Of a stretch of DNA of 64,000 nucleotides, positions 1 through 64,000 are shown piece after piece (the stretch's first letter is position 1; each line of letters starts with the position of its first letter). Under the pieces are notes generated by a model. That model did not search any database. It was not told the DNA's origin and saw only the letters and a program-made list of their open reading frames with translations. The stretch comes from Candidatus Pelagibacter sp. IMCC9063. Its GTDB lineage: Bacteria > Pseudomonadota > Alphaproteobacteria > Pelagibacterales > Pelagibacteraceae. Location: NCBI RefSeq assembly GCF_000195085.1, contig NC_015380.1:110001-174000 (forward strand), read 5' to 3'. The position numbers and the translations under genes were made by a program.

Positions 1-967
<967 letters not shown>

Positions 968-1357
968 TAATAACGGCGTACACAAGCTTTCGTGTATTTT
1001 AAAAAAATACACAACTTACATAAAATTACTTTTTTATAAGTTTACTTAAAGCGTGTACGACAAATTTTTTTTTGACAAAAAATAACCGTCCACGCTTCTC
1101 TTCCAAATTTACGATTTCAAGAGCTCAACAAAACTACTGAAAATTCTCTGGTTTAAGAAAGAATTTTCCTTAATTTTGTTATGTTTTTTGTATAAATCAC
1201 ACCTAAATAACAGTTATTATTCAGTGCAAGGACTCGAGTAAATATTGATAAATAGGCAACAAGTCAATAGCTAGAAACATAAAAAAATACCACTTTTAAA
1301 GGGCTTTTTTTCCTTTTTTAATTATTTATCAACTGTAAGTATATAAAATATAGAAAA
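968..1357. other. Intergenic region: rRNA leader and divergent upstream region
   Basis: This 390-base gap separates 16S rRNA (minus) from the M23 peptidase gene (plus). It contains the rRNA promoter and the untranslated 16S leader. The leader includes an AT-rich inverted repeat (GTGTATTT / AAATACAC, near 993-1013) that could take part in rRNA processing. I see no protein gene or tRNA in it. The open frame that runs out of the 16S gene (864-1049) is not a gene. Confidence 0.6.
1239..1267 (-). promoter_or_regulatory. rRNA operon promoter
   Basis: On the minus strand a TTGACT -35 box (1262-1267) is followed by a 17-base spacer and a TATTTA -10 box (1239-1244). Transcription would start near 1230, about 260 bases before the mature 16S end. 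Spacing and orientation fit a sigma-70 rRNA promoter. This is prediction from sequence only. Confidence 0.6.
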
Positions 1358-2659
1358 ATGAAAAAAAATCACCAAAAAATTCCTCGAAATTACCTAATAA
1401 TATTTTTGATTTTAATTTTTTTTGCTCTTTTATTTTTTGTTTTTTCCTCCAAAGATTTTGTCTCCAAAGGCTATCTAAATGAGCGTGAAGAATCTACAAA
1501 AGAATCGAAAAAAGAATTTAAAGATGCCTATTCTTTTTTTTTCAATACCGATTTTATTCCTAATAAAAAAATTATTAAAGTTGTTGCAGGAGATTCACTG
1601 CAAAAAATTTTATTAAAAGAAAAAATTTCCAAGGTAGAGGTCAATAAAATTTATCAAAAGACTAAAGGTATAGTTGATTTAACAAAAATAAAGCAAGGGC
1701 AAACTATAACTATTATATTTCGAATAAAACAAAACAAGCCATCAATATCTAGAATAACTTTTCAAGTAGATGAACTTTCTACAGCTTACATTTACTACAG
1801 CAACAAAACAGATGATTACGAAGTTAGACTTAATCAAAAAAATTTGGAAAAGATAAATTTTTTAGCAAAAGGAGTTATTGTAAATAGCTTGTTTGCTTCT
1901 GCTCAAAAAATAGACGTAGATGCTGAAGTTGTAGTTGAGTTTGCAAGGATATTTGGATTTGAAATAGACTTTCAAAGAGACATACGAAAAAATGATGAAT
2001 TTCGAATTTTTTATGAACGGTTTGAGGATGATGAGGGAGAAAATTTTAAAAATGGAAATATTTTATTTGCTTACTTAAAAAACAGTGGAAGAGAAATTAA
2101 ACTTTACCGATACAAAGATAGCAAAAATAATATTGGTTATTTTACGCCTGATGGAAAAAGTATTGAAAAAGCTTTGATGAAAACGCCAATTAATGGTGCA
2201 AGATTATCTTCTGGCTACGGAATGAGAAAACATCCTATTTTAGGTTATAATAAATTACATCAAGGAACAGATTTTGCTGCACGTAGAGGAACACCAGTTA
2301 TGGCTTCTGGCTCAGGAACAGTGGAGAGGGCATCGTGGTTTGGAGCGTATGGAAAATATGTTCGAATAAGACACAACTCAACTTATAAAACTGCTTATGC
2401 GCACCTATCTAAGTTTGGTAGAAATATTAAAGCTGGAAGAAAAGTTAAACAAGGACAAATTATTGGTTACGTAGGAAGTACTGGTAGATCAACCGGACCT
2501 CACCTTCATTATGAAGTGTTGGTAAATAATAAAAGAATTAATTCGCAAAGACTGAAGCTTCCTTCGGGAAAAAAATTGTCACAAAATGAAATGGAAAATT
2601 TTAATTTAGAAAAACAAAGAATTGATCAGTTGGCAGAAATTTCTAAGACTACTAAATAG
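1358..2659 (+). CDS. M23 family metallopeptidase (peptidoglycan endopeptidase)
   Basis: This is a periplasmic zinc peptidase of the LytM/MepM type that would cleave peptidoglycan cross-links. One N-terminal membrane segment (about residues 12-30) acts as signal anchor. A central region resembling the usual LysM/OapA-like N-domain follows. The C-terminal M23 domain shows the metal-binding HxxxD (His301, Asp305) and HLH (His382-His384) motifs. Length (433 aa) fits the family. It faces away from the rRNA operon and converges with the DUF4167 gene with one base between stops. Exact bond specificity cannot be told from sequence. Confidence 0.9.
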   Translation: MKKNHQKIPRNYLIIFLILIFFALLFFVFSSKDFVSKGYLNEREESTKESKKEFKDAYSFFFNTDFIPNKKIIKVVAGDSLQKILLKEKISKVEVNKIYQKTKGIVDLTKIKQGQTITIIFRIKQNKPSISRITFQVDELSTAYIYYSNKTDDYEVRLNQKNLEKINFLAKGVIVNSLFASAQKIDVDAEVVVEFARIFGFEIDFQRDIRKNDEFRIFYERFEDDEGENFKNGNILFAYLKNSGREIKLYRYKDSKNNIGYFTPDGKSIEKALMKTPINGARLSSGYGMRKHPILGYNKLHQGTDFAARRGTPVMASGSGTVERASWFGAYGKYVRIRHNSTYKTAYAHLSKFGRNIKAGRKVKQGQIIGYVGSTGRSTGPHLHYEVLVNNKRINSQRLKLPSGKKLSQNEMENFNLEKQRIDQLAEISKTTK

Positions 2660-2660
2660 T

Positions 2661-3101
2661 TTACTTCTTAACAGCTTCTTCAGTTACAGTCTTTGAGGCA
2701 TCAGCTTCTGCTTTCGCAGCGTCTTGCGAAACTATATCATCTTCAGTTTCTGTATTTTCATTCTCTGGCTCATTTAAAGACTCCTCGCTTTTAATAACTG
2801 GCTTTGGTTCTGGTGGTAACAATCTTGCATAATGATCTGCATGTTGAAAATAGCTTTCCGCTAAAATAATATCTCCAACAGAAAGGGCGTCATTAGCCAA
2901 TGTTTTGTATTTATCAAACATTTTAGTTGCATTTCCGCCCCCACGATTGCCGTTTCTATTTCTTGAAAAATTGTTGTTGTTGCCCGTTTCTCCAAGAGAA
3001 ACTATTTGACCTGAACCACTATTTCTAAAATTAGCATTAGGTCTGCGACCATTACTTCTTGGGTTATTACGACCTCTCGGTCTTCTTACAAAATTTGGCA
3101 T
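2661..3101 (-). CDS. DUF4167 domain-containing protein
   Basis: This small protein of a family typical of Alphaproteobacteria has no settled function. The N-terminal half is rich in Arg, Gly and Asn (RGRNN-type repeats), suggesting nucleic-acid binding. The conserved DUF4167 core follows at about residues 60-95 and includes FDKYKTLANDAL and YFQHADHYARLL. The C-terminal tail is acidic and low in complexity. It lies downstream of prfA-prmC, a neighbourhood common in the class, and may be co-transcribed with them. A role in RNA or ribosome metabolism is only inference from composition and context. Confidence 0.85.
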   Translation of the reverse strand: MPNFVRRPRGRNNPRSNGRRPNANFRNSGSGQIVSLGETGNNNNFSRNRNGNRGGGNATKMFDKYKTLANDALSVGDIILAESYFQHADHYARLLPPEPKPVIKSEESLNEPENENTETEDDIVSQDAAKAEADASKTVTEEAVKK

Positions 3102-3186
3102 TTAGATTGTTTTTTAATTCTATTTTAAAATATTATTTAATAGATGTTTTAAAGTCACATATTCTTAAACATTTGTCAAAAGAAAT

Positions 3187-4041
3187 TTATCCTATTTTAG
3201 ATGCTAGAATACATCTTATTTCCCCATTGATTAATCGATATTTGTCTAGAACTCTAAAAGAGTTCTCTGCCAAAATCTCTTTTATTTTAAAAAACTGCTG
3301 GTCACCCAGCTCCAAAGCTAACAATCCATTTTTTTTCAAAGACATGGACGCAAAGGTAATAATTTTTTTATAATGAGATGTTCCATCATGACCTCCCTTC
3401 AGTGCAGTTTTTGGCTCAAAATTTTTAACATCTATTTCTAAATTGTCATACTCAGCTGAAGACAAGTAGGGAGGATTAGATAGAATTACGTCAAATTTTT
3501 TCAATGTAAGGAAATGAAAAATACTTTCTTTATGAAGCTCAACTCTTTTATTAAGCTTGTAATTCTTAACGTTAATTTTTGAAACTGCTAAAGCATCTGA
3601 ACTAATATCTAGTCCGATACCAATACTTTTTTTAAGCTCTCTTAAGCAAGAAATTAGCAAACATCCAGACCCACATCCGATATCCAAAAGCTGCAATACT
3701 TTTGATTTGTCTTTAATTTTTTTTAAAACCATTTCAATTAGAATTTCTGTTTCTGGTCTTGGAATTAAAGCTCTCTGATCTACAAAATAAGTTTCATTCC
3801 AAAAATCTTTTTTATTTAAAATGTAGGCCACTGGTTCTTTATTTTTTCTTCTCTCTATCAGCTGACTCATTAGAAGTTCTTGAGATTTATTTAGAATCAA
3901 ATTGTGTTGAGTAGATAGATTAATTCTATCAGTTTTTAAAACTGAAGCTAAAATTATTTCAGAATCTATTTTTGCAGTTTTGATATTAATATTTAATAAA
4001 TTCTTACAATTTTTTTTTAAAGCCTCTAAAACTGTAGTCAT
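3187..4041 (-). CDS. prmC: Peptide chain release factor N5-glutamine methyltransferase
   Basis: PrmC methylates the glutamine of the GGQ motif of release factors, using S-adenosylmethionine. The protein has an N-terminal helical domain and a Rossmann methyltransferase domain with the SAM loop LLDIGCGSG. The diagnostic NPPY motif (in ILSNPPYLSS) binds the target glutamine. Length (284 aa) is normal. It follows prfA by three bases, the usual alphaproteobacterial pair of enzyme and substrate, so both are probably co-transcribed. Confidence 0.95.
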   Translation of the reverse strand: MTTVLEALKKNCKNLLNINIKTAKIDSEIILASVLKTDRINLSTQHNLILNKSQELLMSQLIERRKNKEPVAYILNKKDFWNETYFVDQRALIPRPETEILIEMVLKKIKDKSKVLQLLDIGCGSGCLLISCLRELKKSIGIGLDISSDALAVSKINVKNYKLNKRVELHKESIFHFLTLKKFDVILSNPPYLSSAEYDNLEIDVKNFEPKTALKGGHDGTSHYKKIITFASMSLKKNGLLALELGDQQFFKIKEILAENSFRVLDKYRLINGEIRCILASKIG

Positions 4042-4044
4042 GCA

Positions 4045-5118
4045 TTACTTGACATTTTCTAACAACTCTTCCTGATGCTTTATTTGTAAAGCATCAGACA
4101 TTTCTGCAAAATCATCACCTGCTAAAAAACCTGTTAGTTTGTGCAAGGTTAAATTAATTCTATGATCGCTAACTCTTCCTTGAGGAAAATTATAAGTTCT
4201 AATTCGTTCCGATCGGTCTCCAGTTCCAATTTGACTTTTTCTTGCAACCGAACGTTCATTTTCTAATCTTAATCTTTCAGCCTCATACAGCCTGGATCTT
4301 AAAATAGTCATCGCTTTGGCTTTATTTTTGTGTTGAGATTTTTCATCTTGTATTGCAACCACCACACCTGTTGGAATGTGTGTAATTCTAACTGCACTGT
4401 CGGTTGTATTAACAGACTGTCCGCCCGGCCCTCCAGATCGAAAAACATCTATTCTTAAATCGTTTTCATCAATCTTAACATCTACTTCTTCCGCTTCTGC
4501 TAGAACAGCAACAGTTGCTGCAGATGTGTGAACTCGTCCTTGGGTTTCTGTATCGGGTACACGCTGAACTCTATGCACCCCAGATTCAAACTTTAGTTTA
4601 GAAAACACATTTTTTCCTGTAATTGTGAAGACGATTTCCTTGTATCCTCCAGCCTCACTAGCAGAAACACTTAACACTTCTACTCTCCATCCATTGATAG
4701 ATGATACTTTTTGATACATATTAAATAGATCAGAAGCAAATAAAGAAGCCTCCAAACCACCTGTGCCAGCCCTAATCTCCACGATGGCATTCTTCTCATC
4801 TGCCTCATCTTTTGGAAGTAAAAATACTTTGACTTTTTTTTCATACTCCTGTTCTTTTGATTTAATTTCTTCGAGATCATGTTCTGCCATCTCTCTAATT
4901 TCAATATCTGAATCCTTGTCTGATAAGATTTTTTTAAGATCTTCTTTGTCTTTTATGGCATCAATATAGCTCTTGATGGTCTCTATTATTTCTCCAATTG
5001 AAGAATATTCCTTAGAATTTTTAACAAACTCTTTTTTATCAATATCGGTTTTCGAAAGGCTAGATTCTAAATCATTATAGCGATTAACAATACTTTCTAA
5101 TTTTTCTAAAGATATCAT
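4045..5118 (-). CDS. prfA: Peptide chain release factor 1
   Basis: RF1 recognises UAA and UAG stop codons and releases the finished peptide. The sequence has the PCRF domain, the catalytic GGQ loop ([11 protein letters not shown]) and the class I RF signature that follows it. The RF1-type tripeptide region lies upstream of GGQ. The length of 357 aa is typical. It is immediately upstream of prmC, whose product modifies the GGQ glutamine, and downstream of ispG and lysC on the same strand. Confidence 0.96.
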
Positions 5119-5128
5119 GAATTACTCC

Positions 5129-6232
5129 TTAGCTTTCTGCTCTAATTTCAGCAGCTTTATTTTCTACTAAAGATACAACGTGATCAATAATTTCTTCTGA
5201 TGCCACCTTATGATCTGCGAGACCATGTAAGTAGATCATATTACTTCCCTTACCACCTCCTGTTAGACCAATGTCGGTTTGGGAAGCCTCACCCGGACCA
5301 TTAACCACACACCCAATAATAGATAAGGTAAGAGATTCTTTAATGTGTGATAATTTTTTTTCTAAAATTTCCACAGTCTTGATTACTTCAAATGCCTGTC
5401 TTGCACATGAAGGACAGGAAATTATTTTTACGCCTCTATGTTTTAAGTTTAAACTTTTTAAGATCTCCAGCCCAGCCTTGACCTCATCTACTGGATCTGA
5501 AGAAAGAGAAACTCTAATAGTATCTCCAATACCATCCATGAGAAGCATTCCCATTCCGATTGAAGATTTAACAGTACCTACAAAATAACTACCTGCTTCT
5601 GTTATTCCAAGATGTAACGGGTAATTACACTTGGAAGCTAAGAGTCTGTAAGAGCTAGTTGCTAGAAAAATATCAGATGCTTTGACGCTAATTTTAAAGT
5701 TAAAAAAATCTAAATCTTCTAAAATTTTTATGTTTAGCATGGCGCTTTCAACCAATGCTTCTGGGCATGGCTCTTTGTATTTTTCCAACAACGTACTATC
5801 TAATGATCCTCCATTTACTCCAATTCTAATAGAACAATTAAAATCTTTTGCAGCTTTTACTATGTCTGCAACTCTATCCTTAGATCCAATATTTCCTGGA
5901 TTAATTCTTAAGCAGCTTGCACCAGATTTTGCAGCTTCAATCGCTCTCTTATAATGAAAGTGTATGTCTGCAACAATCGGAATATTAGTTTGCTTTACTA
6001 TTTGCGATAAAGCTTTTGTAGAATCTTCATCTGGACACGAAACCCTTACAATGTCAGCCCCTGCTTCTTCCAGGTCGTTGATTTGCTTCACAGTGCTGGG
6101 AATATCTGTTGTCAGGGTGTTAGTCATAGATTGAACCGATATAGGAGCATCACCACCTACCAAAACATCCCCTACATGAATTTGTTTAGATTTTCTTCTA
6201 TTGATTGTTCTAAAAGGTCTAATTGTGCTCAT
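5129..6232 (-). CDS. ispG: 4-hydroxy-3-methylbut-2-enyl diphosphate synthase (flavodoxin/ferredoxin)
   Basis: IspG (GcpE) carries out the penultimate step of the MEP isoprenoid pathway, converting the cyclic diphosphate to HMBPP with a 4Fe-4S cluster. The N-terminal TIM-barrel region ([15 protein letters not shown]) and the C-terminal cluster domain are both present. Conserved cysteines lie in ISCPSCARQ and in GCVVNGPGE. Length (367 aa) matches the short bacterial form. It sits between lysC and prfA with gaps of 1 and 10 bases, suggesting one transcript. Confidence 0.96.
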
Positions 6233-6233
6233 T

Positions 6234-7451
6234 TTATTTATCTAGCTCAAAAATTTGATGAATTGTTTTCACTGCTTCCTTAGTATTTTTTTCATCAATC
6301 AATACTGAGATTTTAATTTCGGAAGTAGAAATAACCATAATATTTATTTTTTTGGACGATAATGCATCAAACATTCTATAGGCAACTCCGGGATGAGTAA
6401 TCATACCAGCGCCCACAATTGAAATCTTAGAAACATGACCATCCGTTAATAGTTTATCAAAATTTAGCTGCTCTTTTAATTTTTCTAAAACTGAAGTAGT
6501 TTTTTGCAAATCATCTCTTTTGATTGTAAATGTAACATCTGTTTTAGAATTGTCTGCCGAAACATTTTGAACAATCATATCAATAACTATATTATTTTCA
6601 TACAAAGGTTTGAAAATTGAAGAAGCAACCCCAGGCTTATCTTTTACCCCTTGCAAAGTAACTTTTGCATCATCACTTGAATAAGCCACTCCTGTGATAA
6701 CCTTATCGTATGAAACCCTATCCTGGCTGCCAATTTTGGTTCCTGAATTATTAGAAAATGTAGATTTTACATAAATATCGACATCGTTAATCATGGCTTT
6801 TTGTACAGAACTGCTTTGCATCACTTTTGCTCCAAGTGAGGCCATCTCTAACATTTCCTCATATGAGATTTTTTCAATTTTTTTTGCCTTGCTCTCTAAA
6901 TCCGGATTGGTAGTGAATACACCATCTACATCTGTATAAATTTCACAAAAGTCTGCTTCTAAACATTTTGCAATTGCAACTGCGGATGCATCTGAACCAC
7001 CCCTGCCGATTGTGCTAATTCTGTTGCCTTCCGTTAGGCCTTGAAATCCTGGAATGATTGGAACAATATCTTGGTCTATACAGTCATTTAATACTTTTGA
7101 ATTAACTGAAATGATTCTACTATTTTTATGATCTCCTTCAGTCACAATAGGTATTTGCCACCCTAACCAAGATCTGGATTTAATTCCAAATTTTTGCAAA
7201 GCTGCTGCCAACAGCGTAGCAGTAACTTGCTCACCTGAAGATAAAAGAGCATCATACTCATCGCTAGGAAAACTATCTGAAATTTTTTTAGATTTTTGAA
7301 TTAAATCATTAGTGACACCAGCCATAGCAGAAACTACCACGGCAATTTTATGATTTTGATCAATTTTTGCTTTAATTATATTGGCAACATGTGAGATTCT
7401 ATCTGTATCTGCGACAGAAGTACCACCAAATTTCATTACAATTTTAGACAT
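6234..7451 (-). CDS. lysC: Aspartate kinase
   Basis: This enzyme phosphorylates aspartate, the first step towards lysine, threonine, methionine and diaminopimelate. The start [15 protein letters not shown] carries the KFGGTS kinase motif, and the amino-acid kinase domain occupies about residues 1-240. Two C-terminal ACT domains provide allosteric feedback by end-product amino acids. Length (405 aa) is that of the monofunctional enzyme without fused homoserine dehydrogenase. It is the first gene of a minus-strand run lysC-ispG-prfA-prmC and is divergent from ubiG. Confidence 0.95.
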
Positions 7452-7513
7452 ATAAAGTATATTTTTAACATAATTACTCTGCTAAATAAAAATAAGCAAT
7501 AACACAAAAGGCT

Positions 7514-8242
7514 ATGAATAAAAAAACAGCTAATGAGCAAGAAGTTAAAAAGTTTTCTAATATGGCTTCTGAGTGGTGGGATCCTAATGGGAAATTTTCC
7601 CCTTTGCACAAGTTCAATCCTGTAAGACAAGAATACTTAATTGACAGAATTTCCTCTCACTTTTCATTGAGTCTTGATAAAAATTTTTCATTTTCAAACC
7701 TAACACTTTTAGATATTGGTTGTGGAGGAGGTTTGCTATGTGAACCTTTTGCTAGATTGGGCGCGCAAGTTACAGGAATTGATGCTTCCAAAAATAACAT
7801 TGAGGTAGCAAAAATACATGCGCAAAAAACAAATTTGCAAATTCAATATTTAAACAAGCTTCCAGAAGAAATAAAAAATAAAAAATTTGATGTAATTTTA
7901 TGCATGGAAGTGATTGAGCATGTTGATAATGTTAATTTTTTTGTCGAAAGCTGCTCAAAACTTTTAAATAAAAATGGAATTATTTTTTTTGCAACAATTA
8001 ATAGAAATCCAAAGTCTTATTTATTTGCAATTGTGGGTGCAGAGTATGTCTTGAGGTGGCTACCTGTAGGAACGCATGATTGGAAAAAGTTTGTAAAACC
8101 TCAGGAGATGATTAATTATGTATCCACTCAACAATTGATACACCAAGAAACTAAGGGGGTTACTTTTAATCCCATTCTTAATAAATGGTCACTAAGTAAT
8201 GATACTTCTGTCAATTATATGACCTGCTTTACAAAAAGCTAA
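7514..8242 (+). CDS. ubiG: Bifunctional 2-polyprenyl-6-hydroxyphenol methylase / 3-demethylubiquinol O-methyltransferase
   Basis: UbiG performs both O-methylations of ubiquinone synthesis with SAM. The protein begins with the family N-terminus (EVKKFSNMASEWWDPNGKFSPLHKFNPVR). The SAM-binding LDIGCGGGLLCEP follows, and the CMEVIEHV post-motif comes later. The 242-residue length is normal. Its divergent position to lysC is common in Alphaproteobacteria. It overlaps the converging DUF1178 gene by four bases. Confidence 0.96.
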   Translation: MNKKTANEQEVKKFSNMASEWWDPNGKFSPLHKFNPVRQEYLIDRISSHFSLSLDKNFSFSNLTLLDIGCGGGLLCEPFARLGAQVTGIDASKNNIEVAKIHAQKTNLQIQYLNKLPEEIKNKKFDVILCMEVIEHVDNVNFFVESCSKLLNKNGIIFFATINRNPKSYLFAIVGAEYVLRWLPVGTHDWKKFVKPQEMINYVSTQQLIHQETKGVTFNPILNKWSLSNDTSVNYMTCFTKS

Positions 8243-8664
8243 CTGTCAGTTTTGTCTACCCAAGGTATAGAATTAATTTCTATCCCCTCTTCGATTAATT
8301 CTTTATTTTCTTCTAGGCTAGTTTTACCATAAATATTTCTCACATTTTTTTTATCGTAGTGAATGGAGCGAACTTCAGATGCAAAATTATTCCCTACATA
8401 TTCTGCATTTTTTTCTACATATTTTCTAAGTTCTGTTAATTTTTTTTGAACATTTTGATAGACTTCTCTTTGCTGGTTATCATCAGTCTCTTTTTTTTTA
8501 CTACCCACTACTTGCGGGGACATAATTTGTTTAGAAATTTTTTTAGAAACTCCACATATACAACTAAGTAAGTTTTTTTTCTCTAGCCTATCAAACTCTT
8601 TGGAACTGCTAAACCAACTCTCAAACTCTTCTCCACATTCACATTTAAGTTGGTATTTGATCAT
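8239..8664 (-). CDS. DUF1178 family protein
   Basis: This small cytoplasmic protein belongs to a family found across Proteobacteria with unknown function. The N-terminus has a rubredoxin-like CxC pair (KCECGEEFESWF) and a second CxC (LSCICG), a probable zinc knuckle. The conserved C-terminal block includes YVGNNFASEVRSIHY. Length (141 aa) fits the family. It lies downstream of the argJ-mutT-DUF3833 run and probably belongs to that transcript. Confidence 0.88.
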   Translation of the reverse strand: MIKYQLKCECGEEFESWFSSSKEFDRLEKKNLLSCICGVSKKISKQIMSPQVVGSKKKETDDNQQREVYQNVQKKLTELRKYVEKNAEYVGNNFASEVRSIHYDKKNVRNIYGKTSLEENKELIEEGIEINSIPWVDKTDS

Positions 8665-8683
8665 AAATTTAATAGTCCAAGAA

Positions 8684-9217
8684 CTACTCCTTATTAAAAA
8701 AAAGAATAACAGTTCCTAAATTAAATCCAAATTTGTTAATTTTTGCGATATTAATCAGATAGTTTTTATCCTGCAGGAACATCCAATCATCAAAATTAAC
8801 TTTTATTTTTTTTGATCCAATTGGTAAGTTAAATGTATATTTCCAATTAAAGGCGTTCCCACTGGTTGATCCAGAAGCTTTACCAATAACTCCATCTGCA
8901 AAACCAGTGTAAAAATTTTCACCTTCTTTGGTAATAGTCCATTCACGAAATTCTTTGCTTCCATCATCATAAATAAAATCTTCTTTTAAAATGAGTGTTT
9001 TTCCATCCCAAGTTCCGTCTATATAAACGATAAAAGATTTCTTTATATTCCCAAATCTATCTTCAAAAACACCTCTTGCAGTAGTTTTGCCAGAAAAATA
9101 TTCCTCTAGTTTTAACTCTGGTTTCTTTAATTTAAATTCTTCAAGTTTCATAGTTGAGCAACTATTTAGCACAGACAGTAAAAGAATTGCTAAAAAAATA
9201 TTTTTAATTCTACTCAT
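8684..9217 (-). CDS. DUF3833 family lipoprotein
   Basis: This is a predicted outer-membrane or periplasmic lipoprotein. A hydrophobic signal sequence ends in a lipobox-like LNSC with the lipidated cysteine near residue 20. The rest (KLEEYFSGKTTARGVFEDRFG and later beta-rich segments) matches the DUF3833 lipocalin-like family, whose function is unknown. The start overlaps the end of mutT by eight bases, implying translational coupling. Confidence 0.8.
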   Translation of the reverse strand: MSRIKNIFLAILLLSVLNSCSTMKLEEFKLKKPELKLEEYFSGKTTARGVFEDRFGNIKKSFIVYIDGTWDGKTLILKEDFIYDDGSKEFREWTITKEGENFYTGFADGVIGKASGSTSGNAFNWKYTFNLPIGSKKIKVNFDDWMFLQDKNYLINIAKINKFGFNLGTVILFFNKE

Positions 9218-9626
9218 GATTTAAGCCATATAAGTTTGCGTTAATTTTATCTATTATTGTTTTACTACCTTCTAAAAATTTTACCTTACACAAGTCTGCC
9301 GCAGCTAACCATTGAATTTGCTGATTCTCCTTAGCTTTCACTATTCCGGTCCATTTTCTCATGTAAAAAACAGCCATTATAACAATGCTATTTAATTCAT
9401 AGCTATGTGAGACATTGTCAATAATTGAGAGGTCTTTGCTTTTGACTTTAATTCCCAACTCTTCTTCTAACTCTCTAATAATAGCATCGTAAAAACTTTC
9501 TCCTCTTTCTAATTTTCCACCAGGGAATTCCCAGTAATGAGGAAAGGGTTTGCCTGTAGGTCTTTTGGTGATTAAAATTTTATTTTTTTTAAGCAGAATG
9601 CAAGAAGATACAAATACAATCTTCAC
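9210..9626 (-). CDS. mutT: (Deoxy)nucleoside triphosphate pyrophosphohydrolase, MutT type
   Basis: This Nudix hydrolase probably removes 8-oxo-dGTP from the nucleotide pool. The Nudix box is complete (GGKLERGESFYDAIIRELEEELGI), preceded by the MutT-like RPTGKPFPHYWEFPGGK segment. Length (138 aa) fits MutT rather than a longer fused form. It follows argJ by two bases, the usual alphaproteobacterial order argJ-mutT. Substrate assignment beyond the Nudix family is by similarity and context. Confidence 0.9.
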   Translation of the reverse strand: MKIVFVSSCILLKKNKILITKRPTGKPFPHYWEFPGGKLERGESFYDAIIRELEEELGIKVKSKDLSIIDNVSHSYELNSIVIMAVFYMRKWTGIVKAKENQQIQWLAAADLCKVKFLEGSKTIIDKINANLYGLNHE

Positions 9627-9628
9627 AA

Positions 9629-10885
9629 CTAACTTCGATAGTCTGCATTAATTGAAATATATTTTTTGGTCAAATCACAAGTGTAAACTGAAAAATTATT
9701 TTTACCCGATCTCATATCCACATGGATTAAAATCTCTTTATTCTTCATGTGCTCTTTCACATCTGACTCTTTGTAATTTTTTACAATCTCTCCATTTCTA
9801 AAAATTGAAGTTGGCCCAATTTTTAATGACACTTTTTCCATTTTTATATCAGGACTGGCTTTGCCGATCGCCATCATTATTCTACCCCAATTAGGATCCT
9901 CTGCTGCAATTGCTGTTTTTACCAGAGGGGAATTCGCGATTGAAAATCCAATAGTTTTTGCTAAATTTTTATTTTTACAATTAGTTATATTAATGGTTAT
10001 AAATTTTTGAGATCCCTCGCCATCAGCAACAATTTGTTTTGCAAGATCCAGCATAACTATTTTTAATTTTTGCTCAAATATTTTTGCTGCTGGAGAGTTT
10101 TTATTTGTTATTAATTTATTTTTTGACTTATTCGTAGAAAATAACAAAACCATATCATTGGTTGATGTATCGCCATCCACTGAAATGGCATTAAAAGTTT
10201 CTTCTACATTTTTTTTTAAAAAATAATTTAACACAGGGGAGGAAATATTTGCATCTGTAAATATAAAACCAAACATGGTTCCCATGTTAGGAAAAACCAT
10301 GCCAGATCCTTTTGCAATTCCTGAAATATTAATTTTTTTATTATTAACATCGAAAGATTCATAAGCCATCTTGGCAATTGTATCAGTTGTCATTATCGCG
10401 TTAGCTGCACCAATCCATTCAAATTTATTGGGCTTTACTGATCTTTCCATTAGCTTGTCTATAGAATATTTAATTTTAAGAAGAGGAAATTTTTCACCAA
10501 TCACCCCCGTCGAAGCAAACAAAATATCTTTTTGAGAAATATTTTTATTTCTGGAAATTAAATAAGCGAGTTCTTTGATGGCAATATACCCTTGCTGTCC
10601 ATTTAAAGTGTTTGCATTTTTTGTATTTACAAAAAGAGCTTTGATTTTTTTTGATGTGATACTTTTATTCCATACAATGCAATGAGATTTGGTTGACGAT
10701 TTTGTATAAACGCCTGCAAAAGTAGCCCCTTCTTTAAAATAAAAAAAACAAACATCGTCTCTTTGCTTTTTATAGAGATCCGCAGAAGCAGTTGATAATT
10801 CCATCCCTTCTATTGCTGGAAGGTCTTTAGTAGTCTTGCCTTGCTGGCCTTTAATGCCAAAAATTTCACTAAATTTTATTGCCAT
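9629..10885 (-). CDS. argJ: Bifunctional glutamate N-acetyltransferase / amino-acid acetyltransferase
   Basis: ArgJ transfers acetyl groups from N-acetylornithine to glutamate, and may also use acetyl-CoA, in the cyclic arginine pathway. It is made as one chain and self-cleaved before a threonine, which lies here in the segment FPNMGTMFGFIFTDA. The conserved end SADYRS/INADYRS is present. Length (418 aa) is normal. Together with argF and argD further along the window it supplies arginine synthesis. It is divergent from secA. Confidence 0.95.
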   Translation of the reverse strand: MAIKFSEIFGIKGQQGKTTKDLPAIEGMELSTASADLYKKQRDDVCFFYFKEGATFAGVYTKSSTKSHCIVWNKSITSKKIKALFVNTKNANTLNGQQGYIAIKELAYLISRNKNISQKDILFASTGVIGEKFPLLKIKYSIDKLMERSVKPNKFEWIGAANAIMTTDTIAKMAYESFDVNNKKINISGIAKGSGMVFPNMGTMFGFIFTDANISSPVLNYFLKKNVEETFNAISVDGDTSTNDMVLLFSTNKSKNKLITNKNSPAAKIFEQKLKIVMLDLAKQIVADGEGSQKFITINITNCKNKNLAKTIGFSIANSPLVKTAIAAEDPNWGRIMMAIGKASPDIKMEKVSLKIGPTSIFRNGEIVKNYKESDVKEHMKNKEILIHVDMRSGKNNFSVYTCDLTKKYISINADYRS

Positions 10886-10968
10886 AATTAATAATTTGAT
10901 AAAGAAGTGGTTTATAAGTTAGAAATACAAACTTTACTATTAATAATTTAAGCAAAACCTGAGTAGAA

Positions 10969-13572
10969 ATGTTGAAAAATTTAAATTTTCTAAAAAAAAT
11001 TTTTGGTTCCACCAACCAGCGAAAAATTTCTGCTTTAAACTCTACAGTTGAGCAGATCAATAAGTTGGAAGAGTCATTTATAAAACTATCTGACACAGAG
11101 CTAAAAAGTAAAACTAATGAATTCAAAAAAAGACTCCAAGACAAAGATACCCTCGATATAATTTTGCCTGAAGCTTTCGCAGCAGTTCGTGAGGCTAGTA
11201 AAAGAGTAATTGGTCAAAGACATTTTGATGTTCAGTTAATGGGTGGAATTATTCTACATCAAGGAAAAATTTCTGAGATGAAAACAGGTGAGGGGAAAAC
11301 GCTAGTTGCGACACTTCCTGTATATTTAAATAGTTTACAAGAAAAAGGAGTTCACGTTGTAACCGTAAATGACTACCTAGCAAAAAGAGATTCGGAATGG
11401 ATGGGTCAGATTTATCAGTTTTTAGGGTTAAGCGTTGGTTGTTTAACAGCAAATGTCCAAGACGAAGATAGGGAAAAAATTTACAATTGTGATGTAGTGT
11501 ATGGAACAAACAATGAGTTTGCTTTCGATTACTTGCGAGACAACATGAAGCTTTCTCTTGATGAGATGGTTCAAAGAGATTTTCATTACTGCATTGTAGA
11601 TGAAGTAGACAGCATTCTAATTGATGAAGCTAGAACTCCACTAATAATATCAGGTCCCTCTGAAACAGACTCTTCTAATTATTTTGTATGTAATAAGCTT
11701 GTTCAAGAACTAAAGGCAACTGATTACCAGGTTGATGAAAAAGATAAGAATATTAACTTAACAGACTCTGGCATCGATTCGGTTGAATCAAAACTTTCAA
11801 AGATGAAACTTTTACAAGGTAGTAACTTTTACGATCCTAGCAATTTATCTCTTGTTCATCATATTAACCAATCTCTTAAAGCGAATATTTTATTCATCAA
11901 AGACAAAGATTACATCTTAAGAGATAATCAAGTTCAAATTATTGATGAATTTACTGGAAGAGTGTTGGAGGGAAGAAGATATGGAGATGGATTACATCAG
12001 GCAATAGAAGCAAAAGAGGGAGTTCCTATTCAAAGTGAAAATCAAACTTTTGCATCTACTACCTACCAAAACTATTTTAGACTTTATAAAAAACTTGCAG
12101 GAATGACAGGTACCGCCATAACAGAAGCAGAAGAATTTTATGACATCTATAGACTGGATGTAGTTGAAGTTCCTACGAATGTAGTGATGTCTCGTAAAGA
12201 TTTAAATGATCAGATTTTTAGAACTGAGAAAGAAAAATTAAATGCAATTGTGCAAGATATTAAAGAAGCTCGTAATAATAAGCAGCCTGTTTTAGTGGGC
12301 ACAACTAGTATAGAAAAATCAGAAAAAATATCCAACATATTAAAACAAGAAGGGATTAAGCATAGTGTCCTTAATGCTAAGCAGCATGAAAAGGAGGCTG
12401 AAATTATTCAATTAGCTGGGTGTCCTGAATCAGTAACTATCGCAACAAATATGGCTGGAAGAGGAACCGACATTCAGTTGGGGGGAAATCTAGACGTTAG
12501 ATTAAAGAATGCAACTGATAACGAATCTGAAAAAAAATTACATAAACAAGATAAGGAGGCAGTCATCCAATCAGGGGGGCTGTTTGTAATAGGAACTGAA
12601 AGACATGAAAGCAGAAGAATAGATAATCAGCTAAGAGGTCGATCGGGAAGACAGGGAGATGCTGGAAAAACTATTTTTTATTTAAGTCTTGAAGACGACC
12701 TCATGAGGATTTTTGGATCAGAAAAAATTGACTATATGTTGCAAAAATTAGGATTTAAAGAGGGAGAGTCAATTGATCATCCTTGGATTAATAAAGCTCT
12801 TGAAAAAGCTCAACAAAAAGTTGAAGCAAGAAATTTTGATATTAGAAAAACTATTCTTCAATTTGATGACGTGATGAGTGACCAAAGAAGAGTTATCTAT
12901 GAACAAAGATTAGATGTTATGAAAACCGAAAATATTTACTCTATTGTAGATAATATTTTCAAAGAAATAATTGATAACATACTTTTGCAGAGCACTCATT
13001 TAGAAGAAGATAATGAAAGAAAAGAAAATATTAAAAATAAGATTGAAAGAGTGTGTGGAATTAGAATGTCCGATCTTGATTTTAAAAATTTTATTTCAAG
13101 TTCAAAACAAAAAAAAGTAGAGCTTTTAGAAAAAAATTTTAAGAGTAAAAGAGCATCAAGAATTGATAAAATAACAGAAATCAACAATCAGGATATTGAG
13201 AGAAAAATATTCTTACAAAACTTAGATTTTGAATGGAGAAATCACCTTCAATATTTAGAGCAGCTTAGGCAATCTGTTGGTTTAAGAGGGTATGGTCAAA
13301 AAAATCCTCTAGATGAATACAAAAGAGAAAGCTTTGGATTGTTTCAAAATCTATTAGATAAAATTAAAGAAAATCTAATACTTTTTTTATCAAACCTAGA
13401 AGTATCTTTAGATGAAACCAAAAATAAGAACGAACCTACCGATAAAGCATTAGAGCAAAATAAAATTGAAGGCTGTTTATTATCTAGTAATCCTAAAGAA
13501 AAAATTTCAAGGAATGAAAAGTGTCCTGCGACTGGAAAAAAATTCAAACATTGTTGTGGATCTTTAGTATAA
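10969..13572 (+). CDS. secA: Protein translocase subunit SecA
   Basis: SecA is the ATPase that drives preproteins through SecYEG. The chain has Walker A (MKTGEGKTLVATLP), the DEVDSILIDEARTPL Walker B region, the preprotein cross-linking domain and the second nucleotide fold (TNMAGRGTDI). Helical scaffold and wing domains follow. Length (867 aa) is typical. The C-terminal zinc-binding tail reads KCPATGKKFKHCC and so lacks one of the four expected ligands (usually CxC then CH or CC). It ends overlapping the converging accA gene by nine bases. Confidence 0.97.
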   Translation: MLKNLNFLKKIFGSTNQRKISALNSTVEQINKLEESFIKLSDTELKSKTNEFKKRLQDKDTLDIILPEAFAAVREASKRVIGQRHFDVQLMGGIILHQGKISEMKTGEGKTLVATLPVYLNSLQEKGVHVVTVNDYLAKRDSEWMGQIYQFLGLSVGCLTANVQDEDREKIYNCDVVYGTNNEFAFDYLRDNMKLSLDEMVQRDFHYCIVDEVDSILIDEARTPLIISGPSETDSSNYFVCNKLVQELKATDYQVDEKDKNINLTDSGIDSVESKLSKMKLLQGSNFYDPSNLSLVHHINQSLKANILFIKDKDYILRDNQVQIIDEFTGRVLEGRRYGDGLHQAIEAKEGVPIQSENQTFASTTYQNYFRLYKKLAGMTGTAITEAEEFYDIYRLDVVEVPTNVVMSRKDLNDQIFRTEKEKLNAIVQDIKEARNNKQPVLVGTTSIEKSEKISNILKQEGIKHSVLNAKQHEKEAEIIQLAGCPESVTIATNMAGRGTDIQLGGNLDVRLKNATDNESEKKLHKQDKEAVIQSGGLFVIGTERHESRRIDNQLRGRSGRQGDAGKTIFYLSLEDDLMRIFGSEKIDYMLQKLGFKEGESIDHPWINKALEKAQQKVEARNFDIRKTILQFDDVMSDQRRVIYEQRLDVMKTENIYSIVDNIFKEIIDNILLQSTHLEEDNERKENIKNKIERVCGIRMSDLDFKNFISSSKQKKVELLEKNFKSKRASRIDKITEINNQDIERKIFLQNLDFEWRNHLQYLEQLRQSVGLRGYGQKNPLDEYKRESFGLFQNLLDKIKENLILFLSNLEVSLDETKNKNEPTDKALEQNKIEGCLLSSNPKEKISRNEKCPATGKKFKHCCGSLV

Positions 13573-14649
13573 CCACCACATTATAGCAGCTACTAAAACC
13601 GAAGCTCCCAAAATAATAAATGCTTTTTTATTCTTAATAAAACTTTTTCTTGAGAAATACATTGCATTTTCGTGGTTAAATATATTAATTTCCTCTGGCA
13701 GCTTTGTACCAATGGATAGAAATTTATTTTTTCTTTCTTTAAGAATTTCATCTGCGCTTTTTCCAGAAAAGGACTTTAAATTTTCTACTAAACTTTGCTT
13801 GATGTGTATCGCGGCTTCTTTGGGGTTTCTGTGGGCTCCTCCAAGCGGCTCTTGTATAATCTCGTCTATTATCTGATGGCCTAATAAATTTTGTGCAGTT
13901 ATTTGCATAGATTCTGCTGCCTCTTTTGATTTAGATGCATCCTTCCATAAAATAGAAGCACATCCTTCTGGAGAAATGACTGAATAAATAGCATGCTCAA
14001 GCATCAAAACTTTATTGGAAGTAGCAAGTGCAATGGCACCGCCGGATCCACCCTCCCCAATCACTACCGATATAATTGGTTGTGAAACTGAAAGACAACA
14101 ATCAATAGACTTTGCTATTGCCTCCGCTTGACCTCTCTCTTCTGCTCCTTTTCCTGGATAAGCACCTGGAGTATCAATAAAAGTTATTACTGGAATCTTA
14201 AATTTTTCAGCTAATTTCATTAAACGAATGCATTTTCTGTAACCCTCTGGACGCATCATGCCAAAATTTCTTTTTAATCTACTTTCTGTATCACTTCCTT
14301 TTTCCTGACCCAAAACTAAAACGGATTGATTTTCTAACTTTGCAAAACCGGCGATGATAGCCTCATCCTCACCAAACAGCCGATCTCCTGAGATAGGCTG
14401 AAAATGTTCAAAAATATTTTCAATATAAAAATTCGACTTAGGTCTCTCACTATGTCTTGCAACTTTAGTTTTTTTCCATCCATCAAGACTTTGATAAATT
14501 ACACTCGTTTTTTTATCAATTTCGGACTGTGCTTTTTGTATTTCTTCATTATTTAAGGAAGACAGTCCCGTATTTTCAAAAGGATTTTTTAGATTCTCTA
14601 TGTTGGAATCTAGCTGCTCAAGCTCTTTTTCAAAGTCTAAATACTGCAT
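13564..14649 (-). CDS. accA: Acetyl-CoA carboxylase carboxyltransferase subunit alpha, with C-terminal membrane tail
   Basis: AccA forms the carboxyltransferase of acetyl-CoA carboxylase with AccD, giving malonyl-CoA for fatty-acid synthesis. The crotonase-like core is complete, with segments ITFIDTPGAYPGKGAEERGQ, VIGEGGSGGAIALA and SPEGCASILWKDA. The family usually ends near residue 318, but this protein has 361 residues. Its last 20 or so form a strongly hydrophobic helix (AFIILGASVLVAAIMWWLY) after a basic stretch (KSFIKNKK). The tail would anchor the subunit to the membrane if real, which is unusual for this cytosolic enzyme. Confidence 0.93.
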   Translation of the reverse strand: MQYLDFEKELEQLDSNIENLKNPFENTGLSSLNNEEIQKAQSEIDKKTSVIYQSLDGWKKTKVARHSERPKSNFYIENIFEHFQPISGDRLFGEDEAIIAGFAKLENQSVLVLGQEKGSDTESRLKRNFGMMRPEGYRKCIRLMKLAEKFKIPVITFIDTPGAYPGKGAEERGQAEAIAKSIDCCLSVSQPIISVVIGEGGSGGAIALATSNKVLMLEHAIYSVISPEGCASILWKDASKSKEAAESMQITAQNLLGHQIIDEIIQEPLGGAHRNPKEAAIHIKQSLVENLKSFSGKSADEILKERKNKFLSIGTKLPEEINIFNHENAMYFSRKSFIKNKKAFIILGASVLVAAIMWWLY

Positions 14650-14750
14650 TAATTAAATATAAGTTTTTATTATTGTATATACATGAAACAAAAATAACAA
14701 TTAATTGATACCTGTAATTAAATAGTATTAATTTTAATATCTTAAATAAA

Positions 14751-14779
14751 TTGACTTTTTGACTTTTTAGTCCATTTTA
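14751..14779 (+). promoter_or_regulatory. Putative glcB promoter close to the start codon
   Basis: A TTGACT box at 14751 is followed after 17 bases by ATTTTA at 14774-14779, and the glcB start codon is at 14792. This would give a leader of only a few bases. No Shine-Dalgarno sequence is visible before the start. The TTGACTTTT unit is repeated in tandem, so an alternative -35 is possible. No glycine-riboswitch-like sequence is apparent in the 142-base gap upstream of glcB. Confidence 0.3.
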
Positions 14780-14791
14780 GCCCTTCAAAAA

Positions 14792-16954
14792 ATGTCATCA
14801 AACTTTATTAACGTAGAAAAAACCAAAATTAACGAGGACCTATATAATTTTGTTAATAATGAAATTATTCCAGGCACTTCGATAGACAAAGATATTTTTT
14901 GGAAAGGCTTTGTTTCCTCTTCAAATGAATTGGCTAAAAAAAATAAGTCTCTCTTAAAAAAAAGAGCTGATCTTCAAAAGAGTGTGGACACTTGGCATGT
15001 TGATAATAAAGATAATTTTAGCCTTAAGTCGTACAAAATTTTTTTAAAAGAAATTGGCTACCTTGTTGATGAGCAGGAAGACTTTAAAATAGAAACTGCA
15101 AATGTTGATGATGAAATTTCTAAGATTGCAGGTCCTCAACTTGTTGTGCCTATTGACAATGCGAGGTATGCATTAAACGCAGCAAATGCAAGATGGGGTA
15201 GTCTTTACGATGCGCTGTATGGAACAGATGCAATCTCCGATGAGAATGGTTGTGAAAAATTAAAATCATACAATCCAAAAAGAGGGAAAAAAGTCATAGA
15301 CAGTGGAAGAGATTTTTTAAATCAAATTGCTCCCTTAGATAAAGGTAACTGGAAAGATGTTTCAGGATTTTTAATAGAAAATGGAAACTTAGCTATTCAT
15401 CTGTCTGATCAATCTAAAACGCAATTAAAAAATAAAGAAAAATTCATAGGTTATGTGGGAGAAAAAAATAAACCTAGTTCAATTCTATTAAAGAATAATT
15501 ATTTACATGTTGAGCTGCAAATAGATTCCCAACACATTATTGGGAAAGACGATCCATCTCATATTAGTGACATTGTTATTGAATCAGCAATATCAACTAT
15601 TATGGATTTAGAAGATTCTGTGGCTGCAGTAGACGCTGAAGATAAAATTAATTGCTACAGAAATTGGCTTGGAATCGCAAAAGGAACTCTTCAAGCTGAA
15701 ATGGAAAAGAACGGAAAAAAAATTATAAGAAAACTAAATTCGGATAGAAAATATTTAGATACAAATGACAATCCAATTAGCCTTCACGGCAGATCTTTAA
15801 TTTTGTTGAGAAATGTAGGTCATCTAATGACCAATCCATCGATTTTATTAGATGATGGATCTGAAATTCCAGAAGGAATATTGGATGCTTTCATAACTAC
15901 ACTTTGTGCACTTCATGATATGAAAAATAAGCTTAATTCAAGAGCTGGCTCTGTCTATATAGTTAAACCAAAAATGCATGGTCCAGAGGAAGTTGCTTTT
16001 GCAGATGAAATTTTTACTCACGTGGAAAAAGTTTTAAACTTAAAACCCAATACGGTAAAAATAGGAATTATGGATGAGGAAAGAAGAACTACTGTGAATT
16101 TGAAAGAATGTATTAGGCAGGCAAAAAAAAGAATTGCTTTTATTAATACTGGTTTTTTAGACAGAACTGGAGATGAAATGCATACCTCTTTTCAGGCAGG
16201 ACCAATGATTTTTAAAAGTGAAATGAAAAAATCTAAATGGCTGTTAGCTTACGAAAATTGGAATGTGGATATAGGATTAAGCTGTGGATTTTCAGGAAAA
16301 GCTCAGATTGGTAAAGGAATGTGGGCAATGCCCGATAGAATGAAAGACATGTTGGACCAAAAAGCAGGTCATCCTATTGCAGGAGCTAATTGTGCATGGG
16401 TCCCTTCCCCTACTGCTGCTACGTTACATGCCACCCACTATCATAAAATAAATGTTTTTGAGAGACAGCAAGAATTATCGTCAAGAGACAGGGCAAACAT
16501 AGATGATATTTTAAATATTCCTATGGCAGACAGGCCGAACTGGTCTAAGGAAGAGATTAATAAGGAAATTGAAAATAATGCTCAAGGTATTCTTGGCTAT
16601 GTAGTTAGATGGATTGATCAAGGTGTGGGATGTTCTAAAGTTCCAGATATTAATAATATCGGTTTAATGGAAGACAGAGCTACTTTGAGAATTTCCTCTC
16701 AACACATTGCTAACTGGTTGCATCACCAAATTTGCACAAAGGATAAAGTAATGGAAATAATGAAAAAAATGGCAAAAGTGGTTGATGAGCAAAACAATTC
16801 TGACAAACACTATGTTCCCATGGCACCTAATTTTGATCATTCTATAGCGTTTAAGGCAGCTTGTGATTTGGTGTTTAAAGGAATGGAACAGCCTTCAGGA
16901 TATACAGAGCCGGTCTTGCATCAAAGAAGACTAGAAAAAAAATTAGCTAACTAA
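14792..16954 (+). CDS. glcB: Malate synthase G
   Basis: This enzyme condenses glyoxylate with acetyl-CoA to malate and allows growth on glycolate, glyoxylate or C2 units. The full-length G-isoform (720 aa) is present. The catalytic barrel contains [11 protein letters not shown] and a later [13 protein letters not shown] segment. The [22 protein letters not shown] region and the C-terminal plug domain follow. It stands alone, converging on the gene for a 595-residue exported protein with a 12-base overlap. No isocitrate lyase gene is visible in the window. Confidence 0.97.
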
Positions 16955-18730
16955 AAGCTCATACTTATTAAAATCATTTTTCAATAGATCAAGCCCCAAT
17001 CGATCAAATATCTTGTTTATTATTCTGAAATCTCTAACGTAATCTTTACTTTCCTTAAGGTTTTTAATTAATTTTAATAATTCTATTGTCGCCAAATCCA
17101 GCTGATTTTTTTCCAATAAATTATAAATTTTGTTAGGAATATAAATTTCTTCTGAGTTTAAAGATTTTTTCAATTCTCCAGGAAGTGAGATTTTTTTTTC
17201 AGACAACAAATAAATCATGGCAAGATCTTTTTCATTTAATTGATATTTATTTTTTGCCGTTAATTTAGAAAATTTATTTAAAATTTTTACTTTCTTTTTA
17301 TTTATTTTTTTTTCAGCTAATAAAGAAATTGCATCAGACGTGTGAAGATATGCATTGTTTGTCTCTACACTAGTAATTTTTTTATTACTATTTTCATTAT
17401 ATGTCTGAATTTTACTTAATAAATCTTTGCTTAAATATTTTTTATTAATGTTTTTAACTAATTGGAAATACAAAGCATTTGCAAGCGCAGGAGTTTTGTT
17501 TTGAATATAGTTTTTTTTGAGCTCTAGCATAAATGCTAATTTTTGCTCTGGATCTCGTGTTAAAAGAAGAGCCTGGTATAACAGGGCTCTTCCTTTGGAG
17601 GGATGATATTTTGAATAAGTTTCCAGCGGGCTAAGCAAATCATCAATTCCAAAAATTATTTTTTTATAAAAAGGAAGGAGCTTATCAATAGGAAAAATAT
17701 TTGCATCAGAACCACTTTCTAAAAATTTAATTAATTCAAATTCATCTTCGGTAGTATATCCAGATTCTAAAGTATTATTTTTATCAACAACTTTTTCTAC
17801 AAGGGGGCTTTTAAAAAAATACTTTTTTTTGTTTAAATTATTCTTAAAAATAGAATAACTAGGATCAAACTCAGGGTCAGATAGAATAGACAAGTGAATA
17901 TTCAGCAAGCTATCTGTATTTTCGATTCCCTTTTTAGACAGTAGCATTCCCTGCAAATAATTTATTTTTTGTACAAAAAAACTGTCTTTAAAACCAGCTT
18001 CTTTCATTAGCTCGAGTTGTGCTAATGCTTTTCTGTTTTCCTTTGCCTGAACTAAGCAAAAGACCTTAAACTTTTGTAGTTCAAAATTTGAGATCTCTGC
18101 ACCTAGCTGTGTAGCGTATTTGCAAGTTTTTTTAATTTCATAAGAAGCAAAGTTATCGTTAATTAAATAATTCAATAATTTTTCATTATTTAAAAGTAAA
18201 TTATTTTGATTGATGACCGAGTCTATCAAATCTATATCTTTTTGCTTAGCAAGAAAAAGGCTTATGAAGTTCAGATAAGCGATTCCCTTATCGTCAAATT
18301 CTAAAAGGTTAACTTTACTAAAAAAAATTTTTTTAATTATGTAATTTGTGGCAAAGCTATTTGGATTACTTAACAAATCTGACGAAAGACCTTGGAATAA
18401 CTTGCTGTCAATTCCAGACCAAAAATTCACTGGTATACCAGTTGTTGCAGGATCATAAATTCCAAAAATAACTTCGTTCGTTTCTTTTTTAATTTTCACT
18501 TCTTGAATACCAGAAGTGCCCAACTGTTGTTGGGATGTTGGATTAATTGTAGTCGGGGGTAATTCTTGCTGACTACCAAATTCAGAATCAGATTTAGATT
18601 CAATTTTTTTTATATTTTGGGACTGTTTCCAAATATCCTTTACGTCAGCTAAGGATGGTTGCAAAAATATAGGTATAAAGAATATGGTTAAAAAGATCGC
18701 TCTATTTAACAACTTCCAAAATTTTCTCAT
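16943..18730 (-). CDS. Exported protein of unknown function, helical repeat-like
   Basis: I do not recognise a family. The protein (595 aa) starts with a signal peptide (about residues 1-28, ending near QPSLAD). A Gln/Ser/Thr-rich linker (about 45-75) follows, then a long, Leu/Lys/Asn-rich, mostly helical region with many LL and KK pairs. This could be a TPR/SEL-like solenoid, but no clear repeat consensus is seen. It would act in the periplasm. Its start overlaps the end of a 50-residue membrane peptide gene, so the two are likely coupled. It neighbours the shikimate genes in opposite orientation. Confidence 0.75.
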
Positions 18731-18854
18731 TAGGTAATTTTTTTTCTACTTGTTTGGAAGGAGGCGAAATATCTAAAGAATTTACAAAAGTTATCGACCC
18801 AAGGATCAATGAAGTAAGTAAAATTACTTGCCAGAAGAGTTTATTTTTCAACAT
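18702..18854 (-). CDS. Small single-span membrane protein (50 aa), unknown
   Basis: The 50-codon frame starts MLKNKLFWQVILLTSLILGS and ends LEVVK. Residues about 7-25 form one hydrophobic helix after a basic N-terminus, followed by a short polar tail. Its last 29 bases overlap the start of the 595-residue exported protein in another frame, an arrangement typical of translationally coupled genes. No family is recognised. The alternative is a chance frame, but the hydrophobic pattern and position argue for a gene. Confidence 0.5.
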   Translation of the reverse strand: MLKNKLFWQVILLTSLILGSITFVNSLDISPPSKQVEKKLPNEKILEVVK

Positions 18855-18921
18855 TGGTAAATTTAGTATATAAAAATTTAAGTCTAAAATATGTTAATAA
18901 TTTATATAATAATAAATATCA

Positions 18922-20538
18922 ATGAATAATACCCTGGTTTTAACGGGAATGATGGGTTCAGGAAAAAGCTCTATAGGAAAAGAGCTGTCTAATATCCTAA
19001 GCTTAAAATTTTATGATACAGATTTAGAAATTGAAAAAATGTTAAATATGACAATTCCGGACATTTTTAAAAATAAGGGAGAAAACTACTTCAGAAAAAT
19101 TGAAGAAAAAATATGCATTGACTTGATTAATGGAGATGAGAAAGTAATAGCTCTTGGAGGAGGAGCTTTTTTAAACAAAAAAATTAGAGAAATTGTTTTA
19201 AAAAAATCTATATCAGTATGGATTGATGTTGATATTTCAACTATTGTAAAAAGAATGAAGATCTCTAAAAATATTCGTCCTATGCTAGATTACAAAGACC
19301 TGAAAGGTTCAATTACTAGTATTCTGGCGAAACGATCTCCTATTTATCAATTGGCTAATATCAAAATCAAAGCAACTAGCATAAGTAAAAAAAAAATTGC
19401 CAGTGAAATTAAAAAAAATATGAACTATCCAAAAAAAATTAATATTCGAACGGAGGGTGGTTCTTACCCAATACTTATAGGTAATAATATTTTAAAAAAT
19501 TTTAATAAAAATTATTTACAATTTTGCCCAAAATCAAAAAAAATTTTATTTATAACAAACACTAAAATTCCTAATAAGTATTTTTATAGCATTAAAAAAA
19601 TGCTCCCTAAAAAAAATGAGTGCTTTATTATTAATATTCCATCTGGAGAAAAAAATAAGAATTTACTAGAAGTTAACAAAATCTTAAATTTTTTAACGAT
19701 CCATAATTTTGATCGAAATGATAGTGTGGCTGCTTTAGGAGGTGGTGTTGTAGGAGACACAGCTGGATTTGCTGCTAGTATTTTTAAAAGAGGAATAAAT
19801 TTTATTCAGGTTCCTACTACTCTTTTATCACAAGTGGATTCTTCTGTTGGCGGCAAAACTGGGGTAAATAATAGTTATGGCAAAAATTTGATTGGGACTT
19901 TCTATCATCCTAAGTTTGTATTAATCGATATAGCAGTTCTTGGCTCACTACCCAAGAGAGAGATGGTATCTGGTTTTGCTGAAATTTTAAAATACTCACT
20001 TATTATGAATAAAAAGTTTTTTTTATGGTTATGCAAAGAAGGGGCAAATATTATTAACCGAAGCAATACCCTGTCGATATTAAAGGCTATTGAGATCAGT
20101 TGCAAAAGCAAATCTATTATTGTGGGTAAAGATGAAAAAGAAAAAGGTCTTAGAGCAATATTAAATTTTGGTCATACCTTTGGACATGCATTGGAATCTC
20201 ATTTAAAATATTCAAACAAACTAAACCATGGTGAAGCAGTAATTATTGGGATGATGGCAGCATCAACAATTTCTCATAAGAAAAATTTTTTAAAAAATCA
20301 AGAACTACAAGCTATAAAAGATTTATACCAAAGGTTAAGTCTAAATGATTCTTTTAAGAGGTATATACAAAATAATCAGCTAAATAATTTCTTTAAAATT
20401 ATGAAAAAAGATAAAAAAAATAACTCAAAAAATATTAATTTAATATTATTAAAAAGAATTGGAAAAGCATTTATTTACAAAACTACTCTAGAAAAAACAC
20501 TAATGCCATTTGTGAAAAATGAACTGAAGAATGCTTGA
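18922..20538 (+). CDS. aroKB: Bifunctional shikimate kinase / 3-dehydroquinate synthase (AroK-AroB fusion)
   Basis: Two shikimate-pathway enzymes are fused in one 538-residue chain. Residues about 1-170 are shikimate kinase, with Walker A GMMGSGKSS and the shikimate-binding GGGAF segment. Residues about 175-538 are dehydroquinate synthase, with GGGVVGDTAGF, QVDSSVGGKTGVN, AEILKYSLI and the metal ligands of NFGHTFGHALE. In most bacteria the two genes are adjacent but separate. There is no stop or frameshift between the parts. It overlaps the next gene by eight bases. Confidence 0.95.
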   Translation: MNNTLVLTGMMGSGKSSIGKELSNILSLKFYDTDLEIEKMLNMTIPDIFKNKGENYFRKIEEKICIDLINGDEKVIALGGGAFLNKKIREIVLKKSISVWIDVDISTIVKRMKISKNIRPMLDYKDLKGSITSILAKRSPIYQLANIKIKATSISKKKIASEIKKNMNYPKKINIRTEGGSYPILIGNNILKNFNKNYLQFCPKSKKILFITNTKIPNKYFYSIKKMLPKKNECFIINIPSGEKNKNLLEVNKILNFLTIHNFDRNDSVAALGGGVVGDTAGFAASIFKRGINFIQVPTTLLSQVDSSVGGKTGVNNSYGKNLIGTFYHPKFVLIDIAVLGSLPKREMVSGFAEILKYSLIMNKKFFLWLCKEGANIINRSNTLSILKAIEISCKSKSIIVGKDEKEKGLRAILNFGHTFGHALESHLKYSNKLNHGEAVIIGMMAASTISHKKNFLKNQELQAIKDLYQRLSLNDSFKRYIQNNQLNNFFKIMKKDKKNNSKNINLILLKRIGKAFIYKTTLEKTLMPFVKNELKNA

Positions 20539-21811
20539 AAATATTTTTTTTTCTATTGTGGCGGTAGTTTTTTTGCTGATTTTATCTGGCCTTTTTTCTG
20601 GATCTGAAACTTCCATTACCTCAGTTGCAAAGAGCAAAGTGCACAAGCTATCTATTCGAGGTGACAAAAGAGCTAAAATTCTAATGAATATAATTAATAA
20701 GAAAAATGATTTAATTAGCTCTTTGTTAATAGGAAATAACTTTGTAAATATTTTAGCTTCAGCACTTGCAACTGCAATCCTAATTAAATTCTATGGTGAT
20801 AGAGGGGTTATCTATTCTACTATTATAATGTCTTTGCTGATTGTAATATTTTCAGAAGTTTTGCCAAAAAGTTATGCTCTATTAAGACCTGAGAAATTTG
20901 CATTAGGTATGGCAAAATATTTGTCTATTTTTTTAAAAATTGTTTTTCCTGCAATGCTATTTGTAAAATTTGTAAATTGGTTTTTCTTTAAAATCATGCA
21001 AATAGATATGGAAAACAAGACCACTTCTAAAACGGCACGAGAGGATATTAGAAATATTATTGATATGCATGAGGATGAGGGAAGACTGCTTAAGGATGAA
21101 GGAGACATGCTCAATGCCATTTTGGATTTAAAAGAAATTACAGTGGAAAAAATAATGACTCACCGAAAAAAAATTTATTCCATTGATCTAAATAACAAAC
21201 AAAATTTTTTTTCTGCTATTGCAAAAAGCTCTTTTAGTAGAATTCCAGTTTGGAAAGAAAATCCTAATAATATTTTAGGACTCATTCATGCAAAAAATGT
21301 TCTTACTAATTTAAATGACAATGGCCAGTTAGATATCTCTAAAATTAAAGACAATTTGATCAAGCCATGGTTTATACCCGAAACTACAAAGGCAAAAGAT
21401 CAATTAAGTGAGTTTATTGCAAGAAAAGAAAAGCTTGCTTTTGTTGTTGATGAATATGGTGAGCTTATGGGTTTAATTTCGATGGAGGACATTATTGAAG
21501 AAATTGTAGGAAACATTTTTGACGAAAAAGACTTTTCTACAATCGGGATTAGAAAAACTAGTGCAAGTTCTTATAAAATAAGGGGCGATGTTAATATAAG
21601 GGATATTAATAGAGAGTTAGATATTGAAATACCAGACAATGTATCCTCTACAATTGCAGGTTATATAATTGATAAAACAGAATCTTTTCCAAATGTTGGT
21701 CAGGTTTTTTCCTTCGATGGTATAATGTATGAGATAATTAATAAAAATAAAAACCAAATTACTCAAATTCATCTAACCCTTCCTAGTAAAAACTCTAATC
21801 CTCCAGTGTAA
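20531..21811 (+). CDS. CorC/HlyC family (CNNM-type) membrane protein
   Basis: An N-terminal DUF21 membrane domain with four hydrophobic segments (to about residue 155) is followed by a pair of CBS domains (about 190-330) and a C-terminal CorC_HlyC domain (about 345-420). Members are linked to magnesium or cobalt efflux, although the name hemolysin persists. The N-terminal motif LSGLFSGSETSITS is characteristic. It is translationally coupled to aroKB and converges with bolA with a 17-base overlap. Confidence 0.9.
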   Translation: MLENIFFSIVAVVFLLILSGLFSGSETSITSVAKSKVHKLSIRGDKRAKILMNIINKKNDLISSLLIGNNFVNILASALATAILIKFYGDRGVIYSTIIMSLLIVIFSEVLPKSYALLRPEKFALGMAKYLSIFLKIVFPAMLFVKFVNWFFFKIMQIDMENKTTSKTAREDIRNIIDMHEDEGRLLKDEGDMLNAILDLKEITVEKIMTHRKKIYSIDLNNKQNFFSAIAKSSFSRIPVWKENPNNILGLIHAKNVLTNLNDNGQLDISKIKDNLIKPWFIPETTKAKDQLSEFIARKEKLAFVVDEYGELMGLISMEDIIEEIVGNIFDEKDFSTIGIRKTSASSYKIRGDVNIRDINRELDIEIPDNVSSTIAGYIIDKTESFPNVGQVFSFDGIMYEIINKNKNQITQIHLTLPSKNSNPPV

Positions 21812-22058
21812 TCTCTAGAGAATGGACATAATCATTCATCTCTTCTTTTAACTCCAAATAAATTTTTTTATGAATCTGAATGCGACTCATACCTTCCATG
21901 TCTTGGTAAGAAAGTATTATCTGGAAATGACTATTCCCACTTTTGGGAGAGGAGCTATGGTGCTGGTGCAGGTGAGAATTGTTAACAACTTTCACTTTTT
22001 TTAATCCAAGAGATCCTTTTATTTTATCTTCAATAATAGTAGCAAAATTTTTTTCCAT
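21795..22058 (-). CDS. bolA: BolA family protein
   Basis: BolA proteins partner with monothiol glutaredoxins in iron-sulfur cluster handling and some act as regulators. The 87-residue chain contains the core KVVNNSHLHQHHSSSPKSGNSHF and the helix-turn-like NDYVHSLEITLED end. The histidines expected for cluster binding are present. It is divergent from the J-domain gene, an arrangement conserved next to cobS-cobT in many Alphaproteobacteria. Confidence 0.9.
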   Translation of the reverse strand: MEKNFATIIEDKIKGSLGLKKVKVVNNSHLHQHHSSSPKSGNSHFQIILSYQDMEGMSRIQIHKKIYLELKEEMNDYVHSLEITLED

Positions 22059-22096
22059 ATTTATATAATTTATTATAGTATCAATATTTACCGCTT

Positions 22097-22747
22097 ATGA
22101 AAAAAAATTGTGAAAAATATCTTTGTAAAGAACGTGCTTTTAAACAAGTTTTGATTAAAGATAAAAAAAATAAAGAGTACCATTGGTACTGTTTTGATCA
22201 CCACAAAGAATATGTTGATAAGCAAAAATTAGAATGTGATTGGGAGCTGTGTGATAAAATAGGAGAATTCAAAGCTCCGAGCAAAAATGAAGATTCTTTT
22301 CTTTGGTTTTGTGAAGATCATATTAAAATTTATAATCAAAAATGGGATTTTTTTGATGGAATGTCCCAATCTGCTATAGAAAATTTTATGTATGACGACT
22401 TAACATTTCATAAAAAAACTCAAAAATTTGGTAATAAAGATTCTTTTTTTCAAAAACTTTGGAACAATGCCATTGAAGATGAGTTACTGTTTATTAATAA
22501 GTTTAAAAACTCCTCCTCCTATTCTGGTCGTAGATACAACCCCACCCAAATCATAGCTTTAAAAAAAATGGAGTTGAATTCAGAAGTAAATTGGAGCGAT
22601 ATTAGGGTTCAGTTTAAAAAGCTTGTTAAAAAATATCACCCTGATATTAATGCTGGCAACAAACAATATGAAGAAAAACTTAAAGAAATTACCCTTGCTT
22701 ACACTTTCTTAAACAATTCTATAAACAAAAACACTGAGGTTGCATGA
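22097..22747 (+). CDS. J-domain (DnaJ-like) protein
   Basis: This 216-residue protein carries a C-terminal J-domain (about residues 150-210) with the HPD motif ([22 protein letters not shown]) that stimulates Hsp70 ATPase. The N-terminal part has several Cys and His residues ([27 protein letters not shown]), a likely zinc-binding region. It overlaps cobS by four bases. Its specific client is unknown, but the conserved neighbourhood suggests work with the CobS/CobT machine. Confidence 0.88.
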
Positions 22748-23742
22748 GTACCACCCCCACATTTCAAAATGAACCAGATATAAAAGTTTCAGTAAAAAAA
22801 GTTTTTAATATCGATAGTGAGATGACTGTTGATGCTTTTTCTAAAAAAAATGACTACGTTCCTGAAATTGACGATAGCTACATTTTTGACCGAGAAACGA
22901 CCTTAGCTATTCTGGCTGGCTTCTCTCATAATCGAAGAGTTTTGATTCAAGGCTTTCATGGAACTGGAAAATCAACTCACATTGAGCAGGTAGCTGCACG
23001 CTTAAATTGGCCATGTGTCCGTGTAAATTTAGATAGCCACATAAGTAGAATTGATCTGATAGGTAAAGATGCAATTGTTGTAAAGGATGGTAAGCAAATT
23101 ACAGAATTTAAGGAGGGTGTTCTTCCCTGGTCTTTACAAAGTCCTGTCGCATTAGTTTTTGATGAATATGATGCTGGTAGACCTGATGTTATGTTTGTTA
23201 TTCAGAGAGTCTTAGAGACAGATGGCAGATTTACCCTTCTAGACAAAAATAAGGTTATTAAACAACATAAACAATTTAGATTATTTGCAACAACCAATAC
23301 GATTGGATTGGGTGATACTAGCGGTCTTTATCACGGAACTCAGCAAATAAACCAAGGACAAATGGATCGATGGAATATTGTATCTACACTGAACTATTTA
23401 CCACCTGAAAAAGAATCTGAGATTGTACTTTCTAAATGTAAATTTTTAGATACTGCGGATGGAAAAAAACTAGTAAGCAATATGGTAAAAGTTGCCAACT
23501 TAACAAGAAAAGGTTTTGCCAATGGGGACATTTCTACAGTTATGAGTCCAAGAACAGTGATTACATGGGCAGATAACTATGATATTTTTAAAGATCTTCC
23601 TCATTCATTTAAACTCTCTTTCTTAAACAAATGTGACGAACTAGAACGCTCCATTGTTGCAGAATACTATCAGCGATGCTTTGGTAGTGAACTAAATACT
23701 TCTTCTACTGCAAAATCAGTAGAGAAAAATAATGGACAATAA
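22744..23742 (+). CDS. cobS: CobS-like AAA+ ATPase
   Basis: This is a MoxR/CobS-family AAA+ ATPase (332 aa) with Walker [11 protein letters not shown], Walker B ([10 protein letters not shown]) and the arginine-finger region [14 protein letters not shown]. CobS is the ATPase of aerobic cobaltochelatase, working with CobT and CobN. No cobN and no other cobalamin genes are visible here. In cobalamin-auxotrophic Alphaproteobacteria the pair may have another role as chaperone-like chelatase or remodelling ATPase. It overlaps cobT by eleven bases. Confidence 0.92.
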
Positions 23743-25507
23743 GCAAGAGCTAGAAAAATTTAAAAATGCAGTTTTTTCTACTGCCAAAGCTATAGCAAGA
23801 AAATCTATATCTTTAGAAAATCAAAAGCAATTAGATAAGATCACTGCACCCAAGATTATTTCAATAAATAATCATGAAGAAATATTAGAAGTTAGAGCGA
23901 ATGCAGATTCAGAAGCTCTTCGTATTCGGCATAGTGATGAAGCTATTTTTAAAAAAAATGAGCCAAAAGGAACGGTTAATAAAAGCTTATACAAAATTGC
24001 CGAAAAAATTAGATATGAAAAAATAGGATCAGATCAATACATAGGAATTCAAAATAACTTAAATAACTTTTATCAAAAAAAAATTATGGATAGTGACGTC
24101 CATTCACAAAATTTTATTGCCGATGCATTTGAGGCTTATTTAAGAAAAAATATGATGAATCTAGAAATCCACAAAAGTAAAAAAGAAGATTTTAAGCAAT
24201 GGGATGATTTATTTGAAAAAAACATATCTAATAAAATTAAGGATCTCAATTTATCTTTGTATGACCAGGTAGAATATACTTCCTTGATGTCTTCTATTCT
24301 TCAAGACCTTCAAATAGAAAATGAAAAAAATGAGCCAGAGAATATAGAAAATGAAAATAATGAAGAAAATAGTGATAATAGCCAAAATCAAGAACAGTCT
24401 TTAGAAGATGAACAAAATGATCAGTCTAAAAATCAAGAATTTGATATGGAGAATATTGTTCCTGAGATTGAATTTGATCCTAGTTTAAGTGAACAAGAAA
24501 CTATGCTTGAGGAAAGTGATGACGAAAATCTTCCCCAGGGACAAAGACAACCATTAAAGGACGGAGATCCAAGAAAATACTCAGTCTTCACAAACCAATT
24601 TGATAAAATTATTGATGCAAAAGAATTAGTCACGGAAGATGAGATTAAGAAGCTAAGAAATAACTTAGATTTACAACTATCGAGCCTTCAAAATTTTATA
24701 TCTAGACTAGCTAATAAATTACAAAGAAAGCTTCTTGCAAAACAAAATAGGTCATGGAGCTTTGATTTGGAGGAAGGTATTTTAGATGCCTCTAAATTAC
24801 CGAGGGTTATTATGGATCCTTTTAATTCTCTATCCTATAAAAAAGAAAAAGATATCGAGTTTAAGGATACGGTGGTTACTTTATTAATAGATAATTCTGG
24901 TTCTATGAGAGGAAGACCCATATCGATTGCAGCTATTTGTGCAGATATTTTATCCAGAACGCTCGAAAGATGCTCTGTGAAAGTGGAGGTTCTGGGATTT
25001 ACTACATTAAACTGGAAGGGAGGAAAAAGTAGAGAGCTTTGGATAAAAAATAAAAAAACACACCCTGGAAGGCTAAATGACTTGTGTCATATAATTTACA
25101 AATCTGCGGACACCCCCTGGAGAAGAGCTAAAAATAATTTGGGTCTGATGCTGAAGGAAGGAATTTTAAAAGAGAATATTGACGGAGAGGCTATTTTATG
25201 GGCCTTCAACCGTTTAAAGAAAAGGAAAGAAGAGAGAAAAATTATTATGGTTATCTCCGATGGTGCTCCAGTGGATGACTCTACCCTGTCGGTTAACTCA
25301 GGAAACTATCTTGAACAACACCTTAAAAAAGTAGTGAGATGGGTAGAAGAGAGTAATGAGGTTGAAATTAATGCCATAGGTATTGGCCACGATGTTTCAA
25401 GCTATTATAAGCAAGCTATTAAAATTGCAGATGTTCAAGAATTAGGAGATGCAATGGTTGATCGATTAGTTGCTTTATTTTTAGCTGATAGAAGAACGTT
25501 TAACTGA
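23732..25507 (+). CDS. cobT: CobT-like VWA-domain protein
   Basis: This partner of CobS (591 aa) has a CobT N-terminal region. A very acidic Glu/Asn/Gln-rich linker follows (about residues 200-265), then a C-terminal von Willebrand A domain. The MIDAS metal site is seen in [14 protein letters not shown], with later [10 protein letters not shown]. Length and layout match cobaltochelatase CobT. It is co-transcribed with the J-domain protein and cobS. Use in cobalt insertion needs CobN, which is absent from the window. Confidence 0.92.
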
Positions 25508-26053
25508 AACTAAGCTTGCAATAATTAGTCTAAACGGAATAAGCATCGTAATTGCTAATAATAATTTTACAGAAAAATCTCCTAGTCCTAAAGTAACCCA
25601 AGGAACACCCGTTCCATAAAAAGCAATCGAGAAGAAAAGAATAGTATCAGCTGCTGAAGAAAAGAGAGAAGAAATAAAGGGTGGAACAAACCATTTTTTA
25701 CTATTTCTTAATTTATCAAATATTTTAGCATCCATTGTTTGGGCTATTAAAAAAGCAATTCCAGAACCTACAACTATTCGAATTCCAATTAAATCTATAG
25801 GGCTTAAAGTAAAAAAGTAGGAAACTCCCACACCCCAAATAAAACCAATAAAAATAATTTTTCTAGTAAATGAAAAACCATATAATCGATTTGCTATATC
25901 TGTAACTAAAAATGCAATCGGATAGGTAAACGCACCCCATGTAAGGATATGGCTCAGTTGAAAATATTGAAAAGGAAATTGAACTAGATAATTAGATGCC
26001 AATACAATTAGCATCATGGCCAATACAAATGGGATAATTTTTAGGTTTTTCAA
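25481..26053 (-). CDS. yhhQ: Queuosine precursor transporter (VUT/YhhQ family)
   Basis: This integral membrane protein of about 190 residues has six or so hydrophobic segments. Its motifs match the VUT family, including SNYLVQFP, the [10 protein letters not shown] segment and the central [21 protein letters not shown]. The family imports preQ0/preQ1 for tRNA queuosine. It converges on cobT with a 27-base overlap and lies three bases after rpmB. Confidence 0.9.
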
Positions 26054-26056
26054 GTT

Positions 26057-26338
26057 CTATTCAGACTTGGAAAGAATTTGTTTTTTTATTTTTTTTACTC
26101 TTAATGCTAACTTTGCATTCTTGGCACGAATAAGAAATTCGTCAATTCCGCCTCTAAAATCTACTGCCTTTAAAGCTCTGGTAGAAATTTTAAAGCTAAT
26201 ATTCTTATTCAATAATTCGCTTCTTAAACTTACTTTTTTAAGATTTGGATAGAATTTTCTTTTTGTTTTATTGTTAGAGTGACTCACGGTGTTTCCACTC
26301 ATTGGTCTCTTTCCAGTTAATTCACATACTTTTGCCAT
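26057..26338 (-). CDS. rpmB: 50S ribosomal protein L28
   Basis: L28 is a structural protein of the large ribosomal subunit. The sequence from [20 protein letters not shown] is a standard alphaproteobacterial L28 with the basic core and Lys-rich end. The open frame extends 31 codons further upstream. I chose the internal ATG at 26338 because a GGAG ribosome-binding site lies five bases before it and family members start there. The resulting length of 93 aa is normal. Confidence 0.95.
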
Positions 26339-26454
26339 AGCTTCTCCGATCAGGGGTATATTTTGATAAAGTTTTCTGGTCAAGTCATAATTTAAGCAAT
26401 TTGACATTTGAGTCCTTGAAGAATAATGCACTATTAGGAGTTTTTTTTTAATTA

Positions 26455-27513
26455 ATGCTACAAATTTATTTACCCATTGCCGAAGTAACCATTAACATAG
26501 CTACCTTACTCTTTATTAGTGTTATTGTTGGTTTTTTTGCGGGTTTGCTTGGAATTGGTGGTGGTTTTTTACTTACGCCTATTTTGATTTTTTTAGGTAT
26601 CCCTCCAATTTATGCAGTAGCCAATGGTGCAAATAATATTTTAGCCGCATCTGTTTCTGGTACGATTGGACATTGGTTTAAAGATCAGCTTGATATCAAA
26701 ATGGGTATGCTCATCATCATTGGTGGAGTCAGTGGAGCCATTTTTGGTATTTTTGTATTTAAATATTTTCTATTACAGGGAAGTGTTAATAAAATTATTT
26801 CCATCATGTATTGTATTTTACTATCTGGAATCGGACTATCAATGCTGATTGAAAGTTTAATAGAAATAAGAAGAATTCGACTTAATAGGTTTATCAGAAG
26901 AAAATTACATACACACTATTGGGTTCATAATCTTCCTTTTAAAATTAGAATACACAAATCTAAATTATATATAAGCATTGTACCCCCTATTTTTTTTGGA
27001 ATAGTAGTTGGAATTCTTTCTTCTATGCTTGGTGTGGGAGGTGGTTTTTTACTAGTCCCCATTATGATTTATATTTTAGGTATGCCTGCTCGACTCGTTG
27101 CAGGAACTTCTCTTTTTGTAATGATCTTTATTATGATTGTTGTAACGCTCTTACATGCCATCAATCACAACTCTGTGGATATTTTTTTAGTTCTGATTTT
27201 AGTGGTTGGTTCAGGTATCGGTGCTCAATTAGGAACTAAAATAAGTATTAAGTTAAAAGGAGAAGAGCTAAGAGCTATGATGTCTGTGTTGGTATTAATT
27301 TTTGGATTTAAATTTGGTTATGATTTATTTTTTAATAAAACTATTCCTCCAGCAGATATTACTTCTGTATTGCAGCCTAACAATACCAATGCTCTTGCTG
27401 ATTTTGCAATACATACTTCTCAAGTCTTTCCTTGGTCATATGCCATAGCATCTATGTCCATTGCAATTTTAGTTGGAGTATTGGCCGCTTTTAGCTTTAA
27501 AAAATTTTTATAG
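26455..27513 (+). CDS. Sulfite exporter TauE/SafE family membrane protein
   Basis: This permease of 352 residues has eight or so hydrophobic segments in two homologous halves. Each half carries the family glycine motif ([14 protein letters not shown] and [14 protein letters not shown]). TauE/SafE proteins move sulfite, sulfoacetate or other small organic anions, usually outward. A long hydrophilic loop sits between the halves. Substrate is not deducible from neighbours (rpmB and a DUF3429 gene, which it overlaps by one base). Confidence 0.9.
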
Positions 27514-27950
27514 TGACATTCAATAAATGGAATAACATTCTTGGCTATGCAGGCCTAATTCCTTTTTATATCTTTTCCATAACAAGTACTTTTGAACATT
27601 ACAATTTTTTTATTGATATTTTCTTTTTATACTCTGTAATTATTCTTTGTTTTTTATCTGGCTCTTTGTGGATGAAGCTAATTTTACTACCCAAGCAAAA
27701 ACACAATCTTTTATTCAAGTGTTTATCTGTTCTTTTTCCTCTTATTGGCATGGTATCGGAGATGTTTGTAACTTATATGCTGAAAACAATAGTTTATATT
27801 CTAATCTATATACTCATTTATATTTGCGATAAAAAAACTGTTAACAATGATCTTTCGGGCTACATGCGAATGAGATTTTTTTTAACAGGAAATGTTATTT
27901 TGGCTCACTTAATTTTACTCTATACAATCTTTACCTATGGCATCTTTTAA
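27513..27950 (+). CDS. DUF3429 family membrane protein
   Basis: This small integral membrane protein (145 aa) has about four or five hydrophobic helices and starts with WNNILGYAGLIPFYIFS, which resembles the DUF3429 family. Function is unknown. The start codon is GTG or the neighbouring in-frame codon, overlapping the stop of the TauE-like gene, so translation is likely coupled. It converges with pyrD with a 36-base overlap. Confidence 0.75.
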   Translation: MTFNKWNNILGYAGLIPFYIFSITSTFEHYNFFIDIFFLYSVIILCFLSGSLWMKLILLPKQKHNLLFKCLSVLFPLIGMVSEMFVTYMLKTIVYILIYILIYICDKKTVNNDLSGYMRMRFFLTGNVILAHLILLYTIFTYGIF

Positions 27951-28970
27951 ACTTTCAAACCCTTCTGCTTCTAATAGCGCTTCTAATTCTTTATTAATTT
28001 TATTTACTACATAGGGTCCTTGATAAACCATTGAAGTGTATAATTGGACTAAGGAAGCGCCTGATTTAATTTTATCAAAAGCTGACTTGCCGTCAAAAAC
28101 TCCCCCCGCTCCAATGATCGGTATTTTTGTTCCTAAAGATTTATAAAACTTTTGGATGATAAGATTTGAAGATTGCTGTAAAGGCTTTCCGGAAAGACCT
28201 CCGAGTTCTGCTTGATTACTATTTTGTAATTTTTGGTCTCTAGAAATAGTGGTATTGGTTAATACTACTCCATCAATTTTTTGATCCAAAACTATATTAC
28301 TTAGCTCCGTAATATTTTTGCTAGTGATATCTGGTGAGATTTTTAATAAAATTTTGGTTTTATTGTTAAGTTGCTTTTGTTTTAGCTTAATAGCTATTAA
28401 CAATTCTTCAATTTTGCTCTTTTCATGAAGATCTCTTAAATTGGGCGTATTGGGAGAGGATATGTTAATGCAGATATAGTCACATAAATTACAAAAATAT
28501 TCGAAACATTTTAAATAGTCTTCAATCTTTGATATGCTTTCTTTGTTAGGGCCAATATTAATTCCTAGTATTCCTTTGGGGGGGTTGTTCTTAATAGTAG
28601 ATCGAACCTTGTCCATTCCTAGACTGGGAAATCCCAATCTATTAATAATTGCCTCATCTTCCATCAATCTGAATACCCTTGGTTTAGGGTTTCCATATTG
28701 AGGTAAGGGAGTAACTGTCCCCACTTCTGAAAAACTAAATCCTAATTTAAATATAGAATTATAAATTTCTGCATTTTTGTCAAAGCCTGCGGCTAACCCA
28801 ACTGGATTTGTAAAATTTTTACCTAATATATTTATTTCTAATTTTGAAGAGGGAACATTGGACAGTAGATTAAATGGTAAATAACTATTTTTTAAAAATT
28901 TGATTGCTAGGCTATGCGCAAGCTCTGGGTCTGCTTTTTGAAGCAGTGTGCTTATTGTTTTGTAAATCAT
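27915..28970 (-). CDS. pyrD: Quinone-dependent dihydroorotate dehydrogenase (class 2)
   Basis: PyrD oxidises dihydroorotate to orotate in pyrimidine synthesis and passes electrons to quinone. The class 2 N-terminal membrane-associating helices (ADPELAHSLAIKFL) precede the FMN barrel with NPVGLAAGFDKNAE, ININIGPNKES and NISSPNTPNLRDLH. The catalytic serine lies in the NISSPNT segment. Length (351 aa) is normal. It follows lysS by five bases on the same strand. Confidence 0.96.
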   Translation of the reverse strand: MIYKTISTLLQKADPELAHSLAIKFLKNSYLPFNLLSNVPSSKLEINILGKNFTNPVGLAAGFDKNAEIYNSIFKLGFSFSEVGTVTPLPQYGNPKPRVFRLMEDEAIINRLGFPSLGMDKVRSTIKNNPPKGILGINIGPNKESISKIEDYLKCFEYFCNLCDYICINISSPNTPNLRDLHEKSKIEELLIAIKLKQKQLNNKTKILLKISPDITSKNITELSNIVLDQKIDGVVLTNTTISRDQKLQNSNQAELGGLSGKPLQQSSNLIIQKFYKSLGTKIPIIGAGGVFDGKSAFDKIKSGASLVQLYTSMVYQGPYVVNKINKELEALLEAEGFESLKDAIGKDCIE

Positions 28971-28975
28971 GTACT

Positions 28976-30553
28976 CTAGTTTCTACTTAACGATTTATTA
29001 ATCAAGTCTATGGTTTCTTGTTTGCCAAAAAAACAAATAAAAGAGCCCATTCTAGGTCCTTGCTCGTCTCCAAATACCACTTCGTAAATAGCCTTAAACC
29101 AGTTACGCAATTCTTCTTTGGGATAGTATTTTTTTCCTACGGTAAACACTACTGTCTGCATTTCTTCAGGAGTCATTCCCTCTGGCATCTTTTTAATCTC
29201 TTCATTTAATTCTAGCAGAGCCTTTTTTTCCTGCTCATTAGCATTGCGATATTTTTTGTGAATCTTCACATGGTCATTGAAATAAGAAATGGCATTCTTT
29301 ACTAACTGATTTAATATTGGGTATTTAGACCTGTCTGTATCAGGTGCAAAATTTTGAATAAACTTCCATAAAACTTCCTCATTATCCGCATTGCTTGCGC
29401 TAACTAAATTTAAAAGAACACCAAAGTTAATAATGTTTTTTTCTTTTGGTGGGACTCCATTATGGACATGCCAGACAGGATTTCCCAGCTGTTCTTTTGT
29501 TGGTTGTGTTTCAAATTTTTCTAAAAAAGACAAATATTCATCTACAGCTTTCGGTATGACTTGCGGGTATAATTTTTTAGCTCTTTGAGGGTTTTGAAAC
29601 ATATACAAAGCTAAACTTTCTGGATTTGCATACTTCAACCAATCTTCAATTGAAATTCCATTTCCTTTTGATTTGGAAATTTTTTCTCCTTTTTCATCTA
29701 AGAACAATTCATAGTAAAATCCATTAGGAGGTGTGTGTCCAAGGGTTTTGCATATTTGTTGGGATAATTCAGCGCTTGGAATTAAGTCCTTTCCGTACAT
29801 TTCAAAATCTACTTCTAGTGCATGCCATCTCATAGCCCAGTCCACTTTCCATTGAAGCTTGCAATTGCCCCCTGTTACTTTTGTTTTAAATTTTTTACCA
29901 TTGCTTTCGTATACAATTTCTCCATTTGCAACATCTCTTTCTAAAATAGCTACTTCCAATACTTTTCCAGTTTCAGGGCATATAGGAAGAAATGGACTAT
30001 AAGATTTTTTTCTTTCTTCACCAAGAGTTGGGAGAACGATATTCATAATTGAATCATACTTATCCAGAACAAGTTTTAAGGTGTCATCAAAAATACCAGA
30101 TTGGTATAATTCTGTGGAGCTCTTAAATTCATAGTGAAAACCAAACTGATCTAAAAAACTCTTTAACCTTTCGTTATTATGCTCTCCAAAGCTATTATAC
30201 TTTCCAAAGGGATCTGGAACACTTGTTAGGGGCTTATTAAGGTTTTGCTCTAAGACTTCTTTATTTGAAATATTATCAGGAACTTTTCGAAGACCATCCA
30301 TATCATCTGAAAAAGTAAATAATTTTACAGGTATGTCTGTCAGTTTTTGAAATGCTTGAATAACCATCGTGGTTCTACAAACCTCTCCAAATGTACCTAT
30401 GTGTGGTAACCCGCTTGGGCCATATCCAGTTTGAAATAAGGCATAACCCTTTTTGTCAAAAAGTTTTTTTCTTTTTTTTAAAAGTGCTCTAGCCTCAACA
30501 AATGGCCAGGCTTTTGAATCTAAATACTCAGTATCAATCATTTGCGAATGCAT
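28976..30553 (-). CDS. lysS: Lysine--tRNA ligase, class I
   Basis: This is the archaeal-type class I lysyl-tRNA synthetase (LysRS1, 525 aa), unrelated to the class II enzyme most bacteria use. The class I signatures are clear: the HIGH-like HIGTFGEVCRT near the N-terminus and KISKSKGNG. Class I LysRS is found in archaea, spirochaetes and Alphaproteobacteria, so it supports the taxonomic placement. It is upstream of pyrD and divergent from trkH. Confidence 0.95.
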   Translation of the reverse strand: MHSQMIDTEYLDSKAWPFVEARALLKKRKKLFDKKGYALFQTGYGPSGLPHIGTFGEVCRTTMVIQAFQKLTDIPVKLFTFSDDMDGLRKVPDNISNKEVLEQNLNKPLTSVPDPFGKYNSFGEHNNERLKSFLDQFGFHYEFKSSTELYQSGIFDDTLKLVLDKYDSIMNIVLPTLGEERKKSYSPFLPICPETGKVLEVAILERDVANGEIVYESNGKKFKTKVTGGNCKLQWKVDWAMRWHALEVDFEMYGKDLIPSAELSQQICKTLGHTPPNGFYYELFLDEKGEKISKSKGNGISIEDWLKYANPESLALYMFQNPQRAKKLYPQVIPKAVDEYLSFLEKFETQPTKEQLGNPVWHVHNGVPPKEKNIINFGVLLNLVSASNADNEEVLWKFIQNFAPDTDRSKYPILNQLVKNAISYFNDHVKIHKKYRNANEQEKKALLELNEEIKKMPEGMTPEEMQTVVFTVGKKYYPKEELRNWFKAIYEVVFGDEQGPRMGSFICFFGKQETIDLINKSLSRN

Positions 30554-30653
30554 TCCTTATAGCTCAAAAAACAATTTTTTGTCAGGTATTTTACTAGGAA
30601 TCATTATTTGTTTTAAAAACGAATTGATATATTTTTGAGATCATTAGGAAAAT

Positions 30654-32099
30654 ATGAAAGATGGAACCAAAACAGTTTTTTTAGTTATAGGCGCATTGCT
30701 TATTATTTTGGGTCTATTTATGCTTATTCCCTACTTGATAGAAATCACCATCGGAGACAAATCTCATAATTTTTTATTTTGGTCTTTTTTTTCCATTTTT
30801 ATTGGATTTCTTTTGCTCATCACGAACCAGACTGAAGAAAAAAGTCTTAACATCAAGCAGGCTTTTATGATGACCTCATTCTCCTGGATTGCCATAACTT
30901 TATTTGCTTCTTTTCCATTAATGTATTCATCTTTACAGCTTTCTTTTACAGATGCTTTTTTTGAATCGATGTCAGGGATTACCACTACCGGATCAACTAT
31001 TTTAGATGACATAGAAAGTTCTTCTAAGGGAGTATTAATTTGGAGAGCCATTCTACAATGGTTGGGTGGTATAGGAATTGTAGTGATGGCAATTACAGTG
31101 TTGCCGCTTCTTAATATTGGTGGAATGTCTTTGTTTAAATCAGAGGGTGCAGAGTTTGAAAAAATTCTTCCAAGCTCAAAAGAAATAGCGATGGTCTGTA
31201 CTAAAATTTATTTTATCTTAACGGCCATTTGCGCTTTATGCTTTTACTTTTTTGGTATGAATGCTTTTGATGCAGTAGCCCATTCTTTAACTACTATTTC
31301 AACTGGTGGCTTCTCTACGTATAGTGGTTCTATTGGACAGTTTAATTCTGTCTCCATAGAAATAATTACTATGATTTTTATTATTTGTGGAAGCGTTCCT
31401 TTTTTAACTTATTTAAAATTCTTAAAAGGAGAAAAAGCTGCCTTTTTTAAAGACACTCAAATAAAGGGTTTCCTTTATTTTGTTTCCTTATCGACAGTTA
31501 TCGTAACTATTTATTGTTATTTTTTTGTGAAAGATTTTTTGCCTGACAATATTCGAGAATCTACTTTTAATGTCATCTCAATTGTAAGTGGCACTGGTTT
31601 TACCACTCAAGATTTTGGAACTTGGGGTAATTTTTCATTATTTTTTTTTCTAATACTAATGTTTGTTGGGGGTTGTGCTGCTTCTACTACGTGTGGAATT
31701 AAAATATTCAGATTTCAAATTCTGAATTTGTTTATTAAAAAACAAATCAAACAAATTATTTATCCCAACGGAGTATTTCCCATTAAATATCGTGGTGAAG
31801 TAATCGGAGATACTTTTTTAACCTCGGTGTTAACTTTTGTTTTTTTGTATATTTTTATTTTCTTTCTTCTTACAGCCCTACTATCATTGAGCAATCTAGA
31901 CTTTACTACTGCTATTTCTGCTGCAGCCACCTCTCTTTCTAATGTGGGTCCTGGACTTGGAGAAATTATTGGACCCAACGGAAGCTTTAAATACTTGCCT
32001 GATCTAACTAAGTGGTATTTGAGTATTGCGATGTTACTTGGAAGGTTGGAGTTTTTTACCGTTTTAGTTTTATTTCTTCCGTCTTTTTGGAGAGATTAG
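30654..32099 (+). CDS. trkH: Trk-type potassium uptake protein TrkH
   Basis: TrkH is the ion-conducting subunit of the Trk potassium (or sodium-potassium) importer. The 481-residue protein has the four-fold membrane-pore-membrane design, with filter segments such as SGITTTGSTIL, TISTGGFSTY, SGTGFTTQDFG and SNVGPGLGEIIGPNG. The regulatory partner TrkA is not seen in the window. It converges on argF with a four-base overlap. Confidence 0.93.
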   Translation: MKDGTKTVFLVIGALLIILGLFMLIPYLIEITIGDKSHNFLFWSFFSIFIGFLLLITNQTEEKSLNIKQAFMMTSFSWIAITLFASFPLMYSSLQLSFTDAFFESMSGITTTGSTILDDIESSSKGVLIWRAILQWLGGIGIVVMAITVLPLLNIGGMSLFKSEGAEFEKILPSSKEIAMVCTKIYFILTAICALCFYFFGMNAFDAVAHSLTTISTGGFSTYSGSIGQFNSVSIEIITMIFIICGSVPFLTYLKFLKGEKAAFFKDTQIKGFLYFVSLSTVIVTIYCYFFVKDFLPDNIRESTFNVISIVSGTGFTTQDFGTWGNFSLFFFLILMFVGGCAASTTCGIKIFRFQILNLFIKKQIKQIIYPNGVFPIKYRGEVIGDTFLTSVLTFVFLYIFIFFLLTALLSLSNLDFTTAISAAATSLSNVGPGLGEIIGPNGSFKYLPDLTKWYLSIAMLLGRLEFFTVLVLFLPSFWRD

Positions 32100-33019
32100 T
32101 CTAAACACCAATCAATAATAGCCTTTTGGCCATGCAATCTATTCTCAGCCTGGTGCCACACAACAGACTGCTTTCCATCAATAATTTCTGCCGATACCTC
32201 TTCCCCTCTTGCGGCCGGTAGAACATGCATAAAAATTGCATCTTTACTAGCAAGGTTCATCATCTTTTTATTTGCTTGGTAATCTTTTAGGGCTTTCTTT
32301 TTTTGTTTTACATTTACTTTGTCTCCCATTGAAATCCACTTATCACTCATAATAGCATCTACTCCTGCTACCGCTTTTTTTGGATCTTGAATAATATTAA
32401 TTTTACCATTTTTTTTATCTGCCCAATCTAAAGTTTTTTTAGATGGCATGTATCCTTTGGGACATGAAATATTTAACTGAAAATCAAATTGGACCGCAGC
32501 TTCAATTGCAGAGTTAGTTACGTTATTACCATCTCCAATCCAGGCAACTTTAGCTCCTTTGATAGAACCTTTATTTTCTTCAAAAGTAAGCACATCGCTC
32601 AATAGTTGGCATGGATGTGAATGGTCCGTTAACCCATTAATTAATGGAATATTTAATAAGTTTGACAATTCTAATAATGATTTATGTGAAAAAGTTCTAA
32701 ACATAACAATATCGGAAAACGAAGAAATAACTTTTGCTGTATCTTCAATGCTCTCCTCTCCTTTTCCTAGATGCATATCATTTGCATTCATAACAATCGT
32801 TTGTCCACCCAACTGTCTCATAGCAAGATCAAAAGATAATCTTGTTCTGGTAGAAGGCTTTTCAAAAATCATTAGAAGCAGTTTGTCTTGTGCATTACTA
32901 GATTCCGTAACAGACACTTTTTTCTTTATAGAATATTTTTTTTTTCTTCTTTTTGCTTCTTCGACAATATTTCTCAGTTCCTTTTTGTCAATTTGGCTAA
33001 GATCTAAAAAGTGGTTCAT
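32096..33019 (-). CDS. argF: Ornithine carbamoyltransferase
   Basis: ArgF makes citrulline from ornithine and carbamoyl phosphate. The carbamoyl phosphate site FEKPSTRTRLSF is intact, as is the ornithine-binding HCLP-like region, which here reads HVLPAARGEEVS. Length (307 aa) is normal. It lies directly after argD with one base between them, the usual argD-argF operon of Alphaproteobacteria. Confidence 0.95.
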   Translation of the reverse strand: MNHFLDLSQIDKKELRNIVEEAKRRKKKYSIKKKVSVTESSNAQDKLLLMIFEKPSTRTRLSFDLAMRQLGGQTIVMNANDMHLGKGEESIEDTAKVISSFSDIVMFRTFSHKSLLELSNLLNIPLINGLTDHSHPCQLLSDVLTFEENKGSIKGAKVAWIGDGNNVTNSAIEAAVQFDFQLNISCPKGYMPSKKTLDWADKKNGKINIIQDPKKAVAGVDAIMSDKWISMGDKVNVKQKKKALKDYQANKKMMNLASKDAIFMHVLPAARGEEVSAEIIDGKQSVVWHQAENRLHGQKAIIDWCLD

Positions 33020-33020
33020 T

Positions 33021-34187
33021 TTATTTATAGTTTTTACAGACCTTGCAAATAATACTAATAGCTAAGTCAATTTCATTTTTTTTAACAGTAAGAGGAGGTA
33101 GTAATCTTATTACGTTCTCAGCAGCTCTAATAGTTAAGAGCTTATTATCCATTAATTTTTTTATAAATGTAGTCTGATCTTTATGAAGTTGCAAGCCTAC
33201 GAGTAGCCCAGCGCCCCTTACTTCTTTAATAATTTTTGGATACTGTTTTTGTAATTTTTTTAATTCTAAGTGAAAATAGTTAGATATTTTTGTCACATTT
33301 TTTAAAAAACTTTTTTTCAAAATAACCTCTAATACTGCGCTTCCCACCGACATTGCCAAAGGGTTTCCTCCAAAAGTAGATCCATGTGTGCCTGCAACCA
33401 TTGCCGAGGCTGTTTTTTTATTCATTAATACGGCGCCCATAGGAAATCCTCCTCCAATACCTTTGGCTATAGGAACTATATCTGGTTTGACCTTGGCATG
33501 CTCAAATGCAAAGAATTTTCCGGTTCTTCCAATTCCACACTGAACTTCGTCTAGAATTAATAAAATCTTTTTTTCATTACAAAGCTTTCTTAATCCTTTC
33601 AAACACCAGTCTGGTATCACCTTGATTCCACCCTCACCCATTACTGTTTCCACCATAATAGCAGCGGTTTTTTTGGTTATTAATTTTTTTAATTTTGTAT
33701 GATCTCCAAATTTAAAGTGATCAAAGCCTGGAACTTTGGGATAAAAACCTTCTGTCATTTTTTTGGAACCACTGGCAAAAATAGTAGCCAAAGTTCTTCC
33801 ATGAAAAGAATCTTTTATACAAATAATTCTATTTTTTTTAGGCTGGCCAATAGAATAAAAGTATCTTCTGGCAACCTTTATTGCTGCCTCGGTTGCTTCT
33901 GCTCCACTATTTTGAAATAATACATAATCAGCAAACGTGTGTTGGGTTAATTTTTTGGCTAGCTTTTCTCCTTCTGGTATTTGAAATGCATTAGACACAT
34001 GCCATACTTTTTTAGACTGCTTATTTAAAGCGGCTACTAGCTTGGGGTGAGCATGTCCTAAAGAATTCACTGCAATTCCTTGAACAAAATCTAAATATTT
34101 ACTTCCATTAGTTGAATAAAGAAAAGACCCTTTTCCTTTTAAAAAAGCAATTTTTTTTCTATTATAATTATTTGCTAAACTACTCAT
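33021..34187 (-). CDS. argD: Acetylornithine aminotransferase
   Basis: This PLP-dependent class III aminotransferase forms N-acetylornithine, and may also serve succinyl-diaminopimelate. Conserved pieces include the SGAEATEAAIKVAR phosphate-binding region, FHGRTLATIFASG, LDEVQCGIGRTG and the Schiff-base lysine in PIAKGIGGGFPMG. Length is 388 aa. It forms an operon with argF downstream, and a membrane permease gene lies just upstream on the same strand. Confidence 0.95.
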   Translation of the reverse strand: MSSLANNYNRKKIAFLKGKGSFLYSTNGSKYLDFVQGIAVNSLGHAHPKLVAALNKQSKKVWHVSNAFQIPEGEKLAKKLTQHTFADYVLFQNSGAEATEAAIKVARRYFYSIGQPKKNRIICIKDSFHGRTLATIFASGSKKMTEGFYPKVPGFDHFKFGDHTKLKKLITKKTAAIMVETVMGEGGIKVIPDWCLKGLRKLCNEKKILLILDEVQCGIGRTGKFFAFEHAKVKPDIVPIAKGIGGGFPMGAVLMNKKTASAMVAGTHGSTFGGNPLAMSVGSAVLEVILKKSFLKNVTKISNYFHLELKKLQKQYPKIIKEVRGAGLLVGLQLHKDQTTFIKKLMDNKLLTIRAAENVIRLLPPLTVKKNEIDLAISIICKVCKNYK

Positions 34188-34192
34188 AATTT

Positions 34193-35005
34193 TTAAGACT
34201 TAATTTTATAACCTTTATTAAATAAAAAATAACAACTAAACCATGTGAATATATTCACGCTTATTAAAACAATCAATCCTGTGGTTATGGAGCCATCGGA
34301 AACTCCTAAAAATCCATATCTAAATCCATCAATCACATAAAAGAAAGGGTTAAAACTACTAACTGTTTCGATATAAATATTTAAATTTTTAATAGAATAA
34401 AACGTCCCTGACAAAAATGAAAGAGGCACAATAATAAAATTTGTAACTGCTGCCATATTGTCAAATTTTTCTGACCACAACCCAGCTAAAAATCCAAGGC
34501 TAGCAAGTAAAGAGGATCCTAGTATTCCATAAATTAAAATAAAAAATAAGCTATGAATAGGAACGTGAATAAAAATAATAGAAACCATAACCGAAAAGAA
34601 ACCTACCACCAGACCTCTGGTAATTCCTCCGCACAACATAGCCACCGTCACTTCGAGTGCGGACAAAGGCGGATACAAAAGATCTACGATGTTGCCTTGC
34701 ATTTTAGAAATGACCAATGAGGATGATGTGTTGGCAAAAGAATTTTGCATCATCTGCATTACAATTAAACCTGGAACTAAAAAAATAGTATATTCATATC
34801 CAAGAACATCTGCTCTCCCATTTCCAATTGCTAAACTAAACACACCTAAAAAAAGAAGGAACGTAACGATAGGTGAAAGAATAGTTTGAATCCAAACATT
34901 AAAAAATCTTAACACTTCTTTTAAATAAAGAGTGTAAAGACCAATCCAGTTAACTCTTCCAAATCTTCTAGTTCCAATTTTATATTTTTGCTCAATTGTT
35001 GTCAT
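34193..35005 (-). CDS. ABC-2 type transporter permease
   Basis: This is a membrane subunit of an ABC-2 exporter with six hydrophobic helices and the family segment FLSGTFYSIKNL near the fifth helix. Homologues export drugs, polysaccharides or lipids. Its ATPase is not adjacent, so the partner must be encoded elsewhere. I prefer the start MTTIEQ (35005) over an ATG six codons upstream, since the family N-terminus begins near there. Spacing of five bases to argD is likely fortuitous. Confidence 0.85.
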   Translation of the reverse strand: MTTIEQKYKIGTRRFGRVNWIGLYTLYLKEVLRFFNVWIQTILSPIVTFLLFLGVFSLAIGNGRADVLGYEYTIFLVPGLIVMQMMQNSFANTSSSLVISKMQGNIVDLLYPPLSALEVTVAMLCGGITRGLVVGFFSVMVSIIFIHVPIHSLFFILIYGILGSSLLASLGFLAGLWSEKFDNMAAVTNFIIVPLSFLSGTFYSIKNLNIYIETVSSFNPFFYVIDGFRYGFLGVSDGSITTGLIVLISVNIFTWFSCYFLFNKGYKIKS

Positions 35006-35160
35006 GAACCACTCTAGTATCAATTAAAGTGGTAAAAATGCACAAAAATGTGGATAGAACAGCTATTTATTCAAAAACCTCCATTTACAAGCACTTTTTA
35101 ATCAACATGTTGTGTTTTCTTTACTTGCATATGCAATATATGGGAATATAACAACGATTA

Positions 35161-35670
35161 ATGGCTTGGACAGAAGAAAAAACAGAAGAATTAAAGAAAC
35201 TTTGGGCTGAAGGGCATACAGCTAGTCAAATTTCAAAATTACTAGGAAATGGTATTTCCAGAAATGCAGTCATTGGAAAATCTCATAGGCTAAATCTTCA
35301 AGGAAGAGCTCAATCAAGAATGATCTCCTCTCCAAAAGTAAATAATAGAACTTTTGATGATGGACAAGGAAATGAGAAAAAAACTAGAAGACCAAGAGGT
35401 CTTAGAGCTATTGTTATTGAAAAGGATTTTGAACCAGAAAATCCTATACCATTAGAAAAATTGACGGATAAAGTTTGTAGATGGCCTATTGGTCACCCAG
35501 ATGAAAAAGACTTTTATTTTTGTGGAAGATCTTCCATGGAAAGCAGAGTGTATTGCAAGTTACATGTAATGCATGCTTACCAACCTAAGGGCTGGAAAGA
35601 AGATAAAGTGAATAACTCTCAAAATGAAGAGCTTCCAGATTTTATAGAAAAAAAGATCAAAACTGCGTAA
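35161..35670 (+). CDS. gcrA: GcrA cell cycle regulator
   Basis: GcrA is an alphaproteobacterial regulator that binds sigma-70 RNA polymerase at promoters methylated by CcrM at GANTC sites. The N-terminal DNA-binding domain (MAWTEEKTEELKKLWAEG...ISRNAVIGKSHRLNL) is clear. The C-terminal domain, with CRWPIGHP and YCKLHVMHAYQP, is also present. Length is 169 aa. It is a strong lineage marker. CcrM is not in the window. Confidence 0.95.
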   Translation: MAWTEEKTEELKKLWAEGHTASQISKLLGNGISRNAVIGKSHRLNLQGRAQSRMISSPKVNNRTFDDGQGNEKKTRRPRGLRAIVIEKDFEPENPIPLEKLTDKVCRWPIGHPDEKDFYFCGRSSMESRVYCKLHVMHAYQPKGWKEDKVNNSQNEELPDFIEKKIKTA

Positions 35671-35677
35671 TTATAAA

Positions 35678-35704
35678 AATAAGCCTTTATTTTAAAAGCT
35701 TATT
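35678..35704. terminator. Possible bidirectional terminator between gcrA and the FAD oxidoreductase
   Basis: An inverted repeat AATAAGC / GCTTATT with a 13-base AT-rich loop lies between two converging genes. T-rich sequence follows on the plus side and A-rich sequence precedes it. The stem is only seven pairs, so the call is weak. Confidence 0.35.
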
Positions 35705-35726
35705 TGGGTTCGTTTGTCTCAGCAAC

Positions 35727-36947
35727 CTAAATAAATCGATCTGAGCTGTATTTTGAAAAATTTAAATTTACGCCATCTTTACATATAATTTTTGAAATCA
35801 CACTTCCTGTAATAGCTGCTAAAGTCCATCCTAAATGATGATGACCAAAAGCATAAAATATATTTTTATGATGTTTAGATTCTCCAATCACAGGAACAAA
35901 GTCTGGAAGACTAGGTCTAAATCCCATCCAGCTATCATAAGGATCAGGAAGGTTAGAAATCATTTTTTTAGTTTCTTGTGTAACATACTGTATTCGTTTT
36001 GGGCTTGGTGGATTGCTCAAGCCTCCCAACTCTACCGTTCCCGCTGCTCTTAATCCTTGCTCCATAGGAGTAAGATAAATTCCATTGTCTAACGAACATA
36101 CAGGGCGATTCACAACTCTAGCAGATTCTTTAAAGTGAACATGGTATCCTCGTTCTGTCTCTAAAGGGATAGATTCGCCCAACTGATCGGTAAATTGTTT
36201 TGAGAAAGCTCCTGCTGTAATAAGCAATTCTTCAAAGGCATATTCTTTATCTTTTGATTTTAATTTTTGAGAGTCGATTGTTATTACTTCATCTTTAATA
36301 AAAGTGGCTCCCATCTCTAAACACTTGGAAAATATTTTATCTGATATTTTCTTAGGGTTTTTTGTATGCATTGAATTGGGAAAATAAATACCCCCTTCAT
36401 AAATAGGATTTAAATTAGGCTCCATGTCATGAACCTCATGTTTGCTTAACAAATGTTGTTTTATTTTTAACTCTTGTCTCAGCAAATTAGATTCCTTTAC
36501 TGGTTCTTTGTTATCTTTGCCATAGATATACAAAGTTCCTTTTTGCTCTACCAAATCTTCAGCTCCAATATCTTTAAAAATTTTTTCATATTCAGTAATG
36601 GAAAAAACTAACAAATCATTCATTTTTTCAGCAGTATTGCGCATGGATTTTTGATTGCAATTTTTTAGAAACTGGAAAGCCCAAGGGAGTATTTTGAGCA
36701 GATAATTAAATTTAATAGAAAGAGGAGAAAAAGAACTAAATAAATATTTTGGCAAATTTTTAATAACTGATGGCTGATTGAGCGCTACTGCAGCATAATC
36801 TGAAAAAGCACCAGCGTTACCATAAGAAGCACCATTGCCTGGCTCGTCTCGATCATAAAAGGTAACTTCATATCCCTTTTTTAAAAGATGATAGCCTGAA
36901 CAAAGACCTATAATTCCAGATCCTAAAATTGAAATTTTTTTACTCAT
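35727..36947 (-). CDS. FAD-dependent amine / D-amino-acid oxidoreductase (DadA-like)
   Basis: This DAO-family flavoprotein (406 aa) starts with the dinucleotide-binding GSGIIGLCSGYHLLKKG and has the DadA-like NAGAFSDY loop and a C-terminal GHHHLGWTLA segment. It would oxidatively deaminate a small amine or D-amino acid. It closes the run that starts with phosphonoacetate hydrolase. Flavin oxidoreductases recur in phosphonate clusters (described as PbfC/PbfD), where they form phosphonoacetaldehyde from aminoethylphosphonates. That role here is inference. Ordinary D-amino-acid or proline-type dehydrogenase is the alternative. Confidence 0.8.
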   Translation of the reverse strand: MSKKISILGSGIIGLCSGYHLLKKGYEVTFYDRDEPGNGASYGNAGAFSDYAAVALNQPSVIKNLPKYLFSSFSPLSIKFNYLLKILPWAFQFLKNCNQKSMRNTAEKMNDLLVFSITEYEKIFKDIGAEDLVEQKGTLYIYGKDNKEPVKESNLLRQELKIKQHLLSKHEVHDMEPNLNPIYEGGIYFPNSMHTKNPKKISDKIFSKCLEMGATFIKDEVITIDSQKLKSKDKEYAFEELLITAGAFSKQFTDQLGESIPLETERGYHVHFKESARVVNRPVCSLDNGIYLTPMEQGLRAAGTVELGGLSNPPSPKRIQYVTQETKKMISNLPDPYDSWMGFRPSLPDFVPVIGESKHHKNIFYAFGHHHLGWTLAAITGSVISKIICKDGVNLNFSKYSSDRFI

Positions 36948-36983
36948 AAGAATATATTTTTTATCATACTGTACTAAAAAAAA

Positions 36984-37859
36984 TTATATTTTTTGGATGA
37001 CATTGGCACTTTGTTTTCTTGTAGCGATATAAACTCCTACACTAGCAACAGTCAAACCTATTGCATCAAAAATAGTTAAGGTTTCTTTTACAAAAAGCCA
37101 AGCCATAACCGCAGCCACAGGGGGAACTAAAAAAAACAATGCGGAGGTTTTGCTAGCAGAACCTATTTTAATTAAAAACATTAAAATAGTAAAAGCGCCA
37201 AATGAAACTGCAATAATTTGCCAACCCATGGCTAATAGGAAATTAGGGGTAAAATTAATAAAAGGGCTTTCTAGAAAAAAAGAAAGAATAAAGAGAAAGA
37301 TACTTGCACTTAAAGACTGATAAATATTATTTACCGAAAGAGGCATGTCCATACTTAATTTTTTTTGCCATAAAGTGCCTGCTGTAATAGCAATTAGAGC
37401 GACAAAAGATGCTAGGAGTCCTACAGAGGGTAACGTATCAAAAGAATCAATTCCTAAAACTATTAAAGTTCCACCAAATCCTAAAAGGATTCCTACCCAC
37501 TGCCTCCAAGTAACAATCTCTCCCAAAAAGGGTCCTGCAAGCGAAGAGGTAAGGATTGGCTGAAGAGTAACTATTAATGCAACAATTCCTGCTGGTATAC
37601 CTTTAGAAAGAGCAAACCAACATCCACCAAGATATATACCGTGAAACAAAATACCTGTTGCCATAGCCTTGCTGGTTTCAGCGATTGGATAAATTACTTG
37701 CTGACTTTTAATTAATGAATATAAAAAAAATCCAAGTGTTACGAGAGTGAAGCGAAAGCACAAGGCTGCAAAAGGTGAGGCATCTACAGTAATAACCTTT
37801 CCGGTTATAAAAGCAGAGGACCATAAAAAAATAAAAATTAAAGGAAAAAATCTAACCAT
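36984..37859 (-). CDS. EamA/DMT family permease
   Basis: This ten-helix drug/metabolite transporter (291 aa) has two EamA repeats. Members export or import amino acids, nucleotides and small metabolites. Its features include FLWSSAFITGKV at the start, a family hallmark, and LQPILTSSLAGPFLGE. It lies between the FAD oxidoreductase (36 bases) and a second DMT gene (110 bases). The two DMT proteins are not close copies of each other. Substrate is unknown. Confidence 0.85.
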   Translation of the reverse strand: MVRFFPLIFIFLWSSAFITGKVITVDASPFAALCFRFTLVTLGFFLYSLIKSQQVIYPIAETSKAMATGILFHGIYLGGCWFALSKGIPAGIVALIVTLQPILTSSLAGPFLGEIVTWRQWVGILLGFGGTLIVLGIDSFDTLPSVGLLASFVALIAITAGTLWQKKLSMDMPLSVNNIYQSLSASIFLFILSFFLESPFINFTPNFLLAMGWQIIAVSFGAFTILMFLIKIGSASKTSALFFLVPPVAAVMAWLFVKETLTIFDAIGLTVASVGVYIATRKQSANVIQKI

Positions 37860-37969
37860 TTGAAGGTTCTTTCAAGCTAATTGACAAATGAAGGTATAAT
37901 TTAAACTTTTAAATAACAAAAGAATAATTAAACAAAAATAATGTGTTAGATGAATATTTAGAGCAAAGT

Positions 37970-38818
37970 TTACCCATAAAGCTTAATTAAAATAACACCT
38001 ATAAAAATTAAGCAAGAAGAAATAACTCCCAAAATACCAATTTTTTCTTTTAGAATAAAAACTCCATATAAAGAGGCAAATAGTATGCTCGTCTCTCTTA
38101 GAGAGGCTACAGTTGCAACTTTTGCTACAGTAAAGCCATACACTGCTGGAAAATAAGAATAAGATGCTAACACTGCAGATACCAAAATTTCTTTCGAGTA
38201 TTTTTTAAAAAAACTTAATGTTAAATTACTGTTTTTTAAAAAGAAAATTGCTAGGACATTAAAAATAATTCCGTCGAATGCAAAGTAATAAATAAGATAG
38301 ATTATGGCATCAGAAGCTCTTGAGCCAAGCGCATCCACAATTGTGTAGATAGCTATCATCAGAGCAACTAGCAATGCATATGAAAGCCCCTTGAAGTTTA
38401 TTTTTTTAAATCTACTATCTGCAAAAATTAACAAAATAATACCAAGGCATAGCACCAATACTGAAAAAATATTATTAACAGTTAAATCATCAGAAAATAT
38501 TAGTGGAGTCGCAAACAAAACTAATAATGAAGGAGTTCCTCTGGCCAAAGGGTAACCATAAGATAGTTCCGAATTATCATAAACACGGCACAAAAAGAAT
38601 TTATAAAGTGTATGAATAACCAGAGTAATGATAAAAAATGAGTATGCTTCAGGAGCAAGCGGGTCTACAAAAAATAAAATAGGTATAAAAAAAATACTAG
38701 CAACAAGAGTAAATGCTCTTGTAAATAGAACTTTATCTACAGATTTTTTTAAAAGAATATTCCAAGTTACGTGACATATTGCACCAGATAAAATGGCAAA
38801 AAATAAAAAATTATCCAA
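37970..38818 (-). CDS. EamA/DMT family permease in the phosphonate operon
   Basis: This second ten-helix DMT transporter (282 aa) lies three bases downstream of the alcohol dehydrogenase gene, so it very probably belongs to the phnA-phnY operon. It starts FLFFAILSGAICHVTWNILLKK, a pattern seen in DMT proteins. The context suggests it imports the phosphonate substrate or exports a product, but this is inference only. DMT proteins are better known as exporters. Confidence 0.85.
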   Translation of the reverse strand: MDNFLFFAILSGAICHVTWNILLKKSVDKVLFTRAFTLVASIFFIPILFFVDPLAPEAYSFFIITLVIHTLYKFFLCRVYDNSELSYGYPLARGTPSLLVLFATPLIFSDDLTVNNIFSVLVLCLGIILLIFADSRFKKINFKGLSYALLVALMIAIYTIVDALGSRASDAIIYLIYYFAFDGIIFNVLAIFFLKNSNLTLSFFKKYSKEILVSAVLASYSYFPAVYGFTVAKVATVASLRETSILFASLYGVFILKEKIGILGVISSCLIFIGVILIKLYG

Positions 38819-38821
38819 TAG

Positions 38822-39937
38822 TTACAATCCCATAAAGTCTTGAGCTTTATTTAGGCTTTGTAAATTTCCAATAAAATTTTTTCCTCTTTCTCCTTCAAAG
38901 GCCTCTGAAACAATTAAATTCCACTCGTTGGAACTTCCAATATAGCTTTTGGGGTCTATGGAAATATCAATTGATTTAAAAAAATCTTTTAGAATTTTTG
39001 GTCCTTGTTCCAAATCCTGTCCAAAAAGAGTTCTGAAATTATCATCGCAAACTTTATCTATTCCAATTACCGATTTTAAGACTGTGGGCAAAGTGAAGGA
39101 ACATGCAATACCATGAGGTACACCGTGTTTTAGAGTGATTGGATACGATATATTGTGAGAAATGGCAGTTTTTGTATTTGAAAAAGCTAAACCTGCATAC
39201 ATAGATCCCATCGTTAACATTTCTCTATATTTGATATTTGTTGGTTCCTTTAGTACCTGAGGAAGAAATTCCATAATAATTTTAATTGCTTTTATTGCAT
39301 AGGTATTAGAAAGAGGATTTGAGTTAATATTCCATATACTCTCGAAAGCATGGGACATTGCATCTAATCCAGGCTCTAATGTAATCTTTTTAGGTAACGT
39401 TAGCATTAAATTAGAATCAAAAATTGACATTTTTGAATACAGACACTCATGCGCTAATGAATACTTTTTTTGATTAGCACTATCCCATATAGTTGCCCAA
39501 GAAGTTAACTCGCTACCCGTTCCGGCAGTTGTGGGTATTGAAATTAAGTCTGGGTGATTTTTTTTTACATATTCATTTTTCTTTTCCAGAAAATCAACTG
39601 TATAATTAAAATCTCCAAGTCCGAAAGCTATAAATTTAGCAGAATCAATTACCGATCCTCCACCCAAACATATAATTTGCTTATTCTCTGAACTTATATT
39701 TTGGTATTTCTTAGCAATGACTTCTAAGTTTTTATAATCCGGGTTAGGAGATATCTCGTCTACAATTAGCAAGGGTTCCCCAAGTACGTCCGTAATTTTC
39801 TTAACCTGATCTTTAAAGATTTTATCTGGATAGGTGAAAATACAATATTTTTTTTTTGGAATTAAAGCTAAGGATTTTAGATTGTCTAAGAATCCTGTTT
39901 TAAAAATTATTTTTGACGGATTGTGATAATTCCACAT
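38822..39937 (-). CDS. Iron-containing alcohol dehydrogenase, candidate 2-hydroxyethylphosphonate / phosphonoacetaldehyde oxidoreductase
   Basis: This group III (iron-type) alcohol dehydrogenase (371 aa) has the NAD-binding LGGGSVIDSAKF and PTTAGTGSELTSWATIW segments. Metal ligands lie in GLDAMSHAFES and in the LKHGVPHGIA histidines. It lies three bases after phosphonoacetaldehyde dehydrogenase in an operon for phosphonoacetate breakdown. Known relatives (PhpC) interconvert phosphonoacetaldehyde and 2-hydroxyethylphosphonate. By position I infer oxidation of 2-hydroxyethylphosphonate to phosphonoacetaldehyde. The family call is firm, the substrate is not. Confidence 0.85.
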   Translation of the reverse strand: MWNYHNPSKIIFKTGFLDNLKSLALIPKKKYCIFTYPDKIFKDQVKKITDVLGEPLLIVDEISPNPDYKNLEVIAKKYQNISSENKQIICLGGGSVIDSAKFIAFGLGDFNYTVDFLEKKNEYVKKNHPDLISIPTTAGTGSELTSWATIWDSANQKKYSLAHECLYSKMSIFDSNLMLTLPKKITLEPGLDAMSHAFESIWNINSNPLSNTYAIKAIKIIMEFLPQVLKEPTNIKYREMLTMGSMYAGLAFSNTKTAISHNISYPITLKHGVPHGIACSFTLPTVLKSVIGIDKVCDDNFRTLFGQDLEQGPKILKDFFKSIDISIDPKSYIGSSNEWNLIVSEAFEGERGKNFIGNLQSLNKAQDFMGL

Positions 39938-39940
39938 AAT

Positions 39941-41381
39941 TTACCATTTCATATTTATATTTTTTAACTTCGCATAACTTTTCATTTCGTCGAAACATTC
40001 CTCGACACCCAAACCGCTCAATTTCCATCCCCCATAGGGAGCTCCTGAATATCTACCAAACGTATTGACCCATACATAACCTGCCTGAATATCTTCAGCT
40101 GTCTTCATTGCATTGCTTAAAGAGTTAGTAGCTATCATTGCTGTTAACCCATAAAGAGTTGAATTTGCAATTTCAATTAATTCCTCATAACTCTCCCAAG
40201 TTAAAACAGATATCACTGGACCAAATATTTCCTCTTTTGCAATAGTCATGTCAGGCTTTACGTCTGTAAAAATAGTAGGATTAATAAAAAAACCATTTTT
40301 TAATTCTGGGTCTTGCGGATTATCTCCTCCAAGAACTAATTTCGCTCCTTCTTTTTTACCTGTCTCAATATATTCCATTACTTTATCAAACTGTCTTTTG
40401 GAAACGATAGGGCCTATTTCATTTGTTTCAATCCAAGGCAAACCAACCGGTATTTTTTTTGCTTTTTCTACCAAGTGTTTTACAAAATTCTCTTTTAAAC
40501 TTTTATGCACTAAAACTCTGGAAGTGGAACTACAAGATTGTCCTTGTCTACTTAAATTCATTCCCTTAATTGCCAAATCAGCTGCAAACTCAGGATCAGC
40601 ATCATCGAATACCATTAGTGGATTTTTTCCTCCCAGCTCAAGAGAAACATTTTTTAGATAGGGTGCTGCATCTATATTTACTGCAATACCTGTATTGACT
40701 GATGAAATAACTCCAATTCTTTTAATTAGAGGGTGTTTAACAAGAAAAGAACCTCCTTCAGGCCCTCCTGTAACAACATTGATCAAACCATCTGGAAAAA
40801 TATCTTTTAGTAACTCACACCACTTAAGTGGTGAAATTGGTGCTTGTTCAGAATTTTTTATCACTAGAGAATTTCCCATTAGCAAAGGTGCTGCAATTTT
40901 TTCAACACAAAATCGAAATGGGTGGTTAAATGGATTGATTTTAAGAACAACCCCATATGGCTGATATCTTGTAAAGTTTAAGTGTTTCGGTTCCATGGAA
41001 AATGTTTCACCCTTGACTTCACGAACCAATCCACAAAAATATTTAATATTTTCGATACTCATAGTCACATCTTTCCTCATGCCTGTTAATGCATTTCCTG
41101 CATCATACGAGTCTATGAGCGCGAACTCTTCGGCTCTTTCTTCAATTCTAGAACAAAGCTTTAAAAGAGCGTCTACCCTCTGGTTCAAAGATTTTTTTTC
41201 CCAAATTTTTTTGAGCTTTTGCTGCAGACTGTACAGCCAATTCTAGTTCTTGGTTGTCAGAGATAGGAACGTCACAAAGTTTTTCCCCATTAGAAGGATT
41301 GGTAACCTCGTAAGTATTTGGATTATTCATCCATTGACCATTTACGTAAGTTCCTTTTATTTGAAATAACTTATCGATCAT
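39941..41381 (-). CDS. phnY: Phosphonoacetaldehyde dehydrogenase, interrupted by a frameshift
   Basis: PhnY is an aldehyde dehydrogenase that oxidises phosphonoacetaldehyde to phosphonoacetate. The frame starting at 41381 gives the N-terminal 60-65 residues (FQIKGTYVNGQWMNNPN...). It then leaves the family sequence at a run of eight A (plus-strand T run 41192-41199). The remaining 415 residues continue in another frame from about 41190, with the ALDH ELGGKNPL and catalytic cysteine GQSCSST. Seven A in the run would give one chain of about 480 residues. The start overlaps phnA by 11 bases. Substrate is assigned from operon context. Confidence 0.82.
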
Positions 41382-42612
41382 AATTCAAAGCCAAATCAAA
41401 TATGTCATAATTATTTAATTTCTCTTTTTTCTTATAACTATCATCTAACTTATCTGAGATAAAAATTGGTATTGAGGTTTCGTCTAAACCCCCATGAGAT
41501 CTCAAAGGCTCTTTTAATTGGCTAAGGTCATGGTCTTTTTCCCCCTTACCAAGAGCAAAGCTGGCCTTGCAGGTTACGACCAAGTCACCAATGCGATCTG
41601 CTGGCTGATTTAATTTATTTACAGCTTCTTCTTTTGTCAAAGCAACGTCAATTCCCTCAATGGCTTGAATGTAATTTTTGATTTCATTTATTTTATCTTT
41701 ATTATCTAAGTAAATTGTAACGAAAGAACCTAGCGCCCCATGGTGAATAACGTACGGATCAGTAATGGTACATATAACATTGCATTTATCTTCAGGATAA
41801 TCTTTATTCAATAAATCCTGCAAATAAATTACGTTTGGGGTTCCGTCCGGCTTACTTTTTGCCTTCATCCCATGATCAGCTGTAAATGCAACCTTACACC
41901 CAAAGCTTAGAAGTTTTTCTATATAACCATCAATCATTTTATAAAATGCATTTGCTATGTCACTTCCTGGAGCACATTTGTGCTGAATATAATCTGTGGT
42001 AGATAAATACATAAGATCAATTTTTTCACCTTTTTCTAAAATTTTAACCGCAGCAGCAAAAATAAATTCTGATAAATCTGCACTATAAACTTCTGGAACA
42101 GGTTTCCCCACTAACTCTAAAACATTTTCTATTCTGCTATCTTGTAGATTGGCAAGATCAGCCTTCTCAGCAGAAAAACAAATTGATTTTTTTAAGTTTT
42201 TACCAAGCAGCTTTTTAAGCTTATCTTTTGCGGTAATGACAGCTAGATTCGCTCCTGCTTTTTCAAAGGCTTCAAAGATAGTTGGTGCCCGTAAAAAAGA
42301 GTCATCATTCATTAATGTTTCTTTTTTATCTTCAGGATTATAAAAAAAGTTAGCGCAAATTCCATGCACATCAGGCGTGGTACCAGTTACAATTGATAAA
42401 TTATTCACATTAGTGAAGCTTGGCATGGCACACTTTCCTATCTCATAGGTTCCTTGGCTGATAATAGACTTCATGCAAGGCATAAAGCCCATTTCTATTG
42501 CTTTTTCAATGTAGCCATCTTTACCAGGCTCACTGCCATCTAGACAGATCACTATAGTAGTTTTTTTTGGCCAATTATAAGATCGATTATTTATTGATAC
42601 TGGATTTTTCAT
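41371..42612 (-). CDS. phnA: Phosphonoacetate hydrolase
   Basis: PhnA is a zinc enzyme of the alkaline-phosphatase superfamily that cleaves the C-P bond of phosphonoacetate to acetate and phosphate. The 413-residue chain shows the expected ligand pattern. An early Asp in CLDGSEPG (Asp25) is followed by the nucleophilic Thr in MPSFTNVNN (near residue 67). TTDYIQHK, FTADHGMK and the late RSHGGLDE complete it. PhnA is specific to organisms using phosphonoacetate or oxidised aminoethylphosphonate. It leads a minus-strand operon divergent from a LysR regulator. Confidence 0.92.
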   Translation of the reverse strand: MKNPVSINNRSYNWPKKTTIVICLDGSEPGKDGYIEKAIEMGFMPCMKSIISQGTYEIGKCAMPSFTNVNNLSIVTGTTPDVHGICANFFYNPEDKKETLMNDDSFLRAPTIFEAFEKAGANLAVITAKDKLKKLLGKNLKKSICFSAEKADLANLQDSRIENVLELVGKPVPEVYSADLSEFIFAAAVKILEKGEKIDLMYLSTTDYIQHKCAPGSDIANAFYKMIDGYIEKLLSFGCKVAFTADHGMKAKSKPDGTPNVIYLQDLLNKDYPEDKCNVICTITDPYVIHHGALGSFVTIYLDNKDKINEIKNYIQAIEGIDVALTKEEAVNKLNQPADRIGDLVVTCKASFALGKGEKDHDLSQLKEPLRSHGGLDETSIPIFISDKLDDSYKKKEKLNNYDIFDLALNYDR

Positions 42613-42628
42613 GATTATTTAAAAAGAC

Positions 42629-42643
42629 TTATATCAAATATAA
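42629..42643. promoter_or_regulatory. Putative LysR-type operator between phnA and its regulator
   Basis: A perfect inverted repeat TTATAT-CAA-ATATAA lies in the 79-base gap between phnA and the divergent LysR gene. It has the T-N11-A shape of LysR binding boxes. The AT-richness of the genome makes chance occurrence possible, so only position and symmetry support it. Confidence 0.4.
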
Positions 42644-42691
42644 TATTTTTAGTCCTCACTCTTTTATATATAATGCTTATAGAAAATTCAT

Positions 42692-43567
42692 ATGAACTAT
42701 ACTCAAATTAGAAGTTTTAATGCTGTCACTAAACATCGTAGCTTTACAAAAGCAGCAAAAATATTAAGTGTTTCCCAATCAGCTATTTCAGAACAGGTAA
42801 AAAGTGTTGAAAGTAGATTTAAAATAAAATTATTTATAAGAAATGGTAGTGGAATTTTATTAACTGACTATGGGAAAAAACTTTATGATATTACAAAAGA
42901 TATAGATGACATTCACGAGCAGGCATTAAATCTTTTAAAATCATCTAACAGACTCACAAGTGGAACATTAAATATTGGAACTGTAGCACCCATACATTTA
43001 ATGCCTATCTTGAGTAAATTCTCAAAAAAATTTCCCAAGATTAATTGCAATATTGTTTTTGGTAATTCAGTTCAAATTAAAGAAAAGCTTTTAAGAAAAG
43101 AAATAGATATTGGAATTTTGGCTGATATAAATGATCAAAGTCAACTGTACTCAAAGCCTTTGGTACGTGATAAATTATTATTGTTTGCATCTATTAAAAA
43201 TACTATTTCAAAAACAAAAAGTATTTCTTTTAAAGACATTGTAAACGAAACATTTATTGTAAGGGAAAAAGGATCTCAAACAAGAGCTCTAGTTGAAAGA
43301 GAATTGCTGCATTTAGGGATTAAAAAAAAATTATACACTATTGGAAGTAGGGAGGGAATTTTTGAAGCAGTAAAAAATAATATGGGTGTGGGCTTTGTCT
43401 ATAGTACTGAGAAGATAAACTTACCAAAGGTAAATTTTGTAAAGCTTACTAATACAAACTTCTATGCTACTGAATATGTTTGCTGTCTTACTAAAAGATA
43501 TGACTTTAATGCCATAAAAGCTTTTTTTGATATTGTTCCAAGTTTTAAAGACTTATCTAAAAGTTAA
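42692..43567 (+). CDS. LysR family transcriptional regulator of the phosphonoacetate operon
   Basis: This LysR-type regulator (291 aa) has the winged helix at residues about 1-60 (FTKAAKILSVSQSAISEQVKSVE) and a C-terminal periplasmic-binding-like effector domain. It is transcribed away from phnA, the classical layout for a LysR activator controlling its neighbour. The likely inducer is the phosphonate substrate or an intermediate. This would make induction substrate-driven in addition to any phosphate-starvation control. It converges on the PiT gene with a 15-base overlap. Confidence 0.9.
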   Translation: MNYTQIRSFNAVTKHRSFTKAAKILSVSQSAISEQVKSVESRFKIKLFIRNGSGILLTDYGKKLYDITKDIDDIHEQALNLLKSSNRLTSGTLNIGTVAPIHLMPILSKFSKKFPKINCNIVFGNSVQIKEKLLRKEIDIGILADINDQSQLYSKPLVRDKLLLFASIKNTISKTKSISFKDIVNETFIVREKGSQTRALVERELLHLGIKKKLYTIGSREGIFEAVKNNMGVGFVYSTEKINLPKVNFVKLTNTNFYATEYVCCLTKRYDFNAIKAFFDIVPSFKDLSKS

Positions 43568-44542
43568 AGATAAGTAATAACTAAAAATAAAAACAATAAC
43601 TGGTAAATAGATCCAGCTACTTATTATGAATAAAGAATTCTTAATATTAGTTTCTCTAAATCCTTTAAATGCAGCTATACCTAAAATGCTAGCCAAAGTT
43701 ACGTGTGAGGCAGAGATAGGCATTGCAAACAGATTAATTCCAAACTTTAAATTTACATAGTCAATAATTAGCTTCGAAGAGAAAAAAAGTAATATGACTA
43801 TTTGCGTAGCCAAAATTGCCAATGCCGATACTGGATTAATTTTGGAAACTTTAGTTCCAATATTATGAATAATTTTTTTAGAGAAGAAAAGAGCTCCCAA
43901 TCCAATACACCCAGAGCCTAAAAAAAATAATAAATTTTCATTAATATGAATTGAAGAATTTATGAAAGGAGAAAAGATACCTACAATTGATGCGGTTAAA
44001 TTAGAACCTAGTGCAAATGCAGCTAAACAACCAAATAAGATTAGTAAAGCTCTTATGACAAAATCTTTATAAAACATATTTAATTTTAAAATATTTAAAC
44101 AAGAGTTTATTAGGAGGTGTAAAATAATGACTAAAAAAAATGAGATAAATGGAGTTAAAATCCAAACAAAAACCAATTGTTCAAAAATATTATAATTAAC
44201 ATTTACTTCGGTTGCGATAGCAAAACCGATAATCGAAAAAATTAAAGATTGTGAAATAGAACTTGAAATTTTTAATTTTATAGAAAATAAAGTTGCAACT
44301 ATGACAGGGACTAAAATAATAAAAGTTTTATCTATTGAAAAATAAGAAGGAATAATATTTTGATAAATGGCGGATGGATATTGAGCATTAACAATAGCAC
44401 CAAGGATTATAAAAATTATAAAAAATAATATTGCTCGAGAAAACTTAAGCATTTTAGAACCAATAGCTGATCCAAAAACATTTACTGCATCATTCGCACC
44501 AACAATGATTCCTAGTACCAAAGCTAGAATTAAATATGTCAT
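43553..44542 (-). CDS. pit: PiT family inorganic phosphate permease
   Basis: This low-affinity phosphate permease (329 aa) has about ten hydrophobic segments. The two PiT signatures appear as LGIIVGANDAVNVFGSAIG and MPISASHVTLASILGI; both are slightly divergent from the usual GANDxANAFGT and PxSTTH forms. It is the last gene of the phnDCEE run and follows the DUF47 protein by four bases, the usual DUF47-pit pair. It could import phosphate or handle phosphate released by periplasmic or cytosolic hydrolysis. Confidence 0.88.
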   Translation of the reverse strand: MTYLILALVLGIIVGANDAVNVFGSAIGSKMLKFSRAILFFIIFIILGAIVNAQYPSAIYQNIIPSYFSIDKTFIILVPVIVATLFSIKLKISSSISQSLIFSIIGFAIATEVNVNYNIFEQLVFVWILTPFISFFLVIILHLLINSCLNILKLNMFYKDFVIRALLILFGCLAAFALGSNLTASIVGIFSPFINSSIHINENLLFFLGSGCIGLGALFFSKKIIHNIGTKVSKINPVSALAILATQIVILLFFSSKLIIDYVNLKFGINLFAMPISASHVTLASILGIAAFKGFRETNIKNSLFIISSWIYLPVIVFIFSYYLSLTFR

Positions 44543-44546
44543 GTAA

Positions 44547-45188
44547 TTAGTTTTTAACTGAGGATATTATTAAACGATCAGCAACATCTTCGGCAAGGTT
44601 GGCAACCTCATCTACAATTTCAACGAAGTATCTTAAGTGCATTTTTTGAGAAAGATCTAAATTATTGTTATTAAAAATTGCATTTTTAAGTTTAGTGCTA
44701 ATTTTATCGCCTGTACTTTCATGCTTTGAAACTAACAAGCAATCCTCAATAGTTTTTTTAGGATCAATAAAAAACTGTTTTGATCCACTGATCAAAAGCT
44801 TTACGCAGGTACTATTGTTTTGAACAAGATTATTAAAATCATCATGTAATTCTTTGTGAATATCTGGCTTTTCAGTATTTATTCTATGGGCATTTCCTTG
44901 TAATTGACCAGGAATTTTATCAAGGTTTTCCAACATCCCTAAAACGTCCCCTCTCTGTTCTGGAATAAGAGTTTCTTGATATATTTTTCTTTCGGTAGTC
45001 CTGCGAAGTTTATCACATGCACTTTCTAAATCAGATATTTTCACAGTCAGATCTTCTACTTTTTTGTAATTTTTTAAAAAAAATTCTTTCATTAGATTCT
45101 CAAAAAGACTGTTTACTTCTAAAATATTATTTAAAAACAAATTTATAGAATTGATTAGTTCTTTCTGATCATTTTTATAAAAAGACAT
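44547..45188 (-). CDS. DUF47 / PhoU-like protein paired with PiT
   Basis: This PhoU-like helical protein (213 aa, TIGR00153/DUF47 type) usually sits before a PiT permease and is thought to regulate it. It has repeated acidic helices with conserved SDLESACDKLRR and KHESTGDKISTKL segments that resemble PhoU metal-cluster motifs. It follows the second phnE by three bases. It is distinct from the true PhoU of the pst operon in this window. Confidence 0.87.
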   Translation of the reverse strand: MSFYKNDQKELINSINLFLNNILEVNSLFENLMKEFFLKNYKKVEDLTVKISDLESACDKLRRTTERKIYQETLIPEQRGDVLGMLENLDKIPGQLQGNAHRINTEKPDIHKELHDDFNNLVQNNSTCVKLLISGSKQFFIDPKKTIEDCLLVSKHESTGDKISTKLKNAIFNNNNLDLSQKMHLRYFVEIVDEVANLAEDVADRLIISSVKN

Positions 45189-45191
45189 ATC

Positions 45192-45989
45192 TTATTGAGT
45201 TTCTTTTTGAATTTTGTTTCTCATAAAAGCTGACAAAGATTCAGACAAGACAACTAAAACTATAATGGAAACAATAATAGCCGAAACTCTTGCATACTCT
45301 AACTGCAACACATTTCTTTTTAAATACCAACCCATGCCACCTGCTCCAAAAAAACCAATGATTGTTGATGCTCTGAAGCATACATCCCAAGTATAAATTA
45401 ATATTCCTGTAAAGGCTGTTTTTACCTGCGGCCAGACCCCATAAGCAAAAACCTGAAGCTCATTTGCTCCATTGGAGCGAATAGTTTCAACTAGTTTCAT
45501 ATTTACATTTTCCAACTCTTCAGAAAAAAGCTTTCCAAAAAAACCTATGCAATACATAGTAAGAGCCATAACACCTGCCAACATTCCAAAGCCAACAACA
45601 GTTACAAAAAGGATGGTCCATATCGTTTCATGAATAGATCGCGAAAAAATAATTAAAAATTTTCCGATAGGATATGCAATTCTCTTACTAGGAGTTATGT
45701 TTCCAGCTGCAAAATAAGCTAAAACTGATGCTATAATAACACCAATCACCAGTCCTAGATAACCCATTTGAACGCTGTTCAAGATCGACTGCAAATAACC
45801 AGGGTCTAAAGCATATTCTAAATCAACTGGATAATAACGATTTGCTATGAGGCTTCCAAATCGACCAAGAGCAGAAAAAAATCTTTCAAAATCTATTCCT
45901 AAGTAAAGGAAACATAAATAAATAACAAAAAAGAATAGGGCTACACCTACAAATTTTTTTGAAGTATTGTTTTGATAAATATCTTTCAT
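45192..45989 (-). CDS. phnE: Phosphonate ABC transporter permease (second PhnE)
   Basis: This inner-membrane subunit (265 aa, about six helices) of the PhnCDE importer carries the permease EAA-type loop (ETIRSNGANELQVFAYGVWPQ) that contacts the ATPase. The GFFGAGGMGWYLKRN segment typical of the PhnE family follows. The two permease genes of this operon encode different proteins and presumably form a heterodimer. It is three bases from its neighbours on both sides. Confidence 0.92.
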   Translation of the reverse strand: MKDIYQNNTSKKFVGVALFFFVIYLCFLYLGIDFERFFSALGRFGSLIANRYYPVDLEYALDPGYLQSILNSVQMGYLGLVIGVIIASVLAYFAAGNITPSKRIAYPIGKFLIIFSRSIHETIWTILFVTVVGFGMLAGVMALTMYCIGFFGKLFSEELENVNMKLVETIRSNGANELQVFAYGVWPQVKTAFTGILIYTWDVCFRASTIIGFFGAGGMGWYLKRNVLQLEYARVSAIIVSIIVLVVLSESLSAFMRNKIQKETQ

Positions 45990-45992
45990 AAT

Positions 45993-46805
45993 TTAATTTA
46001 TTTTCTTTCTTAAAAAGTGTGACAGAATTTCTCCAATAATAATTAGTAAAAAAATAAACATTATTACCGTTGTTACTCCTGGATAATTAGACATGTGCAT
46101 CTGTCTAAAAAAAGCTAGACCTAATCCACCAGCACCAACCAAGCCCATAATCGCTGACCTACGAATATTAATATCCCACTCAAAAATAATAGTTCCAATT
46201 ACCGTTGGTAGTATTTGCGGTATAATTCCATAATACATAATATCAAAACCTGATCCTCCTGCTGCTCTAATTGCTTCTATCGGTTTTTTATCAGCTCCTT
46301 CTATAGACTCAGATATGATTTTTGAAATAAATCCCACCGATCGAAAAGCCAAAGCTAAAATTCCAGGTAATGCTCCGAGTCCAACCGCTCCTACAAATAT
46401 TAATGCCCAAATTATTTCATGCACAGACCTACTTATGGTCATTAAAAATCTGGCAAAACCAAAACTTGCCATACCCAAAGGAGTTACATTTCTTGCGCCT
46501 AGCCATGCGACAGGTAAGGAAAGAAATAAACCAAGCATTGTACCCAAACAAGCCATTAAAAAAGTTTCAAAAGTTGGTACAATTAAGTGCTTCATAATTG
46601 TAAAATCAAGACCAACAAAATAAGATAACTGCTCAAGTATTCCTCCGCCTGAGCCAATTCGATGCCAATCAGTATCTAAAACAATAATAAAATAAACACT
46701 AAAAAAAATAATGACTACGAGAGAGATGTAAAAAATTATTTTTTTTATTATCTTTTTAGAATTTTGTTGTGAATAGGTATCTACATCAAGTGTAAATGAT
46801 TCCAT
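45993..46805 (-). CDS. phnE: Phosphonate ABC transporter permease (first PhnE)
   Basis: This permease of 270 residues has a single N-terminal helix and a later membrane core. The coupling loop is EAIRAAGGSGFDIMYYGIIPQ, followed by MGLVGAGGLGLAFFRQM. It begins at the last base of phnC. With the second PhnE it forms the membrane channel for the PhnD-bound ligand (phosphonate or related oxyanion). Confidence 0.92.
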   Translation of the reverse strand: MESFTLDVDTYSQQNSKKIIKKIIFYISLVVIIFFSVYFIIVLDTDWHRIGSGGGILEQLSYFVGLDFTIMKHLIVPTFETFLMACLGTMLGLFLSLPVAWLGARNVTPLGMASFGFARFLMTISRSVHEIIWALIFVGAVGLGALPGILALAFRSVGFISKIISESIEGADKKPIEAIRAAGGSGFDIMYYGIIPQILPTVIGTIIFEWDINIRRSAIMGLVGAGGLGLAFFRQMHMSNYPGVTTVIMFIFLLIIIGEILSHFLRKKIN

Positions 46806-47560
46806 TATAAGACCTCATATTTATAAAGATCTTGAAGAACTTCGTGGGTTAGCTTGTCTGTAGTGTCGTCAAATTTTTTCTTTCCATCTTGAAGACCAAG
46901 AATTCTGTTGGCAAATTGTTTTGCCAAATCAATATTATGAATATTGCACAATACGGGAATTTTTAATTCTTCTGCTATCCCTTTAATTAATTCCATCATT
47001 TCAATGGCTATTTTTGGATCTAGGCTAGACGTAGGCTCATCTACCAACATAATCTCTGGCTCTTGCATTAAGGCCCTAGCAATACCAACTCTTTGTCTTT
47101 GACCACCACTTAATTGATCAACCCTTTTATTTGCAAAATCTTCTAAACCCACCTTTTCTATTAAGGCAATGGCTCTACTGATGTCTTTCTTATCAAACAT
47201 TCTAAAAAGACTGGTAAAAGTATTCATGTAGCCAAGTCTACCTGTTAAAATATTGTCTATAACTGACATTCTATCGATTAGATTAAATTCTTGGAAAATC
47301 ATTCCAATTTTTCGTCTTACTGATCTTAATTTTTTTCCACTTAGCTTGGTTATGTTTTCTCCCTTGAACAAAACATTACCGCTATTAGCATCTGCTAATT
47401 TGTTAATACATCTAATTAATGACGACTTCCCAGCTCCACTGGGTCCAATGATTGCGTAAAAGTCACTTTTGGAAACTGAAAATGATATATCAAATAAAAC
47501 TTGGGGACCTCCCTTTTGATATGTTAGGTTTAAATTTTCTACTTTTAATATTTCGTTCAT
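46805..47560 (-). CDS. phnC: Phosphonate ABC transporter ATP-binding protein
   Basis: This ATPase subunit (251 aa) shows Walker A GPSGAGKSSL, Q-loop FQEFNLIDR, signature LSGGQRQRVGIARAL and Walker B MLVDEPTSSLDP. The FQEFNLI and DANSGNVLF features match PhnC. An AGGA ribosome-binding site precedes the start. A strong hairpin separates it from phnD upstream. Confidence 0.94.
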   Translation of the reverse strand: MNEILKVENLNLTYQKGGPQVLFDISFSVSKSDFYAIIGPSGAGKSSLIRCINKLADANSGNVLFKGENITKLSGKKLRSVRRKIGMIFQEFNLIDRMSVIDNILTGRLGYMNTFTSLFRMFDKKDISRAIALIEKVGLEDFANKRVDQLSGGQRQRVGIARALMQEPEIMLVDEPTSSLDPKIAIEMMELIKGIAEELKIPVLCNIHNIDLAKQFANRILGLQDGKKKFDDTTDKLTHEVLQDLYKYEVL

Positions 47561-47574
47561 AAAATCCTATCTAG

Positions 47575-47606
47575 AGTATGCGTGGATTGTTAAACCCACG
47601 CATACT
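47575..47606 (-). other. Intercistronic hairpin between phnD and phnC
   Basis: The perfect inverted repeat AGTATGCGTGG / CCACGCATACT (11 pairs, 10-base loop) lies just after phnD and 15 bases before the phnC start. It has no T-tract directly after it on the transcribed strand, so it is more likely an mRNA-stabilising or attenuating element than a full terminator. It would raise the amount of binding protein relative to membrane subunits. Confidence 0.7.
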
Positions 47607-47636
47607 ACTTATTCAACTAATTAACAGGAGAGTTAA

Positions 47637-48548
47637 TTATTTTTTAGCTTTTTTCTTTTTCTTAAACTCAGCTTTAGCTTTAGCTAAAGTTCTGATTACA
47701 TCATAATCTTTGTCTGTCATTGCAACAAACTTAGATGATTTAAGATTAGCTAGAAACTTTGCAGCACCTGCATCATTTCCAAGCTCTAGAAAAGTTCTTC
47801 TAATATTGTCCTGAATATCCTTACAAAGCTTACCGCTGAATACGAAAGGATCTTGAGGAACTGAAGGTGATCTCCATAAAATATTAAAATCACTCAATTT
47901 TACTTTTCCTTTTGCAACTACGTTGTCAAATCGGTGACTTGCTACGAAGCCAGCATCGATTTTTCCACTATAGACTGCTAGAGTTGTAAGGTCATGACCA
48001 CCTGTGTAAACAATTCGTTTCCAGAATTTGTCTGCATCAGTGTTCATAGAAGGTGCCCAAACTACTCTTGGAATTAAATCTCCAGAAGTACTTCCTGGAT
48101 CAGCATGACCCACCGTAGTACCTTTTAAAGATTTTTCAGTTGTAAATTTTGACCCCTTTTTAGAAATCAAAACACTTTGGTAACCTGGTCCTTCTTTTTG
48201 CATATATCCTTTTTTCTTAGCATATGTAGCAAATACCGTTATTGAAGGTTCTTTCTTTTTAGCAGTTATGTAACCATAAGGTCCCAATACAGCTATATCA
48301 ACAAAACCACCTATTAAAGCTTCTGCAACTGAAGCGTAAGAAGTTGGCATATAAAATTCAATTTTCTTACCAGTGTTTTGTTTTAATTTTAAAAGAATCG
48401 GTTTGTATAAGTCTAATTCAAAAGACGATTCTTCTGTTGGAATAATTGAAAATCTAAGTTGCTTAGGATTGCTACACTTAGCGGCATATGCGCTAGTACC
48501 AATCAAACAAATTGAAATTAAAACTCCAATTTTTTTAATTATATTCAT
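47637..48548 (-). CDS. phnD: Phosphonate (or phosphite-type) ABC transporter substrate-binding protein
   Basis: This periplasmic binding protein has a signal peptide ending near SAYA and the PhnD/PtxB-family ligand-binding segments ADPGSTSGDLIPR, VLGPYGYI and WRSPSVPQDP. The start at 48548 (MNIIKKIGVLI) is chosen because a GGGGA site precedes it and the signal peptide begins there. An ATG 11 codons upstream lacks these. The ligand may be 2-AEP, another phosphonate, phosphite or phosphate. No C-P lyase genes are present here to process methylphosphonate. Confidence 0.92.
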   Translation of the reverse strand: MNIIKKIGVLISICLIGTSAYAAKCSNPKQLRFSIIPTEESSFELDLYKPILLKLKQNTGKKIEFYMPTSYASVAEALIGGFVDIAVLGPYGYITAKKKEPSITVFATYAKKKGYMQKEGPGYQSVLISKKGSKFTTEKSLKGTTVGHADPGSTSGDLIPRVVWAPSMNTDADKFWKRIVYTGGHDLTTLAVYSGKIDAGFVASHRFDNVVAKGKVKLSDFNILWRSPSVPQDPFVFSGKLCKDIQDNIRRTFLELGNDAGAAKFLANLKSSKFVAMTDKDYDVIRTLAKAKAEFKKKKKAKK

Positions 48549-48764
48549 TATGTTTTCCCCTTTTTTGTTAATGCTTAACATTACATAACAAGTCTCAAGT
48601 TTCGACCAATATTAAAAAAAGATACCCCCTATCGAAAAAAAAGAAATTTTATATTTGTCATAAAAAGCAAGAAATAGCTCAAAAAATGAAAAAAATTTAC
48701 TAATTGTAGGTTGTGTGTGTATCTTGAATTGTATAATTTTTTTCGTCTGACTCTAAACTCTAAA

Positions 48765-49427
48765 TTAATAAATGAGTTTGTTATTTTTTCTATAGTCTTT
48801 TATTTTAGCCGCATTCTTAAAAAAGCTTATTTTTTTGTTAGTGTAGCCCCCTTGTTTAAGGCAAAAATCGATTTTTGAATTTTGAGCTGCATGATAATCA
48901 TGTTCACTATCTCCTACGAACAGGGCATCTTTTTTATTTATCTTAAATTTTTTTACCACATTGTTTAATACACTTGGATGAGGTTTTTTAAATTTAAAAG
49001 TGTCTCCGCCTGCTACAAAATCAAAATATTTTTTTAAATCAGATTTTTGTAATACAATTTTAGTTAACTTTTCTAACTTATTGGAACACACTGCTAGTTT
49101 ATAATTTTTTTGTAATTTATTTAATAAGTTTTTAATACCAGGATAAGGCTTGGACTTTACATAAACGTTTTTTTTATAATAAGAAAAAAAATAATCATAC
49201 ATATCTTGTTTTTGCTGGTTACTGGCTTTTACTTTTTGCATAGCTAATGATTTTATAATATTGCCCATAATTCCCTGGCCAATAATACTTTTTACCTTGT
49301 GGTAACTAATAGTTTTATAACCAAATTTTTGCAGGGTAAGATTGTTAGCTATTAAAATATCTGTTTGAGAATCAACTAAAGTTCCATCCAAATCAAATAT
49401 AATTAGCTTCTTTTTTTTTAGATCCAT
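48765..49427 (-). CDS. HAD-superfamily phosphatase (phosphoglycolate phosphatase-like)
   Basis: This HAD hydrolase (220 aa) carries the nucleophile motif FDLDGTLVDS, the serine/threonine motif (CSNK), a lysine (KKPHP) and the final GDSEHD acidic motif. The helical C1 cap suits small phosphorylated metabolites, as in Gph. It lacks the DWAGT-type nucleophile motif of phosphonatase PhnX, so phosphonoacetaldehyde hydrolysis is unlikely. It directly follows an Fbp-type ABC importer, so it may dephosphorylate what the importer brings in. Confidence 0.88.
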   Translation of the reverse strand: MDLKKKKLIIFDLDGTLVDSQTDILIANNLTLQKFGYKTISYHKVKSIIGQGIMGNIIKSLAMQKVKASNQQKQDMYDYFFSYYKKNVYVKSKPYPGIKNLLNKLQKNYKLAVCSNKLEKLTKIVLQKSDLKKYFDFVAGGDTFKFKKPHPSVLNNVVKKFKINKKDALFVGDSEHDYHAAQNSKIDFCLKQGGYTNKKISFFKNAAKIKDYRKNNKLIY

Positions 49428-50488
49428 TACAAAAACTTAATTTTTTTGGAATCTAAGAACATAGTTATTTTTTCTTTTGGATAGTAAATTTTTTTATCTA
49501 CCTCATGCAAAGTATCAATAACTAAGGAATGATTTTTAACATTCACAACATACCTTACAATATTTCCAAGAAATTCCTGGTTTTCAACCGTACCCTCAAA
49601 CTCTTCCAATGATAATCCTCTTAATCCCAATGAATTGTTCTTATTTTCCAAATATAAATTTTGAGGTCTTAATAAAACAGAAGTTCCCTTTGCATCTGCA
49701 CCAATGCCCTTGATTACCATTCCATTCTTGCTCGTAAAGACAGAATTTTGAAATTCTCCTTCTATTACGTTGGTTGTTCCAAGAAAATTAGCTACGAATG
49801 CATTGGTTGGATTGTTATACAAATCTACGGGTCTACCCATTTGCTGGACTATTCCTTCATTGAAAATTGCCAAGTTGGTGGACATGGCATTAGCTTCTTC
49901 TTGGTCATGGGTAACAAAAATCGTTGTGATATCTAACTTGTGATGAAGTTCTAACAATTCTTTTCTCATCTGAACTCTTAGTTTGGCATCTAAATTAGAA
50001 AGTGGCTCATCAAGAAGTAAAACTTTTGGTTTCACAACTAATGTTCTAGCCAGTGCAACTCTTTGCTGCTGTCCACCAGATAGCTGGTAAGGATATCTTT
50101 TGCTCAATCCATCCAGGTCTACTAGCTCCAAAACTTCAGCTACTCTTGTTTCTATTTCTTTGCTATTAATTTTTTTTTCTTCTAAACCAAAACTAATATT
50201 TTTATAAACAGTCATATGGGGCCACAAAGCATAGTTTTGAAAGACCATTCCCACATCTCGTTCCCATGGATTCAAACTGCTAACCTCCTGACCTCCAATA
50301 AAAACTTCTCCTGATTGAGATTTTTCAAACCCAGCAATCAATCGCAACAAAGTAGTCTTGCCACATCCTGAAGGTCCTAAAAAAGTATAAAAATCTTTAT
50401 TGTCGATACTAAGATTGACGTCTTTTAAAACATGGTTTGAACCATAAGACACATTAATATTTTTTATTTCAATTATTGAATCGCTCAT
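49427..50488 (-). CDS. Fbp/Pot-type ABC transporter ATP-binding protein
   Basis: This ATPase (353 aa) has an N-terminal ABC domain (Walker A GPSGCGKTTL, signature [15 protein letters not shown], Walker B LLLDEPLSNLD) and a C-terminal TOBE regulatory domain. This layout is typical of iron(III), putrescine or 2-aminoethylphosphonate importers. It overlaps the permease stop and the HAD phosphatase start by single bases, so all are one operon. Ligand is unknown from sequence alone. Confidence 0.92.
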   Translation of the reverse strand: MSDSIIEIKNINVSYGSNHVLKDVNLSIDNKDFYTFLGPSGCGKTTLLRLIAGFEKSQSGEVFIGGQEVSSLNPWERDVGMVFQNYALWPHMTVYKNISFGLEEKKINSKEIETRVAEVLELVDLDGLSKRYPYQLSGGQQQRVALARTLVVKPKVLLLDEPLSNLDAKLRVQMRKELLELHHKLDITTIFVTHDQEEANAMSTNLAIFNEGIVQQMGRPVDLYNNPTNAFVANFLGTTNVIEGEFQNSVFTSKNGMVIKGIGADAKGTSVLLRPQNLYLENKNNSLGLRGLSLEEFEGTVENQEFLGNIVRYVVNVKNHSLVIDTLHEVDKKIYYPKEKITMFLDSKKIKFL

Positions 50489-52170
50489 TAGTCTATCTTA
50501 GCCTCCATCCCTCTTTGTTTGTAGTTTTTTTCTATAATTAATTGAGAAAGATATGTTCCTGCAGTTACAATTAAAACTCCGATCACACCAAAACCAGCAC
50601 CAGGACCTCTTCCTGCGGCTGTTTGCATGTAAGAATAGATTGCATAAGCTAAAGGTGCATCCGTTTCTGTAGATACCAACATAATAGTTGCTGATAACTC
50701 GACAGTGGCTGTTGAGAAACTAGTAATAAACCCTGCAAGCAATCCACCCATCATCAAAGGAATTAATATTTTTCTAAAAATCGTGGTTTTTTTTGCTCCC
50801 AATGTTTCAGCGGACTCTTCTAAATATTTGCTTATTTGCATTAAGACTGCGTTGCAAGCTCTCAAGGCATAAGGAAGTCTTCGCACAGCTAAAATAATGA
50901 CAATCATAAACCACCAAGAAGCTAATGGTTTGTCATTCCATGGTAAATTAACTGAATAGAAAGTCCTTAAATAACCAATACCCAAAACAAGGCCTGGGAT
51001 CGCAAGCGCGCTCATAGCAATATAATCTAAAAGCTGCCTTCCTACAAACTTCGTTCTTAAGACAATGTAAGAAATAAAAAATGCTAGCACAATATCGATC
51101 AATGCTGCAATGGAACAATACAGCATGGTGTTTTTAATAAAGACACTATTTTCAAATACAGCTTTATAGTGACTAAAAGTGAATGCGTCTGGCAAAATAC
51201 TAAATGACCAAACAGTTCCAAAGGATAAAAGAGCCAAAGCAATATGGGGGGATAAAACTAAAAACAAAATAAGAAATACTACCGAATAAGCAAAAAACTT
51301 TTGATGAGGTAAAAAATTTCTTTTGACCATACCACCACCACCTTTTTGCAGCATAGAATAATCTTTTCCTCCCAGCGCTAGTTTTGCGACCCAAACCGCA
51401 GCGACTGAAGTTAATACTAAAATCACACCAATCACATAACCCATAGGATCGTTGATTCCGATAGAGGAAATTCTAAGATAGGCCTGTGGAGCTAACATAT
51501 TATTTACATCTAGAAGCAAAGGCGTTCCAAGGTCATCAAATACTTTTAAAAAAACTAAACTTGCTCCCGCAATATAGCCTGGCATAGATAAAGGAAGTAC
51601 AATTCTTCGAAATAAACGGAAGCCCTTAGCACCAAGAGTTTGAGCTGACTCTTCCATAGTTCGATCAATATTATTTAAGCTACTTATCAAATTAATTAAA
51701 ATGAACGGAAAGTAATGTATAGATTCCACAAAAATCACTCCGTTCAGCCCTTCCATAAATGGAATTTTAAAACCAAACCATTGATCCAGCATCAAATTAA
51801 CTGAGCCATTGGTACCAAAGAGGAGCTTCATAGCTACAGCTCCTACAAACGGTGGCATAATTAATGGAATAAAACCCAAACTTTGAATAAGAACGGACCC
51901 TTTAAAATTAAAACGTGCTGTAAAATAAGCCAAAGGAATAGCAAAAAATGAAGCAAGAATAACTGACATGGATGCAACATAAAAAGAATTATAAAGTGAC
52001 TCTATAAAAAGAGCACTCTGAAAAAAATCATAAAAATTTAAAAAAGTAAAATGACCGTTCTGATCTAAAAAGGAAACATAAAAGACTTGAACAATAGGAA
52101 CGGCTAAAAAAATAAATAAAAATAATCCAATAAAAATAGCAGTAGATTTTAAAAAAAGATTTTTAAACAT
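50488..52170 (-). CDS. Fused two-domain ABC transporter permease (FbpB/SfuB-like)
   Basis: This permease has two complete membrane domains in one chain (about 560 aa, twelve or so helices), as in FbpB/SfuB. Each half carries an EAA loop (EESAQTLGAKGFRLFRRIVLP and EESAETLGAKKTTIFRKILIP). An in-frame TTG start 12 bases upstream is possible. I prefer ATG at 52170 because the TTG lies against the hairpin that separates it from the binding-protein gene. Related permeases import iron, phosphonates (2-AEP) or sugar phosphates. Confidence 0.9.
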   Translation of the reverse strand: MFKNLFLKSTAIFIGLFLFIFLAVPIVQVFYVSFLDQNGHFTFLNFYDFFQSALFIESLYNSFYVASMSVILASFFAIPLAYFTARFNFKGSVLIQSLGFIPLIMPPFVGAVAMKLLFGTNGSVNLMLDQWFGFKIPFMEGLNGVIFVESIHYFPFILINLISSLNNIDRTMEESAQTLGAKGFRLFRRIVLPLSMPGYIAGASLVFLKVFDDLGTPLLLDVNNMLAPQAYLRISSIGINDPMGYVIGVILVLTSVAAVWVAKLALGGKDYSMLQKGGGGMVKRNFLPHQKFFAYSVVFLILFLVLSPHIALALLSFGTVWSFSILPDAFTFSHYKAVFENSVFIKNTMLYCSIAALIDIVLAFFISYIVLRTKFVGRQLLDYIAMSALAIPGLVLGIGYLRTFYSVNLPWNDKPLASWWFMIVIILAVRRLPYALRACNAVLMQISKYLEESAETLGAKKTTIFRKILIPLMMGGLLAGFITSFSTATVELSATIMLVSTETDAPLAYAIYSYMQTAAGRGPGAGFGVIGVLIVTAGTYLSQLIIEKNYKQRGMEAKID

Positions 52171-52185
52171 AGGAAAAGACAATCA

Positions 52186-52212
52186 CGGCCCTAACCATAA
52201 AGGTTAGGGCCG
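52186..52212 (-). other. Intercistronic hairpin between the binding protein and permease genes
   Basis: The perfect inverted repeat CGGCCCTAACC / GGTTAGGGCCG (11 pairs, five-base loop) is notably GC-rich in this AT-rich DNA. It lies ten bases after the stop of the binding protein and 15 bases before the permease ATG. It probably caps the mRNA of the binding-protein gene and reduces permease expression. Confidence 0.75.
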
Positions 52213-52222
52213 CAAGGATATA

Positions 52223-53554
52223 TTATAGAGATTTTAACGCTTGTTCAGCCTTTTGTTTCGCTTGTTTGTAATTGCTAACAACTTGCTTATCCCATCCAGC
52301 TTCTACTTCAGCCTGACGAGTACCTGCATATTTTGATATATCTTTAGCTTTTTTTCTTTTCTTCTTAAAGATTTTATTAAAATCAGGATCGTTTGCTTTT
52401 GCTTCAGATATAGGCAACTTAGCAACTAAAGCCCTAGCATCTGCTATTAGCTTTTTAGCTTTTGGATTATTTTTATTTCCAAGAGCTTTTTCTGCTTTAT
52501 AAATTGCTGACATAGTAGCTCTCAAATCATCAAGACGATAAGTGATCATTACATCAAATAAAGAATTTACAAGATTGTATCTTGATTTAGATAGCAAAAC
52601 ATCAAACTTAACGGCAGCACCGATAGAACTATCCTTAAATGGATTAGGAAAGTCTTTAGGAGCTTTTGAATAAGTTTTTGGATTTACTGGCAATCTTCTA
52701 ATTTTTGGATCCAGAAGGATTTCTTGTCCTTGAGGAGTTAATAAAAAGTCAATAAACAGTTTTGCGTTTGCGCTATTAGGAGCATTTTTTATAACCCCAA
52801 TATTAGCAGGCACCAAAGTTGTTACTGTTGGATAAACAAATCCTACAGGAAAACCACTTCCGATTGATGAGAGACCAAAAAAGTCAATTACAATTCCAAT
52901 ACCAAAGTCACCACTGTTCACACCATCAGGAACACCGAAGCTTCTTGCAGTAACTGTTTTGAAGTTTCCAGCAATATTTTTCATTTTAGCCCAACCTTTA
53001 TTAAAACCATCTCCTTGTAATAAAGTTTCAACAGTTAAATGCGTAGTTCCTGATCTTGAAGGAGCACTCATTCCTGTGTGGCCAAAATAAATTGGTTTTG
53101 CTAAATCAATCCACTCTTTAGGAGCGGGTAATTTATTTGCCTTTAAATATCTTGTATTCCACATCATGCCGTATCCAGCTGCAGCAAATCCAGTATAAAA
53201 ACCATCCGGATCATTCACAGGATAAGAACCCACTTTAGATGGAATTCCTTTCACTTTAGATGTGTATTTGGCTAATAAACTGTCCCCCTTTAAAACTTCA
53301 AACGCATCTGGTGCGGAAGCCCAAAAAAGATCTGTTCCATTATTTGATTTTGTTTCCTGAATGTATTTAATTCCAGCAGTAGTTTTTTTTCCTACAACTT
53401 CAACCGTAACACCAGGATATTTTTTTTCAAATGCTGCTTTAAATTTTCCTGAAAGATCTTTTGGAAAGGAAGTGACTACTACCACTTTTCCAGAAGCTGC
53501 GAAAGAATTTGAAGCAAACAATAAAGCAATAAAGATTGCTAATAGTTTTTTCAT
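52223..53554 (-). CDS. Fbp-like ABC transporter substrate-binding protein
   Basis: This periplasmic binding protein (443 aa) has a signal peptide (about residues 1-19, ending SFAA). The family-1 fold shows VVVVTSFPKDLSGKFKAAFEKKYPGV, a typical Fbp/PhnS-like start. It is longer than iron-binding relatives (about 340 aa), with a basic, helical C-terminal extension (about residues 345-443) rich in Lys and Ala. Iron-binding tyrosine pairs are not evident. With the phosphatase-containing operon and the phosphorus context, an organophosphorus ligand (2-AEP or a sugar or glycerol phosphate) is more likely than iron, but unproven. Confidence 0.88.
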   Translation of the reverse strand: MKKLLAIFIALLFASNSFAASGKVVVVTSFPKDLSGKFKAAFEKKYPGVTVEVVGKKTTAGIKYIQETKSNNGTDLFWASAPDAFEVLKGDSLLAKYTSKVKGIPSKVGSYPVNDPDGFYTGFAAAGYGMMWNTRYLKANKLPAPKEWIDLAKPIYFGHTGMSAPSRSGTTHLTVETLLQGDGFNKGWAKMKNIAGNFKTVTARSFGVPDGVNSGDFGIGIVIDFFGLSSIGSGFPVGFVYPTVTTLVPANIGVIKNAPNSANAKLFIDFLLTPQGQEILLDPKIRRLPVNPKTYSKAPKDFPNPFKDSSIGAAVKFDVLLSKSRYNLVNSLFDVMITYRLDDLRATMSAIYKAEKALGNKNNPKAKKLIADARALVAKLPISEAKANDPDFNKIFKKKRKKAKDISKYAGTRQAEVEAGWDKQVVSNYKQAKQKAEQALKSL

Positions 53555-53722
53555 GTTGTCCCCTTTGTTTATTTAATGTTAAGCGTACTTTAATTAAAAT
53601 TTGCGTACAATAGGAAAAGAGAAATAAGAGTAAAACAAATTCTTATTCAAAAGAGGTTCTTTTTTGTCAAAAAAGGCTAAAATATTAAAAAAAATAATTT
53701 ATAACCAGTGCTTAATTTATTA

Positions 53723-54500
53723 ATGAAAAAAAACTATTTACAAATCATAGGTTGTGGTGCCTCTCAGGGAGTTCCTACTCCAGATGGTGATTGGGGGAAT
53801 TGTAAAAAAATAAAAAAAATATTAGAACTAGAAGTTCCGTTTATTTAAGTCTTAATAATTACAAAATACTGTTTGATACCTCTCCTGATTTACGATTCCA
53901 GTTATTGGCAAATAATATTACTGAAATTGATTATGTTTTTTTTACACACTCTCACGCCGATCATATATTTGGAATAAATGAATTAAGAACATTTTGGATA
54001 AAAAATAAAAAAAAATTGATATTTTTTCAACTAAGCAATGTATTTTTTATTTAAAAAAATATTTTAGTTACCTTTTTAAGAATAACAAAAATTACCCTGC
54101 TGTCTTAAAAAGCAATATAATCAAAAGCCATATCAACATTGGCAATGGTAAGGATAAAATCAGAATAGAAAGATTGGATGTGAAGCATGGATCCACCAAA
54201 ACTATTGGCTACAAAATTAATAATGATATTGCATATATCCCAGATGTAAAAACTATTCCTAAAAAAACTATAAAAAAAATATTAAATATTAAATATTTAA
54301 TAATAGATTGCTTTAGGACCAAAGAGCATAACTTGCATGTCAGTTTAAAAGAAACCTTGAATTATATTAATCTAATCAAGCCTGAGAAGGCTTTTTTAAC
54401 TCATATGAGCAAAGATCTTGATTACAATAATTTAAAAAATAAATTAAAAAAATACAAAAATATTGAACCCTGCTACGATGGAATAAAATTTAATATCTGA
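53723..54500 (+). pseudogene. Metallo-beta-lactamase fold hydrolase (PhnP/RNase Z-like), two frameshifts
   Basis: The first frame begins MKKNYLQIIGCGASQGVPTP and gives the family start (GDWGNC). A run of eight A near 53812 then breaks the frame. A second frame carries on NIRTRSSVYLS...FFTHSHADHIFGIN with the zinc-binding HxHxDH motif. Near 54011 a run of nine A breaks it again. The third frame carries the rest, through KHGSTKTIGYKI and ending at 54500. Joined, it is a full-length protein of about 258 residues. It may be a true pseudogene, an assembly problem or a slippage-dependent gene. phoR starts eight bases after it. Confidence 0.75.
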
Positions 54501-54508
54501 ATTTAGTT

Positions 54509-55633
54509 ATGTACGAATTATTTTTTTTAATACTTGGTTTTGCTTTATCTTTCTTGTTTATCAAGTTTAAAAATAAAAATTTATTAAATAAAAATATTAG
54601 TGAAAAAAATCTTGAATCGAAAGATTTATTTAAAAATCAAAAAAAAATTTTAAATCAAATACCAGATCAAATTCTAGTAATAGATAAATTAAAAAACATA
54701 GTATTTGCAAACCAATCAGCTCTAAATAGATTTGGTGGAAATATAAAAGATTCTCATATTGCAGAAGTTATAAGAACATCTAAATTTTTAGATGGAATAG
54801 ATTTTGTAATAGAAAAAAATATACCCACTGCAGTAAAAACTGAGATTCAAACTCCAACCTACCAAGCTTATGAAGCAAATATTTTTCAAGCTCCAATTTT
54901 TGAAAATGAAAGATCTATCATTATATTATTGAGAGATTTAACTGAGATTTATAAAATTCAACAAATAAAGTCAGATTTTGTTGCTAATGTTTCCCATCAA
55001 TTGAGAACACCTCTTCAGTCAATTAAAATGGGACTAGAAACTATTGATGACAAAGATTCTCAAAAAAAATTCTTACCTATTATGCTTCAAGAGGCATACC
55101 GGATGGAAAATTTAATTAAAGATTTGCTAATTCTTTCTAAAATTGAGCAGCAAGAGCATATCAAACCAAAAGATATTATAAATTTAAATGAAATTATTAA
55201 TTATGTAAAAAGTTCTAACAAAGAATCTCTTGATAAAAAAAATATTACTCTTGATATTGATATTCCTGAAGACGCTACAAATGTGATTGGGGACAAAGAT
55301 AAGCTAATAGAGGTATTTTCTAATTTAGTTGATAATTCTATCAAATACAGTGAGCCTCAAAAAAAAATTCATGTAGAAACCTATAAAAAAAATTCTCATC
55401 AGATTGAAATTGTTTTTAAAGACCAAGGAATTGGTATACCAAAAGATCTACTTCCTCGTGTTAGTGAAAGGTTTTTTCAAGCCGATCCTAAAAAAAGCCG
55501 AGTAGTAGGTGGTACCGGCCTTGGATTGGCAATTGCAAAACATATTATCATCCAGCACAGGGGAAATCTAAGGATTGAAAGCGAAGAAGGTATTGGGTCA
55601 AAGTTTATTATCAACCTCCCTTTGGCTAGCTAA
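54509..55633 (+). CDS. phoR: Phosphate regulon sensor histidine kinase PhoR
   Basis: This membrane sensor kinase (374 aa) starts with one membrane helix (residues about 3-20) and lacks a large periplasmic domain. A PAS-like region (about 45-145) follows. The phosphoacceptor is His163 (NVSHQLRTPLQ), with N-box LVDNSIKYS, G1 DQGIGIP and G2 GGTGLGLAI in the ATPase domain. It is identified as PhoR by pairing with phoB, whose stop lies three bases beyond its own. It faces the opposite direction to the pst operon, so it is expressed from a different promoter. Confidence 0.9.
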   Translation: MYELFFLILGFALSFLFIKFKNKNLLNKNISEKNLESKDLFKNQKKILNQIPDQILVIDKLKNIVFANQSALNRFGGNIKDSHIAEVIRTSKFLDGIDFVIEKNIPTAVKTEIQTPTYQAYEANIFQAPIFENERSIIILLRDLTEIYKIQQIKSDFVANVSHQLRTPLQSIKMGLETIDDKDSQKKFLPIMLQEAYRMENLIKDLLILSKIEQQEHIKPKDIINLNEIINYVKSSNKESLDKKNITLDIDIPEDATNVIGDKDKLIEVFSNLVDNSIKYSEPQKKIHVETYKKNSHQIEIVFKDQGIGIPKDLLPRVSERFFQADPKKSRVVGGTGLGLAIAKHIIIQHRGNLRIESEEGIGSKFIINLPLAS

Positions 55634-55635
55634 AC

Positions 55636-56322
55636 TTAAGTGTTGTCTAAAGAATACCCGGTGCTACGCACAGTTCGTATTAAGTCTTTTTTTCCTGGTA
55701 AATTAATTGCTTTTCTTAACCTCCTTATATGAACATCCACAGTTCTCAATTCAACATTAATAGAGTTTAGCCAAACATTTTCCAACAACTGCTCTCTTGA
55801 AAAAACTCTTCTAGGATTAGTGATAAAAAAATTAATCAATCTATATTCTGTTGGGCCCAAAATAATTTGCTGACTACCCCTAGAAACTCTTTTTTGCAAA
55901 CGGTCTACTTTCAAATCTTCAAAAGTAACAGAGTCTTCTATAGCTTGAGGTTTAACTCTTCTTAGCAATGCATTGATTCTTGCAACAAGTTCTGAATGAC
56001 TAAAAGGCTTAACAAGATAATCGTCTGCTCCAGTATTTAATCCTAATACTTTATCTTCTTCCTGTCCCTTGGCAGTTAACATTATAATAGGGATGAATTT
56101 AAATTTTTTATCTTTTTTTAGACTCCTGCAAATTTCAATACCCGATAAATCTGGAAGCATCCAATCTAACAATATCAAATCTGGCTCTATCTTTTTTATT
56201 TCCTTTAATCCTTCTTCGCCATTGTTAGAAATAAATACTTTATAATTTTCTTTTTCTAAATTATATTTAACTAGAGTTGCAATGGAAGGCTCGTCTTCAA
56301 CTATAAAAATTTTAGCCTTCAT
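55636..56322 (-). CDS. phoB: Phosphate regulon response regulator PhoB
   Basis: This OmpR-family response regulator (228 aa) has an N-terminal receiver domain with Asp53 as the phosphoacceptor, plus Asp10 and the Lys of VKPF. The C-terminal winged helix contains RRVFSREQLLENVW and ELRTVDVHIRRLRKAI, the DNA-recognition part that reads Pho boxes. It is the last gene of the pstSCAB-phoU-phoB operon and so is autoregulated if the pstS Pho box is functional. It converges with phoR. Confidence 0.96.
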   Translation of the reverse strand: MKAKIFIVEDEPSIATLVKYNLEKENYKVFISNNGEEGLKEIKKIEPDLILLDWMLPDLSGIEICRSLKKDKKFKFIPIIMLTAKGQEEDKVLGLNTGADDYLVKPFSHSELVARINALLRRVKPQAIEDSVTFEDLKVDRLQKRVSRGSQQIILGPTEYRLINFFITNPRRVFSREQLLENVWLNSINVELRTVDVHIRRLRKAINLPGKKDLIRTVRSTGYSLDNT

Positions 56323-56333
56323 AATATAAATTA

Positions 56334-57011
56334 TTATTTTTTGTAATAATCACCTTCTACTAAATAATAAATATTTTCTGAAATTCTTCTAATATGGTCT
56401 CCGGCTCTTTCTAAATTTTTAGCGACAAATAAAAGGTTAGTTGCAAACTCTAAATTTTTATTATCTTTTGATAAAAAGTTTAAAATTTCCTTAATGGATA
56501 AATAAGTAAGCTCATTTACATTCTCATCCAATTTAATTACTTCAATCGCACCCTCTTTTGATTTTTTAATATATGCATCTAATGTTTTGTTCAGTTGGTT
56601 TTTAACCGTATTGCCAAGACGCTTTAAACTATCTAACAATGTTTGAGACAAATCCTCAGGCAAAGGAACTATTTTTTTTGCACTTCCCTTTGCAAGATCT
56701 CCTATTCTTTCCAAGTCTTGTGAAATACGTAAAGCACTTATGGCAACCCTTAAATCAATAGCCATAGGAGCTCTCTTTACTAGTATAGTCATAATTTGGG
56801 TGTCAATTTTTGCTCTATACTCATTGATTTTTTTATCGCTTTGGACAATCCTGTCTACCGCATCTTTATCTAAAATAGTAATTGCATTCATAGAATCGGT
56901 AAGTAGCGACTCTGTTAGGCTTCCCATTTGAATTATACTATCATTTAAAAATTGAAGCTCTTCTCCGTAAGATTTTACAATATGTGTGTCATTCGTCATA
57001 AGTTTATCCAA
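56334..57011 (-). CDS. phoU: Phosphate transport system regulator PhoU
   Basis: PhoU (225 aa) links phosphate transport to the PhoR/PhoB signal, shutting down the regulon when phosphate is ample. It has two homologous helical bundles. The metal-binding motifs ([13 protein letters not shown] and [13 protein letters not shown]) are recognisable and the conserved [11 protein letters not shown] / [14 protein letters not shown] segments are present. It overlaps pstB by eight bases and precedes phoB. Confidence 0.96.
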
Positions 57012-57780
57012 ATCTACCAGTTATGTAATCTTGTGTCATGTTATTCGTGGGATTTTTAAAAATTTGCTCAGTAGTTCCTACCTCGATTATCTTTCCCATA
57101 TGAAAAAAACCTGTTTTCTGTGAAACACGAACTGCTTGGGCCATGGAGTGCGTGACGATAACAATAGTAAAAGTTTTTTTTAATTCATCAATTAGTTCTT
57201 CAATTTTTGCTGTAGCAATGGGGTCTAAAGCTGAGCAAGGCTCATCCATTAAAATAATTTCTGGATTAACAGATATTGCTCTAGCAATACAAAGCCTTTG
57301 CTGCTGACCTCCTGACAAGCTTGTTCCAGGCTCTTCTAGTCGATCTTTTACCTCATTCCACAATGCTGCTCTTTTCAAACTATTTTCTACAATTTGATCT
57401 AAATCATCTTTAGATTCGCCAATGCCATGAATTTTAGGACCATAAGATACATTTTCGTAAATACTTTTTGGGAAAGGATTTGGTTTTTGAAAAACCATTC
57501 CTACTTTTTCTCGAAGCTGAACTACATCGACGCCCGGATCGTAAATATTTTTATCATCTATTTGTATCTGACCTTCCATTCTACAAATATCAATCACATC
57601 ATTCATTCTATTAATGCATCTTATAAATGTAGATTTTCCACAACCAGAAGGCCCGATTAGTGCTGTAACTTCATTTTGATTAATTTCTAAATTAATATCA
57701 AACAGAGCCTGTTTTTGTCCGTAAAAAACATTCAAATTATTTGATTTAATTTTAATTTTATTATCCATAGTTAAATCCAT
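57004..57780 (-). CDS. pstB: Phosphate ABC transporter ATP-binding protein
   Basis: PstB (258 aa) energises the high-affinity phosphate importer. Walker [12 protein letters not shown]-loop [20 protein letters not shown] (a PstB hallmark), signature [15 protein letters not shown] and Walker [22 protein letters not shown] are all present. It overlaps pstA and phoU by about eight to ten bases, consistent with coupled translation. Confidence 0.97.
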
Positions 57781-59033
57781 TTTTTCTCAAACTTTTGTCT
57801 TGCATAAACTGCTATGGAATTCATCGCAATTAAAAAACCAAGTAACATCATAATTGTTGCTGAAGTTTTTTCAACAAACCCTCTTTCAGCTGATTCTGAC
57901 CACAAATAAACCTGCACTGGTAAAGAAGAAGATGGATCCATTGGGGTACCAGGTACCTGCACTACAAAGGCAACCATTCCAATTAATAGCAAGGGGGCCG
58001 TCTCTCCTAAGGCTTGCGCTAAGCCAATAATTGTACCAGACAACGTTCCTGGCATCGCCAAAGGAACCACATGGTGCATCACGGATTGAACTTTTGAAGC
58101 CCCCACTGCAAGCGCTCCTTCTCTAATAGACGGTGGAACCGCTTTTAGAGATGCCCTACATGGAATAATAATTCTTGGTAAAGTCATAAGTGCCAATGTA
58201 ATTCCTCCTACCAAAGAAGTAGATCTTGGCAATTCAAAAACATTAAGAAGAATACCCAAGCCCAAAAGTCCAAACACGATCGAAGGAACTGCAGCCAAGT
58301 TATTTATATTAATCTCGATAAAATCAGTAAAAGCATTTTTAGGCGCAAACTCTTCTAAATAAACTGCAGCAAGAAGAGCTATGGGAAAAGATATAATTAA
58401 ACAAACTATAATACTAAAGAATGAACCCAGCATAGCACCTCCTATACCAGCAATTTCTGGGTTTCTAGAATCTCCATTAGAAAAAAGATAATTATTAAAA
58501 ATTTTACTAATTTTATTTTCTTTTAATAAAAAGTCATAAATTGTTAATTGAAAATTAGAAACTTTTCTTCTCTCTTCAGGAATATCTCTCGTGTAATTTC
58601 CTTTATGCATTTGATCTAAGTCCGATGCTGCTGTAATTTTAAAAAAAACCTTCTGGCCAATTAAATTTTTGTTAGACAGGATAAAATCTTTTACTTCATA
58701 TTCAAAGTCTGAACTAAATAAGGTTAATAATTCTTTTTTTTCCTTAGTGGTTATTGCAGGATATATTTTTAAAATGTGCTGTTGGGCAAAGTCATAAAAA
58801 TCTATATTTTCAAAGTCTTCCTTGCTAGGTTTTTCAGGTAAGTTTAATTTTTCTTTACTAAGATCCAGCTCCAACTGAATAGCTGTTTTAACAAACGCTC
58901 CCGATCCTTCAGAAAAAACTTTAAAAACTAAAATCCCAACAAAAAGTAAGGCAGCACATACAGATATAATTCCATAAGCTTTAAATCTTTTTTCTGCAGA
59001 ATATCTTTTTTTTAATCTTTGTTCTTTAGTCAT
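57771..59033 (-). CDS. pstA: Phosphate ABC transporter permease PstA
   Basis: This inner-membrane subunit (420 aa) has one N-terminal helix, a periplasmic domain of about 150 residues and a membrane core. The core carries PstA-type segments ([55 protein letters not shown]). The added N-terminal domain, longer than in E. coli PstA, is common in Alphaproteobacteria. It overlaps pstC by eight bases. Confidence 0.96.
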
Positions 59034-60432
59034 ATTTTTCTCGGTATTTATTTACCGCTCGTAGAGCAATAAAATTTAAAATTAATGTCATAACAAACAA
59101 AGTTAGTCCCAAAGCAAAAGCAGCTTGTGTTTTTGCACTGGTAAATTCTTGGTCGCCAACCAAAATCATAACAATTTGTGTAGTGATGGTAGTAGTTGAA
59201 TCTAGTGGATTAATAGTCAGTTTAGCTGCTAATCCTGCGGCCATCACCACAATCATAGTCTCTCCAATAGCTCTGGATACAGCCAGTAAAATTGATCCAA
59301 TAATTCCTGGAAGAGCCGCTGGTAATACTACTTTTTTAATTGTTTCTGATTTCGTAGCACCCAATGCATAAGATCCTTCTCGTAGTGATTGGGGAACTGC
59401 ATTGATAACATCATCTGATAATGAAGAAATAAAAGGAATGATCATTACACCCATTACCAAACCTGCAGCAAGAGCGCTCTCAGAAGAAACAGCTAACCCT
59501 AAAGATTCTCCAATAGTTTTGATAAAAGGCCCTACCGTTAAAGCAGCAAAAAAACCATACACCACCGTTGGAATTCCAGCTAAAATTTCAATAATTGGTT
59601 TTCCAAACTTCCTTACGCTAGGAGTTGCGTATTCAGCTAAGTAAATCCCAGAAAACAAACCTATCGGTACAGACACACACATTGCAATAAAAGCAATAAA
59701 TCCAGTTCCAGCAAATAATGGAACCGCTCCAAAAGCCTTGCTCAATTCTTTTGCTTCTTTTGCACTTAGAGCTACTGAAGTATCGCTCACAAATGCTTTT
59801 TGTGGACTCCAGCCAAGACCAAATAAAAAATCAAAAAAATTAATTTGAGAGAAAAATTTTATACTTTCTAATAATAGTGAAAAAATAATCCCAGCAGTAG
59901 TTAATACGGCGACAACGGAACAAGAGATTAATACAATCTTAAAAATAAACTCCACACCTTCTCTTGCATGGGTATTATTTTGAATTTTCTTGTAAGCAAC
60001 CAAGGCAAAACCAATAACCAGGGTTAATACTAAGACAACTTTTGCACCCTGGGCTATAGAAAGAAAATGACCATATTGTTCAGCTCCTTTTTTTATTTGC
60101 TCGCTAGCAATACCAGTAAAATTTCCGAAGTAAGATGCCTTAATTTTTTGATATATTAAATTCAGTTGATCGGGATCAATAGAGTTAATTGAAATTTTTT
60201 CTAAACCACTAATGATTAAGTATTTAACAATGAATGGTTCAAAAATAGACCATAACAAAACAATTAAGAGAGCTGGCAGCGCACACCATAAAGATAGGTA
60301 AAAACCATAAAAATGAGGTAGCGCCTTGGGTTTAAATTTTTGTGAATATGCAATTTTTTTAATTTGAGATTTTCCGAAGAAAAAGCAGGAAAAACTAAAT
60401 AAGGCTATAAAAGCTAATATTAATATATTCAT
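59026..60432 (-). CDS. pstC: Phosphate ABC transporter permease PstC
   Basis: This permease (468 aa) has an N-terminal extended region of several helices before the canonical core. The core shows GIYLAEYATPSVRKF, PIIEILAGIPTVVYGFFA and the coupling loop SLREGSYALGATKSETIKKVVLPAALPG. The long N-terminal form is typical of alphaproteobacterial PstC. It lies 88 bases after pstS. A hairpin and a GGGG ribosome-binding site precede its start. Confidence 0.96.
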   Translation of the reverse strand: MNILILAFIALFSFSCFFFGKSQIKKIAYSQKFKPKALPHFYGFYLSLWCALPALLIVLLWSIFEPFIVKYLIISGLEKISINSIDPDQLNLIYQKIKASYFGNFTGIASEQIKKGAEQYGHFLSIAQGAKVVLVLTLVIGFALVAYKKIQNNTHAREGVEFIFKIVLISCSVVAVLTTAGIIFSLLLESIKFFSQINFFDFLFGLGWSPQKAFVSDTSVALSAKEAKELSKAFGAVPLFAGTGFIAFIAMCVSVPIGLFSGIYLAEYATPSVRKFGKPIIEILAGIPTVVYGFFAALTVGPFIKTIGESLGLAVSSESALAAGLVMGVMIIPFISSLSDDVINAVPQSLREGSYALGATKSETIKKVVLPAALPGIIGSILLAVSRAIGETMIVVMAAGLAAKLTINPLDSTTTITTQIVMILVGDQEFTSAKTQAAFALGLTLFVMTLILNFIALRAVNKYREKYD

Positions 60433-60452
60433 ATTTTCCTACCCCTTAAAAT

Positions 60453-60483
60453 ATTAAGAGCCAGAAAATTTCTGGCTCTTAAT
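60453..60483 (-). other. Intercistronic hairpin between pstS and pstC
   Basis: The perfect inverted repeat ATTAAGAGCCAG / CTGGCTCTTAAT (12 pairs, seven-base loop) follows pstS, followed on the transcribed strand by ATTTTAAGGGG, which contains the pstC ribosome-binding site. This is the third such hairpin after a binding-protein gene in the window. It probably stabilises or attenuates the operon mRNA. Confidence 0.75.
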
Positions 60484-60520
60484 CTTATTAACTAAATTAC
60501 AAGCAACTAGCTTGCAAAAC

Positions 60521-61534
60521 TTACATCTTAATGTTGGTAAGTTTCGTAGCTGAGTTTCTTGTGGTTTTATATTTGTCATTACTCAAAGGTACCAAACCAA
60601 TGTCCGCTAAGTAGCCTAAATTTCCCATTGCTTTCTTGGAAGTAAATTCATTTAAGAATTCCTTAATACCAGGAACAACACCGATGTGAGCTTTTTTTAC
60701 GTAGAAAAAAAGAGGTCTTGCTATTGGGTAAGAGTAATCTTGGATGCCTTCTAATGAAGGTTTTACTCCATTGATAGAGGCAGCTTTAATTTTATCTTTA
60801 TTTCCAATTAAGTAACTGTAGCCAAATAATCCAAATAATTCTGGATCAGCTGCAAGCTTGTTTACAATCAAAGTATCATTTTCACCCGCTTCAATTGCCA
60901 AACCATCTTCTCTAAGTTTTGGACAACCTTTTTTTGCATCTTTTCCGGCAAGTTCTTTATAAGCTTTTGAACAACCTTTACCCATAACCAATGAGTTCCA
61001 AGCATCTCTTGTTCCTGAAGTTGGGGGAGGAACCATAATTTTAATTCCAAAATTTGGAAGTGACTTATCTATATCGCTCCATTTTTTGTAAGGATTAGCA
61101 ACTATCTTTCCATTGATATCAACATCATGTGCTAAAGCTCTCCAAAGTTGCTCTTTAGTAAAATTTGCATCTTTTGCTTTTAAAGAATGTGAGAATACAA
61201 TTCCGTCATTTCCTACAACAATTTCAATAATATCATTCACACCATTTTTAGCACAAAGAGCTTTTTCTTTAGATTTGATAGCTCTTGATGCATTAGTAAC
61301 ATCTGGATGTTGCGTTCCAACACCTGAGCAGAATAATTTCATTCCACCACCAGTACCTGTGCTTTCAACAACTGGAGTTTTAAATTTTCCGCTTTTACCA
61401 AATTTTTCAGCAACAACAGTTGTGTAAGGATACACTGTGGACGATCCTACAATTTGAATTTGATCTCTTGCTGAAGCGGCAAAAGTTATACCAAGCCCCA
61501 AAACAAGAACTGCAATAAACTTTATTTTATTCAT
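60521..61534 (-). CDS. pstS: Phosphate ABC transporter substrate-binding protein PstS
   Basis: PstS (337 aa) binds periplasmic phosphate with high affinity. The signal peptide is about 22 residues (ending SARD). The phosphate-binding loops are seen in QIVGSSTVYPYTTVVAEKF, ESTGTGGGMKLFCSG and PPPTSGTRDAWNSLV. It heads the pst operon, with a tandem Pho box upstream and an AAGGA ribosome-binding site. A low-phosphate-induced gene by inference. Confidence 0.97.
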   Translation of the reverse strand: MNKIKFIAVLVLGLGITFAASARDQIQIVGSSTVYPYTTVVAEKFGKSGKFKTPVVESTGTGGGMKLFCSGVGTQHPDVTNASRAIKSKEKALCAKNGVNDIIEIVVGNDGIVFSHSLKAKDANFTKEQLWRALAHDVDINGKIVANPYKKWSDIDKSLPNFGIKIMVPPPTSGTRDAWNSLVMGKGCSKAYKELAGKDAKKGCPKLREDGLAIEAGENDTLIVNKLAADPELFGLFGYSYLIGNKDKIKAASINGVKPSLEGIQDYSYPIARPLFFYVKKAHIGVVPGIKEFLNEFTSKKAMGNLGYLADIGLVPLSNDKYKTTRNSATKLTNIKM

Positions 61535-61572
61535 TTGTTATTTTTCCTTTTTTTAATTGTTTAATTGCAGTT

Positions 61573-61628
61573 TAAATAATTTGTATTTGGAACAATTGTG
61601 TTACAGAATTGTTAAAGTTTTATGACAA
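61573..61628 (-). promoter_or_regulatory. Tandem Pho box and -10 element of pstS
   Basis: On the minus strand four seven-base units are spaced by exactly four AT bases: TTGTCAT-N4-CTTTAAC-N4-CTGTAAC-N4-TTGTTCC (61628 to 61589). This is the 11-base periodicity of two tandem Pho boxes (consensus CTGTCAT/CTGTCAC). Ten bases further is TATTTA (61578-61573), the expected -10 position. The pstS start follows about 40 bases later. PhoB from the same operon is the predicted activator. Confidence 0.85.
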
Positions 61629-61745
61629 AAGCAAACTTTATAGTTGTATTAAAAATCTGTTTACTTGAAAAACCTATGTATATTGGGGCTTATAAGACTA
61701 TCGTTGTAAATATTTTAAAAAACAGAGAACTTAATTAAGTAATGA
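61629..61745. other. Intergenic region upstream of the pstS Pho box
   Basis: About 120 bases without a gene lie between the end of the 30-residue membrane peptide gene and the Pho box. It is AT-rich. I see no convincing terminator or further promoter. Confidence 0.4.
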
Positions 61746-61838
61746 CTATACGATTAAAGTAATTCCAAGAATCACTGCTGCAACTAAAATCAAAAATACT
61801 ACAACAGCTTTACTAAGAGGTAAGCTTGATAAATTCAT
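61746..61838 (-). CDS. Small membrane protein of 30 residues, coupled to DoxX gene
   Basis: The frame reads MNLSSLPLSKAVVVFLILVA followed by ten more hydrophobic residues, giving one membrane helix after a short polar start. Its ATG overlaps the stop codon of the DoxX gene in a TAATG junction, the typical mark of translational coupling. Such a junction is strong evidence for real translation despite the small size. No family is recognised. It may be a stabilising partner of the DoxX protein. Confidence 0.6.
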   Translation of the reverse strand: MNLSSLPLSKAVVVFLILVAAVILGITLIV

Positions 61839-62296
61839 TAAAATTCTTTTCCGAGTAGGTTGTCTATGCTCAATCTGTACCCACCTTTAATGGTAATAGC
61901 AACCATGACTACTAACCAAAACAATGGGTATTCATATCCACCCTTAACCCACATAAAACCACTTGGTAAATGAATATAAAAAGTAGCCACCGCAAGAACT
62001 CCGATGAGTTGTGCTGACATGAATCTAGTAAACAATCCAAGAGCCACGCAAATACCGCCAACTAACTCAATCAAACCAACATACCAGGCTAACATTAAAG
62101 CAGGTTCTAATCCTGCACTTGCAAAAAATTGGGTAGTTCCTTCAATTCCTCCGAACACTTTTCCATACCCATGAGGTATCATCATCGCACCTGCAACGAA
62201 CCTTATCATAGGATATGCTAATGGATCTAACAGATCGTAAATGGGGTCTAAGAACCTAAATATTCTTTTGGAAGTTCTGTGTACAATTGGATCCAT
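61838..62296 (-). CDS. DoxX family membrane protein
   Basis: DoxX proteins (152 aa here) have four membrane helices and function in thiosulfate or redox metabolism in some bacteria, but most are uncharacterised. The sequence has the family pattern VAGAMMIPHGYGKVFGG and LIELVGGICVALGLFTR. It lies 18 bases downstream of the HupE-like gene and is followed without gap by a 30-residue membrane peptide. Confidence 0.85.
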   Translation of the reverse strand: MDPIVHRTSKRIFRFLDPIYDLLDPLAYPMIRFVAGAMMIPHGYGKVFGGIEGTTQFFASAGLEPALMLAWYVGLIELVGGICVALGLFTRFMSAQLIGVLAVATFYIHLPSGFMWVKGGYEYPLFWLVVMVAITIKGGYRLSIDNLLGKEF

Positions 62297-62314
62297 ATAT
62301 AATCATAACAAAAT

Positions 62315-63436
62315 CTAAATTAAAAAACCAACTCTTTCTATAAACCAAAACAAGCCAACTATAGCAATCATTGCAGATAATGGATTGGTTAAGTAGCTTC
62401 GGTACCATTTTTTTTGACCAAACCAAAGTCCGATCGATACAAAACAAATACTGATGACAAGCAACTGTCCAATCTCTACTCCGATATTAAAAGAGATCAG
62501 GCTCGTTATAAAATAGCTTTCTGCAACACCAATTTCATTTAGAATTCCGGCAAATCCCAGTCCATGTAACAGTCCAAAAATAAATACTAACACTGGCCTC
62601 CATTTGGATAGATCTTTAAGAAATATATTTTCTATAGCAATATAAACAATTGAGACAGCGATGATGGGCTCTACTATAAAAGCAGGAATGACTATAATCT
62701 TCATAACTCCTAAAAAAATAGTTACGGTATGGGCAAGAGTAAAAGCTGATACTTGCCAAATCAAAGGTCGTAGTCTAGTCGATAACAAAAACAATCCCAC
62801 TACAAATAAAATATGATCTAAGCCTTTGGGTACAATATGTTGAAAACCAATAATGATATAATCTTGAACTACACTTAAAAAAGTTTGTTGTTGATTGGTT
62901 GAAGTTGAAAAATTAGCAGTATCTCCATTTTGTAAATATTTGGTGAATAGCTCCTCTCTATCTTTATTAACCCTAAGAACAATAGAGCCATAAAAAGGGT
63001 CCCAACGAAATTGTAACAAAGGATTGCTAGAAGAAAAACTACCCCTGACTACAATTTCTGTTTCTCTGGCCAAAGAAACATCACCAACTTCACTTATATG
63101 TATATCGTAATTTTTAAATGCAATTTTATCATTTCCATTTAGAAAATAAATATTTTGAAAAAAAGACGTTCTAATTTTTTGATATTCTTGCCGCAAAAGC
63201 TCTGGTGTATATCTTCTTAATTGTTCATACCGCTCTGAATTCTTTGATTCATTTGTATTGTCATGATTAGGATCTACTTCAGAGATAATCGATTCTAAAT
63301 TTAGCTGAATCTTAAGTTCATAATGTATCTCTGATGGTTTAGAAGTTAATTCTAAATTGGCAATAGCCGGCTTCAATTCATGACTAAATGCAAATTGACA
63401 GAGACTGAAAAAAATAATTAAAGAGCGTATTAACAT
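62315..63436 (-). CDS. HupE/UreJ family membrane protein with N-terminal periplasmic domain
   Basis: The protein (373 aa) has a signal peptide (residues about 1-18, ending FAFS). A periplasmic domain of about 160 residues follows, then a C-terminal membrane domain of HupE/UreJ_2 type with GFQHIVPKGLDHILFVVG, AHTVTIFLG, HGLGFAGIL and FNIGVEIGQ. The histidines and acidic residues suggest nickel or cobalt transport, as in hydrogenase and urease systems. No urease or hydrogenase genes are visible. It lies 22 bases from the divergent DUF4198 gene. Confidence 0.85.
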   Translation of the reverse strand: MLIRSLIIFFSLCQFAFSHELKPAIANLELTSKPSEIHYELKIQLNLESIISEVDPNHDNTNESKNSERYEQLRRYTPELLRQEYQKIRTSFFQNIYFLNGNDKIAFKNYDIHISEVGDVSLARETEIVVRGSFSSSNPLLQFRWDPFYGSIVLRVNKDREELFTKYLQNGDTANFSTSTNQQQTFLSVVQDYIIIGFQHIVPKGLDHILFVVGLFLLSTRLRPLIWQVSAFTLAHTVTIFLGVMKIIVIPAFIVEPIIAVSIVYIAIENIFLKDLSKWRPVLVFIFGLLHGLGFAGILNEIGVAESYFITSLISFNIGVEIGQLLVISICFVSIGLWFGQKKWYRSYLTNPLSAMIAIVGLFWFIERVGFLI

Positions 63437-63458
63437 TGAAGTAAGATATAATTAAGTA

Positions 63459-64000
63459 ATGAACCATTTTCTAGCTAAATTAACTGTAGTCCTTTTATTT
63501 AGTTCTATCTCTCTAACCAGTTCTGCGCATGAACTATGGCTAGAACCTGAGGCTTTTATCACACAGCCTAATTCTAAACTAAATGCACATATTAAAGTTG
63601 GCCAAAAATTTAATGGGGACAAGTTTCCTTACCTTCGTTCTGAAACAAAAAGTCTAAAACTTTTTTTAGAACAAAAATCAATTACCCTACAACCTAGAGA
63701 TGGAGATTATCCTGCTATTCAATCTTTATTAGAGGGATCTGGTTTGCATGTTCTTTCATATGAATCTACTCCAGAAAAAGTTGATTATAAAAATTTCGAA
63801 ATATTTAAAACTTTCTTAAAAGATGAAGGAATTTGGAATGAGTGGAGTGCAAAAAATCCTGACTTTATTAATTCTGATATTAACGAAACCTACACAAGGT
63901 ATGCAAAATCTCTTATTCAAGTTGGTGCTAAGTCGGGCGAAGATTTTAATACAGGTCTTCTTTTTGAATTAATTGCATTAAACAATCCTTATGGAAGTGA
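63459..64000 (+). CDS. DUF4198 periplasmic protein, partial (cut by window end)
   Basis: The frame starts MNHFLAKLTVVLLFSSISL and ends in a typical signal-peptide cleavage site near TSSAHELWLEPEAF. The HELWLEP start after cleavage is a hallmark of DUF4198, a family tied to nickel or cobalt uptake in the periplasm. 180 codons are visible with no stop, and the rest lies beyond the window. The divergent HupE-like gene shares the very short promoter gap. Confidence 0.85.
   Translation, partial: MNHFLAKLTVVLLFSSISLTSSAHELWLEPEAFITQPNSKLNAHIKVGQKFNGDKFPYLRSETKSLKLFLEQKSITLQPRDGDYPAIQSLLEGSGLHVLSYESTPEKVDYKNFEIFKTFLKDEGIWNEWSAKNPDFINSDINETYTRYAKSLIQVGAKSGEDFNTGLLFELIALNNPYGS

Follow-up and report, generated by a model that had tools for sequence, protein, structure and literature searches.

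How would a SAR11 bacterium supply a phosphonoacetate hydrolase with its substrate when its genome encodes neither PhnW nor PhnX? The question is raised by an operon in a stretch of 64,000 nucleotides (hereafter the window, to which all coordinates refer) of the Candidatus Pelagibacter sp. IMCC9063 genome. Sequence comparisons make it probable that the operon serves the catabolism of a phosphonate without an amino group; the likeliest candidate is 2-hydroxyethylphosphonate (HEP), which would be converted to acetate and inorganic phosphate. HEP belongs to the dissolved reduced-phosphorus compounds of seawater, and the operon looks fit for its import, oxidation and splitting.

The operon exists, but its extent differs from the interval 35727-42612 that the preliminary description had assigned to it. 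The gene order is phnDCEE – PhoU-like – pit – (lysR) – phnA – ALDH – Fe-ADH – phn_DUF6 permease, occupying positions 37970–48581. On the minus strand, phnA (41371..42612), an aldehyde dehydrogenase gene (ALDH; 39941..~41381), an iron-type alcohol dehydrogenase gene (ADH; 38822..39937) and a gene for an EamA-type permease of the phosphonate-associated phn_DUF6 kind (37970..38818; TIGR03340, 130 bits, cut-off 288) follow each other with spacings of -11, 3 and 3 bases. A LysR-type regulator gene diverges from them on the plus strand (42692..43567); its best NCBIfam match is the phosphonate-associated phn_lysR (TIGR03339), though at 232 bits it lies under the cut-off of 341. The tight packing behind a divergent LysR gene reported earlier agrees with these coordinates and spacings. 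The functional unit continues on the minus strand through a Pit-type phosphate permease gene (43553..44542), a gene for a PhoU-like Pit accessory protein that is conserved together with pit (44547..45188; TIGR00153, 80 bits, cut-off 104), the two phosphonate ABC permease genes phnE-phnE (45192..46805; 83-86% identity to other SAR11 loci), phnC for the phosphonate ABC ATPase (46805..47560; TIGR02315, 312 bits, cut-off 266) and phnD for the phosphonate-binding protein (47637..48581; TIGR03431, 209 bits, cut-off 261; TIGR01098, 193 bits, cut-off 112). At the other end, a gene for a DadA-like FAD enzyme (35727-36947) and one for a second EamA permease (36984-37859) open the earlier interval. A 110-base gap separates them from the operon and they are unlinked to phnA in other genomes, so neither belongs to it.

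As judged from its sequence, the gene at 41371-42612 unambiguously encodes the phosphonoacetate hydrolase PhnA. The product scores 492 bits against TIGR02335 (cut-off 407.6) and 434 bits against the solved PhnA 3szy, with which its LDG, SFTN, AKDK, TTDYIQHK, TADHGMK and RSHGG motifs align; we take these to be the metal- and substrate-binding residues, including the KDK substrate motif. Because PhnA is unambiguous, phosphonoacetate is the expected intermediate, and the ADH and ALDH genes directly adjoining phnA imply an order of alcohol to aldehyde to acid.

The ALDH occupies the position of PhnY and had been named as such; this identity did not hold. The window ALDH matches Pfam Aldedh at 430 bits and carries the catalytic motifs ELGGKNP and GQSCSS, and its reading frame is broken. 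An intact SAR11 homologue reached 256 bits on the PhnY profile TIGR03250, under the cut-off of 636 (Leisingera PhnY, used for comparison, scored 731 bits), and its best profile match was betaine aldehyde dehydrogenase (BADH), at 437 bits. The enzyme is thus BADH-like and no PhnY orthologue by profile, so that its proposed role as a phosphonoacetaldehyde dehydrogenase is read solely from its position.

The ADH had been likened to PhpC-type enzymes, but its place is inside a sister clade with good support. In the phylogenetic tree, from which the outgroup sequence L033, with a branch length of 10, and further long rows were left out, catabolic ADHs form one clade (support 99/96), inside which the window ADH is nested together with members that pass the cut-off of TIGR03405 (Phn_Fe-ADH, 'PsrA'); PepM-linked ADHs fall outside this clade, in a tree that holds no biochemically characterised PhpC, and other Fe-ADHs split off at support 100/99. 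The SAR11 members themselves score 377-388 bits on TIGR03405, below the curated cut-off of 423.7 (388 for the window ADH, 377 for that of HIMB114). SAR11 also has PepM-linked ADH copies, which gave only 88–100 bits against the window ADH; these scores and the tree rule out PhpC proper. The metal ligands of the window ADH are D192, H196, H261 and H275, and most of the PepM-linked set, unlike the window ADH, has Gln at the H196 position.

Catabolic and PepM-linked ADHs do share polar pocket residues, including an Arg, that other Fe-ADHs rarely or never have, as far as aligned sequences tell. S160, T257, S264 and T268 are invariant in both sets (32/32 and 12/12, respectively) and rare or absent in the others, and R351 is found in all 32 catabolic and in 9 of the 12 PepM-linked enzymes. 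The pocket residues R351, T257, S160 and T149 of the window ADH align with FucO Cys362, Leu259, Val164 and Val153, the C-terminal region being only moderately conserved; in FucO these residues line the substrate pocket (PMC10324492).

The operon recurs in relatives within SAR11 subclade IIIa, the cultured HIMB114 among them. The run phnA-ALDH-ADH is kept in five loci (L012, L013, L016, L018 and L019), in four of which (all except L016) the phn_DUF6 permease gene lies directly 3' of the ADH gene. The pit gene is kept between phnE and phnA in L012, L013 and L019 and is also found in L014 and L016, and the LysR gene is present in L012, L014 and L016 and missing from L013 and L019. Families of alternative enzymes were searched one by one with profiles in the window's own complete genome of 1.28 Mb. 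The best PhnW match there (86 bits, cut-off 401) is by eye a serine-glyoxylate-type aminotransferase, which the profile rules out as PhnW, and the best PhnX match reached 36 bits (cut-off 220); the lack of PhnW and PhnX noted earlier therefore extends from the operon to the whole genome. None of the seven operon-bearing SAR11 genomes has PhnW over the cut-off or the C–P lyase protein PhnJ, which dismisses a C–P lyase at another site, and PepM over the cut-off was found in none of the four SAR11 genomes checked (G000, G007, G032 and G195). Runs of phnA-ALDH-ADH without phnW recur in SAR11, and the ADH is the only source of phosphonoacetaldehyde left among those searched for. Gene content, conservation, the identity of PhnA, the ADH clade and the absence of PhnW, PhnJ and PepM are all supported at this level.

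Outside SAR11, genes for catabolic-clade ADHs adjoin phnA/phnY, phnX or phnCDE in other Proteobacteria; Comamonas antarctica is an example of the linkage to phnX. Within the stretch examined per locus, phnA, phnY or phnX accompanies the ADH gene in 15 of 26 loci and phnW in none. Co-occurrence with a phnW elsewhere in the genome, which would weigh against a replacement, is not seen in the SAR11 genomes; PhnW is present in 12 of the 17 non-SAR11 genomes that carry this ADH, always in a separate locus, and 10 of these 12 loci have a phnX, phnA or phnY of their own. The transporters differ as well: PhnCDE is encoded in 14/26 ADH loci versus 0/12 PhnW loci, whereas binding proteins of the 2-aminoethylphosphonate (AEP) type are encoded in 5/12 PhnW loci and in 0/26 ADH loci (Fisher p about 0.001 and 0.002, respectively).

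Operon conservation, the lack of PhnW, PhnJ and PepM, the clade and linkage of the ADH, its pocket residues and the separate PhnW loci make the HEP route the best-supported reading. HEP would be imported by PhnCDEE and its alcohol oxidized by the iron ADH with NAD(P)+ to phosphonoacetaldehyde, which the ALDH would convert to phosphonoacetate for hydrolysis by PhnA to acetate and phosphate. Expression is probably substrate-inducible through the divergent LysR gene, and the Pit and PhoU-like proteins may deal with the released phosphate. We infer from this arrangement that HEP is the substrate and that the ADH works oxidatively, and likewise the ALDH substrate, the regulation and the phosphate handling. 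The earlier idea of an ADH that replaces PhnW and acts on HEP is thereby strengthened; it is altered in that the ADH is a member of the clade next to the PhpC-like enzymes and that the ALDH, frame-broken in the window, is not PhnY. The free HEP supply is uncertain, since within marine high-molecular-weight organic matter HEP is bound to polysaccharide as an ester (PMC9381506, PMC5649143). We give somewhat less than an even chance to a broader reading of the sequences, in which SAR11 IIIa and many other Proteobacteria would mineralise HEP in a C-P-lyase-independent, ethylene-free and substrate-induced manner through PhnCDE, HEP dehydrogenase, ALDH and PhnA, the operon also encoding a phosphate transporter, and in which a recruited betaine-aldehyde-type ALDH would have replaced PhnY in SAR11.

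Three other explanations bear on this reading, one of which concerns the window strain only. The ALDH frame is broken as assembled, within an A-rich run near 41,190-41,210. Our case for the pathway therefore concerns the lineage; for the window strain it requires the break to be an error of sequencing. A real break would mean that the operon is decaying in this strain and the pathway not running, which is compatible with the lineage-level HEP route. In an alignment of ~20 kb with the close relative G032 it is the one frame-breaking indel, and it falls in the ALDH gene, which speaks for decay; however, an A-rich homopolymer stretch is a typical place for sequencing errors, the flanking genes are intact, and the full frame is kept in G032 and five other SAR11 loci. 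We therefore regard decay as rather unlikely, though it deserves to be taken seriously.

The entry step could also be a different one, with the ADH acting on a substrate other than HEP (e.g. a dihydroxyalkylphosphonate), or with an aminophosphonate converted to phosphonoacetaldehyde by an unrecognised transaminase, a PbfA-type lyase or an FAD amine oxidase. N-methyl-AEP can be turned into phosphonoacetaldehyde by FAD enzymes (PMC10590968, PMC12366243), and the gene for a DadA-like one lies downstream of the operon; this gene is, however, a general one, found in 202 of 247 SAR11-order genomes as against four with phnA, and it is absent from the operon carrier HIMB114, which rules it out as the operon's AEP or N-methyl-AEP oxidase. 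A PhnS2/T2/U2-like transporter adjoins the operon in the window genome (113, 366 and 171 bits, all under the cut-off), but no AEP-type transporter lies beside it in the other SAR11 loci reaching that far. Given also that, on chemical grounds, HEP is the only common alkylphosphonate that simple alcohol oxidation would turn into phosphonoacetaldehyde, we find another entry improbable. Still less probable, in our estimate, is an ADH working in reverse, reducing AEP-derived phosphonoacetaldehyde to HEP as overflow or for HEP conjugates. Fe-ADHs are reversible, the PepM-linked relatives are presumably reductases, the reverse direction was proposed for phpC inside 2-AEP operons by Lockwood 2022 (PMC9381506), and PhnW co-occurs with this ADH in the 12 non-SAR11 genomes mentioned above. 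Yet PhnW over the cut-off is lacking from the seven SAR11 genomes and from the non-SAR11 genomes G580, G818, G886, G695 and G798, PepM from the four SAR11 genomes checked, and the ADH genes have genes for C-P-cleaving enzymes and PhnCDE uptake as neighbours, and not phnW.

The HEP route resembles several known systems. With the AEP pathway PhnW-PhnY-PhnA of the Sinorhizobium meliloti type it has in common the steps from phosphonoacetaldehyde through phosphonoacetate to acetate and phosphate, a clear PhnA orthologue and a LysR regulator; unlike that pathway, the SAR11 operon has no PhnW, would be entered through an iron ADH, contains an ALDH that is no PhnY orthologue, and has PhnCDE and no AEP-type transporter. 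TIGR03405, the 'iron-containing alcohol dehydrogenase PsrA' of NCBI, shares with it the clade and the linkage to phnA/phnY, phnX, phnCDE and a divergent LysR gene, with the SAR11 scores lying below the curated cut-off; in the literature searched we found no substrate for TIGR03405/'PsrA' and nothing relevant on the origin of the name. PhpC-type phosphonoacetaldehyde reductases (PepM/Ppd-linked) are neighbours in the iron ADH superfamily that share S160, T257, S264, T268 and mostly R351, and differ in lying outside the catabolic clade and in their link to biosynthesis. The novelty claimed earlier is accordingly narrower: we found no description of the route in the literature searched, but the link of this ADH family to phosphonates is not new, having been preceded by TIGRFAM/NCBI ('psrA') and Lockwood 2022.

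Together, HEP and methylphosphonate make up as much as 20% of the phosphorus of high-molecular-weight marine DOM (PMC9381506). The HEP use described in the literature searched proceeds via C–P lyase with release of ethylene (PMC5649143). This C-P lyase route (Sulfitobacter, Pseudomonas stutzeri) has microbial use of HEP as a P source in common with the one proposed here; unlike it, the operon-bearing SAR11 genomes lack PhnJ, and the proposed product is acetate instead of ethylene. If correct, a separate oxidative route in SAR11, with acetate and phosphate as products, would revise the list of organisms and genes credited with HEP use. On the broader reading above, HEP would also become a candidate for the as yet unnamed source of organic phosphorus on which HIMB114 was inferred to draw even when phosphate is present. 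PbfF was discarded as the HEP enzyme here, as it has a different fold (PF02826) and, when tested, was reported inactive as a HEP dehydrogenase (PMC12366243). PbfA, PbfB-D and PbfF of AEP clusters (Peracchi group) differ from the SAR11 operon enzymes in fold and substrate, and share with them the principle of ancillary enzymes that feed other phosphonates into phosphonoacetaldehyde.

The phosphonate genes are encoded on the minus strand, beginning with phnD (48581–47637), followed by phnC, two phnE genes, a PhoU-like gene and pit, down to position 43553. Beyond a divergent lysR gene (plus strand, 42692–43567) lie phnA (42612–41371), an aldehyde dehydrogenase gene (ALDH, from phnA to 39941), an iron alcohol dehydrogenase gene (ADH, 39937–38822) and an EamA permease gene of the phn_DUF6 type (from ADH to 37970), all on the minus strand and spaced by −11, 3 and 3 bases. 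In the transporter half most genes lie equally close, with phnC and phnD 76 bases apart. PhnA scored 492 bits against a curated profile cut-off of 407.6, and aligned over its full length with solved phosphonoacetate hydrolases, the metal and substrate motifs included. The preliminary description had drawn the operon from 35727 to 42612; the four tightly packed genes belong to it, but the two at its far end (35727–37859), encoding a DadA-like protein and another EamA permease, do not, being set off by a 110-base gap and unlinked to phnA in relatives. The DadA-like FAD oxidoreductase (35727-36947) has a homologue in 202 of the 247 genomes of the order and none in HIMB114.

The ALDH had been called phnY, a call that we withdraw: an intact SAR11 copy scored 256 bits on the PhnY model, whose cut-off is 636 and on which the Leisingera PhnY scored 731, and reached 437 bits with a betaine-aldehyde dehydrogenase model. 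The ALDH reading frame is broken in this assembly within an A-rich stretch near 41,190–41,210, but is intact in five other SAR11 loci and, over the part covered by the contig, in the close relative G032. The break is the sole frame-breaking coding difference in ~20 kb aligned to G032, and is likely a sequencing error.

The order phnDCEE–phoU-like–pit–(lysR)–phnA–ALDH–ADH–phn_DUF6 is kept in HIMB114, AH-287-E19 and AG-470-E16, the latter two having no lysR at the locus, so that pit is directly followed by phnA; three shorter contigs (L014, L016 and L018) carry part of the operon. Matches to phnA occurred in only 4 of the 247 genomes. The absence of PhnW and PhnX noted earlier was upheld, neither being found over cut-off in the window genome, and PhnW over cut-off and PhnJ were each missing from all seven operon-bearing SAR11 genomes. 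PepM exceeded its cut-off in 19 of the 247 genomes, none of them among the four phnA carriers. Upstream of phnD (48765-53554) lies a gene for a HAD phosphatase-like protein, together with an ABC transporter that resembles PhnS2/T2/U2, a putative 2-aminoethylphosphonate (AEP) system (113, 366 and 171 bits, all below cut-off); G032 has the HAD gene alone there, and HIMB114 has neither.

PhnA would set phosphonoacetate as the penultimate compound, and an ADH and ALDH would together convert an alcohol through an aldehyde to an acid. Because they are encoded beside PhnA, the alcohol would be 2-hydroxyethylphosphonate (HEP) and the aldehyde phosphonoacetaldehyde; HEP, degraded via phosphonoacetaldehyde to phosphonoacetate, is the most likely substrate of the operon. 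Induction by the substrate through LysR would fit, and we infer that the pit and PhoU-like products could handle the released phosphate. The ADH could instead run in reverse and reduce phosphonoacetaldehyde, the direction proposed by Lockwood et al. for the phpC of AEP operons (PMC9381506); this is less favoured, since PhnW and PepM were not found, which leaves the ADH as the sole phosphonoacetaldehyde source identified in the operon-bearing SAR11 genomes and favours the oxidative direction there. The same evidence speaks for the earlier proposal that the ADH replaces PhnW as the entry step, although phosphonoacetaldehyde may also be supplied by a PbfA-type lyase or an unrecognised aminotransferase. 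In SAR11 the genes for phosphonate mineralisation are joined by those for a phosphate transporter (Pit and PhoU-like, 43553-45188), and in Leisingera an annotated Na/Pi cotransporter gene directly follows phnY (L104, 15460-17068).

The tie of the ADH family to phosphonates is already recorded in TIGRFAM/NCBI (Phn_Fe-ADH, 'PsrA'), phpC in AEP-catabolic operons has been described (Lockwood 2022, PMC9381506), and HEP oxidation has been discussed as an idea and excluded for PbfF (Ruffolo et al. 2025, PMC12366243). In the literature searched, which covered the relevant papers incompletely, neither a catabolic HEP dehydrogenase nor a reading of the SAR11 operon as an HEP pathway was described. The operon gives a candidate explanation, open to testing, for the organic-phosphorus use inferred for HIMB114 even when phosphate is present.

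In a maximum-likelihood tree of 56 rows, the ADHs of catabolic loci formed one clade (support 99/96), PepM/Ppd-linked ADHs fell outside it, and ordinary Fe-ADHs were set apart at 100/99. The window ADH was nested in the catabolic clade, grouped with the SAR11 copies at 100/100 and placed beside the homologue from a phnA–phnY locus (L087) of genome G580 (95/92). It matched SAR11 PepM-linked ADHs at only 88–100 bits, in contrast to ~280–350 bits for phnA- and phnX-linked ADHs. Locus L087, where phnA and canonical phnY sit together with a catabolic-clade ADH, belongs to a ~1.4 Mb alphaproteobacterium outside SAR11 that gave no PhnW match.

A small set of high-scoring ADH homologues came from family searches of the class (385 genomes) and the phylum (398 genomes), and plasmid records added nine aligned over most of the query. 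Loci, partly non-independent, were compared in windows of ~±7 kb, some cut short by contig ends, and absences hold within these limits. Fifteen of the 26 non-SAR11 catabolic-clade ADH loci carried phnA, canonical phnY or phnX, and 14 carried phnCDE genes; examples are lysR–psrA–phnDCEE–phnA–phnY in Leisingera, psrA–phnA–phnY in Ensifer and phnDCE–psrA–phnX in Comamonas. In this survey, of the kind proposed for phnA-phnY-ADH runs free of phnW and phnX, phnW was absent from all 26 loci and phnX was present in some; 12 of the 17 genomes had PhnW, always at a separate locus (five had none). Ten of the 12 PhnW loci had their own phnX, phnA or phnY. An AEP-type binding protein was encoded in five PhnW loci but in none of the ADH loci (Fisher p ~0.002), whereas PhnCDE was found in 14 ADH loci and no PhnW locus (p ~0.001), both tests including partly non-independent loci. 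That a single genome holds two such parallel gene sets speaks for two substrates. In a Vibrio pelagius plasmid (L105) and in genome G844 (L098) the ADH accompanies phnDCE, with no C-P-cleaving gene in the fetched stretches; G844 has a phnW-phnX locus ~13 kb from the ADH locus, and phosphonoacetaldehyde could be passed to the PhnX encoded there.

Residues were compared among 32 catabolic, 12 PepM-linked and 12 other ADHs. S160, T257, S264 and T268 were invariant in both phosphonate-linked groups and rare or absent in the others, and R351 was present in all catabolic and nine PepM-linked sequences. T149, S160, T257 and R351 align with FucO Val153, Val164, Leu259 and Cys362, which line its substrate pocket (PMC10324492); judged from this alignment, the hydrophobic lining appears to be exchanged for hydroxyls and a cation, as anticipated for a phosphonate. 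By the tree the ADH is not PhpC proper, and it shares some pocket residues with the PepM-linked group. An RG[KR]NF C-terminal motif around R351 was confined to the catabolic clade, nearly all of whose sequences carry it. In eight of the 12 PepM-linked ADHs (L088, L099-L102, L149-L158), Gln occupied the position of the iron ligand H196, a substitution that suggests altered metal binding in these biosynthetic enzymes.
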